Assembly (NCBI GenBank): GCA_903907865.1
Contig: CAIVPR010000041.1
Coordinates: forward strand, 1 to 64,000
Source of the DNA: an uncultured Acidobacteriia bacterium
GTDB taxonomy: Bacteria > Acidobacteriota > Terriglobia > Bryobacterales > Bryobacteraceae
DNA length: 64,000 bases
Direction: 5' to 3'
In this document: positions 1 through 64,000 of the stretch, piece after piece
How positions within the stretch are numbered: position 1 is the first letter of the stretch
Layout: each line of letters begins with the position of its first letter
Made by a program: the position numbers and the translations under genes
The notes under the pieces: model-generated
Told to the model about the DNA's origin: nothing
Database searches by the model: none
Seen by the model: only the letters and a program-made list of their open reading frames with translations

Positions 1-1
1 A

Positions 2-68
2 GCTGGCTTGCGCCAGCCCTGGTTACCGGCCGAACTGCGGCCGGAAAGGTACAGGGGCTCCGCCCCTG
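2..68. repeat. cluster of three consecutive hairpins
   Basis: Three perfect inverted repeats follow one another: GCTGGC at 2-7 with 12-17, CCGGCCG at 26-32 with 38-44, and CAGGGGC at 52-58 with 62-68. Loops are only 3-5 nt, so all three could fold in RNA. They lie downstream of the leftward kinase gene that ends at 162. No long T-run follows, so an intrinsic terminator is not proven. The remaining bases to 161 hold no gene I can support. They do contain a 17-nt word at 129-145 that recurs at 20722-20738. Confidence 0.5.
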
Positions 69-161
69 CGACCCCGTTCGGGAAAAAACCGGAAATACCC
101 CTTGACACAGGGGGGCCTTCTCATGGAAGCCGCGACCGCGAGGGAACTGGTGCGCAGTCCT

Positions 162-1010
162 TTATTTCCAGTTCGGGAAGGGATTGCCGGGCCCGCTGCG
201 GCAGTCCTCTACCAGGTCCACGATGCGCTTCTTGCGCCTAACCAGCGCGTTCAACAGCCGGTCCAAGTCCGCCTCCTCCTTCTCCGTCCGTTCGTGGCCC
301 AGCCATTCGGGCGGGATGCGGCTCAGGGCGCGGTCGAGTACCGATTCGGGGAAGTTTATGACGCGCGACAGCCATGGCTCGAAGTCTCGGATCGAAGTCA
401 CCGCCTGGTAGACCTTGCGCCGGGGGTAGAGGCCGCTGATGGCCGACTCGGGGAGGTCCCAGTGGGGGCCGTTGAAGATGAAGCCGTGGTCCACCATCAG
501 CGCCACGAAGCCCAACTTGCGCGGGGGGATTCCGGGGCGGGCCATCCAGTCGCTGAGTTCGGCCCGGAAGAAGATGCTTTGGCGGCCGTCGGCATTGGAG
601 AGCCAGCGGTCGAAGACCAGGGCCGCGAGGAACTGCTCGGGATTGGCGACTTTCTCGAGGAGTTGGTCGGGTATGAAGTCGAAGACGGCAAGGCGGTCGG
701 GATGGCCGGGGTGGCGCGAGCCGAAGTGCCAGCCGGGCTCGACCGGGACTTGGCGGCTGCCCAACTGGATGTGGACATCGGGGTTGGCGTCCAGGAAGTC
801 AGGCGTGACCCGCACCAGTCCATAGCCGGGCGAGGCGATCTGGAGGTGGGCGAGAATTTCCGAGGCGATCAACTCGTTGACCAGGATGCGCCGATGCTGG
901 GGGTTATTCTGGAATTTGACGACATAGAACTGGCCGTCGTCGGCCTCCAGCAGGTGGGCCTGCGCCCCTCCCCTCATCTTACGGATGAATCGACGGGCGT
1001 TTACGCGCAT
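162..1010 (-). CDS. HipA-like orphan kinase
   Basis: This 282-residue protein looks like the HipA-like kinase family common in Solibacter-type acidobacteria. Near the N-terminus K32 in VVKFQNN is a candidate ATP-binding lysine, followed by N45/E46. A catalytic-loop-like segment, FDRWLSNADGRQ (residues 133-144), supplies the D and N residues expected of a HipA-type loop. VDHGFIFNG at 173-181 could provide the metal-binding Asp. The start is ATG at 1010. No HipB-type helix-turn-helix gene is adjacent, so it is unlike a classical HipBA toxin-antitoxin pair. A divergent small gene begins 36 bp away at 1047. The family assignment rests on motif resemblance, and the substrate is unknown. Confidence 0.65.
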   Translation of the reverse strand: MRVNARRFIRKMRGGAQAHLLEADDGQFYVVKFQNNPQHRRILVNELIASEILAHLQIASPGYGLVRVTPDFLDANPDVHIQLGSRQVPVEPGWHFGSRHPGHPDRLAVFDFIPDQLLEKVANPEQFLAALVFDRWLSNADGRQSIFFRAELSDWMARPGIPPRKLGFVALMVDHGFIFNGPHWDLPESAISGLYPRRKVYQAVTSIRDFEPWLSRVINFPESVLDRALSRIPPEWLGHERTEKEEADLDRLLNALVRRKKRIVDLVEDCRSGPGNPFPNWK

Positions 1011-1046
1011 GGCACCCGCACTGGCTGGCCTTGGAAAGGACTGAGG

Positions 1047-1280
1047 ATGAGCGAAGAGAACAAGACGGAAGCAGCGGCCAAGTTGGCCGGCGAGAAGAAC
1101 CGGGACGAGATCGCGCTGGAGTTGATGAAATTCATCGCCGTCACCACAGGATACGGCAAAGGCAGCGTCGCCGCGGCGGGGTTCTCGGCGAAGCCCTCCA
1201 AAACGGCTGAAGAATATACCGATGCGCTGTTGGGCTTGTTCGAGCGGTGCCGGGCCGTGGTTGCAAAACCGGTGGAATAG
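1047..1280 (+). CDS. small hypothetical protein
   Basis: This encodes 77 residues and starts MSEENKTEAAAKLAGEKNRD. The reading frame is open upstream to position 102, but that part is antisense to the kinase gene. The internal ATG at 1047 follows the purine-rich GGAAAGGACTGAGG and is the natural start. The product is soluble, Lys/Ala/Glu-rich and has no membrane segment or signal peptide. It is divergent from the HipA-like kinase at 1010, with only 36 bp between them for two promoters. I do not recognise the family. Ala/Lys-rich composition and good codon use favour a real gene. Confidence 0.55.
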   Translation: MSEENKTEAAAKLAGEKNRDEIALELMKFIAVTTGYGKGSVAAAGFSAKPSKTAEEYTDALLGLFERCRAVVAKPVE

Positions 1281-1384
1281 GGCGGGCGGGTCGTGTGTCC
1301 CGCGTGCGCTGTCATTGTGCTTATTTCAGGAACCGTCCGGGTAGGAATTGACCGACATCCCCAGCCGGCAGCGTCCTCGCCCAT

Positions 1385-1603
1385 TTGACGCGTCCCGCCG
1401 GATTTGCCCCCGGAAACGCCATGCAGGAGGCGTTGCGCGATGACAGGATTACCGAGTTCGAGTTCGGCGTAATGTTGGGTATTACGGACCGGCGTGCGCG
1501 GGATGGGTTCCTGAAGGTGCATGGCGTGGACCTTGCGTACACGGCAGCCGCGTTTGAACGTGAGCAATCGAGCTTACGGGAATTGAGGATCGGCGCGAAG
1601 TGA
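1385..1603 (+). CDS. UPF0175-like antitoxin, probably 5'-degraded
   Basis: The 72 residues match the C-terminal pattern of UPF0175 antitoxins: a short helix, the LGITDRRARDGFLKVHGV segment and a final acidic stretch after YTAAAF. The frame opens with a TTG at 1385, and the first ATG at 1421 would remove conserved sequence. An in-frame TGA lies at 1349, and the usual N-terminal strand of the family is not seen, so the 5' end appears lost or frameshifted. Its stop overlaps the GTG start of a PIN-domain fragment at 1600, the normal arrangement for UPF0175-PIN pairs. Because the toxin is truncated, the locus is probably a relic. Confidence 0.55.
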   Translation: MTRPAGFAPGNAMQEALRDDRITEFEFGVMLGITDRRARDGFLKVHGVDLAYTAAAFEREQSSLRELRIGAK

Positions 1604-1716
1604 ACGTCGTGGCTGATACGGGAACATCAAACTACCTCGTTCTCATTGAATCTGTTGATCTGTTGCCGGCGTCGATGGCCACTGCTTTTTCGAAGGTTGC
1701 CGCGGAGTCCGTGTAG
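1600..1716 (+). pseudogene. truncated PIN-domain toxin fragment
   Basis: GTG at 1600 overlaps the antitoxin stop and begins VNVVADTGTSNYLVLIESVD, the first strand and helix of a PIN ribonuclease with its first metal-binding Asp (VADTGTSNYL). Recognisable similarity ends at LLP (about 1668). The frame then enters sequence antisense to a TPR gene fragment and stops at 1714. Most of the catalytic domain, including the later acidic residues, is gone. The toxin was therefore cut by a deletion or recombination with the neighbouring kinase-TPR relic. Confidence 0.6.
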
Positions 1717-2172
1717 CGGCCTTGCGAGTAGTAGAGCGTGGCTAGACTGGAATACGCCGATGCCGTCGGACGGATCTCCAGGGAACGCTGCAGCGCAGCA
1801 ATGGCGTCGTCGGCGCGGCTCAGCCGGATATAGCTGGCGGCCAGATCGCGGTAGAGGCTGTAGTTGTCAGGAGCCAGTTGGATGCCCTTGTTCAGCTCGG
1901 GCAAGGCCTCCAGATCGCGGTTGGCCCCATGCAGGAAGGTGGCGTACCGTGCTCGTCGGTGGACGGTGTCGACTTCATCGCGATGGAGTTCATAGCCGGT
2001 GAAACGTTGTTCCATCCAGAAGCACCTTGAGCGCGACTTCACGACCCAACCGGGAGTCTCGCGCACGGTACACGGCACCCATTCCGCCAGCCCCAAGCTG
2101 CGTCAGGATTTCATATGCGCCAAAGACGCGACCAGGCTGCACCGCATCATGATAGCGCAATTCATGAACCAC
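1632..2172 (-). pseudogene. Ser/Thr protein kinase-TPR gene with internal deletion
   Basis: The 5' part, from ATG at 2172, encodes a typical bacterial Ser/Thr kinase N-terminus: [20 protein letters not shown] (glycine loop) and then [10 protein letters not shown] (VAIK lysine). This frame stops at 1990. A second frame (stop at 1632) carries TPR units, including LNKGIQLAPDNYSLYRDLA and RSLEIRPTASAYSSLATLYY. The kinase catalytic lobe is missing between them, and the end of the TPR region is cut where it meets the PIN fragment. Intact members of this architecture are usually several hundred residues longer, so this is a remnant that cannot encode an active kinase. Confidence 0.75.
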
Positions 2173-2260
2173 GCACTTGCACCGGGACCAGTGTTATGAT
2201 ATCAACATATCCGCATTCTTTGATGTAATAAAACGGTGCGTGACCGATTCCAAATTCGCA

Positions 2261-2283
2261 GGCACAGTGCCCAAGTTTGGGCA
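2261..2283. promoter_or_regulatory. overlapping inverted repeats in the metH leader
   Basis: GGCAC-A-GTGCC at 2261-2271 overlaps TGCCCAA-GT-TTGGGCA at 2268-2283. The two hairpins share bases, so they are mutually exclusive in RNA. The element lies 26 bp before the metH ATG. It could be an operator or an alternative RNA structure. I could not match the leader to a SAM or cobalamin riboswitch, so any function is inference. Confidence 0.3.
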
Positions 2284-2309
2284 TCCAGCTTGATGTACCC
2301 TGGGGAGTA

Positions 2310-6125
<3,816 letters not shown>

Positions 6126-6161
6126 GGGGATTACAATATGGTTTGGGAAGGAGGCCTAGCC

Positions 6162-6416
6162 GTGACAATCGAGGTAACGAGGCCGGATGTTGAGCAGCTA
6201 CTGCAGCAGGGACTCGGCAGCGGACGTTTTCAGACCATAGATGATTTGTTGGCAACTGCGCTCTTGGCCCTCAACGTCAAGGAGCCTGTCCGTGCGCTAG
6301 GGCCGAGCGGAGGGAAACGGCGCACATTGGTTGACTTGTTCGAACCAGTCATGGGGCTGGGACCGGATCTGGATTTCAGCCGGGACCGCTCCGAGGCCCG
6401 CCTCCTCGACCTATGA
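6162..6416 (+). CDS. antitoxin paired with VapC
   Basis: This encodes 84 residues from GTG 6162, which has GGAGG 7 nt upstream. An in-frame ATG at 6138 lacks such a site. The N-terminus (TIEVTRPDVEQLLQQGL) followed by a helix around DDLLATALLAL resembles small antitoxins that precede FitB-type PIN toxins. The tail is typical of the toxin-wrapping region. The gene overlaps vapC by 4 bp (ATGA), implying translational coupling. It should neutralise the toxin and autorepress the operon, but I saw no clear operator. Confidence 0.75.
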   Translation: MTIEVTRPDVEQLLQQGLGSGRFQTIDDLLATALLALNVKEPVRALGPSGGKRRTLVDLFEPVMGLGPDLDFSRDRSEARLLDL

Positions 6417-6838
6417 GGGGCTTTGTTCTCGACACGAATGTAGCCTCGGAGTTCATTCGTGAGAGACCTGCACCGTTGGTGCTGGACTGGTTCCGTGCGC
6501 AGAATATGAGTGAACTGTTCCTGAGCGCGATATCGGCGGGCGAACTCGCAAAAGGTTTCCACCTCCTCCCGCTAGGTAGGCGGCGTAGCCAACTCCAGGC
6601 GTGGCTGAACGCCATCCTTTCCGAGTTCGGGGACAATATCCTTCCAGTCACGAGGCGGATCGCGGAACGTTGGGGGGAATTGGACGCCCAGTGCAAACTT
6701 CGGGGTCGGCCTCATTCGGTAGCGGATGGGCTGATTGCGGCCACCGGGCTGGTACATGGCCTGACGGTTGTGACCCGGAATGTGAAAGACTTCCACGGAC
6801 TTGGCGTGGAGGTTTTCAATCCTTGGAACCCCGTGTAG
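6413..6838 (+). CDS. vapC: PIN-domain toxin, VapC/FitB type
   Basis: This 141-residue PIN ribonuclease retains the conserved acidic residues: D7 in VLDTNV, E44 in SAGELAKG, D105 in SVADGLIAATG and D126 near the C-terminal NVKDF. The length and the FVLDTNVASEFIRERP opening are typical of FitB-like VapC proteins. VapC toxins cleave RNA, often tRNA or rRNA. The ATGA overlap with the upstream antitoxin marks a complete, apparently functional type II pair, unlike the broken PIN fragment at 1600. Confidence 0.9.
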   Translation: MRGFVLDTNVASEFIRERPAPLVLDWFRAQNMSELFLSAISAGELAKGFHLLPLGRRRSQLQAWLNAILSEFGDNILPVTRRIAERWGELDAQCKLRGRPHSVADGLIAATGLVHGLTVVTRNVKDFHGLGVEVFNPWNPV

Positions 6839-7154
6839 AGGGTTCTTTCTCGGCGTCATCGCATTCATGCTTACGCTGATCGTCTGCAACCAGGACGTCA
6901 GTCCAAAGGCTGTGGCCAGCGCCGCAAGCCCATTGGCAGCGGTTCAGCACACGGAGTTGCTCAGCGGACACTCATTCTTCGATTCGGCGACAGGCGATCT
7001 GTGGGAGTATTCACTCGGACACAATGGGCTCACGTCGAGAGCGGGCACGGTCGATGTCGATGTTAAGCAACCCTACTGGACATACTTGGGGAGAGTGACA
7101 AAACTCGGAGAACCGCTCGCAAATGCGCCGCAGCGCTCCATGCAAAGCCGGTAG
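6801..7154 (+). CDS. small membrane-anchored hypothetical protein
   Basis: The frame encodes up to 117 residues. ATG 6801 overlaps the end of vapC by 38 bp; a second ATG at 6867 would start inside the hydrophobic stretch FFLGVIAFMLTLIVC and shorten the anchor. The soluble remainder contains SFFDSATGDLWEYSLGHNG and YWTYLGRVTKLGEPLA. These resemble small anchored proteins in which a single strand pair describes a tag such as 'FDSATGDLW'. No function can be assigned. The long upstream start keeps the membrane segment intact and is preferred, with caution. Confidence 0.5.
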   Translation: MAWRFSILGTPCRGFFLGVIAFMLTLIVCNQDVSPKAVASAASPLAAVQHTELLSGHSFFDSATGDLWEYSLGHNGLTSRAGTVDVDVKQPYWTYLGRVTKLGEPLANAPQRSMQSR

Positions 7155-7183
7155 CAGTGCGGTCGTAATTGCCCAACATCTCC

Positions 7184-7531
7184 TTAGATGGATTTGCGGG
7201 CCTTGGCTTGATCCATCACGCCCCGCAGGATATCATTCACGCGGGTGAGGTAACCGGGCCCGAAGTCTTGCAGCCATGCAACGACCTCAGGTTCCAGCCG
7301 GACGCTGACGAGCTTCTTGGGCGGGCGGTAGAATTTGCCCCGCACCATCCCGGCTAGTTGTTCGTCAGTCAGAGCGGGAATGTCGGTGTAGTCGATTTCC
7401 TCGTCGGGCTTTTCCTTGAGCCGGGCCAACAGCTCCGTTTGGCGTTTGGACAGGGGTGTCCCCAAAATATCGTCGGCACTCATGCTTACCAGCTTTGCGG
7501 GCTGAGATGATTCGGACAATCTCTTCACCAT
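7184..7531 (-). CDS. brnA: BrnA-family antitoxin
   Basis: The 115 residues contain the BrnA hallmark EIDYTDIPALTDEQLAG followed by a C-terminal ribbon-helix-helix-like region (VSVRLEPEVVAWLQDFG, then RVNDILRGVM). BrnA binds DNA as a dimer and neutralises BrnT. ATG 7531 gives the full frame. An internal ATG at 7483 (MSADDILGTP) would still encode all conserved sequence and shrink the overlap with brnT. It lies immediately downstream of, and overlapping, brnT, as in other brnTA operons. Confidence 0.85.
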   Translation of the reverse strand: MVKRLSESSQPAKLVSMSADDILGTPLSKRQTELLARLKEKPDEEIDYTDIPALTDEQLAGMVRGKFYRPPKKLVSVRLEPEVVAWLQDFGPGYLTRVNDILRGVMDQAKARKSI

Positions 7532-7736
7532 TTCGTTCCTCCCATGTGTGCGCTACGAGTAGGACTTCGTCGCCGACCATACCGACGGTTTGCCAACGGA
7601 CTTCACCATCGACAACACGCTCCATAACCGAGGAACTGCCAGCGTCTGCAAAGACCCGCGCTGCTGTGGCGAAATCCAAGCCGTCGTGTTTGCGTTGGTT
7701 GGCGCGGTCCTTGTCTGGGTCCCACTCGAAGCGCAT
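7365..7736 (-). CDS. brnT: BrnT-family ribonuclease toxin
   Basis: BrnT proteins are RelE-fold ribonucleases of about 90-100 residues. The opening FEWDPDKDRANQRKHDGLDF and the terminal RIISARKAG-CRRY pattern are diagnostic. ATG 7736 matches the family start, and a longer frame to 7757 adds MIHCVIR. Family similarity ends near Y90 (about 7467), yet the frame continues to 7365, adding some 33 residues that are antisense-free but run inside brnA in another frame. The 167-bp overlap is unusual. A lost stop codon near 7467 would explain the tail. Confidence 0.85.
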   Translation of the reverse strand: MRFEWDPDKDRANQRKHDGLDFATAARVFADAGSSSVMERVVDGEVRWQTVGMVGDEVLLVAHTWEERNGEEIVRIISARKAGKHECRRYFGDTPVQTPNGAVGPAQGKARRGNRLHRHSRSD

Positions 7737-7908
7737 CCGTATTACGCAGTGTATCACGAAGGCTGCCCGTCCTACCCGCCCTTGCGCGGAGCACCTTCGG
7801 CGGCAGGTCCGGACCCATGCCGACCATTAGCGTATGATGTACAAGGATGTCGGCAGGGCATTGCATGGTCACCGCACACACGGCCAAACGCAAGGTCAGG
7901 GGAAAGCT

Positions 7909-8086
7909 ATGAAGACCATGGACGCCGTCTCGATTGACATGCCGGAGTTCCGCTCGGAGGCCGAGGAGGCCGCGTGGTGGGACCAAAACCAAGAGCTGAT
8001 TGCGGATTTACTGTTGAAGCACGGTCGCAGGGGAACTGTACCGACGAAAAGTGTCTCGGGTGCGGTTGGAATCCCGGATCGCGTAG
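7909..8086 (+). pseudogene. frameshifted CopG/BrnA-like antitoxin remnant
   Basis: From ATG 7909 (GGGGAAAGC upstream) the sequence reads DMPEFRSEAEEAAWWDQNQE, a signature of CopG-like antitoxins, followed by a basic linker and PTKSVS. Just there, at about 8058-8060, the frame is lost. Removing one G restores SVRLESRIA, the start of the expected ribbon-helix-helix strand, but a TAG at 8084 then ends it. The DNA-binding domain is therefore absent. No partner toxin lies next to it. It is probably the surviving half of another toxin-antitoxin operon. Confidence 0.55.
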
Positions 8087-8098
8087 TCACCGAAGGGC

Positions 8099-10685
8099 CT
8101 ACTTCCACCGCGCCCGAATACGCACCGTCCGGTCCAAATCATCCTTAACCTCCAACACCTTCAACCGTAAATCCGGGTCAACATCCTTCCGCGCCAGATA
8201 AACCTCGACCGCCTTCTGCGCCGCCGGATCGGCATGGCCCGCCACAAAACTAGCCAACCACCCATTCACAAAGAATATTTTCCGTTGGCGCTTCAACATC
8301 GGTAGCGCGTCCAGCGCGGGCGCGACGTAGGCCACGTTCAGCGCCTCCTGATTCCGCGCGTTAAACCCGGCCAACGCGGCGGTGACGAAGTCCTCCGGCA
8401 CGGCGCCGTCCTTCAGGAATTCGTCGAAGTATTTCCGCTTGTTCTCCGGCGTCGCGACCCCCGCCAGCGCCGAGTAGGCCGAGCGCTTCCCGTCCTCCGA
8501 CTTGTCCCGCGCGCTTTCCGCCTCGACCAGCGCGGCCGTGTCGGCTGCTCCCTGCCGGACCGCGTCGAAACCAGACTCCAACGGTCCCGCTGCTGCAACG
8601 GAACGCCGGGGATCGTGCTCCCTCCCGCCAGCAGCTTGCGCAGTTCGGCCAGACTCTCGCCCGTGGAGGCGGCTCCGCTGAGGGCCCGGAAGTACGCGAT
8701 CCGGAAGTCGCGCGACTCCGCCGACCGCATCCGCTCCATCAGCACTTTCTCGAACTTCGCCGCCGCGGCATCGCGCTGGCTGTCCGAAAGGTACGACCGG
8801 ATCGCCGTTCCCGTGCGGCCGAGGACACTCTGGGTGATGTCGAGATCCGTCTCTTTCGGCAGGCTGGCGATGGCCAAATCTACGTAGGCCGAAGGGGCCA
8901 ATTCCGCCTCGCGCACCGAATCCCACAGCGCGCCCCAGTGGAGCGCCCGTTCCAGCGGGTCCTTTACGGTGTCCATGCCCTTCCGCATGGCGGCGGCGGA
9001 CTTCGGGTCCGGGAGGAAGCGCCCGTAGGCATGGTCGCCGCTGTTGGCGAAAACGTAGTCGGGGCAGGGTTTGCCGACGGCTTGCGCCACCTTGGTCTGC
9101 GCCCCACTGAACGAGACCGGCAGCGGGGTGCCGCCCAGGTCGAGTTCCGTCGAGACCGGCCAGAGGCTGCCGAGCTTCAGCGAGTCCTGCTGGAAAAGCT
9201 GCAAATCGGAGATCTTGCCCGCCGCGCAGGCCCACTGCACCGTCACCACAGGCATGCCGCGTTGGGTGACCCAGGCGTCGGCCCAGGGGCGCAAATCCTG
9301 CTTGGAGGAGGTCGAAAACGCCTGGATCAGGTCCTGCCATGTGGCGTTCGCGTAGGCGTGGTCCTTGAGGAAGAGGCGAACGCCGTCGCGGAAGCCGGTC
9401 TCGCCGATCTTGTAGTTCAGGACGCGCAGCAGGCTGGGTGCCTTCTGGTAGACGATGGGTCCGTAGGCCGATTTCGCGTCGGCCAAGTTGTTCAGTTTCT
9501 GGTAGATGGGCGAGGTGCCGGGCGTGCCGTCGATGTTGTAGGCGATGGGCTTGATGGATTCGTAGAAGCGCTTCCAGACCTCGGCGGGCGGCTCCAGCTC
9601 GGCCAGCGCGTGGAATGCCATGTACTGGGCGAAGCCTTCCTTGAGCCAGAGGTCGTCGAACCAGCGCATGGTGACCATGTCGCCGAACCATTGGTGGGAG
9701 AGCTCGTGGAGCACGAGGACGGAGCGTCGCTGGTGGTCGGTGGCGTTGGGGGCGGCGCGGAAGAGGACGCTGTCCTCGCGAAGGAAGGTGGCCCCGGCGT
9801 GCTCCATGCCGCCGTAGGGGAAGCCGGGGATCAGGACTTGGTCGTATTTGGGGAACGGGTAGGGCTGCTGGAAGAAGCCGGAAAGGTAGGCAATCCCTTG
9901 GCGGGTGTAGCGCGCGACTTCCGGCCATTCCTCCTTGGCGCGTGCCAGGACGGACTTGCGGACGAAGAGGCGCGTCGGGACGCTGGCGGTTTCGGATTCC
10001 GGCGCGGGCAGTTGCTCGAATGGCCCGGCGGCGAAGGCAAACTGGTAGGTGCTCAAGGGGCGCGTTTCGGGGAACCGGAAGACGCCGGGCGCGACGGACT
10101 GCTCGCGCGTGTTCGCGATGACGGTCCAAGCGGCGGGTGCCGTCACTTCGAGGGTGAAGCGGGCCTTCAGGTCCGGCTGGTCGAAGCAGGGGAAGGCGAG
10201 GCTGGCGTCCATGGGGACGAAGAGGCTGTAAAGGTATTCGTTGCCGTCGACGGGGTCGATGGTGCGGGTGACGGCGCGGTTGGCCTGGGCGATGGCGGAT
10301 TCGAAGGCCAGTTCGACGCGGTTGAGGCCGGGATGGAGTCGCGCGGCGGGCAGGATGATGTGGCCGTTGGACTGGGTGGGGGTGATTGCGGTGCCGTTGA
10401 CCCGGAGGTCGTGGATTTGGCCGTTGGTGATGGTGCCGGTCGGGGTGCATCGCGGAAGTCCAGGACGACATCGGTTGGCGGCAAGGCGAGGCTGAAGTCG
10501 ATGGTCTCCTGCCCCGGCATGGTCGGCGATTTTTCGCGGAGGGTCAGGGCGAGGCGGTAACGGACGTCGGAGATGGCGGCGCGGGATTTGGCGAGGTCGA
10601 GGGCGACTCCGGGCGCGGGCGGGTCGGCGGCTAGGGCTAGAATGGCGGTGGCGAGGAGGAGGGTGAGGGCGGTTCGGGCTCGCAT
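8099..10685 (-). pseudogene. M1 family aminopeptidase with two frameshifts
   Basis: The gene begins at ATG 10685 with a signal peptide (RTALTLLLATAILALA). It encodes a gluzincin peptidase with GGMEHAG in place of GAMEN, the zinc motif HELSHQWFG and the downstream glutamate in WLKEGFA. It then runs through an ERAP1-like C-terminal domain to stop 8099. Three frames are needed. The first shift is near 10450: DFRD in one frame, then GTITNGQIHDLRVNGT in the next. The second is near 8565, where QQRDRWSLV gives way to ADTAALVEAESARD. Corrected length would be about 860 residues, normal for the family. Either two single-base sequencing errors or a recent pseudogene would explain this. Confidence 0.85.
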
Positions 10686-10800
10686 GGCTGTTCTACACAG
10701 TATGAACCCCGTGGCCCGCGGGGTCGGGGTTCAATAACCGCAGGGGTCCAATGCAAGGGGAAAATGCATGGCAGGCGAAGGCGGGGTGTAGCACCCTTGT

Positions 10801-10806
10801 TAAAAT
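10801..10806 (+). promoter_or_regulatory. extended -10 box directly before the APC permease start
   Basis: TAAAAT at 10801-10806 is preceded by TGT, forming an extended -10. It ends 5 nt before GTG 10812, so transcription would begin at or within a base or two of the start codon. There is no Shine-Dalgarno sequence. A leaderless mRNA is inferred. Confidence 0.5.
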
Positions 10807-10811
10807 TTGGC

Positions 10812-12182
10812 GTGCCCCGTTTCACCAATACCCCTGACAGCCCCGACGGCCTCGTCCGCGGCGTCGGCCTGTGGGGCGCGACCGCGTCCAACATGATCGC
10901 GATGATCGGGGTCGGCCCCTTCATCACGATCCCGATCCTGCTCGCGAAAATGAACGGCCCGCAAGCGATTCTGGGCTGGGTCGTCGGCGCGGTGGTCGCC
11001 CTCTGCGACGGCATGGTCTGGGCCGAACTGGGTGCAGCCATGCCGGGAACGGGCGGCCCCGTGCGCTTCCTCTCCGAAGCCTACGGGCCAAGAACCCTGG
11101 GCCGCCTCATGAACTTCCTTTTCATCTGGCAGACCGTCTTCCTGGCCCCGCTCAACCTCGCGTCCGGTGCCATCGGTTTCGCCCAGTACACGAAATTCCT
11201 CGTCGGGGACCTCCCGTGGTGGGAGGAGAAGGCCCTTGGCGTCGCCATCTGCGCCCTCACCACGTGGATGCTCTACCGCGACATCCGCACAATCTCCAAG
11301 CTTTCCGTCGCCATGTGGGTGATGGTGCTGGCGACAGTTGGCTGGATCACCGGTGCCGGGCTGCTGCACTTCAACGCGCACAACGTCCTCGATTTCCCAC
11401 CCGGCGCGTTTGTCCCGAACAAGGCGTTCTTCTACGGACTCGGCGGTGCCACCTTGATCGCCATGTACGACTACAACGGCTACAACAACGTCTGCTCCTT
11501 CGCGGGCGAGGTCCACGACCCGCCGCGCGTCATCCCCCGCTCGATCCTCTGGTCCGTAGTCGTGGTCGCCATCCTTTACATGACGATGAACATCGGGATC
11601 ATCTCGGTGGTGCCGTGGCGGGATGCGATCCGGTCTTCTGCCATCGCGTCGGACTTCGTGCAGCGCCTCTACGGTGTCCGGACTGCCCAGGTGGTCACGG
11701 TCCTGGTCCTGTGGACGACCGTGGCGTCGTTGTTTGCCGGCATGTTGGCCTGCTCCCGAATCCCTTACGCGGCGGCTGTCGAGGGCCGGTTCTTCCACGT
11801 CTTCGCCAAGCTCCACCCGACCCGCCGCTTCCCCAGCTTCTCCGTCCTGTTCATGGGCGCTGCATCGGCGCTGTTGAGTCTGCTGAGCCTCGACACCGTG
11901 GTGAACGCGCTGATCGTGATCCAGATCCTGATCCAGTCCATGGCGCAGGTGCTCGCGGTGACTATGATCCGCCGGAATCGGCCCGACATCCATCGTCCGT
12001 ACAAGATGCCGCTCTACCCGCTCACCAGCATCATCGCGTTCTCGGGGTGGTTCTTCATTCTGGTGGCAAGCGGACTCGAATACATTCTGGCGGGCCTGGG
12101 CTTGCTGGTTTTTGGAATCGCCACCTACCTGCGGCGGGCGCCGGCTGCGGGAGAAAGGCCGTTTCTCCCGGATCCTGCCTAA
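10812..12182 (+). CDS. APC-superfamily amino acid/polyamine permease
   Basis: This inner-membrane transporter has about 12 hydrophobic segments. Segment 1 carries the APC-type glycine-rich motif around NMIAMIGVGPFITIPIL, and segment 3 follows WAELGAAMPGTGGPVRFL, the classic loop of amino acid permeases. It should act as a proton-coupled symporter or antiporter; the substrate cannot be told. GTG 10812 is preferred because a -10 box lies 5 nt upstream. An upstream ATG at 10764 would add 16 unlikely basic residues and overlie the promoter. The length of 456 residues suits the family. It is divergent from the aminopeptidase gene and followed by the ADOP permease. Confidence 0.85.
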   Translation: MPRFTNTPDSPDGLVRGVGLWGATASNMIAMIGVGPFITIPILLAKMNGPQAILGWVVGAVVALCDGMVWAELGAAMPGTGGPVRFLSEAYGPRTLGRLMNFLFIWQTVFLAPLNLASGAIGFAQYTKFLVGDLPWWEEKALGVAICALTTWMLYRDIRTISKLSVAMWVMVLATVGWITGAGLLHFNAHNVLDFPPGAFVPNKAFFYGLGGATLIAMYDYNGYNNVCSFAGEVHDPPRVIPRSILWSVVVVAILYMTMNIGIISVVPWRDAIRSSAIASDFVQRLYGVRTAQVVTVLVLWTTVASLFAGMLACSRIPYAAAVEGRFFHVFAKLHPTRRFPSFSVLFMGAASALLSLLSLDTVVNALIVIQILIQSMAQVLAVTMIRRNRPDIHRPYKMPLYPLTSIIAFSGWFFILVASGLEYILAGLGLLVFGIATYLRRAPAAGERPFLPDPA

Positions 12183-12247
12183 CCGGGTCCATACCCTGTC
12201 GTCTGAATGTTCAGCGCACGAGCCGCGGCGAGCGCGGCCAACAAGGA

Positions 12248-12291
12248 CCATCAACAGTCCCACCCCGCGGCTGGACGTGCGCTGTTGATGG
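12248..12291. repeat. 10-bp inverted repeat upstream of the ADOP gene
   Basis: CCATCAACAG at 12248-12257 is the exact reverse complement of CTGTTGATGG at 12282-12291, with 24 nt between. It ends 23 bp before the chosen ATG 12315. It may be an operator, or a weak hairpin in the leader. Acidobacterial ADOP genes are often near PadR-type repressors, but none is seen here. Confidence 0.35.
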
Positions 12292-12314
12292 AGAGACGTC
12301 TGAGTATCCAAGCC

Positions 12315-14972
12315 ATGTCCCTGCTATCGCGCCTTCTCAATGTTTTCCGCGCCGACCGGATCGACCGGGAGCTCGACGAGGAACTCGACACCCATCTGGC
12401 GGAAGCCACCGCGCGAGGCCGCGATCCCGTCGAGGCCCGCCGTAACCTGGGTTCGGCCCTGCGCCTTCGCGAGGAAAGCCGGGACATCCGTTTGGCGCAA
12501 TGGCTGGAGTCCTTGTTTTCCGATGCCCGCTTCGGCTTGCGGCAATTGTGGAAGACCCGGATAACCTCGGCGGCCGCCATCCTCTCGCTGGGGCTGGCAA
12601 TCGGTGCCTGTACGACGGCCTTCCGACTGATAGACGCCATCCTCTTCCGTCCGATGCCCGTCTCCGACCCCGATAGGCTGCACGTTGTCGTCTTCTCGAA
12701 CACCCCCAGGAACGGGGCACCCGGCGAATACGACAGCTGCTCCTACCCGATGTTCCTGCGCATGCGGGAGGCCGTCCGCGAGCCGGCCCAACTGGTGGCC
12801 GTCTCGTACGCCGACCGTTCGGACATCACGTACCGGTCCGACGACGAGATGGAAAAGGTCCACCAGCAGTACGTTTCGGGGGCCATGTTCCCCCTGTTTG
12901 GAGTGCATCCCGCTGCGGGCCGCCTGTTGACGGATGCCGACGACCTTCCCGTCGGCGCGCATCCGTACGCAGTGATCTCCTACGAATACTGGTCGCGTCG
13001 CTTCGGGCGCGACCCGCAGGCAGTCGGCCGCCGATTCCGTTTGGGCCAGAACCTGATCGAAATCATCGGAGTGGCGGACGAGCGTTTCACCGGTACCGAA
13101 ACCGGTACCGCGACAGACGTCTTCGTTTCCATGGCCATGAAGAATCCGGAGACGCTGGCCAGCTCCGATAACTTCTGGCTCCGGACTTTTGTGAAACTGC
13201 GACCCGGCGCGAAACCTGCCCCGGTCGAGGAGCGCTTGCGGTCCACCTTCCGGCAAATCCAGGTGGAGCGCGCCGCCCGCTTCACCAGTATGCGGAAAGA
13301 CGAGTTGGAGCGATTCTTCAATGAGAAGATGTCCCTGCAACCAGCTGCGTCCGGAAGGTCCAACATGCAGCGCGACTACTCACGGGCGCTGGTGGTTTTG
13401 GCCGTATTGGTCGCGCTGGTACTGCTCATCGCGTGCGCCAATGTGGGCAACCTGATGACGGCCCGAGCCGCGGCGCGATCCCGTGAGATGGCTCTGCGGG
13501 TTTCCATCGGTGCCGGGCGATTGCGCCTGGTGCAACTGGTGTTGATGGAGGGTGCGTGGCTGGCAGCGATGGCCACCGGGATTGGCGCGCTGATCGCGGC
13601 TTGGTCGGCACCCTTCCTGGTGGGTATGATCAACCCGCCGGACGACCCGGCAAGGCTTTCCCTGCCTCTCGACTGGCGGGTGACCCTGTTCGGTATTGCG
13701 GTGGCTGTCGGGGTGACGTTGCTATTTGGTCTCGGACCGGCCCTGCGCGCCTCGGCAGTGCGGCCGGCATCGGCACTCAAAGGCGGCGAGGGCCCGAGTT
13801 CCCGCCGCCGGATCATGCACGGATTGATCGGAGCCCAGGTGGCCTTCTGCTTCTTGGTCCTACTTGTGGCTGGTCTGTTTGTCGGCACCTTCCGGCAGCT
13901 GTCGAACCGGGATTTGGGCTACTCGCCGGAGCGGATCGTCAACTTGGAAACGGTGGTCCGGACACCGCAGCCGGTATCGGCATGGAACGACGTGGCCGCG
14001 CATCTTCGGGCGCAACCGGGTGTCGAGAAGGTATCCCTGACGCTCTGGACGGTCATGAGCGGCGAGATGAACGTCGACAACATCTCTGTGAACGGAGCCC
14101 CGCCGGGGGCGGTGTTTTCCGATGTGATGTACATCTCCCCGGGCTGGCTCGAAACCATGAAAGTGCCCCTGTTGGACGGGGTCGATTTCCGCGAGGGCGA
14201 CACCAACGCCGGTGCCGCCATCGTCACGCGCGAGTTCGCCAAGCAGTACTTCGACGGGCAAAACCCCGTCGGAAAGTGGTTCGAGCGGGACCGTCGTGGG
14301 ACCCGGACGCGCTTCCACGTTGTCGGGTACATCGGAGACGCCAAGGGGCGAGAGGTCCGGCGGCCAATCGCGCCGACGATGTTCCTCCCCTTCCAGCAGT
14401 TGGACGCCGCCGGATCGCCGTTGCCCCGGGGACGAGCTACGTTCGTGGTGCGCACGGTGCAGTCGAATCCGATGGCTCTCGCCGCGACTCTGCGCACCGC
14501 GGTCTCGCAGGCGAGGGAAGGCTTCCGAGTCTCAAGGGTGATCAGCCAGACCGAGATCGTCCAGTCGGGAATGGTGCGCGACCGGCTGTTGGCGGTGCTG
14601 GCGTCGTTTTTCGCGGTGGTGGCATGGGTCTTGGCGGGTGTCGGTCTCTTCGGGGTGCTGGACTACGCGGTCCTGCAGCGGCGGCGCGAACTGGGAATAA
14701 GGATTGCGGTGGGCGCGCCTCGCTGGAACATCGCCGGGTTGGTTGCGATGGAGGCGGCGACGGCGATGTTGGGCGGCGGAATAGCCGGACTCGGGATGGG
14801 CTTGGCGGGAGCCCGCTACGTCGAGTCCATGCTGTTCGGCGTGCGTGCAACCGATCCCGGAGTGCTCTTGCTACCCGCACTTGGGTTGGCCATGGTGGCA
14901 CTGGCGGCGTCGCTGCGTCCGGTCTTGCGTGCCGTGCGGACCGACCCTGTGGCGATGTTGCGGTTGGAGTAG
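12315..14972 (+). CDS. ADOP family MacB/FtsX-type permease
   Basis: This 885-residue protein is of the acidobacterial duplicated orphan permease (ADOP) type. It opens with the family N-terminal region (RADRIDRELDEELDTHLAEA), then a membrane segment near SAAAILSLGLAIGACTTAFR. A MacB-like periplasmic domain follows, then a first FtsX-like block of three membrane helices (about residues 360-500), a second periplasmic domain and a second FtsX block at the C-terminus. No ATPase is adjacent, as is usual for these orphan permeases. ATG 12315 matches the family start (MSLLSRLLNVF); ATG 12288 is an in-frame alternative. The transported substrate is unknown. Confidence 0.9.
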   Translation: MSLLSRLLNVFRADRIDRELDEELDTHLAEATARGRDPVEARRNLGSALRLREESRDIRLAQWLESLFSDARFGLRQLWKTRITSAAAILSLGLAIGACTTAFRLIDAILFRPMPVSDPDRLHVVVFSNTPRNGAPGEYDSCSYPMFLRMREAVREPAQLVAVSYADRSDITYRSDDEMEKVHQQYVSGAMFPLFGVHPAAGRLLTDADDLPVGAHPYAVISYEYWSRRFGRDPQAVGRRFRLGQNLIEIIGVADERFTGTETGTATDVFVSMAMKNPETLASSDNFWLRTFVKLRPGAKPAPVEERLRSTFRQIQVERAARFTSMRKDELERFFNEKMSLQPAASGRSNMQRDYSRALVVLAVLVALVLLIACANVGNLMTARAAARSREMALRVSIGAGRLRLVQLVLMEGAWLAAMATGIGALIAAWSAPFLVGMINPPDDPARLSLPLDWRVTLFGIAVAVGVTLLFGLGPALRASAVRPASALKGGEGPSSRRRIMHGLIGAQVAFCFLVLLVAGLFVGTFRQLSNRDLGYSPERIVNLETVVRTPQPVSAWNDVAAHLRAQPGVEKVSLTLWTVMSGEMNVDNISVNGAPPGAVFSDVMYISPGWLETMKVPLLDGVDFREGDTNAGAAIVTREFAKQYFDGQNPVGKWFERDRRGTRTRFHVVGYIGDAKGREVRRPIAPTMFLPFQQLDAAGSPLPRGRATFVVRTVQSNPMALAATLRTAVSQAREGFRVSRVISQTEIVQSGMVRDRLLAVLASFFAVVAWVLAGVGLFGVLDYAVLQRRRELGIRIAVGAPRWNIAGLVAMEAATAMLGGGIAGLGMGLAGARYVESMLFGVRATDPGVLLLPALGLAMVALAASLRPVLRAVRTDPVAMLRLE

Positions 14973-15039
14973 CGTTCGCCGATCAGTTCCGCCAACGGCT
15001 GTAGAATTGGGGTACCGCGTCCAACAGAGTCACAATCCA

Positions 15040-16341
15040 ATGCGAAAACTAAGAGCCATACTTCTCGCCACAGCAGTTGCCATGGCGGCGCACGCCCAGA
15101 CGAACGCCCCGAAAGCCAAGAAGCGGGTGCTGATCTCGGACGCCGGGGCCATCGCCGACGGCACCACGGTCAACACCAAGGCCATCCAAGGTGCCATCGA
15201 CAAGTGCGCGGCGTCCGGTGGCTGCGTGCTGGTGGTCCCGAAGGGCACGTTCGTAAGCGGCGCGATCTTCCTCAAGCAGGGCGTCGATTTGCGCGTCGAA
15301 AAGGACGGCGTGCTCAAGGGCACCATCAACATCGACGATTACCCCATGATTGCGACCCGCTGGGAAGGCGTCGAGCAGCAGTGGACCTCGTCGTTCATCA
15401 ACGCCGAGGGCATGACGGACCTCGAAATTTCGGGCGAGGGCACCATCGACGGTTCCGGCGAGGAGTGGCTGCAGAGCAGCCCGCGCGGCGGCCGGGGCGC
15501 TGGCCGGGGCGCCGCACCGGCGGAAGGCGCACCTCCACCCCAGCGGCGGCGCGGACGTCCGCGTCTGATCGGGATCCAGAATTCCAAGCGCGTCCGGGTC
15601 ACAGGCTTGAACCTGACCAACCAGGCCGTCTGGTGCCTGTTCATCCTCTATAGCGAAGACGTGCTGGCCGAAAACCTGAAGATCACCGCCGAGCACAACA
15701 TCCCGAGCTCGGACGGAATCGACATCGATTCCTCCAAGCGCGTCCGCGTCAACAAGGTCTACATCGACGTCAATGACGACTGCATCTCGATCAAGTCGGG
15801 CAAGGACGAGGACGGTCTGCGCGTCAACCGGCCCGCCGAGGACATCCTCATCGAAAACTCGCACTTCGCCTACGGACACGGCGGCGTGGCGATGGGGAGC
15901 GAGACCTCGGGCGGGATCCGCAATGTCGAGGTGCGCAATTCGGTGTCAGACTCCGGCAACTGGGCTCCGATCCGCTTCAAGACCCAGCCCAGCCGCGGCG
16001 GCGTGGTGGAAAACATCACCTACCGCGACATGACGCTGCACGGGACCAGACAGGCGTTCGAGTTCAACTTGGAATGGCGCATGGTGCCACCCATCGCCCC
16101 GCCCGCCAAGGTGCTGCCGGTGGTGCGCAATGTTCGGATCATCAACGTGTCGGGCGACGTGGACTCGGTGGGCGTGATCCACGGTCTGGCCGGGAGCCCG
16201 ATCCAGGACATCCACTTCGAAAACTGCAACATCACGGCCCGGAAGGGCTTCAAGTTGGACCACGCACGGCGGGTCGACCTGACAGGCCTGAAACTGGATG
16301 TGAAGACGGGCGAGGCGATCACCAAGACGGACGTCGAGTAG
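15040..16341 (+). CDS. secreted GH28 polygalacturonase-type glycoside hydrolase
   Basis: A signal peptide (RAILLATAVAMAAHAQ) precedes a right-handed beta-helix of 433 residues in all. The GH28 catalytic motifs are in order: SSDGIDID (the N/S-x-D element), NDDCISIKSG with paired Asp residues, YGHGGVAMGSE, and IRFKT in place of RIK. The enzyme should hydrolyse alpha-1,4 links in pectic polygalacturonan or a related polymer. A low-complexity Gly/Arg/Ala/Pro insert (about residues 148-170) interrupts the helix. ATG 15040 is in frame well downstream of the ADOP stop. TAGAAT at 15002-15007 could be its -10 box. It is convergent with the metallo-beta-lactamase gene. Confidence 0.92.
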   Translation: MRKLRAILLATAVAMAAHAQTNAPKAKKRVLISDAGAIADGTTVNTKAIQGAIDKCAASGGCVLVVPKGTFVSGAIFLKQGVDLRVEKDGVLKGTINIDDYPMIATRWEGVEQQWTSSFINAEGMTDLEISGEGTIDGSGEEWLQSSPRGGRGAGRGAAPAEGAPPPQRRRGRPRLIGIQNSKRVRVTGLNLTNQAVWCLFILYSEDVLAENLKITAEHNIPSSDGIDIDSSKRVRVNKVYIDVNDDCISIKSGKDEDGLRVNRPAEDILIENSHFAYGHGGVAMGSETSGGIRNVEVRNSVSDSGNWAPIRFKTQPSRGGVVENITYRDMTLHGTRQAFEFNLEWRMVPPIAPPAKVLPVVRNVRIINVSGDVDSVGVIHGLAGSPIQDIHFENCNITARKGFKLDHARRVDLTGLKLDVKTGEAITKTDVE

Positions 16342-16353
16342 GCCCCCACAACG

Positions 16354-17307
16354 TCAATCGGTGCGCTTGCCGCCCGGCGCGAAATCCCGCTTGGCCTTCG
16401 CCCCGCGCTTGCGGTAAAGCGCCCCTGCGACGAGGAACGTCCCTGCGACGATGCCCGCCGCGATCTTCGGTAACCGGTCCGGCGGTGCCGGGGGTTCGTA
16501 GACCACGCCGCGCTGGTCTGCCTTGGCGGGTGTGGCGACATAGCGGCCGTGGGACGGAGGCCGGACCGCATCCGCGAATTGCCGTATTCGGGCCGCCGTA
16601 TCCGGGCCCGTCATCGGTTCTCCATGCCCGCAGCCAATGATGGCGGGTTCCAGCTTGGCCAACTGCCGGATCGAACCGGTGGCCAGCGACCAATCGTAAG
16701 TGAACGGAGACGGAGGCCGCGAGAGCTTCGGCTTTTGCGTCGTGATACCTCGCCACGAATCGAGGTCCGCCGATGCCATCGCGTCTCCCGCGATCAGCAC
16801 GCGGTCCGATTCGCGCCACAGCGAGATTTGGCCGGGGGCGTGTCCCGGCGTATGGATGGCGGTCCACCCGGACAAGCCGGGGACCGAGCCGTCCACCGGC
16901 AGTTCCTTCACAATCCCGGACAGATTGACGGTTCGGGACGGAAAAAAACGGCTCAGGAAGCCCATGGCGCCGCCGACAGTGGGGTCTTTCTGGGGGTAGT
17001 CGGACTTGCCCGTTAGGTACGGCAGTTCCAACGGATGGGCGAAGACCGGGCAGTTCCATTCGGCATGGAGGTCGCGGGCACAGCCCACGTGGTCGTAGTG
17101 GCCGTGGGTGAGAACGATGGCGTGCGGGTAGGCCGCCGTTCCGAATCGGGAGACCGCTGCGGCCAGAATCTGGCGCGTGTAGCCGACGACGCCCGCGTCC
17201 ACCAACACCCAGTCCGCCGAATCCCCGACGAAGTAAACGTTGGAGATACCGGTCGTAAGATATGCCACCCCCGGCGCGATTGCGACCGGGCCCTCGTTGT
17301 TTGCCAC
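16354..17307 (-). CDS. metallo-beta-lactamase-fold hydrolase with C-terminal anchor
   Basis: The 317 residues carry the metal motif THGHYDHVG (H68, H70, D72, H73), a later histidine in HTPGHAPGQ, the bridging Asp in IAGDAMAS and a final His in GCGHGEP. A hydrophobic segment near the end (IAAGIVAGTFLVAGALY), followed by basic residues, suggests membrane anchoring, which is unusual for the fold. Start GTG 17307 has AGGAAC upstream and also TACAGT 8 nt away. It is the last gene of a leftward run with the LytTR regulator, 25 bp downstream of it. The substrate is unknown; glyoxalase II-like or lactonase activity is possible. Confidence 0.85.
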   Translation of the reverse strand: MANNEGPVAIAPGVAYLTTGISNVYFVGDSADWVLVDAGVVGYTRQILAAAVSRFGTAAYPHAIVLTHGHYDHVGCARDLHAEWNCPVFAHPLELPYLTGKSDYPQKDPTVGGAMGFLSRFFPSRTVNLSGIVKELPVDGSVPGLSGWTAIHTPGHAPGQISLWRESDRVLIAGDAMASADLDSWRGITTQKPKLSRPPSPFTYDWSLATGSIRQLAKLEPAIIGCGHGEPMTGPDTAARIRQFADAVRPPSHGRYVATPAKADQRGVVYEPPAPPDRLPKIAAGIVAGTFLVAGALYRKRGAKAKRDFAPGGKRTD

Positions 17308-17332
17308 CTGTTCCTACTGTACCCCGCGTTCG

Positions 17333-18142
17333 TTAGGTTCCCATGAGGAGCCGCGATTCGAGCTTCTCCCGGTGGGTCTTGGTCAGGGTAAGTTCGGTGC
17401 CGTCGCGCAGGATGACCCGGTAGTCGCCCCGGAACCACGGCTGGAGCTCCTTGATGCGGTCCAGATTGACGATTGCCGACCGGTGGACGCGCAGAAAACG
17501 GCTAGGATCGAGCCTCGATTCCAATTCGTTCATGGTCTCGCGGATGATATGCGTCTCGCGCCCGCAATGGAGGCTGACGTAGTTGTCGGCCGCCTCGAAC
17601 CAGTCGACGTTTTCGAGTTTCACGAAGACAACGCGACCGCGGCTGCGGATCGCGATGCGGTCCGGCGTCTCGCGGCGGGCGGCGAAGTTCTTGAAGGCAC
17701 TGGAAAGGTCGCGCTCCGCAGGGTGGCGCGCCGCGTCGCCAACTGGCATGGTCGCGCGCATCTGGAGCAGCCGGGTCTTGGCTCGAACCAGGGATTCCCG
17801 GAAACGGCGGTCGTCGAAAGGCTTGAGCAGGTAGTCAAACGCCTGCACCTCGAAGGCCCGCAGCGCGTAGTCCTCGTACGCCGAAGTGAAGATGACGAGC
17901 GGCAAGAGGTTTCCGGAATTGCCGTCGGCGGCATTCCGGAGTACGTCGAAGCCGTCCTGTTCGGGCATCTGGACATCCAGGAACATCAGATCGGGGCTGT
18001 GTTCGCGCAGAGCCGCCAGCGCCTCCGTGCCCGTGCCGCACTCGGCGACGACGGTAAACTCCGGTTCAAGCGCCAACAGTCGGCGGACCCTCTTTCGGGC
18101 GAGGCGTTCATCGTCAACGATGATGGTTGTGAAGTTCGACAT
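17333..18142 (-). CDS. LytTR-family response regulator
   Basis: The receiver domain has VDDER at the N-terminus, the phosphoacceptor D56 in LMFLDVQMPEQDG, and the conserved Thr/Ser and Lys in FTSAYEDYAL and YLLKPFD. A LytTR DNA-binding domain occupies about residues 165-262 (WFEAADNYVSLH, RFLRVHRSAIVNLDRI). It should bind direct-repeat promoter sites when phosphorylated by the kinase encoded 14 bp upstream. GGAAG lies before ATG 18142. Total length, 269 residues, is typical. Confidence 0.95.
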   Translation of the reverse strand: MSNFTTIIVDDERLARKRVRRLLALEPEFTVVAECGTGTEALAALREHSPDLMFLDVQMPEQDGFDVLRNAADGNSGNLLPLVIFTSAYEDYALRAFEVQAFDYLLKPFDDRRFRESLVRAKTRLLQMRATMPVGDAARHPAERDLSSAFKNFAARRETPDRIAIRSRGRVVFVKLENVDWFEAADNYVSLHCGRETHIIRETMNELESRLDPSRFLRVHRSAIVNLDRIKELQPWFRGDYRVILRDGTELTLTKTHREKLESRLLMGT

Positions 18143-18156
18143 GGTCTTCCTGCTTG

Positions 18157-19296
18157 TTAAGTACTTGCCGACACGGCGTGGCCAAGGGCAAAACCGCCTT
18201 TGTCCGGCTGATGGTTTCCATCGGATGGAACGATCACTACGGTTTCGGCACCGCCCGTGGCCAAGTTGCGCAAAGTGAGCGAAAAACGGGTGCCGTACAG
18301 CGACTCAAGCCGTCCGCGCGTGATTCCGAGCCCCATGCCGACCTTGCCCGGCACATGTTCCTTAGCAATCCCGCTGCCGTTGTCAACAACGCGAAGCTGC
18401 AGCGAGCCCCCCGACCGCTCGGCGCAAATCCGGATCTGGCCCGGCTTGGCGCTCTTGGCCAAACCGTGCCGAATCGCGTTTTCCACCAGTGGCTGTAGGA
18501 TCAGGCTGGGAACGGTCTCGTCGAGAAGGTTGCCCGGGACGTCGTAGGTGACGGTGAGGCGTCCCTCGAAGCGGGTGCGCTCGATCTCCAGGTATAGGTC
18601 GAGCACCCGCAACTCCTCGCGAAGGGCGACCTCGTGGACCGTGCTGTTGGCCAGGAACAGGCGGAGCAGTTCCCCGAGCCTGGCGATGGTGCGTTCGGCG
18701 AGAGCCGGGTCTTCGTGCACGAGTTCGCCGATTGTGTGGAGCGTATTGAAAAGAAAATGCGGATGCAACTGCATCTTGAGCGCGTGCAGTTGGGCCTGGA
18801 CGAGTTGCGTTTGTAGTTTCGAGGCCTTGACGAGGCCGCTCTGGTATCTGGAATAGTAGCCGCTGGCGTGCTGGACGAGGACGACGACGGCATAGAGGAG
18901 CGTGCCGGTGTCGAACGTGGCCTCCATGGAGCGCACCAACTTGGTCCAAGAGAAATCGTGGAAGGGCGACGACGGCGGCATCGTGAGCCAGTCGAACGCC
19001 ACCTTGACGGCGGGAACCACGACGATCATGGCCAAGGCGTGGACGGCAAGATTGCGGCCCCAAATCCCGCGCTCAAAAGGGAATCGCCGCGAGAGCGCGA
19101 ATATGGCCGGCGTGGCTGCGGCCCAGAGCCAGGCGTAGCAGACTTCGTAGCGGAAGGCGTCGGACCAGGACATCGGATTCCCGCTCAGCGCATACCAATA
19201 ATGCGATTGCCATGCGCCCAGGATGCCGTACGCGGTCCATGCTCCGACCATAGCGGCGGCCTTGGTGGCAGTGCGTTTTGTGGAGTTCCCCGTCAC
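18157..19296 (-). CDS. LytS/YehU-type sensor histidine kinase
   Basis: This 379-residue membrane kinase has about four N-terminal hydrophobic segments, then a coiled linker. The His_kinase domain follows: the phosphoacceptor motif is QLHPHFLFNTLHTIGEL, and the ATPase carries VENAIRHGL (N box) and DNGSGI. No periplasmic sensor domain is visible, so a ligand would be sensed in the membrane. Start is GTG 19296. It forms an operon with the LytTR regulator and the metallo-beta-lactamase-fold gene. Confidence 0.93.
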   Translation of the reverse strand: MTGNSTKRTATKAAAMVGAWTAYGILGAWQSHYWYALSGNPMSWSDAFRYEVCYAWLWAAATPAIFALSRRFPFERGIWGRNLAVHALAMIVVVPAVKVAFDWLTMPPSSPFHDFSWTKLVRSMEATFDTGTLLYAVVVLVQHASGYYSRYQSGLVKASKLQTQLVQAQLHALKMQLHPHFLFNTLHTIGELVHEDPALAERTIARLGELLRLFLANSTVHEVALREELRVLDLYLEIERTRFEGRLTVTYDVPGNLLDETVPSLILQPLVENAIRHGLAKSAKPGQIRICAERSGGSLQLRVVDNGSGIAKEHVPGKVGMGLGITRGRLESLYGTRFSLTLRNLATGGAETVVIVPSDGNHQPDKGGFALGHAVSAST

Positions 19297-19426
19297 ACCT
19301 TATTCTGTTTATACGTTCGGAGGGATGGTTTGTTCCGCTCTGGCGCGAAGAAAGTGCCCTGAACGGAACCGGCGCGATATAGTCGTCGCAAGGACGGGGA
19401 ACCGTTTTCCCTGCACGAGAGACCGC

Positions 19427-20857
19427 ATGAAGATTCCGCAAACAACAAGACCATTCCTAATGGCCGCCTTGGCCATCGCCACGGCCGCGACCCAAAACGC
19501 CCAGCAGCCAGCCCGCGCACCTTTGCCCGCACTGCCGGCAGCGATGAGCCTGCCCAAGCCCGCCCCGGCTACGGACGCTCCCTATGCGCCCCAGCCGATC
19601 GTGGCAGGCGGGATTGTGGTGCCGCTGTTTCCGGCAGGATCGCCCTATCTGAAGGCCGAGAAGGTCCGTGATGCCGAGCAATACAACATGAGCCAGGCGG
19701 TGCCAGGCCGGATCAGCAGTATCGTGAACATCCACAACCCGTCAATCGAGGTCCATCTGGTGGAGAAGGCGATCAACACCGGATCGGCTGTGATCGTGGT
19801 GGCGGGCGGCGGGCACAACACGCTGAACGTCGGCGGAGAGGCCGCCGACTTCGTGCCCTTTTTCTACAACTACGGCATCAATACGGTGATCCTGCGCAAC
19901 CGCTTGCGGCGCGACGGGTATAACCCTCTGACCGACGCCGTCTACGACGCGCAGCAGGCAGTGCGGATGGTCCGAGCCTATGCCAAGGAATGGAATCTCG
20001 ATCCGGCGCGCATCGGGATCATGGGCTTTTCCGCCGGTGCGGAGCTTGCGACCCCCGCTGCGGTCCTGTTCGAGGATTGGGACAAGAAGAACAGCGACCC
20101 CTCGGACCCGCTGGCCGGGATCTCGTCCCGGCCCGACTTCGTGGGCGTGATCTACCCCGGTCCCACCCCCTTCGCGCGCAACCGGACGGCCCCGCCGATT
20201 CCCCGCAACGTGCCGCCGGCGTTCGTCGTGTGCGGCGGGTCGGGCGACCGCGTCCATGCGGTGTGGGCGATGGAATATTACTCGGCGATGTTGAACGTTG
20301 GGGTGCCGAACGTTGAGATGCACATTTACGGGAACGGGCGGCACCCGGGCGATCCTCTGCCCGACGGGAGCCGGATGAGTGGAGGCCTGACGGACCGGGG
20401 CGCGATTCCTTACGGGACTTGGCAGTACCGCTTCATCGACTGGTTCCGCGATCTGGGCTTCCTGCAGAAGCCGGGCGTTGAGACCAAAGCGGCGAAGGAT
20501 ATCGCGGTCTACGTGACGCAGCCCCTGCCGGGGAACGGTCCCGGTGGACGGGGCGGCGGCGCGGGACGCGGTGGTCCGGGCGGCCCTCCGCCCGCTGCGG
20601 GTGCGCCTCCGGCCCCGGTCAAAATAGCGAACGGCAGGGAACCGAGCAACACGCGCGCGCTCGGTTCCCTGAACAAGCGCTCCCTCGCGGTCCCAGCTTT
20701 GCGGAATCAACATGTTGCCGAGCCGCGACCGCGAGGGAGCGTTTATTCTAGTCACGCCGAGCGTTTACCCAGCGGGTGTCAAACGCCCCATTACCCCAGG
20801 CACTTCAGGATGTTCGAGGCCAAGGTCTTGACGTTTGGCTGGCCCAGCATCGTGTAG
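19427..20857 (+). CDS. secreted alpha/beta hydrolase (esterase) with extended C-terminus
   Basis: ATG 19427 starts a signal peptide (PFLMAALAIATAATQNA) and a Pro/Ala-rich linker. The alpha/beta-hydrolase core follows: VIVVAGGGHN as the oxyanion region, GIMGFSAGAELATPAA with the GxSxG nucleophile, and a late GNGRHPGDP as a candidate catalytic His. It resembles acetyl-xylan or carbohydrate esterases of the BD-FAE type. After the core, a Gly/Arg/Pro tail looks like a normal terminus, yet translation runs on for about 75 residues through two inverted repeats and 67 bp into the convergent NRPS gene. The tail is probably an artefact of repeat insertion over the original stop. Confidence 0.8.
   Translation: MKIPQTTRPFLMAALAIATAATQNAQQPARAPLPALPAAMSLPKPAPATDAPYAPQPIVAGGIVVPLFPAGSPYLKAEKVRDAEQYNMSQAVPGRISSIVNIHNPSIEVHLVEKAINTGSAVIVVAGGGHNTLNVGGEAADFVPFFYNYGINTVILRNRLRRDGYNPLTDAVYDAQQAVRMVRAYAKEWNLDPARIGIMGFSAGAELATPAAVLFEDWDKKNSDPSDPLAGISSRPDFVGVIYPGPTPFARNRTAPPIPRNVPPAFVVCGGSGDRVHAVWAMEYYSAMLNVGVPNVEMHIYGNGRHPGDPLPDGSRMSGGLTDRGAIPYGTWQYRFIDWFRDLGFLQKPGVETKAAKDIAVYVTQPLPGNGPGGRGGGAGRGGPGGPPPAAGAPPAPVKIANGREPSNTRALGSLNKRSLAVPALRNQHVAEPRPRGSVYSSHAERLPSGCQTPHYPRHFRMFEAKVLTFGWPSIV
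20635..20671. repeat. 13-bp inverted repeat (hairpin 1)
   Basis: CAGGGAACCGAGC at 20635-20647 pairs perfectly with GCTCGGTTCCCTG at 20659-20671, with an 11-nt loop. It lies between the Gly-rich tail of the esterase and a second, longer inverted repeat. It may be a transcription-terminating or RNA-stabilising structure, or part of a dispersed palindromic element. No T-run follows immediately. Confidence 0.6.
20678..20741. repeat. 15-bp inverted repeat (hairpin 2), dispersed repeat family
   Basis: CGCTCCCTCGCGGTC at 20678-20692 pairs with GACCGCGAGGGAGCG at 20727-20741. The right arm is followed by TTTATTCT, which would suit a rightward terminator. The right arm also includes a 17-nt word identical to 129-145. 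A diverged copy, GAACAAG then CTCCCTTGCGGTC, is at 32166-32188. The repetition suggests a REP-like family rather than a one-off terminator. Confidence 0.55.
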
Positions 20858-23800
20858 TGCGTGCCCGGAACTTCCACGCTCACTACCTTTGCCGCCACCG
20901 CTCCCCATCCCAGCATGGGATCCGGCAATTCGGTCGCGGCCCGCTGGCCGGCCCGGAACACCCGTACCGTACCTCCGAAGCCGGGCGGGTTGTACCGCAT
21001 GGCTAGCGAATAGTTGTGGTCCTTCAGCCCGACTTCGGCGTTGTCCTCGGCTCCCACTTCCCGCCGGGCCTCCCGCTGGGACTTCTCGAAGTTCAGCCAG
21101 TGCAGTTTCTCGGCTGCAAATTCGAGCTTCCCGCCCAGGTCCAGCGACCAGAAATGGCGTGCCAGCCGGAGCATTTTCTGGGTCTTGGTGGGATTGTCCG
21201 CCGCCGGGTTCCAGCCGTCCAATGTCACCGTTGTCGCCACCTCCAGCCCTGCCTTCTCGCAGACCGCTGAGCAATGGTACGCCAGAATCCCGCCCATGGA
21301 ATGCCCCAGAAAGTAGTAGGGGCCGGCGGGTTGAAACTGACGGATGTGGCCCAGGTAGTATTCGGCCATTTCCTCCAAGGACGACGGTCGGAAGTCGTCC
21401 GGGCATTGCACCCCGATTATGGTGTGGCCATTCAGCTCTTTTGCCAGATCGTTGTACCAGTGGGTTTGTCCGCCAGCACCGTGAAAGAGGAAAAGCGTCT
21501 TCGCCGACCCCCCTGCCTGGAGACTCACCAGACACTGTGGAAGATTGGAAAGCGCGTTACCCTGGATCCTCGCAGCCAATTGGCGGACCGTGGGTGCACG
21601 GTTCAAGTCGCCAAAAAAAAGGCGCACCCCCATTGTCTTTTCCACTTGGACCAACATGCGGAGAGCCAGCAGCGAATAGCCTCCCAGGTGGAAGAAGTTG
21701 TCGTCCACGCCGAGGTGGGCCTTTTGGAAAATGGCTTCCCACAGTGTCAGCAGACGCTGCTCCCATTCTGTCTGCGGAACCGCGACCGGCCTTGCCCGCG
21801 AGGAGTCTGTGTTCAACGGGAACCGGGAGAGTTCCTCGACATCAACCTTGCCGTTGCGCGTCAGCGGAAATGCAGGCGTCAGCAAAACAAAGCTGGGGAG
21901 CATCCAGGCGGGCAGCGACTGCGCCAACCACTTCCGGATCTCGTCCGAGCCCACCGCGGAACCCGTCCGCGTGATCACAAACAGAACCAGAATGTCGCCA
22001 TTGCGCACATGGGCCGAGGCACCGCGGATCGCCGGGTGCGATTCGGCGGCCTGTTCAAGCTCCGTCGGATCGAGCCGGTATCCGTGGAACTTCACCCTGC
22101 GGTCGGTGCGGCCCAGGAACTCGAGGTGCCCGTCACCGCGCAACCTCACACGGTCGCCGGTCTTGTACATCACCTTGTCCGGAGTTTGGACGTCCGGCAG
22201 AAAGCAGGTCCGGTTCAGGTCCGGAGCGTTGAGGTAGCCAAGGGCAACTCCCTCGCCGCCAATGAACAACTCGCCGGCCGCCTCAAGCGGGAGCACGCCG
22301 AGGCCCTCATCCAGGACATAAACGTTGACATTTTCGATTGGGCCGCCGATCGGAACGTCCCAGAGATCGCTGCCGTTGTCCTTGTGGCTCCCAGGATCGA
22401 ATAGCGTGGCCGTTACCGTGGCCTCCGTTGGTCCGTAGGTGTTGAGCCATCGAACCGAGGCGGTTCCCGGCAGTGCCCTCCACGTTTGAAAGACGGGCGG
22501 CGACACCCGCTCCCCTCCCACCACGAGCAGTCGGACGGACGGGGGCAGTCTTTCGCCCGAAACCTGCAGGCCCTGGACCAACTCGTGCCAGAAGGCTGTG
22601 GGCAGGTCCAGGATGGTGCATCTCCACCTGCTTGCGAAGTCAAGGAATTCACGGGTCGACGACACGGTGCAGTCGTCGCGCAGTACAACCGTCGCTCCGC
22701 ACCAGAGCGCGGGGAAGATTTCCTCCACGGCGATATCGAAGGTGAGGGCGGAGGCTTGCAACACCCGGTCCTCGCTTGTCAATCCGAATGCGCGACCGAT
22801 GGCGCTGCACAAGTTTGTGACCCCGCGGTGTGGAATCACAACGCCTTTCGGCTTGCCACTGGAGCCCGACGTGTAGAGTACATACGCGGCTTGCCCACCA
22901 TCCACTTGTGCCGCGCCTGCGGCAACCGGCTCCAAGTCCTCAGGGAGACGATCGCGAACAAGAACCGCCTGGGAGTCCGAAACGATATGGTCCCGCCGGT
23001 TGGGGGGATCGCCCGGATTGATCGGCAGCCATGCGCAACCGGCCTTCCAGACTCCCAGGAACGCGACGATCAAATCGGTTGAGCGCTCGATTGTGATCCC
23101 GACTACAGAACCTGCGGGAATACCTTTGGTGGCAATCCAATGGGCGAGGGAATCGCTGCGCCTATCCAAGTCAATATAGGAAAGGCTGCCGTTGGAATCG
23201 GCGACGGCCACCTGGTCCGGCGTCTGTCTGCTCCACGCCCGGACCGCAGCCAAGACTCCGCCGTGGGAGGGTGGCGGTGCCGGGTTCAGGATCACCGAAG
23301 GCTCAAAGAATGCCAATCCAGCAATTGTGCGGTCCGCGGATTCCGGCAGTAGCCCGGTCAGCCGCAGGAAGTCGGCCAGGAACCGGGACATGGCCTGGTC
23401 CGCGTATTCACCCCTTTGGTATTCCAAGGTGACAGCCAATTCCGCTCCCGCTTGCACGGAGAGATTGAGGAATTCGGTCTGTTCGTGCAGTTCCACCGTC
23501 CAGCCAGGGGATTGCGGCCTTTCGCGGTCCTCAAATGCCAAGTAGGCGTGGAAGATGCGGGTCCCCGGCGGGAGGCCAACCATGCGCATGACTTCCTCCA
23601 GCGGAGTCGTCTCGTAGTCCCGCAGTTGCCGTTGCGCCTGGGCAAGCTCTGCCAGCAGTACCCGAAGCGGTTTCGAGGAGCCAACAGCGCACCGCATGGG
23701 TACGGTGTTCATCAGCAGGCCGACCATATTGGAGGTGTCAACCTCCCTGCTGGAATACCGACACGCCCGCACCGCTCCGATCACCACATCTTCCCGCCCG

Positions 23801-24591
23801 AGATACCTAGCAAGGAGGATCGACCAAGCGGCTTGGACGACATTGTTCAGTGAGCATCCGCAGGCGGCGGCCAACCCCCGCAATGCCGACGTTGCCGCGG
23901 CGGGGACAACGGCATGGATGATACCTTGGGCTATCTCCGAAGGCACCGGCGGTTTTGGTAGAGGCAGGTCCGCCGCCGTGTCCATATTGGCCAGTTGACC
24001 GGACCAGTATCCTGCACTGCCGGAGAAAACCTGCCCGCCGAGCCAGTCCAAATAGTCCGAGTATTGCCGATGGGCGGCTGGCAGCAGCTCCGGCCTAGGA
24101 TTGTCGGACTCGCAGAGCCGGAATAGCTCCGCCAGCACGATTTCGTGGGCACGGCCGTCCATGATGGCGTGATGGAAGGTTAGGACCACGATGGTCCCGC
24201 CCGCTGGCTGGAAAATCGATGCCCGGACTAGGGGGGATTCGCTCAGATCCAAGCCATTCGCCCGGTCTTGGCGCAGGAAGTCCATCAACTCTTTCTCGCC
24301 GACCCATTCATGGACGGAGCAGAGGATTGCCACCGAATCCGCTATGGATTGCAAAGGCTCGCCATCGTCGCTCCAGTGGAACCGCAGCCGGAGGGCATCG
24401 TGGCGGGCAGCCAAGATTGTGAGGGACGTCCGGATCTTGTCGCTTTGGAGCTTTGCCGTCGACCTGCAGACCAGTTGCTGTAGGTAGGTTCCGGCCCGTT
24501 GACCGTGGTACGTCTGGGAAACCATGCTGCGCTGCATGGCGGAGAGTGGCCAGATTTTGCGAGACCCGGAGCCGTCGATAGGCACGCGCAC
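20791..24591 (-). CDS. single-module nonribosomal peptide synthetase, C-A-T-TE
   Basis: The 1266 residues hold four domains. The condensation domain (about 12-430) has intact HHAIMDG (140-146). The adenylation domain (about 445-920) has TSGSSGKPKG (574-583), NTYGPTE, YKTGD, the GRTDRRVKFHGYRL hinge and K915 in RNGKVD. The carrier has Ser973 in LGGYSLL, and the thioesterase has GHSMG (Ser1098) and GTHYTM. All catalytic residues look intact. My alignment by eye gives the specificity code D-I-E-D-V-G-T-V-T-K; the acidic residues at two pocket positions hint at a polar or basic substrate, without certainty. No MbtH, PPTase, tailoring or export gene is adjacent. Start GTG 24591, with an alternative GTG at 24585. 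Confidence 0.93.
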   Translation of the reverse strand: MRVPIDGSGSRKIWPLSAMQRSMVSQTYHGQRAGTYLQQLVCRSTAKLQSDKIRTSLTILAARHDALRLRFHWSDDGEPLQSIADSVAILCSVHEWVGEKELMDFLRQDRANGLDLSESPLVRASIFQPAGGTIVVLTFHHAIMDGRAHEIVLAELFRLCESDNPRPELLPAAHRQYSDYLDWLGGQVFSGSAGYWSGQLANMDTAADLPLPKPPVPSEIAQGIIHAVVPAAATSALRGLAAACGCSLNNVVQAAWSILLARYLGREDVVIGAVRACRYSSREVDTSNMVGLLMNTVPMRCAVGSSKPLRVLLAELAQAQRQLRDYETTPLEEVMRMVGLPPGTRIFHAYLAFEDRERPQSPGWTVELHEQTEFLNLSVQAGAELAVTLEYQRGEYADQAMSRFLADFLRLTGLLPESADRTIAGLAFFEPSVILNPAPPPSHGGVLAAVRAWSRQTPDQVAVADSNGSLSYIDLDRRSDSLAHWIATKGIPAGSVVGITIERSTDLIVAFLGVWKAGCAWLPINPGDPPNRRDHIVSDSQAVLVRDRLPEDLEPVAAGAAQVDGGQAAYVLYTSGSSGKPKGVVIPHRGVTNLCSAIGRAFGLTSEDRVLQASALTFDIAVEEIFPALWCGATVVLRDDCTVSSTREFLDFASRWRCTILDLPTAFWHELVQGLQVSGERLPPSVRLLVVGGERVSPPVFQTWRALPGTASVRWLNTYGPTEATVTATLFDPGSHKDNGSDLWDVPIGGPIENVNVYVLDEGLGVLPLEAAGELFIGGEGVALGYLNAPDLNRTCFLPDVQTPDKVMYKTGDRVRLRGDGHLEFLGRTDRRVKFHGYRLDPTELEQAAESHPAIRGASAHVRNGDILVLFVITRTGSAVGSDEIRKWLAQSLPAWMLPSFVLLTPAFPLTRNGKVDVEELSRFPLNTDSSRARPVAVPQTEWEQRLLTLWEAIFQKAHLGVDDNFFHLGGYSLLALRMLVQVEKTMGVRLFFGDLNRAPTVRQLAARIQGNALSNLPQCLVSLQAGGSAKTLFLFHGAGGQTHWYNDLAKELNGHTIIGVQCPDDFRPSSLEEMAEYYLGHIRQFQPAGPYYFLGHSMGGILAYHCSAVCEKAGLEVATTVTLDGWNPAADNPTKTQKMLRLARHFWSLDLGGKLEFAAEKLHWLNFEKSQREARREVGAEDNAEVGLKDHNYSLAMRYNPPGFGGTVRVFRAGQRAATELPDPMLGWGAVAAKVVSVEVPGTHYTMLGQPNVKTLASNILKCLG

Positions 24592-24598
24592 TAGTTTG

Positions 24599-24615
24599 AT
24601 TCTAGCAATTTGCTA
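24599..24615 (-). promoter_or_regulatory. NRPS -10 box overlapping a palindrome
   Basis: On the minus strand TGC-TAGAAT (extended -10; hexamer 24599-24604) ends 7 nt before GTG 24591. TAGCAA at 24603-24608 and TTGCTA at 24610-24615 form a 6-bp palindrome overlapping it, well placed for a repressor. No Shine-Dalgarno sequence is present, so the mRNA may be leaderless. Confidence 0.45.
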
Positions 24616-24661
24616 TTATGCATTCCTAATATGGGACTGGCAATCCGAGGGCCGGTCGAGG

Positions 24662-26983
24662 CTACCGCTGCACCGCGAACACCGTCAGCGCCGAGTCATT
24701 CGCAATCGCCACATACTGCTTGCCGTCAATCGCGTACGAGATCGGTGACGCCCGGATCTCCGACCCCGTCCAGTACTTCCACAGCAGCTTGCCGGTCCGC
24801 GAATCGAGCGCCAACAAGTACCCTTCCTTCGACGCCGAGAACAACACCCCGCCCGCCGTGCCCAGCACGCCCGCCGACGCCGATCCGTACTTCAACTCGT
24901 ATTTCCATTTCACGTCGCCCGTGAACGGGTCGATGGCCGTGACCACGCCCTTGCCGCCCACCGACTCGTCTGCTTGGTCGCCGGTGCCGGTGTACGGAAG
25001 GCCGGGGACGGGCGTCTTCGTCACATTCTTATAGGTCGCGCAGGAATCGCGCGCGCCTATGTAGAGAAGCTTCGTCGCCGGGTCGTAGGAGGGTGAATCC
25101 CAGTTGGTGCCGCCGGTGGCGTCCGGGCACACGTAGTTGCCTTCGGGCGTGGGGTCGGTGCCGGGGATCACGATGGGGCGGCCGTTGGCGTCCAGGCCCT
25201 TGGCCCACGTCTGGCGTGTAAACGGTTTACCCAGCAGGAACTTGCCGGTTTCGCGGTCGAGCAGGTAGTAGAATCCGTTGCGGTCGGCATGCAGCATCAG
25301 TTTGCGCATTTTGCCCTGATAGGGGGCGTCGATGAGGACCGGTGTCTCGCTCGAATCCCAGTCGTGGGTGTCGTGCGGAGTGAACTGGAAGTACCACTTC
25401 ATCTTGCCGGTGGCGGGGTCGAGGGCCAGCATGGAATCGGAATAGAGGTTGTCGCCCGCGCGAGGGGTGCCGTCGTAGTCGGGCGACGGGTTGCCTGTGC
25501 CCCAGAAGATGGTGTCGGTTTCGGGGTCGTACGTGCCTGTCATCCAAGTGGGGGCGCCGCCGAAGTCGGCTGAATTGCCTGCCCAGGTGTCGCGCGCCGG
25601 ATCGCCCTTCTGGGGCAGGGTGTTGACGCGCCACAGCCGCTTGCCGGTCTTGGCGTCGTAGGCGTCGAGGTAGCCGTAGAGCGCGCACTCGCCCGCGGTC
25701 ACGCCGATGATGATCTTGTCGCCGACAACCAGCGGCGCGTGGGTGATGGAGAAGCCTTTCTTATAGTCGTCCACTGCGACGTCGAAAACCACCCGGCCCG
25801 ACTTGGCGTCGAGGGCCACCAAGTGGGCGTCCAGCGTGCCGAGGTAGAGCCTGTCGCCGAGGATCGCGAACCCGCGGTTTGTGGAAACCGTGCAGTTGGC
25901 GTGGTATTCGGGCAGCGGTCGGCGGTAGCGCCAGACCGGAGCGCCGGTCTTGGCGTCGAGCGCGGCGGCGTTGTCGCGGGGTCCGGTGACGAACATCAAG
26001 CCGTTGACGACGATCGGGGTCACCTCCACGTTCGGACCGCCGAATTGGAAGGTCCACTGTGCCGCGAGCTTGGCCACGTTCGCAGGGGTGATCGACTTCA
26101 GGGCGCTGAAGTGGGTGCCCTGCAGGTCGCCCCAGTAGTGGAGCCAGTTATGCGGCTCGGCGGCCGTGTTCTTGAGGCGGTCCCACGTGATGTTGAAGTC
26201 GGCGGCGGGCTTCCAGACGGAGAGGTCGGACTGGACGCCTTCGGGCTTCTTGAGGAAGGCGACGACGTCGTCGATCTGTGCCGCCGATAGCTGCGATTTC
26301 GGCATCAGTGTTTTCAGGTCTTGGCGGGCGGTGAGCGCGGATTTGGAGAGGAGGTAGAGCTTTTCGTCGCGGTCCCGCAGTTGGAGGTTGAAGGTGTCCT
26401 CGTTGACGATGGCACCGCGCACGGTCTTGCCCTCGGCGGTTTTCACCTCGGCGCCCTTGTTTCCACCGCGTGGGTTCTGTCCGGGCTGCAAAATCTGCTG
26501 TTTCAGGGCTTGGACGGAGCGCTGGCCGCCGATAGCGGTCAGGTCGGGGCCGAAACTGCGCCCGACGCCGTGGACCGCATGGCAACCCGAACATCCGCCC
26601 GCACCGAAGAAGGTCTCGCGGCCCGTGGCGGCGTTGCCGGTGACGCGGTCGTCGCCCGCGCCCCGGTTCAAGGAGAGCAGCCATTCGGCGATCAGCGCGG
26701 GCTGGTTGCCGTCGAGCGGAAATGCCGGCATGCCGGTGCCGGGGACGCCGTCGTGGATGTTTTTCGCGATTTCCGTCGCCGAACCGCCATGGCGGAACGT
26801 GCCGGATGTGAGGTCGGGTCCGCGCGCGCCCTTGGCGTCCGCCCCGTGGCAAGTCGGGCAGTGGGCGAGGAACAGTTTTTGTCCCTCCTGGAGGTCGGCG
26901 GGGCTAAAGTTGTGCGGCGTTTGTGCCGATAGAGTCCCCGAGAGAGTGAATGAGGCGAGCAGGAGCAGTGTGGCGGATCGCAT
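24662..26983 (-). CDS. periplasmic PQQ-dependent quinohemoprotein dehydrogenase
   Basis: A signal peptide (RSATLLLLASFTLSGTLSAQ) precedes two c-type haem motifs, CPTCH (42-46) and CSGCH (131-135). From about residue 260 there is a long beta-propeller of the PQQ alcohol/glucose dehydrogenase type, with repeated ALDAKTG-, DAYDAKTGKRLW- and LDPATGKMKWYFQ-like blades. Fusing haem domains ahead of the propeller reverses the usual order of quinohaemoprotein alcohol dehydrogenases (haem at the C-terminus). ATG 26983 is preferred to the frame opening at 27034, because it starts the signal peptide. Electrons would pass from substrate through PQQ to haem. It is divergent from a serine hydrolase gene. 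Confidence 0.9.
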   Translation of the reverse strand: MRSATLLLLASFTLSGTLSAQTPHNFSPADLQEGQKLFLAHCPTCHGADAKGARGPDLTSGTFRHGGSATEIAKNIHDGVPGTGMPAFPLDGNQPALIAEWLLSLNRGAGDDRVTGNAATGRETFFGAGGCSGCHAVHGVGRSFGPDLTAIGGQRSVQALKQQILQPGQNPRGGNKGAEVKTAEGKTVRGAIVNEDTFNLQLRDRDEKLYLLSKSALTARQDLKTLMPKSQLSAAQIDDVVAFLKKPEGVQSDLSVWKPAADFNITWDRLKNTAAEPHNWLHYWGDLQGTHFSALKSITPANVAKLAAQWTFQFGGPNVEVTPIVVNGLMFVTGPRDNAAALDAKTGAPVWRYRRPLPEYHANCTVSTNRGFAILGDRLYLGTLDAHLVALDAKSGRVVFDVAVDDYKKGFSITHAPLVVGDKIIIGVTAGECALYGYLDAYDAKTGKRLWRVNTLPQKGDPARDTWAGNSADFGGAPTWMTGTYDPETDTIFWGTGNPSPDYDGTPRAGDNLYSDSMLALDPATGKMKWYFQFTPHDTHDWDSSETPVLIDAPYQGKMRKLMLHADRNGFYYLLDRETGKFLLGKPFTRQTWAKGLDANGRPIVIPGTDPTPEGNYVCPDATGGTNWDSPSYDPATKLLYIGARDSCATYKNVTKTPVPGLPYTGTGDQADESVGGKGVVTAIDPFTGDVKWKYELKYGSASAGVLGTAGGVLFSASKEGYLLALDSRTGKLLWKYWTGSEIRASPISYAIDGKQYVAIANDSALTVFAVQR

Positions 26984-27029
26984 GACAGGTTCCCCATATA
27001 CGATACAGCAAGCGCTTACTTTGGCGGTA

Positions 27030-27035
27030 TACAAT
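27030..27035 (+). promoter_or_regulatory. -10 box 6 nt before the serine hydrolase start
   Basis: TACAAT at 27030-27035 ends 6 nt before GTG 27042. No Shine-Dalgarno sequence and no good -35 element are visible. The position suggests a transcript that starts at or next to the GTG. Confidence 0.45.
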
Positions 27036-27041
27036 CTCTGT

Positions 27042-28238
27042 GTGAAATTGAGATTCGTACTGCTGCTGTTTGCTTGTACCGTGCTGTGGGCTCAGACACC
27101 CGATCCTGCCGCGGCTGGAATGGATGCCGGGCGTTTGGGGCGCATTCCCGCGCGGATGAAGGAGTTCGTCGACGCCGGGAAAGCCGCCGGATTCGTGACT
27201 GTGGTCGCGAGGCACGGGAAACTGGCGGCGCTCGATGCTGTCGGCTACCAGGAGCTGGAGACGAAAACGCCAATGCGGACGGATTCGATCTTCAGGATCG
27301 CGTCGCTGACCAAGCCGATCACCTGCGCCGGGATCATGGTGTTGGCCGACGAGGCCAAGTTGAACGTGATGGACCCGGTGGAGAAGTACCTGCCGGAGTT
27401 CAAGGGGCAGAAGGTGGTGGGGTGCGGCAGCGGCTCGGGGTACGATTGCGCCTCGGTGACGCCCCGGCGTCCGATCAACATTCTGGATCTGATGACGCAC
27501 ACGTCGGGCTTGCCGGGAGCGTTTCCGGCGTCTCGCACCCCGCCGACAACTTTGGCCGAACGGGTTGCGCCTGCCGGGAAGCTGACGCTGTTATTTGAGC
27601 CGGGGAGTGCGTGGAACTACAGCAACGTCGGATTCGCCACACTGGGACGGATCATCGAGGTGGTCTCGAAACAGCCGTACGACAAGTTCATGGCCGAACG
27701 CGTTTTCGCGCCGTTGGGGATGAAGGATACGACGTACTTCGCCGATGACGCAAAGACGTCGCGGATTGCCGCCGTGTACACCGATGACAACGGTACCCTG
27801 AAACGCGCGAGCTCGGTGGAGAACTCGACCGGTCCCCGAATTCCCGCGCCCGAGGGCGGTATCCTCAGCACAGCCGACGACCTGTTGCGCTTCAACCAGA
27901 TGATTCTCAACAAGGGTACGCTCAACGGCAAGCGTGTTCTGTCGATTCCAGCAGCGGAAATGATGGGAACGTCGATGACCGGCGACATCAAGGCGGGCTT
28001 CGCGCCGTTTGCGGGGCACGGGTTGGGCTACGAGGTGGTCCGGGACGCGCGTGGGACGTTCCGCTACAACTCGGTTGGCACCATCGTCAAGGGTGGGGCC
28101 TACCGGACGTACGAATTCATCGATCCAGCGCGGGATCTGGTCGGAATCATCCTGTACCAACGCACCAATGGCGGCGGCGACGTCTCGGACGAGATTAACG
28201 CCTTCATCGCGCTTGCGACGGCAGCCATCGAGAAATAG
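27042..28238 (+). CDS. secreted serine hydrolase of the class C beta-lactamase family
   Basis: GTG 27042 begins a signal peptide (KLRFVLLLFACTVLWAQ). The 398-residue product has the active-site SLTK tetrad (S88-K91), the tyrosine motif in WNYSNVG and a C-terminal region around GHGLGYEVV. That order fits beta-lactamase-related esterases and D-aminopeptidases; a true beta-lactamase role is not implied. The frame is open far upstream, but that part is antisense to the PQQ dehydrogenase. The NHL-repeat gene starts 2 bp after the stop, so the two form an operon. Confidence 0.9.
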   Translation: MKLRFVLLLFACTVLWAQTPDPAAAGMDAGRLGRIPARMKEFVDAGKAAGFVTVVARHGKLAALDAVGYQELETKTPMRTDSIFRIASLTKPITCAGIMVLADEAKLNVMDPVEKYLPEFKGQKVVGCGSGSGYDCASVTPRRPINILDLMTHTSGLPGAFPASRTPPTTLAERVAPAGKLTLLFEPGSAWNYSNVGFATLGRIIEVVSKQPYDKFMAERVFAPLGMKDTTYFADDAKTSRIAAVYTDDNGTLKRASSVENSTGPRIPAPEGGILSTADDLLRFNQMILNKGTLNGKRVLSIPAAEMMGTSMTGDIKAGFAPFAGHGLGYEVVRDARGTFRYNSVGTIVKGGAYRTYEFIDPARDLVGIILYQRTNGGGDVSDEINAFIALATAAIEK

Positions 28239-28240
28239 CC

Positions 28241-29275
28241 ATGAAAGCCCTCCTGTTGTTCCTCCCCGTCCTACTCTCCGCCCAGACGCTGACCACGATT
28301 GCCGGAACGGGCGTCGCCGGTGCCACCGAAGGTAAGATGGACCAGCCCTACGGTCTCGGAATCGGTCCCGACAAGGCTCTGTACATCTGCGAAATTGGCA
28401 CCCACCGGATCTCCCGGCTGGATCTCGCGACCAAGAAATACACCATCGTGGTCGGTACCGGCCAGAAGGGGAACTCGGGCGACGGCGGCCCAGCCACGGC
28501 TGCGCAAGTCGACGAGCCCTACGAAATCGCCTTCAACAAGGCGGGAGATCTCTTCTTTTGCGACCGTCCCAACCACAACATCCGCAAGGTGGACCACAAG
28601 ACACACGTCATCTCGACAGTCGCCGGCACCGGCAAGGAAGGCTTCGGCGGAGACGGCGGCCCGGCCTTGCAGGCGCAGTTCAAGCAACCGCACAGCATCG
28701 CGTTCGCGCCGGACGGCAGGATGCTGATCTGCGACATCCTGAATTTCCGCGTCCGCGTGCTGGATCTGTCGAAGGGCACCCTCGACACGTGGGCGGGCAC
28801 TGGCCAACGTGGCAAGATCGAGGACGGCGCTGCCATCGTCGGGAGCCCGCTCGACGGACCGCGGGCCATCGCGATTTCCCCGAAAGGCGACTACTACCTC
28901 GCCCTCCGCGAAGGCAACGCGATCTACAGGTTGGATGTAAAGGCAGGCAAAATGTACCGGTTCGCGGGGACAGGCGAAAAAGGATTCGCCGGTGACGGCG
29001 GCCACGCGCGGAAGGCCACGTTGTCGGGACCGAAGGGTGTCGGACTCGCCCCGGACGGCAGCCTCTACATCGCGGACACGGAAAACCACGCCATTCGCAA
29101 GGTGGATCCGAAGGGGATCATCACGACAGTTGCGGGAACCGGCGAACGCGGGGACGGACCCGACGGCGATCCGAAAAAGGCCAAGCTGGCCCGTCCCCAC
29201 GGGGTTTTTGTGGACTCCAAGGGAGTCGTTTACATCGGCGATTCCGAGAACCACCGCGTCCGCATGCTGCGTTAG
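28241..29275 (+). CDS. secreted NHL-repeat beta-propeller protein
   Basis: A signal peptide (KALLLFLPVLLSAQ) is followed by about five NHL-type blades. Each contains variants of TIAGTG--G--GDGGPA--A and a PxGIAxxPDGxLYIxDxxNHxIRKVD core. The 344 residues leave no room for another domain. Such proteins form six-bladed propellers that usually bind ligands or proteins rather than catalyse; some have lyase activity. It is co-transcribed with the serine hydrolase, 2 bp upstream. Its end overlaps the convergent PEP-CTERM gene by 4 bp. Confidence 0.9.
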   Translation: MKALLLFLPVLLSAQTLTTIAGTGVAGATEGKMDQPYGLGIGPDKALYICEIGTHRISRLDLATKKYTIVVGTGQKGNSGDGGPATAAQVDEPYEIAFNKAGDLFFCDRPNHNIRKVDHKTHVISTVAGTGKEGFGGDGGPALQAQFKQPHSIAFAPDGRMLICDILNFRVRVLDLSKGTLDTWAGTGQRGKIEDGAAIVGSPLDGPRAIAISPKGDYYLALREGNAIYRLDVKAGKMYRFAGTGEKGFAGDGGHARKATLSGPKGVGLAPDGSLYIADTENHAIRKVDPKGIITTVAGTGERGDGPDGDPKKAKLARPHGVFVDSKGVVYIGDSENHRVRMLR

Positions 29276-29874
29276 AGTCTGCGGCGGTAGACGATGACGC
29301 CCAAACCTGCAACCATCAACGCGATGGTGCCGGGCTCGGGAGCCGACGGGGCGGAGTTTAGGACCTCGAACGCTTCGGAAGAGATCGAGCCTACCGTCGT
29401 TTGCTGTGCCGAAGACGCACCATTGTTGACATCCCAGTTGATCCTGAAGTCATGGGAAGTGCTAGTGCCGTTTTGGAGCGTCAACCAGTAGGTTCCGGCT
29501 GCCAATCTGACTCCTCCGAACGAAAACGTCGAGGTCTGCAGATCGTAGCTGTCGCCGAAATACGTCGCCGTGGTCAAGCCCGAGTTGCTGAGCGTCGCCC
29601 CGGTGCCGCTGCCGAGGTCGGTGCCGAAAGCCGTCCAGCCGATGGCCCAGTCGACCGTCAAGGGTACAGAGCCTTGGTACGTGACCGCGGCGAAGTCCGC
29701 GCCGGTGGCAACCGTTGCGGTCGAAACCACGAACGAGTCAGTGATCGCGTACCCGCCCGACATGCTGCGGGTGTCAATCGTGCCGTTGGCAGGGCCGTTG
29801 CTATAGATCACGCCGGCCGAGGCCGGGAGGACCCACAAAAATGCTGTGAGGAGGGTGATGCCTGTATGCTTCAT
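29272..29874 (-). CDS. PEP-CTERM sorting-domain protein
   Basis: ATG 29874 starts a signal peptide (ITLLTAFLWVLPASAG). The body is rich in Ser, Thr and Gly with beta-type sequence. The C-terminus is a clear PEP-CTERM tripartite signal: APEPGTIALM, a hydrophobic helix and YRRRL. Such proteins are processed by exosortase and sent to the envelope or exopolysaccharide. No exosortase is in the window. GGAAG lies 10 bp before the ATG. The frame is open to 30027, but the extra 51 residues overlap the divergent gene's start and look artificial. Confidence 0.88.
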   Translation of the reverse strand: MKHTGITLLTAFLWVLPASAGVIYSNGPANGTIDTRSMSGGYAITDSFVVSTATVATGADFAAVTYQGSVPLTVDWAIGWTAFGTDLGSGTGATLSNSGLTTATYFGDSYDLQTSTFSFGGVRLAAGTYWLTLQNGTSTSHDFRINWDVNNGASSAQQTTVGSISSEAFEVLNSAPSAPEPGTIALMVAGLGVIVYRRRL

Positions 29875-29960
29875 TGTCTGAGAGCTTCCTTGTCTGTTGC
29901 AATTCAGTTCTCCTCCGCGACAATTGGTTACCCCGATGTTATCACGACATCGCCAAAGTG

Positions 29961-29966
29961 TATCCT
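29961..29966 (+). promoter_or_regulatory. -10 box 6 nt before the enolase-superfamily gene
   Basis: TATCCT at 29961-29966 ends 6 nt before GTG 29973. A weak -35 candidate, TTATCA, is at 29939-29944 with 16-nt spacing. There is no Shine-Dalgarno sequence. Confidence 0.35.
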
Positions 29967-29972
29967 TGAAAT

Positions 29973-31412
29973 GTGGAATTTCCCGTGGTCCGGACCATCC
30001 CGCGACGTAGCCTGCTAGCCCTCCCATTCGCCATGCCAGCCCTGCTTCTCGGCGCGAAGGACACTGACGCCCGTATCGGGGACATCTCCTTCACCTTCGA
30101 GGACTTCCTCTACCGTGCCCCCTACAAGTTCGGCGGCAAGGAGGTCGACCGGGTCACTATGCTCAACGTGACCTGTCGCCTCGTCGGCAAGTCGGGCAAG
30201 ACTGCCGAGGGCCATGCCGCGATGTCGATGGGCAACGTCTGGTCCTACCCCGCTCCGGGAGTCCCTTACGAAACCACGCTGGACGCGATGAAGGTCCTGG
30301 CGGCCCGCATCGCCGCCATCACCAAGGACTACAAAGAGTTCGGCCACCCGCTCGACGTCAACCACACCCTCGAACCCGAATACCTGAAGGCGGCGGCCGA
30401 GCTGTCTAAGGCGCGCAACCTCGCATTCCCCATCCCGAAACTCTGCATGCTGGTCACCGCCAGCCCGTTCGACGCCGCCATCCACGACGCCTACGGCCGC
30501 CTCCACAACCGCAGCGCCTTCTCCACCTCCGGCAAGGACTTCGTCCGCCACGACCTCGCGCACTACCTCACCCCAGAATTCGCAGGGGAATACCTCGACC
30601 GTTACGTCCAGCCCAAGGCCATCCCCCGTGTGCGGATGTACCACTCCGCCGGAGCCTCCGACCCCCTCACAGCCGCCGAAATAACAAAGCCGATCCACGA
30701 CGGACTGCCGGAGACGCTGGAGGATTGGATCCCCCACAGCGGCGTTACCGCCATCAAGATCAAGCTCAACGGGGCCGACCTTGCCTGGGACGTCGACCGC
30801 GTCGCCGCCATCGACCGCGTCACCACCCTCGCCCAAGCCAAACGCGGTTTCAAGGACTGGATCTACTCCCTCGACTTCAACGAGCGCTGTCCGAACGTCC
30901 AGCAACTGCTTGAATTCGACCGCCGCCTGAAGGAGAAGGCACCGACCGCCTTCGGCCGCGTCCAGTACATCGAGCAGCCCACCGCCCGCGACCTCGCCGC
31001 CGACCGCCAAAACACCATGTTCGAGGCCGCCAAACTCCGGCCCGTTGTGATCGACGAATCGCTGACCGGCCTCGACGCCCTGCAGTTGGCCCGCGAAATG
31101 GGCTACACCGGCGTCGCGCTGAAGGCGTGCAAAGGCCAGTCGCAGACACTGCTTCTCGCCGCAGCCGCCCAGAAGTACAAGATGTTCCGTTGCGTGCAGG
31201 ATCTGACCTGCCCCGGTGCCGCGCTTGTGCACTCGGTGGGCATCGCGGCCCACGTCCCGGCCACCTCGGCGCTCGAAGCGAACGCGCGCGAGTACGTTCC
31301 GTCCGCCAGCAAGGGCTGGGAAAGGCGCTTCCCCGGCATCTTCGAGGTGAAGGACGGGTACATGTACACGAAAGGCCTTGACGGTCCAGGCCTGTGCACC
31401 TCAAAATCATAG
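29973..31412 (+). CDS. enolase-superfamily (mandelate racemase-like) enzyme, exported
   Basis: The N-terminus carries a twin-arginine-like signal (RRSLLALPFAMPALLLG). The C-terminal barrel shows superfamily residues: AIKIKLNG with the acid/base lysines, the metal ligands in SLDFNE, YIEQPT and VIDESLTGLD, and a basic ALKACKGQS at the end of the barrel. The 479 residues fit an exported dehydratase or racemase acting on an acid sugar or related acid. Start is GTG 29973. A small double-glycine peptide gene and a cytochrome c gene follow, the first almost touching the stop codon, so an operon is likely. The substrate cannot be named. Confidence 0.82.
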   Translation: MEFPVVRTIPRRSLLALPFAMPALLLGAKDTDARIGDISFTFEDFLYRAPYKFGGKEVDRVTMLNVTCRLVGKSGKTAEGHAAMSMGNVWSYPAPGVPYETTLDAMKVLAARIAAITKDYKEFGHPLDVNHTLEPEYLKAAAELSKARNLAFPIPKLCMLVTASPFDAAIHDAYGRLHNRSAFSTSGKDFVRHDLAHYLTPEFAGEYLDRYVQPKAIPRVRMYHSAGASDPLTAAEITKPIHDGLPETLEDWIPHSGVTAIKIKLNGADLAWDVDRVAAIDRVTTLAQAKRGFKDWIYSLDFNERCPNVQQLLEFDRRLKEKAPTAFGRVQYIEQPTARDLAADRQNTMFEAAKLRPVVIDESLTGLDALQLAREMGYTGVALKACKGQSQTLLLAAAAQKYKMFRCVQDLTCPGAALVHSVGIAAHVPATSALEANAREYVPSASKGWERRFPGIFEVKDGYMYTKGLDGPGLCTSKS

Positions 31413-31418
31413 GAGCGG

Positions 31419-31586
31419 ATGATGAACCGAGGCACCTTCGTCGATCCTGTCGCCGTCTGCGATGTCGACGAAAAGGACTTGGATGCCGTGATCGGCGGGA
31501 CCGGCAGCCTGTGCCATTGCAACTCGATCAAGTACTGGCAGGTGCTGGCAAACGGGGAGGTAACGGATGTCGCAGTTCAAGCGTAG
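31419..31586 (+). CDS. small peptide with double-glycine leader, putative RiPP or bacteriocin precursor
   Basis: This 55-codon ORF is too short for the usual length cutoffs. Two tandem ATGs (31419, 31422) follow AGGAG at 31411. The sequence contains VDEKDLDAVIGG (residues 16-27), which fits the double-glycine leader consensus (acidic, LxxxxxIxGG). The 28-residue part after GG begins TGSLCHCNSIKYWQ and holds the pair C32/C34. Its 3' end overlaps the cytochrome c start by 20 bp. It lies six bases after the enolase-superfamily stop. No modifying enzyme, peptidase or ABC exporter is adjacent, so the role is an inference from the leader alone. Confidence 0.5.
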   Translation: MMNRGTFVDPVAVCDVDEKDLDAVIGGTGSLCHCNSIKYWQVLANGEVTDVAVQA

Positions 31587-32115
31587 TGGGATAGTCTTGC
31601 TTTTCATGGCTGCGGGCATGCTCGCGGCGCAGTCGGGAACCTATGGGCTGGGGCGTCCGGCGACGCCGGAGGAGGTCCGGCAGGCCGACATCACCGTGTT
31701 CCCCGACGGCCGAGGCCTGCCGGTTGGACACGGCAACGCAACATTGGGCGAAGCGATCTTCAACAGTCGTTGCGCGCTCTGCCACAACGCCAAGGGCGAG
31801 GGACGGAAGGGCGAGTATCCGGCGTTGGTGGGCGGCAAGGGGTCGTTGGGCACGAAAAAGCCGGTGAAGACGGTGGGCAGCTACTGGCCTTATGCCACGA
31901 CGCTCTTCGACCACATCAACCGGGCAATGCCGTTCAATTCCCCGCACATCCTGCCACCGAACGACGTCTATTCGGCGGCGGCGTACATCCTGTTCCTGAA
32001 CGGGATCGTCGGCAAAACCGACGAAATGAACGAAAGGACCCTGCCGCAGGTGAAGATGCCGAACCGCGACGGGTTTGTGCCGGATTCGCGACCGGATATA
32101 GAGGCGAAGCGATAG
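31567..32115 (+). CDS. secreted monohaem cytochrome c
   Basis: A hydrophobic signal (SGIVLLFMAAGMLAAQ) precedes a mature region starting YGLGRPATPEEVRQ, like the small c-type cytochromes that partner sulfite dehydrogenases and related periplasmic oxidoreductases. One haem site, CALCH (C69-H73), and a likely distal Met near RAMPFN are present. ATG 31567 has GGGGAGG upstream, which confirms the start even though it overlaps the end of the small peptide gene. No molybdopterin subunit is adjacent, so the electron donor is not in view. Confidence 0.85.
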   Translation: MSQFKRSGIVLLFMAAGMLAAQSGTYGLGRPATPEEVRQADITVFPDGRGLPVGHGNATLGEAIFNSRCALCHNAKGEGRKGEYPALVGGKGSLGTKKPVKTVGSYWPYATTLFDHINRAMPFNSPHILPPNDVYSAAAYILFLNGIVGKTDEMNERTLPQVKMPNRDGFVPDSRPDIEAKR

Positions 32116-32165
32116 GAGCCTCACAGCGCTGGCCTTCACGAGAGAACAAGGCCTTCCTGCATATC

Positions 32166-32190
32166 GAACAAGACACTCCCTTGCGGTCGG
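32166..32190. repeat. diverged copy of the CTCCCTCGCGGTC repeat
   Basis: GAACAAG followed by CTCCCTTGCGGTCGG resembles GAACAAG-CTCCCTCGCGGTC at 20671-20692. The rest of the 195-bp gap between the cytochrome gene and the glycosidase (32116-32310) holds no gene I can support. Confidence 0.4.
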
Positions 32191-32310
32191 CACGGCCAAC
32201 TGCCGTCTCTACCATCCACATCAACTCCCACCAAATCAATGTGATAGGACACGGAATCCCGGGTCGAGTCCGCAAGTTTTAAGTAGTTGAGTCGGTGACC
32301 TGGGGAACCG

Positions 32311-34518
32311 CTACTCCACCACAATTACCTCGTGGTCGAGAACCGTTGGAATGTCTACGGTCGCGTGGCCGTTCTTCGATGATACCGGAACCGTCCGTCC
32401 CGCTACAAGCAGCTTGGCGGTTTTCCCCTTGCCCGCAACCGACAGTTTCACCGGGCCCACCGGGATCAATTCGTCGATTGGCATCCTACCCGTCGCGGTC
32501 AGATTCACCACATGCACAATCGTCCGGCCCGGCTGCGTGTACGCCGAGACATCGAACATTCCCGGCCCTTCCAATCGCACCGGCAGTTGGTCGCCCAACG
32601 CCCACTTCACCAGATTCCCGAGGAGATTGCCGTGGTCCGGCAGCTTGTCGCGTCCGTAGCGACGGTCGATATCTGCGGTCAAGAACGCCACCTTGCCGTT
32701 CAGGATCAAGCCGGGGATGTCGGTCTTCGGCGTCCGCATCCATGAGGTCTCGGGTGGGTAGATCGGGAACACTGGGACGAACGTCAGAGGCACTTCGACC
32801 CCCGCGTCCACCCGCATGGCCGAAACCGCGCCGCCGAACGGGATGATGTCGGTCTCCTCGAAGCCTTTCAACGCCGGGTGCCGTTTGCCGCCAGCCGGAG
32901 GTTCGCCGGGACCCTTGGGACCGTAGACCCCGGCGCGCAATTCCGGAATCAGCCTCAAATACGTGTGCTGCGTCTGCACCGCGACCGCGCGCTCGCCCGC
33001 AGCCTTGCCCGTGTAGTGGGCTCCGAACAGGTCGGCCAAGCCGAAATCCGCCCTCGGCTGGCCGTTTTCGTCGAACAAACTAGTCGCGCCGGTGGCAATC
33101 AGCGACCCGCCATTTTTCACGAACTTCCGCACCGATTCGCACTGGGCGTCCGACATCGCTGCCAAACTTGGCAGCACCAGCACCTTCAGCCCTGCCCCGT
33201 CGCGCTCCAGATTGTCGATGTGGATCGGCACGTAGCCCACCCGTGCCCGCACCATGGCCGACACGAAACCCCGGTAGGGGGCGTCCACCAACTCCGCCGC
33301 CCGGTCGCGCCCGAAATAGTCCGTATTGCGCTGCGACCACGCCACGCCGACCGACACCAACGGTTTCCGGTTCACCAGATACCGTTCGTTGGCCTCATAG
33401 AATTTCATCAAAGGCTCGGCCGTCTGGTACATCCGGCGGTCCTCATGGTAGGCCCCGATGTGGTGCCACCACGGCTGGATGCCGCCCGCGAAACCCTCGA
33501 TCATCCACATCCGCGCTTCCACCGCCGGCTTGCTCGCCAGCCGGAAGGAATTCGTGGCGGACTGGTACATCGCCATGCTTTCGGGTGCCAGCTTGTCCCA
33601 GCCGAGCACGCCGTGGACCAGCTTGCCGGTGTCGGCGTTCTCCTCGAAACCCGCGGGGCCGCGCGCCTGGTGGTCGAGGAAGACCATTTCGGCGCGCCCG
33701 AAGATCTGCTTGCAGTCGCGGAAAGACCGGCTCTGCGACGTCACCGATCCGCTGTTCATGCCGAACCACAGGCAGTCGGGACCGCCGGCGGCCTTGGTGG
33801 TGCGGTTGTTGAGGTCCCAGGTTTCGACTCGGCGGGCGTAGTTCCACTCGATCCACTGGCGGTAGACGGGGTCGTCCCAGTCGTGCTTGGCAGGGATCGC
33901 GGCCCCGGCCTTGGCGCGGAACTTGCGTGCGCAGTTGTCGCAGTGGCAGATGGATTCGCGCGGCAGACCGCTCCAGCTATTGTCGGCAAAGCCCTCGGGG
34001 TGGCTGCGCTCCACGATTTCGGTCAGGACGGAGGGCAGGTACTCGTCGTAGTACAGGCTGTTGATGCAGGTGATGTACTTGTCCTCGGCGCGGTAGGGGT
34101 TGCCGGAGGCGTCGCGCGCAAACCAGTCGGGATGGGCCTTGTAGAAGTCCTCCGACGTGCGGTTGGAGTCCATGCGGGCGATGACGACGAGGCCGTCGGC
34201 GTGGGCGGCCTTGGCGAGGTCGCCGTAGAGGTCGCGGTCGCCGAGGAATTCGGCGCGGTGCTGCAGCGGGAACTTGCTGGGGTAGTAGGCGACGATTCCG
34301 CCCGCGTTGATGATGACGCCCTGGGTGCGGGTGCGCTTCCAGAACTCGCGCCACCATGCGATGTCGTAGCGCTCGGGGTCCTTTTCCGTAATGTTGGTCT
34401 GGCCCCAGCGCAGGGTTTTCTGGTGCCATTTGCCGGGGTCGGGCGCGGCGGACAGTGGCATGGCGGCTGCGCCGAACGCAGCCGCCGTCGTGGTGATGAA
34501 CTCTCGTCTGTTCGGCAT
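32311..34518 (-). CDS. exported glycoside hydrolase-like protein (HGH6 type) with trimerisation-like domain
   Basis: The N-terminus RREFI followed by a hydrophobic Ala-rich stretch is a Tat signal. A (beta/alpha)8-type region (about residues 40-380) contains WAREFWKR-like, DYPRAED-like and CHCDNCARKF elements of the hypothetical glycosyl hydrolase 6 family. A beta-galactosidase trimerisation-like domain (about 400-560) and a beta-sandwich end (VVNLTATGRMP) follow. The start overlaps the receptor stop as TAATG, so translation is coupled. The receptor upstream suggests it degrades or senses the imported glycan, but no activity is proven. Confidence 0.7.
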   Translation of the reverse strand: MPNRREFITTTAAAFGAAAMPLSAAPDPGKWHQKTLRWGQTNITEKDPERYDIAWWREFWKRTRTQGVIINAGGIVAYYPSKFPLQHRAEFLGDRDLYGDLAKAAHADGLVVIARMDSNRTSEDFYKAHPDWFARDASGNPYRAEDKYITCINSLYYDEYLPSVLTEIVERSHPEGFADNSWSGLPRESICHCDNCARKFRAKAGAAIPAKHDWDDPVYRQWIEWNYARRVETWDLNNRTTKAAGGPDCLWFGMNSGSVTSQSRSFRDCKQIFGRAEMVFLDHQARGPAGFEENADTGKLVHGVLGWDKLAPESMAMYQSATNSFRLASKPAVEARMWMIEGFAGGIQPWWHHIGAYHEDRRMYQTAEPLMKFYEANERYLVNRKPLVSVGVAWSQRNTDYFGRDRAAELVDAPYRGFVSAMVRARVGYVPIHIDNLERDGAGLKVLVLPSLAAMSDAQCESVRKFVKNGGSLIATGATSLFDENGQPRADFGLADLFGAHYTGKAAGERAVAVQTQHTYLRLIPELRAGVYGPKGPGEPPAGGKRHPALKGFEETDIIPFGGAVSAMRVDAGVEVPLTFVPVFPIYPPETSWMRTPKTDIPGLILNGKVAFLTADIDRRYGRDKLPDHGNLLGNLVKWALGDQLPVRLEGPGMFDVSAYTQPGRTIVHVVNLTATGRMPIDELIPVGPVKLSVAGKGKTAKLLVAGRTVPVSSKNGHATVDIPTVLDHEVIVVE

Positions 34519-37500
34519 TAGAAGATGTACTTCAAGGCAAGTTGGATGGTCCGGTTGCCGCTCTTGCTGGTTACTGATCCGAAGGTGCCGCTGGTCGGGC
34601 TCGCGTTGGCCCCGCCCCAGTTCGGGTGGTTCAGGATGTTGAAGATTTCGAACCGCATCTGGAGCATCTGTTTTTCAAACGTCGGGAAGTTCTTCCGCAA
34701 GGCGGTGTCCATGTTCCAGAAGCCGGGATTTGTCAGGCCGTTGCGGGCCTGGACACCCCAGGTGCCGTTCGCCGGGGCCGTGAAGGCACTCTTGTTGAAC
34801 CACACGGCGGAATCGGTGAAAGCCGTCGCGGTCGCCGACGAATCGCCTGTCTGGTTCCAGAACTGGTTGCCGCTGCCCGCGCCGACGCCAGCGTAATCCA
34901 CATTGTTGCGGACCGAGAACGGCGCGCCGGTCTGGGCTTGGAAGACGCCTGCCAGCTGCCAGTTGCCGAAGATGCGCGTGGCCAGGTTCTTGCTGCCCTT
35001 CAGATAAGGAATATCGTAGATAGCGTTCAGGATGAACACTTGGCGGCGGTCGAAGTCCGAGCGGCCCCAGTAGCCCTTGTCGTTGTAAGCGTTCGGCAGC
35101 ACATCGGTCAACGACGAGGTGTTGTCCATCGATTTCGAGAACGTGTAGGCGACGCCGAAGTGGAAGTCCGTGGCGAAACGGCGCTCCACACTGATCTGCA
35201 GACCGTTGTACATCGAGACACCCGAGTTTTCCGCCAGCCCCAGAATTCCGAGGCCGAGATAGGGCCGCAACGCGTTCACGTTGATGCCTGGATTGGCCTG
35301 CACCACGCCCGGCTGCAATTGGTTGATGTTGCGCTTGCGCTGGTTGTGGATGCCGCGCCGACCGACATAGCCGATTTCGATGGTGGTTCCCCATCCGATC
35401 TCGCGCTGGAACGTCGCATTCCAGTTCCACGCGACCGGGATCTTGAACACAGGATCCTGGCTCGTCAGCGTAAACGGGAACAGCCGGGGCGTGGCACCGC
35501 CCGGAGCGTCCGCCGACCCGTTGATCACCGTCGTCTGCGGCTGGAACGGGGCATTGCCGCCCAGCGCCGTGTCGCGGTTGATTGCCGTCCGGTTGGCGAA
35601 GGCGCCTACGCCCGCCCGCAGCGCCGTCTTCGTATTCAACGCGTAGGCGATTCCGAGGCGTGGCTGGAAAACGCCGTAGTGGGTCTGGGCCAGACCGTCC
35701 GGCAGGCAGTGGTAAAGGCTGTCGAACTGGCCCGTATGCAGCACCGGGAAGCGGTTGCCCTCGGCGGCGGGCACCTTGCAGCCGGGGAGCACGATGCCGT
35801 CGTACGCGTTGCCACTGGCGATGAAGCCCTGCTTGGGGTCGACCACCGGGGCCTTCGAGGCGTCGTAGAAGGACGGCAGGAACTCCGCCAGGCTGCCCCA
35901 CTTGCTGTGCCACGGGGGCCAGATTGAGTGGCGGATCCCGTATTCGATGGTCAGCTTGCGGCCCGCCTTCCAGTTATCCTGCACAAACCAGTCGAAGCCT
36001 GTCCCGACCCACGGCGTGACGGGCTTCCCGCCCAGTTCCGAGTAGTCCGAGAACAGGCCGAGTGCCGCGTTGCCGATGCCGAAACCGCTGAAGCTGCCGT
36101 CGAGGAAGCGGAACGAGCCGTTCTCGTTGATCGTGGCAGGTGCCGACGCCGTCGTGAACTGTATGTGGTCGTTCTGCCCGGAGTACTCGATGGACACACC
36201 GGCCTTGAACGTGTGATTGGCGATGATCTTCGTGGTGTTGTTGGCCAGCGTGTAGGCGAACCCCGACCAGGATCCCGGATAGGGCCCGTTGTCGATGGTG
36301 GTCAGGCCAGTAACGGTCATCGAGGGCAGCTTGCCGTTGAAAATCTTGGTGCCGGGGTAGATGTAGGGGTAGTTGATGCCGTATGTTGATCGGTTGCAGC
36401 GCGCGCCGCAAGCCGGGTTGGCCGCGATGCTGCCGACGCCGTCGGAATTGGCCGAAAGCGTCAGTTCGTTGATGAAGGTCGGCGAAAGTGTGCTGATCAG
36501 ACTGGCGGCGGCAGTGCGGTTGGGCCGCGACCAAGAAGACTGGAACAGGCCCAGAGTGCCTTCGTAAGGGCCGTCGAAAACCCACGGGATGTGGGTGCCG
36601 CGGAAGCTGATGTGCTCGGTATCGCTCAAGGCGTAATCCACCTTGAAAGTGTCCTTGCGGGTGTCAGAGAAGTGCGGATAGGTGACGATGTAGTTCGACG
36701 TGCCCTGCTGGAAGCCGGGCGTCGGGAGCGGGTACGAACTGAGCAGCGCCTTGCCGTTGGGGCTCACCATCGATGGCGGGATGATGTTGCCGGTGAAGGG
36801 CTTGCCGGTGGTGGGGTCGTTCAGCGTGATGACCTTGCTGAAAAAGGTGTTTTTGGCGTTCAGCAGTTCGCTCATGTCGCCGGTGCGCATGGCCGCGCTG
36901 GGCACGGTGCCGGTCTGGGTCTGGCCTTCGCGGCGCTTGATCCACTCTTCGGCGTACATGAAGAAGAGCTTGGTGTTCTGGCGCTTGGTTTTGCCGGGGA
37001 TGAAGACCGGGCCGCCGACATCCCAGCCGTATTGGTTGAATCGGAAGGGGGCCGGGCCGCTCGATTGCGAAATCAGCGAGCTGTGGTTGCGCGTCCAGTC
37101 GTTGGCGTCCATGGCGGAGTTGCGGAAGTTTTCCACCAGATCGCCGTGGAAGTTGAGCGTACCGCTCTTGGTGACGAAACGGATCTGGCCGCCGGATGAG
37201 CGTCCGTACTCGGCGTTGTAGGTGGCGGTCAGGATTTGGACCTCCTGGACCGTGTCCACGTCCTGCGCTCCGAGCATCGACCCCGAGGACCGGGTGCGGG
37301 TGGCCAGCGCCCCGTCCACCGTTACCACGTACTCGTCGGCGCGACCGCCGTTGATCGAAAATCCGCCGTTGGAGACGCTGTCGGGGTCGAAGGTACCCAT
37401 GGAGCCGCCCGTGACGCCGGGTTTGAGGAGCGCCAAGTAGATGGGATTGCGCCCGTTCAGCGTCAGATCCTGGATCTGTTTGGTGTCCACAACTCGCCCG

Positions 37501-37892
37501 ACCTGCGCGGATTCGGTCTGCAGCAATGCGGCCGTCGACTGCACCTCGACCGATTCGCTGACCGCGCCGACGGTCAGGACCAGGTCGATGCCGAGGCGGG
37601 ATGCGGAGTCGAGGACCGCACCAGTCTGAACCGAGCGTTTGAACCCGGGGTGCTCGGCGGCGACGGAGTAGGTTCCGACCGGGAGGTTGGCGACCACATA
37701 GTAGCCGCTGGCATTGGTGGTGGCGGTCTGCTGGTTGTTGTTGCCGCTGTTGACCACGGTGACGGTGGCCCCGGCGACGACGCCTTGGGAAGAATCGCGG
37801 ACGTAGCCCGCAATCTGGCCGGTGTCGATCTGGGCGAAGGCGGTGGCGGCAAATAGGAGCGCCACTGCGGGCGCAACGGAAAAACGGTTCAT
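34518..37892 (-). CDS. Oar-like TonB-dependent receptor
   Basis: This 1124-residue outer-membrane protein begins at ATG 37892 with a signal peptide (SVAPAVALLFAATAFAQ). The order is a carboxypeptidase-regulatory-like domain (IAGYVRDSSQGVVAGATVTV, then SGYYVVANLPVGTYSV), a plug (RNPIYLALLKPGV, SINGGRADEYVVTVDGA) and a long C-terminal barrel ending in an aromatic residue (LALKYIF). Such Oar proteins are numerous in acidobacteria and usually take up oligosaccharides or peptides. An in-frame extension to 38090 lacks sense. A sigma-70-like promoter at 37941-37969 serves it. The downstream glycosidase is overlapped. Confidence 0.92.
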   Translation of the reverse strand: MNRFSVAPAVALLFAATAFAQIDTGQIAGYVRDSSQGVVAGATVTVVNSGNNNQQTATTNASGYYVVANLPVGTYSVAAEHPGFKRSVQTGAVLDSASRLGIDLVLTVGAVSESVEVQSTAALLQTESAQVGRVVDTKQIQDLTLNGRNPIYLALLKPGVTGGSMGTFDPDSVSNGGFSINGGRADEYVVTVDGALATRTRSSGSMLGAQDVDTVQEVQILTATYNAEYGRSSGGQIRFVTKSGTLNFHGDLVENFRNSAMDANDWTRNHSSLISQSSGPAPFRFNQYGWDVGGPVFIPGKTKRQNTKLFFMYAEEWIKRREGQTQTGTVPSAAMRTGDMSELLNAKNTFFSKVITLNDPTTGKPFTGNIIPPSMVSPNGKALLSSYPLPTPGFQQGTSNYIVTYPHFSDTRKDTFKVDYALSDTEHISFRGTHIPWVFDGPYEGTLGLFQSSWSRPNRTAAASLISTLSPTFINELTLSANSDGVGSIAANPACGARCNRSTYGINYPYIYPGTKIFNGKLPSMTVTGLTTIDNGPYPGSWSGFAYTLANNTTKIIANHTFKAGVSIEYSGQNDHIQFTTASAPATINENGSFRFLDGSFSGFGIGNAALGLFSDYSELGGKPVTPWVGTGFDWFVQDNWKAGRKLTIEYGIRHSIWPPWHSKWGSLAEFLPSFYDASKAPVVDPKQGFIASGNAYDGIVLPGCKVPAAEGNRFPVLHTGQFDSLYHCLPDGLAQTHYGVFQPRLGIAYALNTKTALRAGVGAFANRTAINRDTALGGNAPFQPQTTVINGSADAPGGATPRLFPFTLTSQDPVFKIPVAWNWNATFQREIGWGTTIEIGYVGRRGIHNQRKRNINQLQPGVVQANPGINVNALRPYLGLGILGLAENSGVSMYNGLQISVERRFATDFHFGVAYTFSKSMDNTSSLTDVLPNAYNDKGYWGRSDFDRRQVFILNAIYDIPYLKGSKNLATRIFGNWQLAGVFQAQTGAPFSVRNNVDYAGVGAGSGNQFWNQTGDSSATATAFTDSAVWFNKSAFTAPANGTWGVQARNGLTNPGFWNMDTALRKNFPTFEKQMLQMRFEIFNILNHPNWGGANASPTSGTFGSVTSKSGNRTIQLALKYIF

Positions 37893-38274
37893 ACGTGGAC
37901 CCCTCGGGACCGCTGGGCGGCGGTTGATTTTCTCGTGGCAAGTATATAAGCGATCTGGCCGGAATGCAACTGGACTTTGGTGCGGGGGCTGGGGCGTCCC
38001 GTAATCCAATTGCGCCCCATCAAAAAAATCAATTTGCACTGCCCTCCGTCGGGCGCTAAACTCTAGCAATAGCTCATATCGAGCTGCCATGGGCTCAGTC
38101 GCCCTCGGCCTCCCAACGATCTCGAAGCCCGGTCGCCCCCCTTGACCGCGGCTCGGAGAAGGTCCTTGTCCGACCGATTCGCACTGGCCCCCCAGTGACC
38201 GGTTTCGATGGGTATTGTGGCCCGCCTAGCATTATTTCCCAACAACGCAAATTAGGAAACTTTTGGAGGCCCAC
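37893..38274. other. 382-bp divergent promoter region
   Basis: This gap separates the leftward Oar operon from the rightward ureide operon. I see the Oar promoter at 37941-37969 and a hairpin, CACTGG at 38182-38187 with CCAGTG at 38192-38197. The operon's ribosome-binding site GGAGG lies near 38266. I could not match the stretch to a guanidine, cobalamin or other riboswitch by eye, and I found no convincing -35/-10 pair for the rightward gene. Confidence 0.5.
37941..37969 (-). promoter_or_regulatory. sigma-70-type promoter of the Oar operon
   Basis: On the minus strand TTGCAT (37964-37969) and TATACT (37941-37946) are separated by exactly 17 bp. Both hexamers match the consensus well, and the -10 ends about 48 bp before ATG 37892. 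This is the best-formed promoter in the window. Confidence 0.7.
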
Positions 38275-40947
38275 ATGCTGTTCTACGCCCAAACTACGTC
38301 CATGCTGCCCTGGAAGGCCGTCTCTCGGCCCCGCACGGCAAAGTCCCCCACCACGCTCGCCGGTCTTGCGCTCCTGATGTCCCTTTCGAGCGCCGCCGCC
38401 TGGGCCCAAACCTCCACCCTTTCCGGCACGGTCAAGGACCCGACGGGCGCCGTCGTTGGACAGGCCATCGTCAGCCTGACCGACGCCAAGTCCACCAAGA
38501 AACAGGCAGTCGCGGATGCCGCCGGGGCATACTCGTTCTCCGGTCTCACAGCCGGGGCGTACGTCGTCGAGGTCACCGCACCGGGTTTCGCGGCATTCAA
38601 GAAAGACACCACGGTCGCGGCCGGGGAGCAGACACTCGATCTCAGCCTGACCCTCGCGCAGGAGTCCGGCACCGTCTCGGTCGATTCCAAGATCGACCCC
38701 TTCAACGTGATTCCCACGACCCCGACCCAGACTCTGTTCGGAATGGACCAGAAACTGGAGGAAATTCCACGGTCCATCGTCACGGCGGATCAGGAGACCC
38801 TACTCCGGTACAACGTGAAGACGGTCAACGACATTGTAACTGTTTCCTCGGGAACCTTCACTGGCAGCTATTTCGGCGTGCCGGGAAGCGTGTTCCTCCG
38901 GGGCGATGTCGGCGACAACTTCTTCCGCGGCTTCCGGCGCGTGGAAAACCGGGGCAATTACGAAACACCGGTTGGTGCCACCGATCACATAGAAGTAGTG
39001 AAAGGGCCGCCCACTCCAAACTATGGTGGCGGTCGTATCGGAGGCTTTCTCAACTTCGTCCCTAAGACGGCACGCAGCGAGAGTGCGAAATGGCTCGAGA
39101 AAGCTACTGGAAAGCTTACCCTGACATACGGAAGCTACGACGAGAAGCGCGGGAGCGCCGAGGTCGGAGTCCCGTTCAAGATAGGCACGCACCGTAACGG
39201 CTTGTACGCGTTCTTCGAATCGGAGGATTCGCACAGCTTCTACAAGGGCGTCGCGAACCGGTACAAGCTGGGCCAGATCGCGTTCGACACCGAGGTGTCG
39301 AAGAACATCCGGATGGCCTACGGATTCCAGGGATTCCACGCGGAGGGCACGCAGAACATCGGCTGGAACCGCGTTACGCAAGACCTGATAGACAACCAGA
39401 TGTATCTTTCCGGCCAGCCCTTGGTGAACCTCTCGCACAACGGTTACAACATCGGGCCCGGGGACGTTGGCTCCTACGCGCTTAGCCAGTTCGCATATAC
39501 TCAGAACTTCGGGGCGACGCCGGATTTCAAGTCCGTGGCGCAATACTATGCGCTCAATCCGGCAACCATGAAGCTGGTGAAGCTGCCATTGGACCAGATC
39601 ATGATCGACGCGGGTGACTTTTCCCGTGCGACCACCTTCACACCTTATCTGGACTTCATCTGGGACGCCGGTGCAAACCTTCACGTCAAGAACCAGACGT
39701 TCGGCGACTGGATGGACCACAAGAAGTTCAGCAGCTACGGTTTCGGTGCGGCCTACCACCCGTGGACAATCGAAAACAAGACGACACTGAATACGGACTA
39801 CAAGCTGGCTCCGGGTATCACTGGCCACTTCATCGGTGGTTTCGCCTACCGCTATGTGAGAGTAACTGCAGGGGAGGAGCGCAACGAATTCCAGGTTGTC
39901 GACCGTCGCGACCTCACCATCGGCGCGACCGCGAATGACCGTTTTGCCGGTCCGTTCAACAGCAACGGCAAGCTGAAGTTCCAGTATTATCAAAACGGCA
40001 ACTATGGTGACACCGGTCTGTTCGGCATGACCAACCTATCACTCGGCAGCAATCTTGGCGTTACAGCCGGTGTCCGTTTCGACCGCTACACTCCAGACTT
40101 CACAGGCCATGACGATACGGACAACTTCGTCTCCACCCACGCGGTGAACAAGCAGAATGCCGTGACCTACAATGCGAGCGTCACTTACAAGCTGCCTTTC
40201 AACATACGCCCCTACTTTACAGCCGCAACTTCACGCTTCCTCGACCTTGGCCAGGGCAACGAACTGGACTATGCGCAGGTCCAGAACGGGACTTTCCTCG
40301 CGACCTCAAATCTGTATGAAGGCGGCGTCAAGACCTCCGGCTTCGACAACAAGTTCTTCGCCTCGATGAGCGTCTTCCAACAGAAGAGGGCATCGTTCAA
40401 CAACCAGACGAAGGCGGACGACTACTTCCGCACCAAGGGCGTTGAAATCGACGCACGAGCCTTCGTGTTGCACCGGTTGACGCTGACCAGCTCCTTCACG
40501 TGGCAGAATCCGGAACAGCTAAATGTGCCGTTCCTGCTGGGGATTCCGCCGTATCTGCTCGGTCTGACTCCGCAGCAGGCGTATGGCGGACGTTTCATCG
40601 GGGATGCCAGCATCTTCGGATTGAAGGCACCGCTGCCGGTTGGCGGACAGCCGCACATTGTATTCAGCCCCTTTGGAACGGTCAATCTGACCAAGACTAT
40701 CGGGGTCACGCTGGGTACATCGGCTGTTTCTTCGGTCAAAACAGGCTACATCAGCAACGTAAAGCTACCCGCCTACGCGCTGACCCGGGGCTCGGTCTTC
40801 TACCAGAACAAGGGGCACTTGGTGAATGTGGCGATCGGCAACATGTTCAACAGCACGTACTTCCAGAGCCAGTATCTGTTTTGGGATGTCTTCGTGAAGC
40901 CGGGCGCGTTGCGCACGGTGAGCCTGACGTACAGCTACTCCTTCTAA
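38275..40947 (+). CDS. TonB-dependent receptor heading the ureide operon
   Basis: ATG 38275 follows GGAGG by 8 nt; an upstream in-frame TTG (38263) lies inside the ribosome site. The 890 residues hold a signal peptide (TTLAGLALLMSLSSAAAWAQ), a carboxypeptidase-regulatory-like domain (TLSGTVKDPTGAVVGQAIVS), a plug with VKGPPTPNYGGGRIGGFLNF and a barrel ending in YSYSF. It is closer to siderophore-type receptors than to Oar proteins. Downstream genes encode an inner-membrane importer and hydrolases, so this is likely the outer-membrane gate for the same compound. It is the only TonB receptor in this orientation. Confidence 0.9.
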   Translation: MLFYAQTTSMLPWKAVSRPRTAKSPTTLAGLALLMSLSSAAAWAQTSTLSGTVKDPTGAVVGQAIVSLTDAKSTKKQAVADAAGAYSFSGLTAGAYVVEVTAPGFAAFKKDTTVAAGEQTLDLSLTLAQESGTVSVDSKIDPFNVIPTTPTQTLFGMDQKLEEIPRSIVTADQETLLRYNVKTVNDIVTVSSGTFTGSYFGVPGSVFLRGDVGDNFFRGFRRVENRGNYETPVGATDHIEVVKGPPTPNYGGGRIGGFLNFVPKTARSESAKWLEKATGKLTLTYGSYDEKRGSAEVGVPFKIGTHRNGLYAFFESEDSHSFYKGVANRYKLGQIAFDTEVSKNIRMAYGFQGFHAEGTQNIGWNRVTQDLIDNQMYLSGQPLVNLSHNGYNIGPGDVGSYALSQFAYTQNFGATPDFKSVAQYYALNPATMKLVKLPLDQIMIDAGDFSRATTFTPYLDFIWDAGANLHVKNQTFGDWMDHKKFSSYGFGAAYHPWTIENKTTLNTDYKLAPGITGHFIGGFAYRYVRVTAGEERNEFQVVDRRDLTIGATANDRFAGPFNSNGKLKFQYYQNGNYGDTGLFGMTNLSLGSNLGVTAGVRFDRYTPDFTGHDDTDNFVSTHAVNKQNAVTYNASVTYKLPFNIRPYFTAATSRFLDLGQGNELDYAQVQNGTFLATSNLYEGGVKTSGFDNKFFASMSVFQQKRASFNNQTKADDYFRTKGVEIDARAFVLHRLTLTSSFTWQNPEQLNVPFLLGIPPYLLGLTPQQAYGGRFIGDASIFGLKAPLPVGGQPHIVFSPFGTVNLTKTIGVTLGTSAVSSVKTGYISNVKLPAYALTRGSVFYQNKGHLVNVAIGNMFNSTYFQSQYLFWDVFVKPGALRTVSLTYSYSF

Positions 40948-40962
40948 CAAGGAAGAGGTGCC

Positions 40963-40988
40963 AAGGGCCAGCGCGACCGCCGGCCCTT
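40963..40988 (+). repeat. stem-loop between receptor and hydrolase genes
   Basis: AAGGGCC at 40963-40969 pairs with GGCCCTT at 40982-40988 across 12 nt. No T-run follows, so a processing or stabilising hairpin is likelier than a terminator. It could set the ratio of receptor to downstream gene expression. Confidence 0.4.
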
Positions 40989-41004
40989 CGCACTGATCAA
41001 AAAC

Positions 41005-41544
41005 ATGCTCAACAATCCCACTGTGGTCGCCGAGATCGCGGCCCTACACGAGGAGTACGAGACCGCCCTCGTCTCCAATGATGTCGAGAAACTGGTGACT
41101 TTCTTCTGGGACTCCCCCGACGCTCTCCGTTTCGGCGTGGCCGAGAGCCTTTACGGGGCGAAGCAGATTGAAGAGTTCCGCAAGAACAGGCCCGCCGTGG
41201 ATCTAGCGCGGACAGTCCTGAACCTTCAGATCGTCACCTTCGGGGACGACAATGCCATCGTTACCTTGGAATTCGACCGCACCGTGCAGGGTGTTCCCCG
41301 GCACGGTCGCCAGAGCCAGGTGTGGCGCAAATTCGACCACGGCTGGAAGATCGTGTCGGCGCACGTGTCCTTGGTGCCCATGCCGTACATCGACCTCGCC
41401 GGTCCGCTGGTCCAACTGCCAATTCCGCCGGAATTGCGTGAGGGTGTGCAGCGGAACATCGCACGGGCGAAGGTAATCGCGCAGTCCCTGATCGACATGG
41501 AACTCCCGGCCGACGTTGAGGCCGCTCCCAAATTCATACCATGA
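41005..41544 (+). CDS. AtzH-AtzG fusion protein (DUF3225 + AtzG-like)
   Basis: Residues 1-127 match the AtzH/HpxZ family (DUF3225): an NTF2-like fold opening LNNPTVVAEIAALHEEYETA and ending GRQSQVWRKFDHGWKIVSAH. In the cyanurate pathway AtzH decarboxylates 1,3-dicarboxyurea to allophanate. Residues 128-179 (LAGPLVQLPIPPELREGVQ, then ELPADVEAAPKF) look like AtzG/HpxX, the small subunit that AtzE needs. No separate atzG was found in the operon. The two are normally separate proteins of about 125 and 65 residues. The ATGA stop overlaps the atzE start. ATG 41005 fits the family N-terminus despite a weak ribosome site. Confidence 0.75.
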   Translation: MLNNPTVVAEIAALHEEYETALVSNDVEKLVTFFWDSPDALRFGVAESLYGAKQIEEFRKNRPAVDLARTVLNLQIVTFGDDNAIVTLEFDRTVQGVPRHGRQSQVWRKFDHGWKIVSAHVSLVPMPYIDLAGPLVQLPIPPELREGVQRNIARAKVIAQSLIDMELPADVEAAPKFIP

Positions 41545-42959
41545 CATCACAACCTGTTCTCCATCAGGACGACGCCTTGGCGATTGCCGGGCGGATTCGT
41601 TCGAAGCAGTTCAGCGCGCAAGAGGTTGTGCGCGCCGCGCTGGATCGGATTGGGAAGTTGGACCCAACTCTGAACTGCTTTACTGCGCTGCTGCCGGAGT
41701 CGGCAATGGCGCAGGCTGTCGAAGTGGATCGGAAGATCGCGGCGGGCCTCGATCCGGGGCCGCTGGCCGGAGTGCCGTTCGCGGTGAAGAACTTGCTGGA
41801 TATTCAGGGTCTCCCAACTCTCGCGGGTTCCAAGATTCAGCGCGAGAAGCCGCCCAAGGATTCCGATGCCGCCACGGTGCGGCATTTGAAGGAGGCCGGT
41901 GCGATCCTGCTGGGCGCGCTCAACATGGACGAGTACGCCTACGGGTTCACCACGGAGAACTCGCACTACGGGCCGACGCGGAATCCTCACAACTTGGCGC
42001 ATGTCGCGGGAGGATCGTCCGGCGGATCGGCGGCGGCGGTGGCGGCGGGATTGGTGCCGTTGACGCTCGGCTCGGACACGAACGGCTCGATCCGCGTTCC
42101 GGCGGCGTTCTGCGGTGTTTATGGGTTCAAGCCCACCTACGGTCGCATTTCACGGGCGGGGGCGTTCCTGTTTGCCGCCAGTTTCGACCATATTGGACCA
42201 TTCGCAAGGTCGGTGCGGGACATCGCGGCGTCATTCGATGTGATGCATGGCTTCGACCCCGACGACGCGGTCTCGATCAACAAGCCTCCGTCGCCCTGCC
42301 TGCCGGAACTGGACAAGGGTATCGAGGGTCTGCGCATTGCCATGGCCGACGGGTATTTTACGCGGCTGGGGTTGCCGGAAGTTTTCGAGCCGGTGCGCAA
42401 GGTGGCCGCGGCGCTGGGAGTCACCCGGACGGTCGAGGTGCCCGACGCGGAAAAGGCTCGCGCGGCGGCTTATGTGATCACCGGGTGCGAGGGGTCCAAC
42501 CTGCACTTGGCTGACTTGCGCAAGCGCCCCCATGATTTCGATCCGGTCGTGATCGAGCGGTTTCTGGCGGGGGCATTGTTCCCATCGGCGTGGTATCTGC
42601 AGGCGCAACGGTTCCGGACCATCTACCAGAAGAAAGTGCGTGCGCTGTTCGATGATGTGGATGTGATCCTGGCACCGTCCACGCCATGCCCGGCCATCAG
42701 GATCGGGCAGGAGACGATCACATTGGACGGCGTCGAACTCCCCTCGCGTCCCAATATCGGGATCTTTACGCAGCCGCTGTCGTTTGTAGGGTTGCCGATC
42801 ATCTCTGTGCCGGTGGTCGGGGGTGGCTTGCCGCTCGGCGTGCAGGTGATCGGAGCACCGTACAACGAGGCCGCCGTCCTCCGCGTTGCCGCCTATCTGG
42901 AGGCGCAGGGCATCACGAAGGCCCCGGTGGCGGAATTCGGGGAGGCCGCGGGTGCCTAA
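41541..42959 (+). CDS. atzE: AtzE-family amidohydrolase (1-carboxybiuret hydrolase-like)
   Basis: This 472-residue amidase-signature enzyme has K83 in FAVKNLLD, cis-Ser near 159 in GGSSGGSAAA and nucleophile S183 in SDTNGSIRVP, an intact Ser-Ser-Lys triad. Sequence such as NMDEYAYGFTTENSHYGPTRN is typical of the AtzE/HpxY group. AtzE with AtzG deaminates 1-carboxybiuret; HpxY acts on oxalurate. The neighbouring AtzF and AtzH favour the carboxybiuret-type route, yet oxalurate cannot be excluded. The gene overlaps its neighbours on both sides, by 4 and 8 bp. Confidence 0.88.
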   Translation: MTSQPVLHQDDALAIAGRIRSKQFSAQEVVRAALDRIGKLDPTLNCFTALLPESAMAQAVEVDRKIAAGLDPGPLAGVPFAVKNLLDIQGLPTLAGSKIQREKPPKDSDAATVRHLKEAGAILLGALNMDEYAYGFTTENSHYGPTRNPHNLAHVAGGSSGGSAAAVAAGLVPLTLGSDTNGSIRVPAAFCGVYGFKPTYGRISRAGAFLFAASFDHIGPFARSVRDIAASFDVMHGFDPDDAVSINKPPSPCLPELDKGIEGLRIAMADGYFTRLGLPEVFEPVRKVAAALGVTRTVEVPDAEKARAAAYVITGCEGSNLHLADLRKRPHDFDPVVIERFLAGALFPSAWYLQAQRFRTIYQKKVRALFDDVDVILAPSTPCPAIRIGQETITLDGVELPSRPNIGIFTQPLSFVGLPIISVPVVGGGLPLGVQVIGAPYNEAAVLRVAAYLEAQGITKAPVAEFGEAAGA

Positions 42960-44064
42960 GCCGATCACCCGCCGTGCCTTCGGGGCCCTTTGCGGCGCGG
43001 CTCCACTGGCTGCTGCCGGTACAGCTGATCCGCTCAGCATCGGCTTTGTCTACAACGGCCCGAAGAACGACCTCGGCTACAACCAGGCGCACGCAGAGGG
43101 CAAGCAATCGCTCAAGTCGCTGCCTTGGGTGCGGGCTTTCGACGAGGCCAACGTGCCGGAAACCGTGGCGGTCGAGGAATCGATGCGCAACATGGTCTAC
43201 CAGGATCATGCGAAGATCGTCTTCGCGACCTCCTACGGGTTCCTCGACCCCTTCGTCCTCCGCGTCGCGCGCGAATGCCGCAATACGCAGTTCTTCCACT
43301 GCGGGGGCTCCTACCGCGACGGCGGCGACCCGCCCAACGTCGGCATCTACTTCGGCTTCATCGACGAGGTGGAATATCTTGCAGGCATGACGGCGGGCCT
43401 GATGACGCGCACCGGTCGCATGGGGTTCATCGCGGCCAAGCCGATTCCGCAGGTGCTGCGGAACATCAACAGCTTCATGCTGGGCGCGCGTAGCGTCAAT
43501 CCGAACGTCACCATGCGGGTGGTTTTCACCGGCGACTGGGTGCTGCCGGTCCGCGAGGCCGAGGCCTCCAGCAGCTTGGCCGATCAGGGTGTGGACGTGC
43601 TGACCGGACACACGGGGTCGCCGCGGGTCATCGTGCAGGTGGCTGAACGTCGGGGTATTTACGCCACTGGCTACCAGTTCAACCAGTCCGTCCTCGCCCC
43701 GCACGGCTTCCTGACGGGGGCCGAGTGGGCGTGGGGCGTGGTGTACCGGAAGTATGCCGAGATGGTGAGGGCAGGGAAGTCGGTGGTGGATGGCAGCATC
43801 CCCCGTCGCATGACGGGCACCCTGAAGGACGAGTTCTGCCGCCTTTCCCCGTTTGGTCCGGCGGTGACCGCCGAAAAACGCGACGCGGTCGCGCAGGCCA
43901 AACGGCGTCTGCTGGATGGTTCGCAGGCCATTTACCGCGGGCCGCTCCGGGACAACACCGGCAAGACGGTGGTTCCGGCGGGCCGCACCATCGGCATTGA
44001 GGAGACCGCGCTCGACCAAATGAATTGGCTTGTGGAAGGAATCCAGGGGGACGTGCGCTCATGA
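42952..44064 (+). CDS. BMP-family ABC substrate-binding protein, Tat-exported
   Basis: GTG 42952 overlaps the end of atzE by 8 bp and has GGAGG 6 nt upstream. A twin-arginine signal (ITRRAFGALCGAAPLAAAG) precedes a Bmp/PnrA-type periplasmic-binding fold: FVYNGPKNDLGYNQAHAEGK, then MVYQDHAKIVFATSYGFLD, and AKPIPQVLRNINSF. The family binds nucleosides, purines and related heterocycles, which fits a ring-like or ureido ligand. Tat export suggests folding with a ligand or cofactor. The two permeases and ATPase that follow complete the importer. Confidence 0.88.
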   Translation: MPKPITRRAFGALCGAAPLAAAGTADPLSIGFVYNGPKNDLGYNQAHAEGKQSLKSLPWVRAFDEANVPETVAVEESMRNMVYQDHAKIVFATSYGFLDPFVLRVARECRNTQFFHCGGSYRDGGDPPNVGIYFGFIDEVEYLAGMTAGLMTRTGRMGFIAAKPIPQVLRNINSFMLGARSVNPNVTMRVVFTGDWVLPVREAEASSSLADQGVDVLTGHTGSPRVIVQVAERRGIYATGYQFNQSVLAPHGFLTGAEWAWGVVYRKYAEMVRAGKSVVDGSIPRRMTGTLKDEFCRLSPFGPAVTAEKRDAVAQAKRRLLDGSQAIYRGPLRDNTGKTVVPAGRTIGIEETALDQMNWLVEGIQGDVRS

Positions 44065-45137
44065 CTTCCGAACAGAATTTCGAAGGGGTCGCGATCCCGG
44101 TCATCGCCATCGGCACGGCCCTGCTGCTGTTCAGCCTGTTTTGCGCCGGGGTGGGGGCGTCGCCGGGAGGTGTTCTGGCGTCGATCTACACGGCGGGTTT
44201 TGGCAGTTGGTACGCTTGGCAGAACAGCCTGCTCCGGGCCGCCCCGCTGATGCTCTGCGGATTGGCGACGGCGCTTCCCGCCCAGGCCGGGGTCATCACG
44301 GTGGGCAACGAGGGGGCGTTCGTGGTGGGCGGTCTCGCCGCCGCGGCCGCTGGGCTTGCGACCACCTCCGGTCCGCCCCTGCTGTGCCTTGCGGCGATGT
44401 TTCTCGCCGGGGCCGTGGTCGGCGGCGCATGGATCATGTTGGCGGCGGGACTCCAGTACTACCGGGGCGTCAACGCCGTCATCAGCAGCCTCTTGTTGAA
44501 TTACATCGGCATTGCCCTGCTGCTGCAGTTGGTCGAAGGCCCGATGCGCGATCCCGACAGTCTCAATTTTCCGGCGACGTTCCCCCTTCCTTTGTCGCAC
44601 CAGCTGGGCCGGATTCCAGGAACCCGCATCCACTACGGGCTGGTCTTCGGCGTCGTGGCCTGCCTCTTGGGCTGGTTTCTGTTGGAGCGGACGGTCTGGG
44701 GCATGAAGCTCAAGATCGCGGGCGGAAACGCGCGTGCCGCCAAGCTGGTGGGATTGCCCTTGGGCCGAATCGTCCTGACCGCCGGATTCCTCGGCGGCGC
44801 CTGCGCGGGTTTGGCGGGCATGGTGGAAGTCGCGGCGATCCATGGTCGAGCGAGCCAGGCGATATCCGCAGGCTACGGCTACGTCGGCATCCTGGTGGCA
44901 TTCCTGTCGCGCCAATCGCCCCTGCGGATTCTGGTGGTTTCGCTGATTCTGGGCGCGGTGCTGGCCAGCGGCGGCAGCTTGCAACGCACCCATGACTTGC
45001 CGGACGCCACTATCAACGTCTTCGAAGGCCTGGCCTTCCTCTCGATCCTCGCCAGCGAGGCCTTGGCGGGACGGCTCGGATTCCTCACAGCCCTGTTCAA
45101 GCCGGTTTCCACGGAGGTTGCGGATGCAAAGCTCTGA
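44061..45137 (+). CDS. ABC transporter permease 1 (BMP/nucleoside type)
   Basis: This 358-residue membrane protein has about nine hydrophobic segments and the BMP-transporter permease signatures AAPLMLCGLATALPAQAGVI and AGGNARAAKLVGLP, the cytoplasmic loop that contacts the ATPase. ATG 44061 overlaps the binding-protein stop (ATGA). It pairs with the second permease and shares an operon with it; their genes overlap by 14 bp. Confidence 0.9.
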   Translation: MTSEQNFEGVAIPVIAIGTALLLFSLFCAGVGASPGGVLASIYTAGFGSWYAWQNSLLRAAPLMLCGLATALPAQAGVITVGNEGAFVVGGLAAAAAGLATTSGPPLLCLAAMFLAGAVVGGAWIMLAAGLQYYRGVNAVISSLLLNYIGIALLLQLVEGPMRDPDSLNFPATFPLPLSHQLGRIPGTRIHYGLVFGVVACLLGWFLLERTVWGMKLKIAGGNARAAKLVGLPLGRIVLTAGFLGGACAGLAGMVEVAAIHGRASQAISAGYGYVGILVAFLSRQSPLRILVVSLILGAVLASGGSLQRTHDLPDATINVFEGLAFLSILASEALAGRLGFLTALFKPVSTEVADAKL

Positions 45138-46053
45138 TTCGCTCGGGAACCTCGGAATCCTCGTCGCCATAGCGGGCGGGGCGTTGCGCGGCAGCATCCC
45201 CTACATCTACGTCAGCCTCGGCGAATGCCTCACGGAGAAGAGCGGGCGCATCAATCTCGGCATGGAGGGAATCCTGCTGATGGGCGCGATGACGGCGTTC
45301 GCGGTTTCTGACCAGTCGGGATCGCCGTGGCTGGGGCTTCTGGCCGCGGCGTTCGTGGGCGGGCTCTTCGGCCTGCTCCTCGCCGGGATCACCGAACTTC
45401 CCGGTGTGAACGACGTCGCGGCCGGCATCGCCATGATCATCTTCGGCAGCGGGCTGGCCTTCTTTTTCGGCAAGCAGTTCGTGGCCCCGATGGCCCCGCA
45501 GCTTCCTGTGATCGATTTCGGCCAGGGGATTGCGAATGCGGGCGTCCATGCGGCGCTGCGGATCAGTCCGCTGTTCGTCCTTGGGATCGCGGTCGCGTTC
45601 CTGATGCATTTCGCGTTCGAACGGACGCGCTGGGGGCTGCACCTTCGCGCTGTGGGGGATGCCCCGGACGCAGCGCGGTCGATGGGAATTGCGGTGCGTC
45701 GTCATCGCGTTGTTGCGACCACCATCGGAGCGGCGCTCGCGGGAATCGGAGGCTCGCACTTGACGCTGTACTTCCCCGGCATCTGGTCGGAGGGAATCTC
45801 CGGCGGCCAAGGCCTGATGGCGGTGGCGCTGGTGATTTTCGCGAGATGGAGCCCCCTACGGTGTCTCGCGGCGTCACTGCTTTTCGGAGGGGCGCAGGCG
45901 TTGGGGCCGTCGCTGCAATCGGCGGGCATCTCCGGCTTCTACCACGTGTTCAATGCGTCGCCGTACCTGTTGACGCTGGTTCTGATGGTGCTTTCGTGTT
46001 CCCGCACGCGGCGGCTCGACGGCATACCCGGATCCTTGGCGAGGAGGGGCTGA
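45124..46053 (+). CDS. ABC transporter permease 2 (BMP/nucleoside type)
   Basis: The 309 residues include IPYIYVSLGECLTEKSGRIN, the start signature of the second nucleoside-type permease, NLGMEGILLMGAMTAF, and RAVGDAPDAARSMGI, the ATPase-contact loop. It has about eight to nine membrane spans. Its ATG lies inside the end of permease 1, and its stop overlaps the ATPase start (TGATG). Confidence 0.9.
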   Translation: MQSSDSLGNLGILVAIAGGALRGSIPYIYVSLGECLTEKSGRINLGMEGILLMGAMTAFAVSDQSGSPWLGLLAAAFVGGLFGLLLAGITELPGVNDVAAGIAMIIFGSGLAFFFGKQFVAPMAPQLPVIDFGQGIANAGVHAALRISPLFVLGIAVAFLMHFAFERTRWGLHLRAVGDAPDAARSMGIAVRRHRVVATTIGAALAGIGGSHLTLYFPGIWSEGISGGQGLMAVALVIFARWSPLRCLAASLLFGGAQALGPSLQSAGISGFYHVFNASPYLLTLVLMVLSCSRTRRLDGIPGSLARRG

Positions 46054-47564
46054 TGCACGGACCAGCAAGAGTAGAGGCGATTTGCATCGGCAAGACCTTC
46101 GGACCGGTGCGCGCGCTGGAAGGCGTTAACCTGACGGTTCCATCCGGCACGTTCCACGCGATTGTCGGCGAAAACGGGGCAGGGAAGAGCACGCTCGCAA
46201 AGTGTCTGCTCGGGTTCTACCGGCCCGACGAGGGCGAGGTGCGCTTGGACGGCGTTCCTGTCTCCACGCCCGCCGAGGCCCGCCGCGCCGGACTGGGCAT
46301 GGTTTTCCAGCATTTCACGCTCGCGCCGTCGCTTACCGTGGCCGAGAACCTCGTGCTTGCCCGGACGGACCTGCCCGCCATCCTGAATTGGAAGAAGGAG
46401 AAGGAACGGCTTCGGACCTTCCTCGAACACGCTCCTTTCCAGATCAACCTTGAGGACAGGGTCGAACACCTTGCCGCAGGACAGAAGCAGAAGGTCGAAA
46501 TCCTGAAGCAACTGTATCTGGAGACCCGCGTCCTGATTCTCGACGAGCCCACGTCCGTCCTGACGCCAGCCGAGGCCGACGAGGTGATGACTGTGCTCAA
46601 CGCGCTTGTCCGCAAGGAAGCGCTCAGCGTGATCCTGATCACCCACAAGCTGCGCGAGGTTATGGCCTTCGCCGACGACGTGACGGTGTTGCGAAGGGGC
46701 CGCTGGGTCGCTTCGTGCTCGGTCGGCAGTACGAGCATTCCCGAGATTTCATCGCTGATGGTGGGGAACGCGCCGTTGCGGGAGCAGTCCGCCCGGACGG
46801 ACATGACCGCCGGTGGCGCAGTTCTAGAAATCCAGAATCTGTCCGTGCTGGGCGACCACGGCTTGCCCGCAGTCAAGGATTTGAGCCTGACCCTGAAGGC
46901 CGGTGAGATCCTGGGGATCGCAGGCGTGTCCGGCAACGGGCAGCGCGAATTGGTCCAGGCCATCGGCGGGCAGCGGGACATCGCTAGCGGCGAGGTCCGG
47001 GTCGCCGGAAAGCCGTTCCATGGGACCCGTGCTGATATCCGCGAGTGCGGCGTGTTCACTCTGCCCGAGGAACCGCTGCAAAACGCTACCGTACCCGGAA
47101 TGTCGGTAGCGCAGAACATCGCGCTCCGGACGTTCGACCAGGCCCCGACTGCCAAGCTCGGTTTCCTGTTGGACCGGGGGGCCATCCGCCGCGCCGCGAC
47201 GGCGGCCGTGGAGCGCTTCTCGATCAGGACGCCCTCCATCGACACCCCGATCCGCAACCTCTCGGGCGGTAACGTGCAGCGGGCCGTTTTGGCGAGGGAC
47301 CTTGGGGCGAGGCCACCCAAGATAATGGTAGTGGCGAACCCGTGCTTCGGGCTGGATTTCGCCGCGACCGGCTTTGTGCACAACCAACTGGTGGAACTGC
47401 GCAATGGCGGCGGGTCGGTGCTGCTGGTTAGCGAGGACTTGGACGAGCTGATGAAGATCGCGGACAGGATCGTGGTGATGAGCGACGGACGGATTGCCCA
47501 CGAATCCACGCGGGCCGAGTTGGACCTGGCGGTGGTGGGACGCTACATGGGGGGACATGAGTAA
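46053..47564 (+). CDS. double-domain ABC ATPase
   Basis: The 503 residues carry two ATPase domains. The first has an intact Walker A (GENGAGKST) and Walker B (VLILDEPTS), with LAAGQKQKVEI as signature. The second has GVSGNGQRE and VVANPCFGLD, lacking the Walker A lysine and the usual Walker B acid, with LSGGNVQ as signature. That asymmetry is normal for sugar/nucleoside-type importers. It powers uptake with the two permeases. Start is ATG 46053 with a one-base stop overlap; its 3' end overlaps atzF by 8 bp. Confidence 0.93.
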   Translation: MHGPARVEAICIGKTFGPVRALEGVNLTVPSGTFHAIVGENGAGKSTLAKCLLGFYRPDEGEVRLDGVPVSTPAEARRAGLGMVFQHFTLAPSLTVAENLVLARTDLPAILNWKKEKERLRTFLEHAPFQINLEDRVEHLAAGQKQKVEILKQLYLETRVLILDEPTSVLTPAEADEVMTVLNALVRKEALSVILITHKLREVMAFADDVTVLRRGRWVASCSVGSTSIPEISSLMVGNAPLREQSARTDMTAGGAVLEIQNLSVLGDHGLPAVKDLSLTLKAGEILGIAGVSGNGQRELVQAIGGQRDIASGEVRVAGKPFHGTRADIRECGVFTLPEEPLQNATVPGMSVAQNIALRTFDQAPTAKLGFLLDRGAIRRAATAAVERFSIRTPSIDTPIRNLSGGNVQRAVLARDLGARPPKIMVVANPCFGLDFAATGFVHNQLVELRNGGGSVLLVSEDLDELMKIADRIVVMSDGRIAHESTRAELDLAVVGRYMGGHE

Positions 47565-49344
47565 AGTCGGATCTTTGGCGATCAGCGCGCTTCGGGCGGG
47601 GTATCGCAGTGGCGGGTTGAATCCCGTCGAGGTGGTGGAGGCGGTCTACGAGCGCATCGCTGCACATGCCGATGACGCTGTTTGGATCCATCTGGTCCCC
47701 CGCGAAGAGGCCGTGGCGCGCGCCCGGGCCCTTTCAGACCCCAACTTGCCCCTCTACGGGATTCCCTTCGCCGTCAAGGACAACATCGACGCAGCAGGAA
47801 TTCCCACGACGGCGGCCTGTCCGGCTTTTGCGTACACGCCGGGCCGGAACGCGGAAACGGTCGAGCGGTTGCTGGCTGCGGGTGCGATTCTGATCGGGAA
47901 GACGAATTTGGATCAGTTCGCCACCGGTCTTGTCGGGGTGAGGTCGCCCTACGGGGTTCCGCGAAACGCCATCCATCCGGACTATGTTCCGGGCGGATCG
48001 AGTTCCGGCTCGGCGGTTGCAGTCGCTGCGGGGCTGGTGAGTTTTTCGTTGGGCACGGACACGGCCGGGTCTGGCCGCGTTCCCGCCGCGTTCAATAACA
48101 TCGTCGGGCTGAAACCCACTCGTGGCTACTTCAGCACTCGGGGTGTGGTTCCGGCATGTCGGACGCTCGATTGCGTCTCGGTGTTTGCGCTGACTTGCGA
48201 CGACGCGGGGGCGGTGGGTGCCATCCTGACCGGATTTGACGCCGAGGATGCCTTCAGTCGGCGCGAAGCGTCGCCGGTCGCAATGGCGATCGAATCGGCC
48301 AAGGGATTCCGTTTCGGTGTTCCGGACCGGGCGTCCCTCGAATTCTTCGGCGATACCGAGACTCCGGCGTTGTTCGAGCAGGCGGTCCGCGATCTGAAGG
48401 AGTTGGGCGGGACCGAGGTGTCAATCGACTTCACACCGCTGCGGGAGACGGCGGCCCTGCTGTACCAAGGGCCGTGGGTCGCGGAACGGATGGCGGCGTT
48501 GAAGCCGTTCATGGCCGAACACGCGGCCGACATGCATCCCGTGACACGAGCCATTGTGGAGGGCGCGAACCGGTTCTCGGCTACCGACGCTTTCGAGGCA
48601 ACGTACCGGCTGGCGGAATTGAGGCGGCAGGTTGAGCCGATGTGGGTCGGGGTGGACGTGGTGCTGCTCCCGACCGCTGGCACGTGCTTTACTTTGGCGC
48701 AGTTGGCGGCTGAGCCTGTCGCCCGCAACACGGACCTCGGGTACTATACGAACTTCCTCAACCTATTAGATATGTGCGCGACCGCCGTGCCCTCCGGCTT
48801 CTGCACAAACGGGGTCCCGTTCGGTGTGACGCTGGCGGCACCGGCGGGTCGTGACGGGTTTGTGCTGGGTATCGCCGGCCGTTTGCACCGCATCCGGCCC
48901 GTCCCGATGGGCGCAACCGGCATTCCGGTTCCGGTCTCAAGGGCGGTGGACGGGGAAGTCGCGGTCGCCGTGGTCGGAGCGCACTTGCGGGGACTGCCGT
49001 TGAACCGTGAACTTCTGGAAGGCGGCGCGGTCTTCCTTCGGCAATGCCGGACCGCTCCGATCTACAAGTTCTACGAACTACCCGGGGCGGTCCCGAGAAA
49101 GCCGGGCTTGATCCGGCAGACCGAGGGCGGCACCGCCATCGAGGTCGAAGTTTGGCGCATGCCAGCGGCGCAATTCGGGGCGTTTGTGGCTCGAATTCCG
49201 GCCCCTCTAGGCATCGGAACCTTGGTGTTGGAGACGGGTGAATCGGTCAAGGGCTTCCTCGCCGAGCCAGCCGCCTGCGAAGGTGCAAGGGATATTTCGG
49301 AGTTCGGGGGTTGGCGGCAGTACTTGGCGGGCGGGTCCAAGTAG
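47557..49344 (+). CDS. atzF: allophanate hydrolase, AtzF type
   Basis: The 595-residue enzyme has an amidase domain with K74 in FAVKDNIDAAG, cis-Ser in GGSSSGS (about 148) and nucleophile S172 in TDTAGSGRVP. It ends with the specific C-terminal domain of allophanate hydrolases (about 440-595; AVVGAHLRGLPLNREL, YKFYELPG, KPGLIR). The reaction is allophanate to two ammonia and two CO2. Its length matches AtzF (about 605). Position at the end of the operon makes it the terminal step of the proposed pathway. No urea carboxylase gene adjoins, so the allophanate likely comes from AtzE/AtzH products. Confidence 0.93.
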   Translation: MSKVGSLAISALRAGYRSGGLNPVEVVEAVYERIAAHADDAVWIHLVPREEAVARARALSDPNLPLYGIPFAVKDNIDAAGIPTTAACPAFAYTPGRNAETVERLLAAGAILIGKTNLDQFATGLVGVRSPYGVPRNAIHPDYVPGGSSSGSAVAVAAGLVSFSLGTDTAGSGRVPAAFNNIVGLKPTRGYFSTRGVVPACRTLDCVSVFALTCDDAGAVGAILTGFDAEDAFSRREASPVAMAIESAKGFRFGVPDRASLEFFGDTETPALFEQAVRDLKELGGTEVSIDFTPLRETAALLYQGPWVAERMAALKPFMAEHAADMHPVTRAIVEGANRFSATDAFEATYRLAELRRQVEPMWVGVDVVLLPTAGTCFTLAQLAAEPVARNTDLGYYTNFLNLLDMCATAVPSGFCTNGVPFGVTLAAPAGRDGFVLGIAGRLHRIRPVPMGATGIPVPVSRAVDGEVAVAVVGAHLRGLPLNRELLEGGAVFLRQCRTAPIYKFYELPGAVPRKPGLIRQTEGGTAIEVEVWRMPAAQFGAFVARIPAPLGIGTLVLETGESVKGFLAEPAACEGARDISEFGGWRQYLAGGSK

Positions 49345-49428
49345 GACCCCAGGAATCCTACAGTTAACGCTTCAGGAGTTGGCCCTCGAAGCTTGATAAG
49401 ATACGCAGTAGGATACGACGACCCAGCC

Positions 49429-50775
49429 ATGAAGCCTCAGGCCCCTTTCCATACTCCGGTTCCCAGGCGGGATGCCATCCGCGTCGGCTTCTGCGCGGCG
49501 CTTGGCCTCGGCATCCCCGACATTCTCCGCTTCGAGGCCCAGGCTGCGACCATCGCGCCAGGTGCGTTCACAGAAGGCAAGGCCAAGTCCGTCATCCACC
49601 TCCACCTGCCCGGCGGCATGTCCCACCAGGAATCTTGGGACCCCAAGCCCGAAGCTCCCGGCGAATACCGGGGGGCACTCGGCGTGGTCAAGACCAAGGG
49701 CGGGGAGGTCTTCAGCGAAAACTTCGTCAAGCTCGCCAAGGTGGCCGACAAGATCAACGTCATCCGCTCCATTGTTGGCAAGATCCCCGACCACCAGCTC
49801 GCCACCTACCAGGTTTTCACCGCCTACACTCCCACCACCGTCCTCGACTACCCCCAAATGGGCGCGGTGGTATCCCACCTGTTCGGCGGGCGCAATGGAC
49901 TTCCGCCTTATGTCGTGATACCCCGCCTGAGCGGCTACGAGGGCGGCACCGGCTTCCTCAGTTCCAAATACGGAGCCTTCCAGCTCAACGCCGACCCCGG
50001 GGCCAACGGCGTCTTCAAGATCCGCGACTTCTCCATCCCCAACGGCGTCTCCCTCGAACAGTTCGAGCGCCGCAAGACGGCCCGCGACATCGTCGAGCAG
50101 CACATGCGGCACCTTGAGGCCGATCCCGACAAACTCAACACGATGGACGAGTTCAACAAGAGCGCCTACTCGCTGCTCACCAGCGAGAAGTCGCGCAAGG
50201 CGTTCTCGCTCGATGGCGAGACGGATGCGACCCGCGAACTCTACGGCAAGGGCCTGAAGCTCAAGAACGGCCAGCCCGCCGCCATCGCCGAACGCCTGCT
50301 GCTGGCGCGCCGTCTGGTGGAAGCTGGCGTCCGCTTCGTCACTGTCAGCTACGGCTCGTGGGACGCCCACACGGCGATCAAGGATATCTCGAACGACCAG
50401 ATGCCCGCGTTGGACCAGGCGATTGCCGGACTGGTCACCGACCTCGACCAGCGAGGCATGCTCGACAGCACGCTTGTCATGGTGACCACCGAGTTCGGCC
50501 GCACCCCCAAGATCAACGCTGGCAACGGCCGCGACCACTGGGCCCGCTGCTACTCGATGTTGCTGGCTGGTGGCGGCACCACCCGCGGCCAGATCTACGG
50601 AGCCTCGGATTCGACCGCAGCCGAGCCCGCCCGCGACGCCGTCCCGGTTGAGGACTACCTCGCGACCGCCTACCGCCAACTGGGCATCGATTCGACCCAG
50701 AAGCTGATGGCCATGGGCGCCCGCCCCGTCGAAATCGGTGGCGGTGGCAAAGTAGTCACCTCCCTCCTGAGCTAA
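49429..50775 (+). CDS. DUF1501 exported protein, Tat signal
   Basis: This 448-residue DUF1501 (sulfatase-like alkaline phosphatase-superfamily fold) protein has an N-terminal PRRDAIRVGFCAALGLG twin-arginine signal. LHLPGGMSHQESWDPK opens the fold, and metal-binding sequence around TTEFGRTPK and NGRDHWARCY follows. DUF1501 genes usually sit with PSCyt/DUF1549-DUF1553 genes, as here. I chose ATG 49429; a TTG at 49393 lies upstream. It begins the four-gene exported cluster running to 56967. Confidence 0.85.
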   Translation: MKPQAPFHTPVPRRDAIRVGFCAALGLGIPDILRFEAQAATIAPGAFTEGKAKSVIHLHLPGGMSHQESWDPKPEAPGEYRGALGVVKTKGGEVFSENFVKLAKVADKINVIRSIVGKIPDHQLATYQVFTAYTPTTVLDYPQMGAVVSHLFGGRNGLPPYVVIPRLSGYEGGTGFLSSKYGAFQLNADPGANGVFKIRDFSIPNGVSLEQFERRKTARDIVEQHMRHLEADPDKLNTMDEFNKSAYSLLTSEKSRKAFSLDGETDATRELYGKGLKLKNGQPAAIAERLLLARRLVEAGVRFVTVSYGSWDAHTAIKDISNDQMPALDQAIAGLVTDLDQRGMLDSTLVMVTTEFGRTPKINAGNGRDHWARCYSMLLAGGGTTRGQIYGASDSTAAEPARDAVPVEDYLATAYRQLGIDSTQKLMAMGARPVEIGGGGKVVTSLLS

Positions 50776-50795
50776 ACCATACTTGGAGCCAGCTT

Positions 50796-53264
50796 TTGCG
50801 ACGCCCAACATTTAACCGCACACTGCGATTCCTCGTCCTGCTCGGGTCGGCCACACTCCCCGCCATGGCCCAACCCATGGTGCACCATATCGAGTACGTC
50901 ACCCCCCGAGCCGCCCAGCAGGGCACCACGGTGGACGTCACCCTCGAAGGCACGTATATTAAGGATGCCCGCGAAGTCGTTTTCTTCGAGCCCGGCATCC
51001 GCTGCATCGGCATCACCCCGCTCCCGTCGCTCCCGAAACCCCGCAACACCATCCACTCCGGCTACGTGCAGGACATGGTGCAACTCCGCTTCGAGATCGC
51101 CAAGGATGCACCGGTCGGCCTCCATACCTTCAAGGTCCGCACCGACACCGAGCTCACCACCCTCACGAGCTTCGCGGTGACCAAGTTCCCGGTCGTCATG
51201 GAGGGCGAAGAGAAACCCGGCCTGAACGACACCCTCAAGACAGCCAAGCCCGTCGCACCCAACACCTCCGTCCTCGGGCGGATGGATTCCGGCGCGGTCG
51301 GCGACATCGACATTTACCGCGTTCCCGGCAAGGCGGGCCAGCATCTGTCCGTCGAAATCGACGCCGTCCGGCTCTCGGAGCACTTCTACGGCGGTTCCGA
51401 ATACGACTTGGCGGCCCGTATCCTCGACCCCGACGGCCACGAACTTGCAGCCAACGACGACAGCGCGCTCCACCTCCAGGACCCCATCGTCTCCGCCATA
51501 CTGCCCCGCGACGGCGACTATTTCGTCGAAGTCAAACAGCGCATCTTCAACCCCGGCGCCAATCTCTACTACCTAGCCCACATCGGGACCAACCGCCGTC
51601 CGCTGGCGGCGTACCCAGCCGGTGGGCCCGCTGGACAGCCCCTCACCACCACGCTTCTAGGCGACCCCGCCGGTCCCGTCACCAAGACCGTCCAACTCCC
51701 AGCCAAAGGTACCGATTTCGACTTCTTTGACGACGCCCCGTCCCCGCTCCCGATGCGGGTCAGCCCGTACGCCAACGTTCTGGAAAACGGCGGACAGACA
51801 AAAGTTCCCGCCCTACCGGCGGCACTGAACGGCATCATTTCTACCCCGGGCAAGACCGATACCTTCCGGGTCTCGGTCAAGAAGGGCCAACGCTGGCGTG
51901 TCGAGGTTTTCGCGCGCTCCCTCGGTTCGCCGCTCGACGCGCGCCTCGTGATCCGCAAGGCGGGCGACGAGAAGATCGAGGTCGAAGGCGACGATGCCAC
52001 GCTTGCCGCCCGCGGGCTCTATGCAATGTCGGCCCAGCTCCAGCGCCCCGAGCAAATGGACCCGGCCTTCGTCTGGGAGCCCAAGTCCGATGGCGAATAC
52101 GTCCTCTCGATGACCGACATGCGCGGTTTCGCTAGCCCGACCTCGGTCTACCGGGTCGAGATCGAGCCCGTCCGCGACGAAATCAGCACGTTCTTCCAGG
52201 CCAAGGTCACCGACAGCGTGGAAACGCCGCGCCTGACCAGCATCGCCATTCCGCGCGGCAACCGTTGGACGGTCACGGTCAGCCTCGCCGAAGGCTTGGG
52301 CAACCGGTTCAAGGGCGAGTTGGAACTGGTGGCGGAGGGGCTCCCGAAGGGGGTCCGCATGGTCGCCCCGAAGATTCCCGCAGGGGCCAAACAGGCACAG
52401 GCGGAGTTCATCGCCGACGCCGACACGCCGCCCCAGACGGCGCTTGTCAGCTTGGCGGTGCGCCCGACCGACAAATCGCAAGCGCAACTGGTCAGCTACA
52501 CCCAGCAGTCGTTCCCGTTCCTGAACCATTCCGGCGGACACGCGTGGCACGCCATTGTCCTCGACAAATACGCGCTCGCGGTTACCGAGCCAGCCCCGTT
52601 CTCGTTCGAGGTCGAAGCCCCGCAACTTCCCATCTCGAAAAACGGCCAACTGGCCCTCAACGTCAAGGTGAAGCGCGAGCCCGGGTTCAACGGTCCTGTG
52701 GAATTCCAGTGCGACTACATGCCGCCGGGCGTCCAGTGCGAGCCGACCGTAACCATCCCGGAAGGCAAATCGGAATCCGTGATGCACCTCACGGCTGACA
52801 CCAACGTGAAACCGGGCACTTGGCCACTGTCGATGACCGCCAACACCACCGGTGGATCGTATTACATTGGCGGGGGCCGGATCCGCGCGGCGGCGGATTT
52901 CGTCAACCTGAACGTCGCCGACCCCTATGTGGAGTTGAAGAACAAGCCCGCTTCCGTTCGCCGACGCGGCCAATCCCGTGTGACTTGGGACGTGGACAAC
53001 AAGAAACCGTTCGACGGCGAGGCCGACGCGGTCCTGCTGGGGTTGCCGAAGGGCGTGTCCGTCGTGGGCAAGCCGCATCTGAAGTCGGGCGACAAGACCC
53101 TCGTGTTCGACATCGCGGCGACCGACGACGCGCTGCTCGGGCGCTACACCGAGGTCACGTGCGAAGTCATCTTCAAGCAAGGCGGGCAGGAGATCCGCCA
53201 GCGAAGCGGCAAGGGAATCCTGCGCGTAGACCCGGCCCTGACCGCCACGGCAACCAAGGAATAA
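50796..53264 (+). CDS. large exported beta-sandwich protein with PPC-like domains
   Basis: TTG 50796 follows TTGGAGCC and starts a signal peptide (LRFLVLLGSATLPAMAQ). The 822 residues are all beta-type. An Ig/IPT-like opening (YVTPRAAQQGTTVDVTLEG) is followed by two pre-peptidase C-terminal (PPC-like) stretches (GDIDIYRVPGKAGQHLSVEID, and TDTFRVSVKKGQRWRVEV) and several sandwich domains. No catalytic motif is seen. It lies between DUF1501 and PSCyt genes, a common planctomycete and acidobacterial context. Confidence 0.8.
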   Translation: MRRPTFNRTLRFLVLLGSATLPAMAQPMVHHIEYVTPRAAQQGTTVDVTLEGTYIKDAREVVFFEPGIRCIGITPLPSLPKPRNTIHSGYVQDMVQLRFEIAKDAPVGLHTFKVRTDTELTTLTSFAVTKFPVVMEGEEKPGLNDTLKTAKPVAPNTSVLGRMDSGAVGDIDIYRVPGKAGQHLSVEIDAVRLSEHFYGGSEYDLAARILDPDGHELAANDDSALHLQDPIVSAILPRDGDYFVEVKQRIFNPGANLYYLAHIGTNRRPLAAYPAGGPAGQPLTTTLLGDPAGPVTKTVQLPAKGTDFDFFDDAPSPLPMRVSPYANVLENGGQTKVPALPAALNGIISTPGKTDTFRVSVKKGQRWRVEVFARSLGSPLDARLVIRKAGDEKIEVEGDDATLAARGLYAMSAQLQRPEQMDPAFVWEPKSDGEYVLSMTDMRGFASPTSVYRVEIEPVRDEISTFFQAKVTDSVETPRLTSIAIPRGNRWTVTVSLAEGLGNRFKGELELVAEGLPKGVRMVAPKIPAGAKQAQAEFIADADTPPQTALVSLAVRPTDKSQAQLVSYTQQSFPFLNHSGGHAWHAIVLDKYALAVTEPAPFSFEVEAPQLPISKNGQLALNVKVKREPGFNGPVEFQCDYMPPGVQCEPTVTIPEGKSESVMHLTADTNVKPGTWPLSMTANTTGGSYYIGGGRIRAAADFVNLNVADPYVELKNKPASVRRRGQSRVTWDVDNKKPFDGEADAVLLGLPKGVSVVGKPHLKSGDKTLVFDIAATDDALLGRYTEVTCEVIFKQGGQEIRQRSGKGILRVDPALTATATKE

Positions 53265-53267
53265 CCC

Positions 53268-55541
53268 ATGTTTTATCGCCCCGCGTTTCTAGCCTTGGCT
53301 TTCGCCCTCCCGCTCCTGCAGGCCGCGACCCCTGCTGCCACCAACGCACCGCTGAAGCCGAAGACGCCGGCCATCCCGGAAGTCCCCTCGTTCCGCCGCG
53401 ACGTCATGCCCGTCTTCTTCCGTTCCGGTTGCAACCAAGGCACCTGCCACGGTTCCGCACGCGGCAAGGACGGGTTCATGCTCTCGCTCTTCGGCTACGA
53501 CCCCAAGGGCGACTACTACCGCATAACCCAGGAATACGTAGGACGCCGCGTCAACGTCGCCGCCCCGGACGACAGCCTGATCCTCCTCAAGGCGCAGGGC
53601 AAGGTGCCGCACACTGGCGGCCGACTCTTTACCAAGGACTCCGTCTACTACCAGATCCTGCTCAAATGGATCGAGGCCGGGGCTCCCGACGACGAGGGCA
53701 CGGTCCCTGTCCCCGTCGAGATCACCTTGTCGCCGGATCACATGGTGTTCAAGGCCCCGACCCCGGCGCAGAAGCTCAAACCGACCCAGCAAATGAAGGT
53801 GACCGCCCGATATTCGGACGGCACCATGCGTGACGTGACCGACTTCGCGCTCTTCTCCGTCAACAACCCGGCTACCGCTACCATCAACAAAACAGGACTC
53901 TTAACTCCGGGTGGCAAGGGCGACGGCTTTGTTTTTGCGCGCTTCAGCCGCTTTACTATCGGCTCGGAAATCATCGTTCTTCCCCCCAACGACACCACGT
54001 ACCGCTGGACCAACCCGCCCGCCAACAACGAGTTTGACCGCATCGTCTACGACCGGCTCCAGAAGCTGCGCCTCCTCCCGTCGCAACTCTGCGACGACGA
54101 GACTTTCCTGCGCCGCGCCACCCTCGATCTTGCGGGAACCCTTCCTTCGGTCGCCGAATACCGCGCCTTCATGGCCGACAACGCTCCCAACAAGCGCGAG
54201 AAGCTGGTCGACCGCCTGATCGCCAGCGACGGCTTCACCGACGTCTGGACCGACCTCTGGTCCGAAATGCTGCGCGTCAAGGGCGGCGGTTACGCCCCGA
54301 CCGGCACCGATGTCAAGGCGGCCGCCGCGTACCACGATTGGATCCGCAACCAGATCGCCCACAACCGGCCCCTCAACGAATTCGTCGCTGACCAGATCAA
54401 GGGCACCGGCAGCAACCTCACCGACGGCCCGGCGAACCTGTACACGATGCTGGTCCACAGCACCAAGTTCACCCCGAAGGCTTTCGCGTCGGACTTCTCG
54501 CAGGTCTTCCTTGGTCTACGTATCCAGTGCGCCGAGTGCCATAACCACCCGTTCGACCGCTGGACGCAGGACGACTACTATGGGTGGGTCAGTTTTTTCA
54601 ACGGCTTGAAGCGCAAACAGGGGGCGGAGCCGCGCGAGTTCTACATCTACAATGACCCGTCGGCGGAACCGGCCAAGCACTTGGTCGACAACCGGCCGAT
54701 GCCCGCCACCGTGCTCGGCGGCGAGGCCCCGGTCGCGAAGGGCGTCGATCCCCGAGAAGCCTTGGCCGACTGGTTGACCTCGCCGAAGAACGACCTGTTC
54801 ACACACAACCTCGCCAACCGCATCTGGGCACAATACATGGGACGCGGACTGGTGGAGCCGGTCGACGACATGCGGATCAGCAATCCGCCCGCGAACAAGG
54901 CGTTGCTCGACGCCTTGGCCGCGCATTTGGCGTCGAACGGCTTCAACCTGCGTGCGCTGGTCAAGGAGATTTGCATGTCGCGCGTCTACCAGCTTTCGGC
55001 CAAGCCCAACGGGACCAATGCCGACGATACCCGACAGTCGTCGAGGGCCCAGCTTCGCCGCTTGCGAGCCGATGTCCTGCTGGACGCTATCGTCAAGGCG
55101 ACCGATGGCGACCGGACGTTTAACCTGTTCCCGAAGGGGATCAAGGCGATCGAGCACTACCCGCGGACCACCGGTGATACCAACGGCAACACGTTCACCG
55201 ATCCGTTTTTCCAGACTTTCGGACGTTCCGACCGGTCCACCGTCTCCGCCAGCGATACCCGCTTGGAGCCCACCCTTTCGCAAACGCTCCACTTCATCGC
55301 GGGCGACACTTTGCAGGACCAGATCACGAAGGGCAAGGTGGTTCCGAATCTCCTCGCGGCCAAGATATCCCCGGCAGAGATCGTCGAGGAACTCTATATC
55401 CGGGTCCTCTCCCGCAAGCCCGACGCCGACGAGGGCAAGGCGATGCTGGCGCTCGCCAAACAGGCGCCTGCCGACCGCAAGACATATGAGGACATCTTCT
55501 GGAGCCTGATTGACTCCACCGAGTTCCTCTTCAACCACTAA
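53268..55541 (+). CDS. PSCyt/DUF1549-DUF1553 protein with Big_2-like domain
   Basis: After a signal peptide (AFLALAFALPLLQAA) comes a haem-like motif (GCNQGTCHG) of the PSCyt type. A Big_2-like domain follows (VTARYSDGTMRDVTDFALFS), then the DUF1549 and DUF1553 blocks (NEFDRIVYDRLQKLRLLPS, IQCAECHNHPFDRWTQDDYYG). The CAECH and HPFDRW motifs are the family hallmark. The 757 residues are typical. It starts 3 bp after the preceding stop, so co-translation is likely. Function of the family is not established biochemically. Confidence 0.88.
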   Translation: MFYRPAFLALAFALPLLQAATPAATNAPLKPKTPAIPEVPSFRRDVMPVFFRSGCNQGTCHGSARGKDGFMLSLFGYDPKGDYYRITQEYVGRRVNVAAPDDSLILLKAQGKVPHTGGRLFTKDSVYYQILLKWIEAGAPDDEGTVPVPVEITLSPDHMVFKAPTPAQKLKPTQQMKVTARYSDGTMRDVTDFALFSVNNPATATINKTGLLTPGGKGDGFVFARFSRFTIGSEIIVLPPNDTTYRWTNPPANNEFDRIVYDRLQKLRLLPSQLCDDETFLRRATLDLAGTLPSVAEYRAFMADNAPNKREKLVDRLIASDGFTDVWTDLWSEMLRVKGGGYAPTGTDVKAAAAYHDWIRNQIAHNRPLNEFVADQIKGTGSNLTDGPANLYTMLVHSTKFTPKAFASDFSQVFLGLRIQCAECHNHPFDRWTQDDYYGWVSFFNGLKRKQGAEPREFYIYNDPSAEPAKHLVDNRPMPATVLGGEAPVAKGVDPREALADWLTSPKNDLFTHNLANRIWAQYMGRGLVEPVDDMRISNPPANKALLDALAAHLASNGFNLRALVKEICMSRVYQLSAKPNGTNADDTRQSSRAQLRRLRADVLLDAIVKATDGDRTFNLFPKGIKAIEHYPRTTGDTNGNTFTDPFFQTFGRSDRSTVSASDTRLEPTLSQTLHFIAGDTLQDQITKGKVVPNLLAAKISPAEIVEELYIRVLSRKPDADEGKAMLALAKQAPADRKTYEDIFWSLIDSTEFLFNH

Positions 55542-55545
55542 CCCC

Positions 55546-56967
55546 ATGCCCACCCGAATACAGCGTCTTGTGGGGCAACCGTTGTGGGCTGCGGTCGCCT
55601 TTCAGGCGGCCATAACCGTACTGCCCGCCGCCGTAGTCACCTACGACGACCAGATCAAGCCTATCTTCCGCGAGCACTGTATGAAGTGCCACGGCGAGGA
55701 CGAGCCCAAGGCCGGCATCAATCTCGGTTCCTACGATACAGCCGTCAAAGGCGGTAGTGCCGGAGCGGTCCTGGTTGCTGGCCGCGCCTCCGCCAGCATC
55801 CTCTTTAGCGCGATCACGGACGAAAACGAGGACAAGCGCATGCCCCTACGCAATGCGCCCCTGTCCCAAGCCAAGATTGAGTTGATCCGCGAATGGATTC
55901 AGACCGGGCTCCGCGAGACCGAAAAGAGCGCCTCGCTCACCGCCAACCGCGATATCGGCTTCCACCCCGTCGTCACCACCAAGCTTGACGGTCCGCCGCC
56001 GATGCCGGGGAATTTGCCTTCAAGCACGGCCCCGGCTCCCAAACATCCGTTCCCCGTCGTCGCCATGGCGACCAGCCCGACGGCCCCGCTGCTCGCCATC
56101 GCCCGCTACGGCCATGTCGAACTGGACGACGTGAACACCCGCCAACCTCTCGGCGATCTCCCGTTTCCTGAAGGCCAGCCCAATGTCATCCGCTTTACCC
56201 CGGATGGCCGCGTCCTCATGGTCGCGGGCGGCAAGCCTGTCCAGTCCGGCTCGGTCGTGCTCTACGACGTGCGCACCGGCAATCGCCTGACCAAGGTCGG
56301 CGATGAACTCGACGCGGTCCTTTCCGCCGATGTCAGCCCGGACCAGAAGCTCATCGCCCTCGGCGGTTCGGGCAAGTCCGTCAAGGTCTACAACACCGAC
56401 GACGGCAAGCTGCGCTACAAACTCACCCGGCACACCGATTGGATTACGGCTCTCGCCTTCAGTCCCGACGGCAAGACATTGGCAACGGCCGACCGCGCCG
56501 GGGCCATCCACCTCTGGGACGCGCAGGCTGGCGCGATCCTCCTGACGCTTGCCGAGCATAAGGCCTCGGTCCGTACCCTCGCGTGGCGCGCCGACGGCAA
56601 GATGCTGGCCAGCGGCGGCGAGGACGGCGTCCTGATCTGGTGGGACACGAGCGACGGCTGGCCCGCCGTGATCAAGAACAACGCCCACCAGCCCAAACGG
56701 TCGGAAGGCGTTTTCGGCAATCTCCCCAATGGCGTACTCTCGGTGGCGTTCGGGCCCAACGGGGACCTTCTCAGCGTGGGACGAGACCGCCAGCTCCGCC
56801 TTTGGAATCCGACCGGTGGCGCCATCCGCGCGATCCCGCTCGACGCAGGACTGCCTATCCAAGCCGCGATCAGCAACGACGGCAAGACCCTCGTCGCGGG
56901 CGATGCAGGCGGACAGGTGCGGTTTTGGGATGCCAAGGGTGCGCCCTTGGTCGTCGCGAAGCCTTGA
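55546..56967 (+). CDS. PSCyt1-type cytochrome fused to WD40 propeller
   Basis: ATG 55546 begins a signal anchor, then the PSCyt1 haem motif HCMKCHG with the surrounding IKPIFREHCMKCHGEDEPKA pattern. From about residue 165 there are WD40 repeats (TDWITALAFSPDGKTLATA, KASVRTLAWRADGKMLASG, GVLSVAFGPNGDLLSVG). The 473-residue product is presumably an envelope haem protein with a propeller. It ends the four-gene exported cluster. Gap to the preceding stop is 4 bp. Confidence 0.88.
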   Translation: MPTRIQRLVGQPLWAAVAFQAAITVLPAAVVTYDDQIKPIFREHCMKCHGEDEPKAGINLGSYDTAVKGGSAGAVLVAGRASASILFSAITDENEDKRMPLRNAPLSQAKIELIREWIQTGLRETEKSASLTANRDIGFHPVVTTKLDGPPPMPGNLPSSTAPAPKHPFPVVAMATSPTAPLLAIARYGHVELDDVNTRQPLGDLPFPEGQPNVIRFTPDGRVLMVAGGKPVQSGSVVLYDVRTGNRLTKVGDELDAVLSADVSPDQKLIALGGSGKSVKVYNTDDGKLRYKLTRHTDWITALAFSPDGKTLATADRAGAIHLWDAQAGAILLTLAEHKASVRTLAWRADGKMLASGGEDGVLIWWDTSDGWPAVIKNNAHQPKRSEGVFGNLPNGVLSVAFGPNGDLLSVGRDRQLRLWNPTGGAIRAIPLDAGLPIQAAISNDGKTLVAGDAGGQVRFWDAKGAPLVVAKP

Positions 56968-57035
56968 CGCGTCGCATCTCAAAGTTTTTGGGATAGCGAC
57001 GGCAAAAGGGGCTAAGATGAAGCCAGCGAGGCTGC

Positions 57036-57899
57036 ATGCCGAAGCAACTTGACCAGGCTCCCCCGGAATTGCTGGCAGATCGATTGCACCGGCTTGGCGA
57101 AGGGATTGGCAAGGTCGTCTACTCCTCGGAACACTGGGTCGTAAAGCGCCATCGCACGGCGGAGGAAATGGTCGCGCTGATCCTTGTCTGGAAATTTCTC
57201 CACAAGGTCGCCCGAGGTCTACCCGGCGGAATCGGCGCACCACTTCTGCATAGCCCCCCGAGGGTTGTAAACCTTCTGCGGGTACTTGCCCAATCGCTCA
57301 TGGTTGTCGTACCCAAGCGGTATTGGCACACCAAGCACGTGTCGCAGGTGCTGTACAAGTTCGTCCGGCGCGCCAAACGCGGCGACAGTCTGGCCCGTAC
57401 GCATCTGGTGGACTCTCCGCTTCTTCCTCAGCTCATCCAATTCCCACCGAAGACCGTGGTGATTGACGGCTGGCCGGGGTGGATGACCGTGTCCGAGGCG
57501 ACGGAACGGGTGGATACAACGCTCGACCGCTGTATCGGAACCCTCGCCCAAGCGAACAATTTTGCCGCTGTCGAAACATGGCTGGACCGCCTGTTGGAAA
57601 CCCGCCAGGCTGGCTGGCGCTCCGGCCTATTTTCAGTCGACGCCCACCTGAAGAACTTCGGCGTGATCGGTGACCGCATCGTGTTGCTCGACACCGGTGG
57701 TTTGACCAACCGGTGGGGGGAAATCGCGGACAAGCTGGCAAAGGACGAGCAGGTGCGCTTGCCCCATGTCCAACTTGGCTTGGCGACGGCGCTTGCCACC
57801 CGTCCCGACATCGCGGCGAAGTTCAACGAGCGCTGGAAGAGCCTGGTCAACCGCCAAGTGGTGGTCGAGATCCTCGGTGCGGATCAGCGGGAAGACTGA
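57036..57899 (+). CDS. protein kinase-like fold, unknown substrate
   Basis: The 287 residues have an N-terminal lysine in HWVVKRHR and a catalytic-loop-like FSVDAHLKNFGVIGD followed by VLLDTGGL, the D-H-x-x-N and DxG pattern of aminoglycoside-phosphotransferase, Kdo-kinase or HipA-like kinases. It is not close to the HipA-like gene at 162. TAAGAT at 57013-57018 and GAGG near 57030 precede ATG 57036. No partner gene adjoins; the terminator at 57922 follows. Confidence 0.6.
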   Translation: MPKQLDQAPPELLADRLHRLGEGIGKVVYSSEHWVVKRHRTAEEMVALILVWKFLHKVARGLPGGIGAPLLHSPPRVVNLLRVLAQSLMVVVPKRYWHTKHVSQVLYKFVRRAKRGDSLARTHLVDSPLLPQLIQFPPKTVVIDGWPGWMTVSEATERVDTTLDRCIGTLAQANNFAAVETWLDRLLETRQAGWRSGLFSVDAHLKNFGVIGDRIVLLDTGGLTNRWGEIADKLAKDEQVRLPHVQLGLATALATRPDIAAKFNERWKSLVNRQVVVEILGADQRED

Positions 57900-57921
57900 A
57901 GACCGGTCCTGGACCAAGAAA

Positions 57922-57949
57922 AAGGCCGCCGGGTTTCCCCGGCGGCCTT
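57922..57949. terminator. strong bidirectional terminator
   Basis: AAGGCCGCCGGG at 57922-57933 pairs perfectly with CCCGGCGGCCTT at 57938-57949 with a 4-nt loop. A-rich sequence precedes it and TTCTTT-like sequence follows, so it can serve both the rightward kinase gene and the leftward radical SAM gene. Confidence 0.85.
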
Positions 57950-57975
57950 CTTTACACTACATTGCGACTGGCGAA

Positions 57976-60123
<2,148 letters not shown>

Positions 60124-60267
60124 CGGTGTAGGGCTCCCCGGCTGGGTGTTCTTCTCGTTGTACTTCCTTATCAGGTTAAGCAATGTTCCGTTTCGGAACG
60201 ATGCAATTCCATCGAACTGGGCTGCATGGGGGTCCGTTGGGGCTTGGCGCAATCGAACGGGACGGGA

Positions 60268-60273
60268 TAGACT
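60268..60273 (+). promoter_or_regulatory. queG promoter with -10 adjacent to the start
   Basis: TAGACT at 60268-60273 ends 5 nt before TTG 60279. TTGGCG at 60244-60249 gives a -35 element with 18-bp spacing. No Shine-Dalgarno sequence lies between. A leaderless TTG start is inferred; ATG 60183 would be upstream of this promoter. Confidence 0.45.
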
Positions 60274-60278
60274 GGGCT

Positions 60279-61319
60279 TTGGCCGATCGTATCAACCGCC
60301 GTATTGTCTGCGACTTGGCGGCCGAATGCGGCTTCGATTTGGCGGGAGTCGCACGGGCCGGGGAAGCACCCGATTTCGACCGTTACCGGGATTGGGCAGA
60401 CCGTGGCTTGGCGGGCGAAATGCGCTATTTGACCGACCATCGGGCCGATGTCCGTGCGTCGCTGGAGGGAGTGCTGCCGGGGACCAGGTCGGTGATTTGC
60501 GTTGGGGTCCTCTACAACGGCCCGGAGCCGTATTCTACGGAGTTCTCGGATCCGGAGCGCGCTTGGATCGCCCGCTATGCCTGGGGCGACGATTACCACA
60601 CCCGGATTTGGCGGATGTTGGAGCGTTTGGCGGGGCTGCTGACGGCGATTGAGCCGTTCGCGTGGCGCGCGTGTGTCGACACCGCTCCAATTCTGGAGCG
60701 GTCGCTCGCGCGGCAGGCCGGACTCGGCTGGATTGGAAAGAATACATGCCTGATCAACCAGCGGTTGGGGTCGTGGTTCTTCCTTGGCGAACTCCTGACG
60801 ACGCTGGAGTTGAAGCCGGACACGCCGCCACCGGACCGTTGTGGATCGTGCAGCCGATGCATCGACGCCTGTCCGACCGCGGCCATCGTTCCCAGCCCGC
60901 ACGGCGGATTCGAGTTGGATGCCCGCCGCTGCATCTCGTATTTCACGATTGAACTGCGGTCGGGGATTCCGGAGGCGCACCGGGACGCGGTCGGCGCGAA
61001 TGCCTTCGGGTGCGATATCTGCCAGGACGTGTGTCCGTGGAATCGGAAGTCGCCGCGGACCGGGGTTGAGGCCGGTCCGGAATGGGTTGCGCCGCCTTTG
61101 GAAAGGCTGGCGGCGTTGGGGCAGGCAGAGTTCCGTGACCTGTTTCGGGGGACGGCTGTGAGCCGGGTCAAGTATGCGGGCTTCCTGCGGAACGTGGCGG
61201 TCGCGATGGGGAATTCGGGGCTGGGGAAGTTCCGCGAGCCGCTGGAAAGACTGGCATGCTCGGAGGACGCGATGGTCGCCGGGCATGCCAGATGGGCTTT
61301 GGGGAAATTGAAAGGTTAG
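60279..61319 (+). CDS. queG: epoxyqueuosine reductase
   Basis: QueG reduces epoxyqueuosine to queuosine in tRNA using cobalamin. The two ferredoxin-type cluster motifs are clear: CGSCSRCIDACPTAAI and CDICQDVCPWNRK. The front half carries the expected fold and a tRNA-binding surface. With TTG 60279 the product is 346 residues, in the usual 350-380 range, and starts in good register with the ECGFDLAGVARAGEAPDF opening. The alternative ATG 60183 gives 378 residues and adds sequence without family support. The end overlaps the convergent SDR gene by 4 bp. Confidence 0.92.
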   Translation: MADRINRRIVCDLAAECGFDLAGVARAGEAPDFDRYRDWADRGLAGEMRYLTDHRADVRASLEGVLPGTRSVICVGVLYNGPEPYSTEFSDPERAWIARYAWGDDYHTRIWRMLERLAGLLTAIEPFAWRACVDTAPILERSLARQAGLGWIGKNTCLINQRLGSWFFLGELLTTLELKPDTPPPDRCGSCSRCIDACPTAAIVPSPHGGFELDARRCISYFTIELRSGIPEAHRDAVGANAFGCDICQDVCPWNRKSPRTGVEAGPEWVAPPLERLAALGQAEFRDLFRGTAVSRVKYAGFLRNVAVAMGNSGLGKFREPLERLACSEDAMVAGHARWALGKLKG

Positions 61320-62059
61320 TACGTTGCCCGGCCACCGCTGGCGTCGTAGCATTGTGCTGTTACGAACGAGCAATCGGGGCTGGAAAGGAATTGCACGACT
61401 GCGGCGATCTCGTCCGGTTCGCCGGTGCGGCGCATCGGGATCTTGTCGGTCATGTAGGAGACCTGCTGGGGTGTCAACTGCTCCAGAATCTTGGTGCGGA
61501 CTACCGCCGGTGCCACGGCGTTGATGCAAATCCCTTCGGTCGCGACTTCCTTGCCGAGGGACTTGGTCAAGCCAATCACTGCCGCCTTGCTTGCCGAGTA
61601 GGCGACCATGTTCGGGTTGCCTTCCTTGCCCGCGATGGACGCGATGTTGACGATCCGACCGTACTTGTGTTCCCGCATGTGGGGGATCACGGCCCGGCAG
61701 ACGAAGAACACGCCGTGGACGTTGATCGCCATCACGCGCGCGAACTCCGCGTCCGTCTGATCCTGCACCGGGGCGGCCTTTCCCGCGATGCCCGCGTTGT
61801 TGACCGCGATGTGGATCCGGCCCGAACGAGCCAGAACCTCCGCTACGGCCGCGTTGACCGAGGCGGAATCCGAAACGTCCATCTTCACCGCGTACGACCC
61901 GTTGCCCAAGGCTGCGGCAGCGGTGTTGGCTGCGTCCAAATCCAAATCGGCGATGGCGACGGTCGCACCGGCACCGGCGAGGCGCTTGGAGATCGCCTCG
62001 CCGATGCCGGCGGCTCCGCCGGTGACAATCGCCGTCTGACCTGTGAGATCGAACGGCAT
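61316..62059 (-). CDS. short-chain dehydrogenase/reductase, FabG-like
   Basis: The 247 residues have GGAAGIGEAI (NAD(P)-binding glycine motif), DVSD, NNAGIAG, the catalytic Ser of IVNIASIAGK, YSASK with Tyr-Lys, and a C-terminal family end (CYDASGGRA). It is most like 3-oxoacyl-ACP reductases, but the substrate is not proven. ATG 62059 is 4 bp downstream of the rplI stop, so it is read through from the ribosomal operon. The longer frame to 62104 overlaps rplI. Confidence 0.9.
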   Translation of the reverse strand: MPFDLTGQTAIVTGGAAGIGEAISKRLAGAGATVAIADLDLDAANTAAAALGNGSYAVKMDVSDSASVNAAVAEVLARSGRIHIAVNNAGIAGKAAPVQDQTDAEFARVMAINVHGVFFVCRAVIPHMREHKYGRIVNIASIAGKEGNPNMVAYSASKAAVIGLTKSLGKEVATEGICINAVAPAVVRTKILEQLTPQQVSYMTDKIPMRRTGEPDEIAAVVQFLSSPDCSFVTAQCYDASGGRATY

Positions 62060-62063
62060 GGGT

Positions 62064-62510
62064 TTATTCCTGACGGTCGACGTGGACGGTGACGTCGACG
62101 GCAACTTCGCGGTGCAGCTTGATCGTGACCTTGTGCTCGCCCAAGGTGCGGATGGGCTCGTCGAGGTGGATCTTGCGGCGGTCGATGTTGTAGCCCTGCG
62201 CGGCCAGAACGTCGCCGAGGTCGGCTGCGGTCACGGAACCGAACAGATGGTCGTTCTCGCCGGCCTTGCGGGCCACGTGGATCGAGAGGGCTGTGAGCAG
62301 TTCGCCCAACGCGGTCGCCTCGCCGGCGAGCTTGGCTTCCTTCTTGAGGTGCGACTGGCGCTCCTGCTCGACGATCTTGCGGTTCGAGTCCGTTGCGGCG
62401 ACAGCCTTGCGTTGGGGCAGCAGATAGTTGCGGGCGTAGCCATTGGCGACCTTGACGACGTCGCCGCGGCCACCCAGCTTTTCGATTTCTTCCCGAAGAA
62501 TGACTTCCAT
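62064..62510 (-). CDS. rplI: 50S ribosomal protein L9
   Basis: L9 binds 23S rRNA and extends from the large subunit. The opening MEVILREEIEKLGGRGDVV and VANGYARNYLLPQ are the family signature, followed by the long connecting helix and the C-terminal domain (LFGSVTAADLGDVLA). Its 148 residues match the family. It lies 24 bp downstream of rpsR. Confidence 0.97.
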   Translation of the reverse strand: MEVILREEIEKLGGRGDVVKVANGYARNYLLPQRKAVAATDSNRKIVEQERQSHLKKEAKLAGEATALGELLTALSIHVARKAGENDHLFGSVTAADLGDVLAAQGYNIDRRKIHLDEPIRTLGEHKVTIKLHREVAVDVTVHVDRQE

Positions 62511-62534
62511 GGTTGTGTCCTCGTGCTCCTTCGG

Positions 62535-62837
62535 TTAGACCGCCGCCGCGAAGGGCAGCAGGGCGATGTTGCGGGCCTTGAAGATGGCGTCGGTCAGGCG
62601 ACGCTGGTGCGGGGCGCAAACGCCCGAGATGCGGCGCGGGACAATCTTGCCGCGCTCGGCGATGAAGGCCTGTAGGGTCTTCATGTCCTTGTAGTTGATG
62701 TCGTCAATCCGCTCGACGCAGAACCGGCAAACCTTCTTGCGCCGGAAATAAGCCTTCTTGCCGACAGCCGCCGCCTTGTCCCCGCCAGTGGGGCGCTGCG
62801 ATGCCGCGATCGGGCGGCCACCTTTTTGTTCAGCCAT
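62535..62837 (-). CDS. rpsR: 30S ribosomal protein S18
   Basis: S18 binds with S6 on the small-subunit platform. [20 protein letters not shown] and [18 protein letters not shown] are diagnostic. Two cysteine pairs could bind zinc. The 100 residues include a short N-terminal extension. It lies 39 bp downstream of rpsF; no ssb gene sits between them, unlike in many bacteria. Confidence 0.97.
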
Positions 62838-62876
62838 TGTGGTGTCTCCTTGATTTCTTTTCGTGGTGGCTGCGGC

Positions 62877-63416
62877 TTATTCGGCCGCGGGGGTTGCAGC
62901 GGATGTTGCCGGGGATTCCGGGGTCGGTTCGGCAACGGGCTCGGCAGCCGGGGCAATACCGGGCGCGGGATGCGCCGGAGCGGCCGGAACCGGTGCGCCG
63001 GGAACTGCGTGTCCGCCTTCGCCACCCAGCATGGCCGCCGCCAGCGACGGCTGCGGGGTCGGGGGCTGCGGGCGACGGTGGGCGCGCTTCTCGCGTTCCT
63101 TCTGCCGTTTCGCCAACCGCTTCAAGTCCTCGTCGATGCGGACGGTGAGGAACTTGATGATGGAGTCCTGTACGCGGATGCGGCGTTCGAGTTCGCGAAC
63201 TGCCGAGGCGTCCACGGTAAACGTCAGCAGGACGTAGTATCCTTCGCGGTTCTTTTCCACACGGTAGGCCAGCTTGCGCTTGCCCCACTTGTCGACCTTG
63301 TCCACCACGCCACCGGCGGTGGCGATCTGCTTGGAGATCAGCTCGATGAGCTGGTCGACATCCTCTTCCGTTGCATCGGGTTTCACGATGAACAGATTTT
63401 CGTAGATTCTCTTCAT
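62877..63416 (-). CDS. rpsF: 30S ribosomal protein S6 with long Ala/Pro tail
   Basis: The S6 core (about residues 1-115) has [31 protein letters not shown] and the [17 protein letters not shown] end. After RAHRRPQ comes a low-complexity Ala/Pro/Glu tail to residue 179. S6 is usually 95-135 residues, so the extra region of about 65 is unusual. It heads the rpsF-rpsR-rplI-SDR run, with pth 35 bp upstream. Confidence 0.95.
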
Positions 63417-63451
63417 TTACTGGCTGTGCCTCTGGGGTCTTCGACCCTTGT

Positions 63452-64000
63452 TTAACCCCTGCCGGTTAGATCCGGCGGAGGGGTAGAGCTCCGGGCGCGA
63501 CCGTTGAATCTGGTCATGGACATTTCGACGCCCTCGGCTATAACGGATTCAGTCGCATCGGCGGCTAGACCGATGAACTCCTCCAATGTTTCGTTCTGCC
63601 GCCTGGAAAAGCGCGACAACAAATAATCCGCCCCGCCGTTGAGCGGATGGCCGGGATGCACTCCCAGCCGGATCCTTGGGAACTCCTGTGTCCCCAGTTT
63701 GGCGATCACATCCTTGATCCCGTTGTGTCCTGCCGCCGAACCACTTGGCCGGATCCGCAACGAGCCCCAGGGAAGATTCAGTTCGTCGTACACCAGAATC
63801 AATTCCGCAGGGGTGACCCCGTTTTTCTGCATCAGCGGCTTCACCGCGATGCCACTCAAATTCATGAAAGTCTGGGGCTGGGCCAGCATCACGGGCTTTC
63901 CCGCGATCATCCCCTGTCCCACCACCGCTTGGCATTCCTTGCGCGTCATCCGAATGGAATGGCGCGCCGCGAGAACGTCCACAACGAGGAAACCCAGGTT
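63452..64000 (-). CDS. pth: peptidyl-tRNA hydrolase, 5' end cut by the window edge
   Basis: Pth releases peptides from peptidyl-tRNA. The visible part has PQTFMNLSGIAV, LVYDELNLPWG with the catalytic-site Asp, and SGSAAGHNGIKDVIAKLGTQEFPRIRLGV. The frame continues through NLGFLVVDVLAAR at the edge; the start and the catalytic N-terminal His lie outside. The C-terminal GRARSSTPPPDL tail is not conserved. It is upstream of rpsF on the same strand. Confidence 0.95.
   Translation of the reverse strand, partial: NLGFLVVDVLAARHSIRMTRKECQAVVGQGMIAGKPVMLAQPQTFMNLSGIAVKPLMQKNGVTPAELILVYDELNLPWGSLRIRPSGSAAGHNGIKDVIAKLGTQEFPRIRLGVHPGHPLNGGADYLLSRFSRRQNETLEEFIGLAADATESVIAEGVEMSMTRFNGRARSSTPPPDLTGRG

Follow-up and report, generated by a model that had tools for sequence, protein, structure and literature searches.

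We found that eight genes on the forward strand, arranged in a single row at positions 38275-49344 of the window (the whole stretch of 64,000 nucleotides analysed, from a soil acidobacterium), make up a probable operon to which a TonB-dependent receptor belongs, together with a fused AtzH-AtzG protein, AtzE, an ABC importer and AtzF. On balance we favour the reading that this operon scavenges nitrogen from a urea oligomer belonging to the triuret, biuret or cyanurate class. The architecture is well supported, while the substrate assignment is predicted and unproven. What is new is the receptor partner and the fused enzyme, the enzyme families themselves being known.

Organisation of the operon

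The first gene (38275..40947, +) encodes a TonB-dependent receptor of 890 aa, with CarboxypepD_reg, plug and barrel domains recognised by Pfam. A gap of 57 bp separates its stop codon from the start of the AtzH-AtzG fusion (41005..41544, +; 179 aa; PF11533 at residues 2-124 and PF13318 at residues 128-177), which is followed by an AtzE family amidohydrolase of 472 aa, a predicted 1-carboxybiuret amidohydrolase (41541..42959, +; TIGR02715 with 677 bits against a cut-off of 426, NF006631 with 707 bits). The importer genes come next: a BMP/PnrA-type substrate-binding protein of 370 aa with a GTG start (42952..44064, +; Bmp, 104 bits), two ABC permeases (44061..45137 and 45124..46053, both +; BPD_transp_2) and an ABC ATPase with two nucleotide-binding domains (46053..47564, +; ABC_tran in two stretches). 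The last gene (47557..49344, +) encodes the allophanate hydrolase AtzF (TIGR02713, 797 bits against a cut-off of 511) with a C-terminal AH_C domain (PF21986, 168 bits). The seven genes downstream of the receptor overlap by 4, 8, 4, 14, 1 and 8 bp, the overlap of 1 bp being a TGATG.

All these family assignments, made with Pfam and NCBIfam models, were far above chance. The compact layout described in the first-pass annotation was reproduced in its coordinates, its single strand and the 1-14 bp overlaps of the last seven genes, and the enzymes of the lower cyanurate pathway that it named, AtzE, AtzG, AtzH and AtzF, were each matched by models. A scan for sigma-70 promoters gave 3 matches against 2.4 in shuffled sequences and a scan for terminators 8 against 11.1, in neither case an excess, and no Rfam family matched at gathering scores between positions 30000 and 56000.

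The AtzH-like domain (155 bits) and the AtzG-like domain (45 bits) were both located inside the same chain of 179 aa, thus the protein is a real fusion, and the possibility of two separate genes was ruled out. The AtzH half, with its NTF2-like domain, is a predicted 1,3-dicarboxyurea decarboxylating amidohydrolase and the AtzG half a predicted AtzE partner-subunit domain.

Linkage and distribution of the receptor

To place the receptor we surveyed 237 genomes of the family, the genome of the window (G000) included. Some match to the fusion was detected in 35 of them: 11 genomes contained it in full length, in 12 loci, five had a strong match to the AtzH part only and 19 had weak matches. In a sample of 396 genomes from the phylum, at E<=1e-20, the full fusion was found in G000 only, and seven other genomes, all of another family, matched the AtzH part only. 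The receptor gene was situated directly upstream of the fusion and AtzE in 11 of the 12 family loci, the window among them. The exception (L046) is a second copy of fusion and AtzE in one genome, G015, without receptor or importer. Reciprocally, in a search that scored at most three candidates per genome, receptor orthologues at E<=1e-100 were present in 12 of the 237 genomes, namely all 11 with a full-length fusion and one more, G025.

The same trio of receptor, fusion and AtzE recurs outside the phylum. Among the best 80 of at least 585 confirmed loci in a scan of public genomes there were nine full-length fusions, eight with the receptor upstream. The contigs of seven agree in length with those of the acidobacterial genomes above, and the remaining two belong to a Verrucomicrobia MAG (L079) and to Croceicoccus ponticola (L094). 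In both the trio is complete, the receptors are 38-40% relatives of that in the window, and a GntR/FCD regulator gene lies divergent from the receptor gene; the gap between receptor and fusion is 74 bp in L079 and 55 bp in L094. Membership of the receptor in the operon, which the first-pass annotation had claimed, was thereby supported, and the conserved neighbourhood it proposed to look for exists. A chance neighbour was rejected, given its upstream position in all family loci but one and the reciprocal distribution over 12 of 237 genomes.

It is very improbable that the protein is a common receptor for iron siderophores that came to stand upstream by coincidence. The profile of the receptor group did match solved siderophore receptors best, although weakly (E 3.5e-19, in the plug region), and in the window 57 bp lie between it and the next gene. 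Against this reading, which we strongly disfavour, stand the linkage within the family, the linked relatives in two other phyla, and the gaps from receptor stop to aligned fusion start, which were only 2-36 bp in nine of the ten other receptor-bearing family loci; in the tenth, L044, the gap was 87 bp, which shrinks to 18 bp with an earlier start. The usual cargo of TonB receptors is iron, cobalamin or glycans. The present linkage suggests that here a small nitrogen compound is actively taken up across the outer membrane, and it offers a functional hypothesis for a receptor group previously without an assigned ligand. Co-inheritance as one unit, with the receptor as a member, agrees with the earlier proposal of a full unit for uptake and hydrolysis.

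Exchange of the importer

Downstream of AtzE the loci differ. A BMP protein follows AtzE in seven of the 12 family loci (the window, L040, L042, L043, L045, L048 and L050). In L041 AtzE is followed by a TrtA-like gene and then by an alternative permease, in L044 the gene of this permease is divergent from the receptor, in L046 neither BMP, TrtA-like nor alternative permease genes were found after AtzE, and in L047 and L049 the contigs end inside AtzE. The order is receptor-fusion-AtzE-permease-AtzF in Croceicoccus and receptor-fusion-AtzE-TrtA-like-permease in the Verrucomicrobia MAG. In two family genomes, G195 and G066, the importer has been swapped for the other permease on an otherwise constant core, and both are nested inside BMP-type AtzE clades: in the AtzE tree the permease-type L044 grouped with the window, and L041 with the BMP-type L042 and L043. 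That the importer changed and receptor, fusion and AtzE did not suggests one class of cargo.

The alternative permease matched no Pfam family (in sets of 3 and 2 sequences) and no NCBIfam model (one sequence and two distant homologues); one of four distant homologues gave a weak match to Pfam DUF3561 (E 0.041). Its profile retrieved nothing useful from the PDB and nothing significant against one NCS2 protein, and the mean pLDDT of its predicted structure was only 39. In G005, a genome without the fusion, its neighbours are a TrtA-type gene, a BiuH gene (406 bits against the curated cut-off of 370), a Rid-like gene below its cut-off, and AtzF. We counted the exchange and this neighbourhood in favour of a urea oligomer.

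The substrate-binding protein and its relatives

The BMP protein has a twin-arginine-like N-terminus, as judged by eye. Its closest match in the PDB was AtzT (6pi5, E 4e-58), which was also the best Foldseek match (E 1.6e-27) of the predicted model (mean pLDDT 78). AtzT binds guanine, in a site that contains Glu165, Asn218 and Asn220 together with a Tyr45/Trp194 sandwich (PMC6834077, partial text). In the window protein the AtzT pocket residues Tyr45, Ser97, Asn169 and Trp194 are retained, while Glu165, Asn218 and Asn220 are replaced by Gln, His and Gly, and AtzT-like guanine specificity was rejected on these three positions. Across 24 aligned BMP proteins other than AtzT, Gln was found at position 165 in 23 (Tyr in L098) and His at 218 in all 24, which we counted for a urea oligomer; position 220 was Gly in the seven acidobacterial proteins and Asp in the 17 others.

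These residues also bear on the idea that a purine-like ring (urate, 8-oxoguanine or xanthine) is imported and opened elsewhere, with the operon handling the ureido tail only. The fold shared with the guanine binder AtzT fits this idea, and so does G025, the one genome that has a receptor orthologue (47%) but no full-length fusion: downstream of this receptor lie an NCS2 gene of xanthine-permease type (434 bits against a cut-off of 414) and a gene of 8-oxoguanine-deaminase type (671 bits against 532). The replaced guanine-site residues argue against it, and no purine gene was seen here or among the related operons examined, so that we regard import of a purine ring as rather improbable. A literature search on TonB receptors with purines was unspecific, with no TonB term among the papers listed.

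The relatives of the importer point to another kind of compound. The BMP protein is 46.7% identical to a relative from Rhizobium leguminosarum and 48.3% to one from P. oryzihabitans, both encoded on plasmids, and 34.5% identical to AtzT. The Rhizobium operon runs BMP-permease-permease-formamidase-BiuH-type-atzD-ATPase-TrtA-type, and the P. oryzihabitans relative shares its operon with AtzF, BiuH-type, TrtA-type and HpxZ/AtzH genes; the BiuH-type and TrtA-type genes, one of each per operon, were told apart by signature motifs. A Rhizobium gene annotated as allophanate hydrolase was not counted as AtzF, as it encodes 117 aa and appears cupin-like by eye. This company of TrtA-, BiuH- and AtzD-type genes was counted for the urea-oligomer reading. 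The first-pass annotation had suggested that the substrate may be new. It need not be, given that related loci tie the core and this kind of importer to genes of triuret, biuret and cyanurate hydrolases.

AtzE, the AtzH half and the distribution of AtzF

The nine AtzH pocket residues listed in the available part of PMC6219798 (Tyr22, Arg46, Arg63, Arg66, Arg73, Phe94, Arg96, Gln106 and Gln108) were placed by eye in an alignment, with the letters then confirmed, and are conserved in 12 of 12 aligned fusions. The AtzH part also passed the HpxZ equivalog model (143.2 bits against a cut-off of 135), but this model does not discriminate HpxZ from AtzH, because the AtzH of pADP-1 is itself annotated as HpxZ. 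Residues and model together do not tell whether the chemistry is that of 1,3-dicarboxyurea or of oxalurate. The window AtzE contains the amidase-signature motifs and is 52% identical to AtzE of pADP-1. In a tree of AtzE with midpoint root the latter nevertheless fell with Serratia HpxY in the half opposite to that of the window, which we counted against the urea-oligomer reading, and the AtzE of Acidithiobacillus, from an Hpx-like cluster, fell in the window's half. The tree does not settle the substrate. The fusion-bearing L079 and L094 were not adjacent to the acidobacterial AtzE proteins in this tree, thus the fusion arose twice or moved.

Oxalurate is a breakdown product of purines and is converted to oxamate. 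In an HpxXYZ-like operon AtzE and AtzH-G would carry out this conversion, and AtzF would be a passenger of another route. Apart from the HpxZ score and the position of Acidithiobacillus AtzE in the tree, this explanation draws on the AtzG-AtzE-AtzH genes that lie beside a gamma-glutamyltransferase gene in Serratia and Acidithiobacillus, and on gamma-glutamyltransferase-type genes in 11 of 11 fusion genomes, with up to 35% identity and E 6e-90 (G168). However, the operon itself contains no gamma-glutamyltransferase gene, in agreement with the lack of HpxW noted in the first-pass annotation; the best-scoring match in G000 to the Acidithiobacillus gamma-glutamyltransferase was at 32%, compared with 43% for that of Serratia, and as many paralogues exist an HpxW may be present elsewhere in the genome. 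Moreover AtzF is located within the window operon, the relatives of the importer keep the company described above, and the HpxZ model, as noted, does not discriminate. We therefore consider an oxalurate operon unlikely.

The distribution of AtzF has weight on both sides. Ten of the 11 fusion genomes have a match to the AH_C domain, compared with 74 of all 237 (Fisher p 4.6e-5, uncorrected for kinship), which we counted for a urea oligomer, and the operon AtzF is the only AH_C match in G000. In G103 the sole AtzF match lies at a contig start (L163), behind an ATPase fragment that resembles the window's by eye. In the other eight AtzF-bearing fusion genomes AtzF is situated beside a urea-carboxylase-type gene or fragment, assigned by resemblance of the reading frames; L160, the only such cluster checked by models, gave 1809 bits with TIGR02712 and a match to UAAP2. 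Urea-carboxylase-type clusters can serve guanidine breakdown. Four loci reach past the ATPase, and three of them (L042, L045 and L050) have no AtzF there, AtzF being found in a carboxylase cluster elsewhere; G168 has no AtzF match, in a genome 92% complete whose contig ends inside permease 1. The three loci speak for oxalurate, and together with G168 they were counted against the urea-oligomer reading, as were the lone fusion-AtzE copy L046 and the permease-type operons L044 and L094, which have no TrtA-type gene.

Proposed pathway

In two loci, that of G066 and that of the Verrucomicrobia MAG, the core of fusion and AtzE is paired with a TrtA-like gene, which follows AtzE. The six TrtA-specific residues given in the part of PMC7948467 at hand are complete in the Verrucomicrobia protein, whereas that of G066 shows five and has Tyr in place of Phe35 (by eye); both proteins score below the BiuH cut-off of 370 (277 and 284 bits). 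In the BMP-type relatives the best match to the TrtA query was 39% (G140, outside the operon), and the rest were at 27-38% and mostly partial, or there was none. In G000 the TrtA-like query, which represents the TrtA/BiuH type, found no match at E<=0.001, and AtzD (PF09663) was found in none of the 11 fusion genomes, G000 included, with a search that matched three of three control plasmid records. The absence of AtzD and of a biuret hydrolase from the operon, as first annotated, held in these searches for the whole genome as well, and the distant ring-opening gene that had been suggested did not appear as an AtzD match. The lack of an AtzD, TrtA or BiuH match in G000, which leaves the route to 1-carboxybiuret without a known enzyme, was counted against the urea-oligomer reading, in which the first step and the exact substrate are putative.

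We prefer a urea oligomer because triuret deaminated at one end is 1-carboxybiuret and deaminated at both ends is 1,3-dicarboxyurea. These are the substrate and the product of AtzE, so that the pathway would be complete if AtzE acted twice. Judging from the conserved linkage, the TonB receptor would carry the compound across the outer membrane, and the BMP protein with its ABC transporter, whose family is clear and whose ligand is presumed, would import it. Removal of a terminal -NH2 would then yield 1-carboxybiuret, AtzE acting on triuret being the simplest, if weak, candidate for this step. AtzE, bound to the AtzG half of the fusion protein, would remove NH3 from 1-carboxybiuret to give 1,3-dicarboxyurea, the AtzH half would decarboxylate this to allophanate, and AtzF would split allophanate into ammonia and CO2. 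The last three steps are predicted from homology to the tested enzymes of Pseudomonas sp. ADP and from conserved residues.

More tentatively, the operon may represent a hitherto undescribed class of TonB receptor, dedicated to a urea oligomer as nitrogen source, that feeds a triuret pathway reduced to a minimum. AtzE and the fusion would strip triuret at either end with no need of TrtA, and dicarboxyurea would pass to the fused decarboxylase by substrate channelling. Two interchangeable inner-membrane importers, the BMP ABC transporter and the permease without Pfam or NCBIfam match, would serve this pathway.

Comparison with known systems

The atzDGEHF genes of Pseudomonas sp. ADP with the divergent atzRSTUVW (pADP-1) have AtzE, AtzG, AtzH, AtzF and a BMP-type ABC transporter in common with the window. 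In contrast to pADP-1, the window has no AtzD, AtzH and AtzG are fused, a TonB receptor stands in the row, the importer is co-directional, the BMP protein has a different pocket and AtzE lies in the other half of the tree. Rows of the type AtzF-ABC-AtzG-AtzE-AtzH-ABC in Burkholderiales, already contained in the partial text of PMC6219798, share AtzF, AtzE, AtzH and the BMP transporter in one row. Nine such loci among the best 80 of at least 585 carried AtzF, AtzE, AtzH, the BMP protein, both permeases and the ATPase on one strand. In these nine complete rows the BMP protein is 44-49% identical to the window's, AtzH is unfused, and the window receptor as tblastn query found no match. A TrtA-type ORF is also present in all nine, and is not mentioned in the part of PMC6219798 available to us.

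The triuret and biuret operons TrtA-BiuH-AtzF (PMC7948467 and PMC12625717, partial texts) share AtzF and the funnel to allophanate with the window, which has AtzE and AtzH-G in place of TrtA and BiuH. The BMP transporter is common to the window, the Rhizobium operon and the operons of PMC12625717, where, in the text at hand, trtA, biuH, trtB and atzF are reported beside bmpA-nupABC in nitrifiers; the association of this importer with triuret is therefore not new. Homologues of HpxX, HpxY and HpxZ from the hpxWXYZ oxalurate cluster occur in the window, with AtzF and the BMP importer in addition and no HpxW-type gene in the operon. A literature search, largely without subscription papers, found no TonB receptor, AtzH-AtzG fusion or alternative permease in such a context.

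The role of AtzEGH outside cyanurate degradation was left open in the part of PMC6219798 that we consulted, and the present loci link these proteins to triuret-type nitrogen. Triuret can be formed by the oxidation of uric acid (PMC7948467, partial text). The fused AtzH-AtzG and the permease without a family model are proteins amenable to testing. Triuret, biuret and cyanurate are known nitrogen sources.

Borders of the operon

In the 57-nt region that separates the TonB-dependent receptor gene from the AtzH-AtzG fusion gene (40948-41004), an inverted repeat, AAGGGCC...GGCCCTT, was noticed by eye. The repeat is not accompanied by a T run, and it is possibly a processing or attenuation site. Upstream of the receptor gene two divergent genes are located on the - strand (32311-38090). 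This region encodes a GHL6/Glyco_hydro_42M protein and contains an ORF of 1190 aa, which by eye has the look of a TonB/Oar-type outer-membrane protein. On the other side a DUF1501 gene (49429-50775) starts approx. 85 bp past AtzF on the same strand and is followed by more ORFs on that strand up to 56967. We concluded that the DUF1501 gene and these later ORFs are probably a unit separate from the operon.

Related loci in other genomes

A relative of the receptor (47%) was found in G025, one of the family genomes, together with its downstream genes (L186, 6166-11505, - strand). Among these are an NCS2 gene of the xanthine-permease type and a gene of the 8-oxoguanine-deaminase type, and the gene row may be a TonB-fed purine-salvage operon.

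In Acidobacteriota an AtzH-only gene was also observed in a second setting, at five loci, L051-L055 (genomes G154, G153, G137, G100 and G048; in L051 the gene lies at 9892-10293). An amidase gene was present within the same 20-kb stretch in L051, L052, L054 and L055, and no such amidase was seen in that of L053. Some of these loci also carry formamidase-like, deaminase-like and creatininase-like genes, which were named by resemblance except for the single members tested, all of which scored below the curated cut-offs.

The alternative membrane permease was found in the family locus L044 (5105-6802, - strand), a Verrucomicrobia MAG (L079, 6692-8269), Croceicoccus ponticola (L094, 11994-13631) and a further locus (L185, 9429-11207, - strand). 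Approximately 13 hydrophobic segments are present in these proteins, and the members tested had no Pfam or NCBIfam match. The permease family had matches in 15 of the 237 family genomes. Distant copies are adjoined by one conserved gene in five of the six cases read, encoding a protein with the motif ACWNYDRT close to its start.
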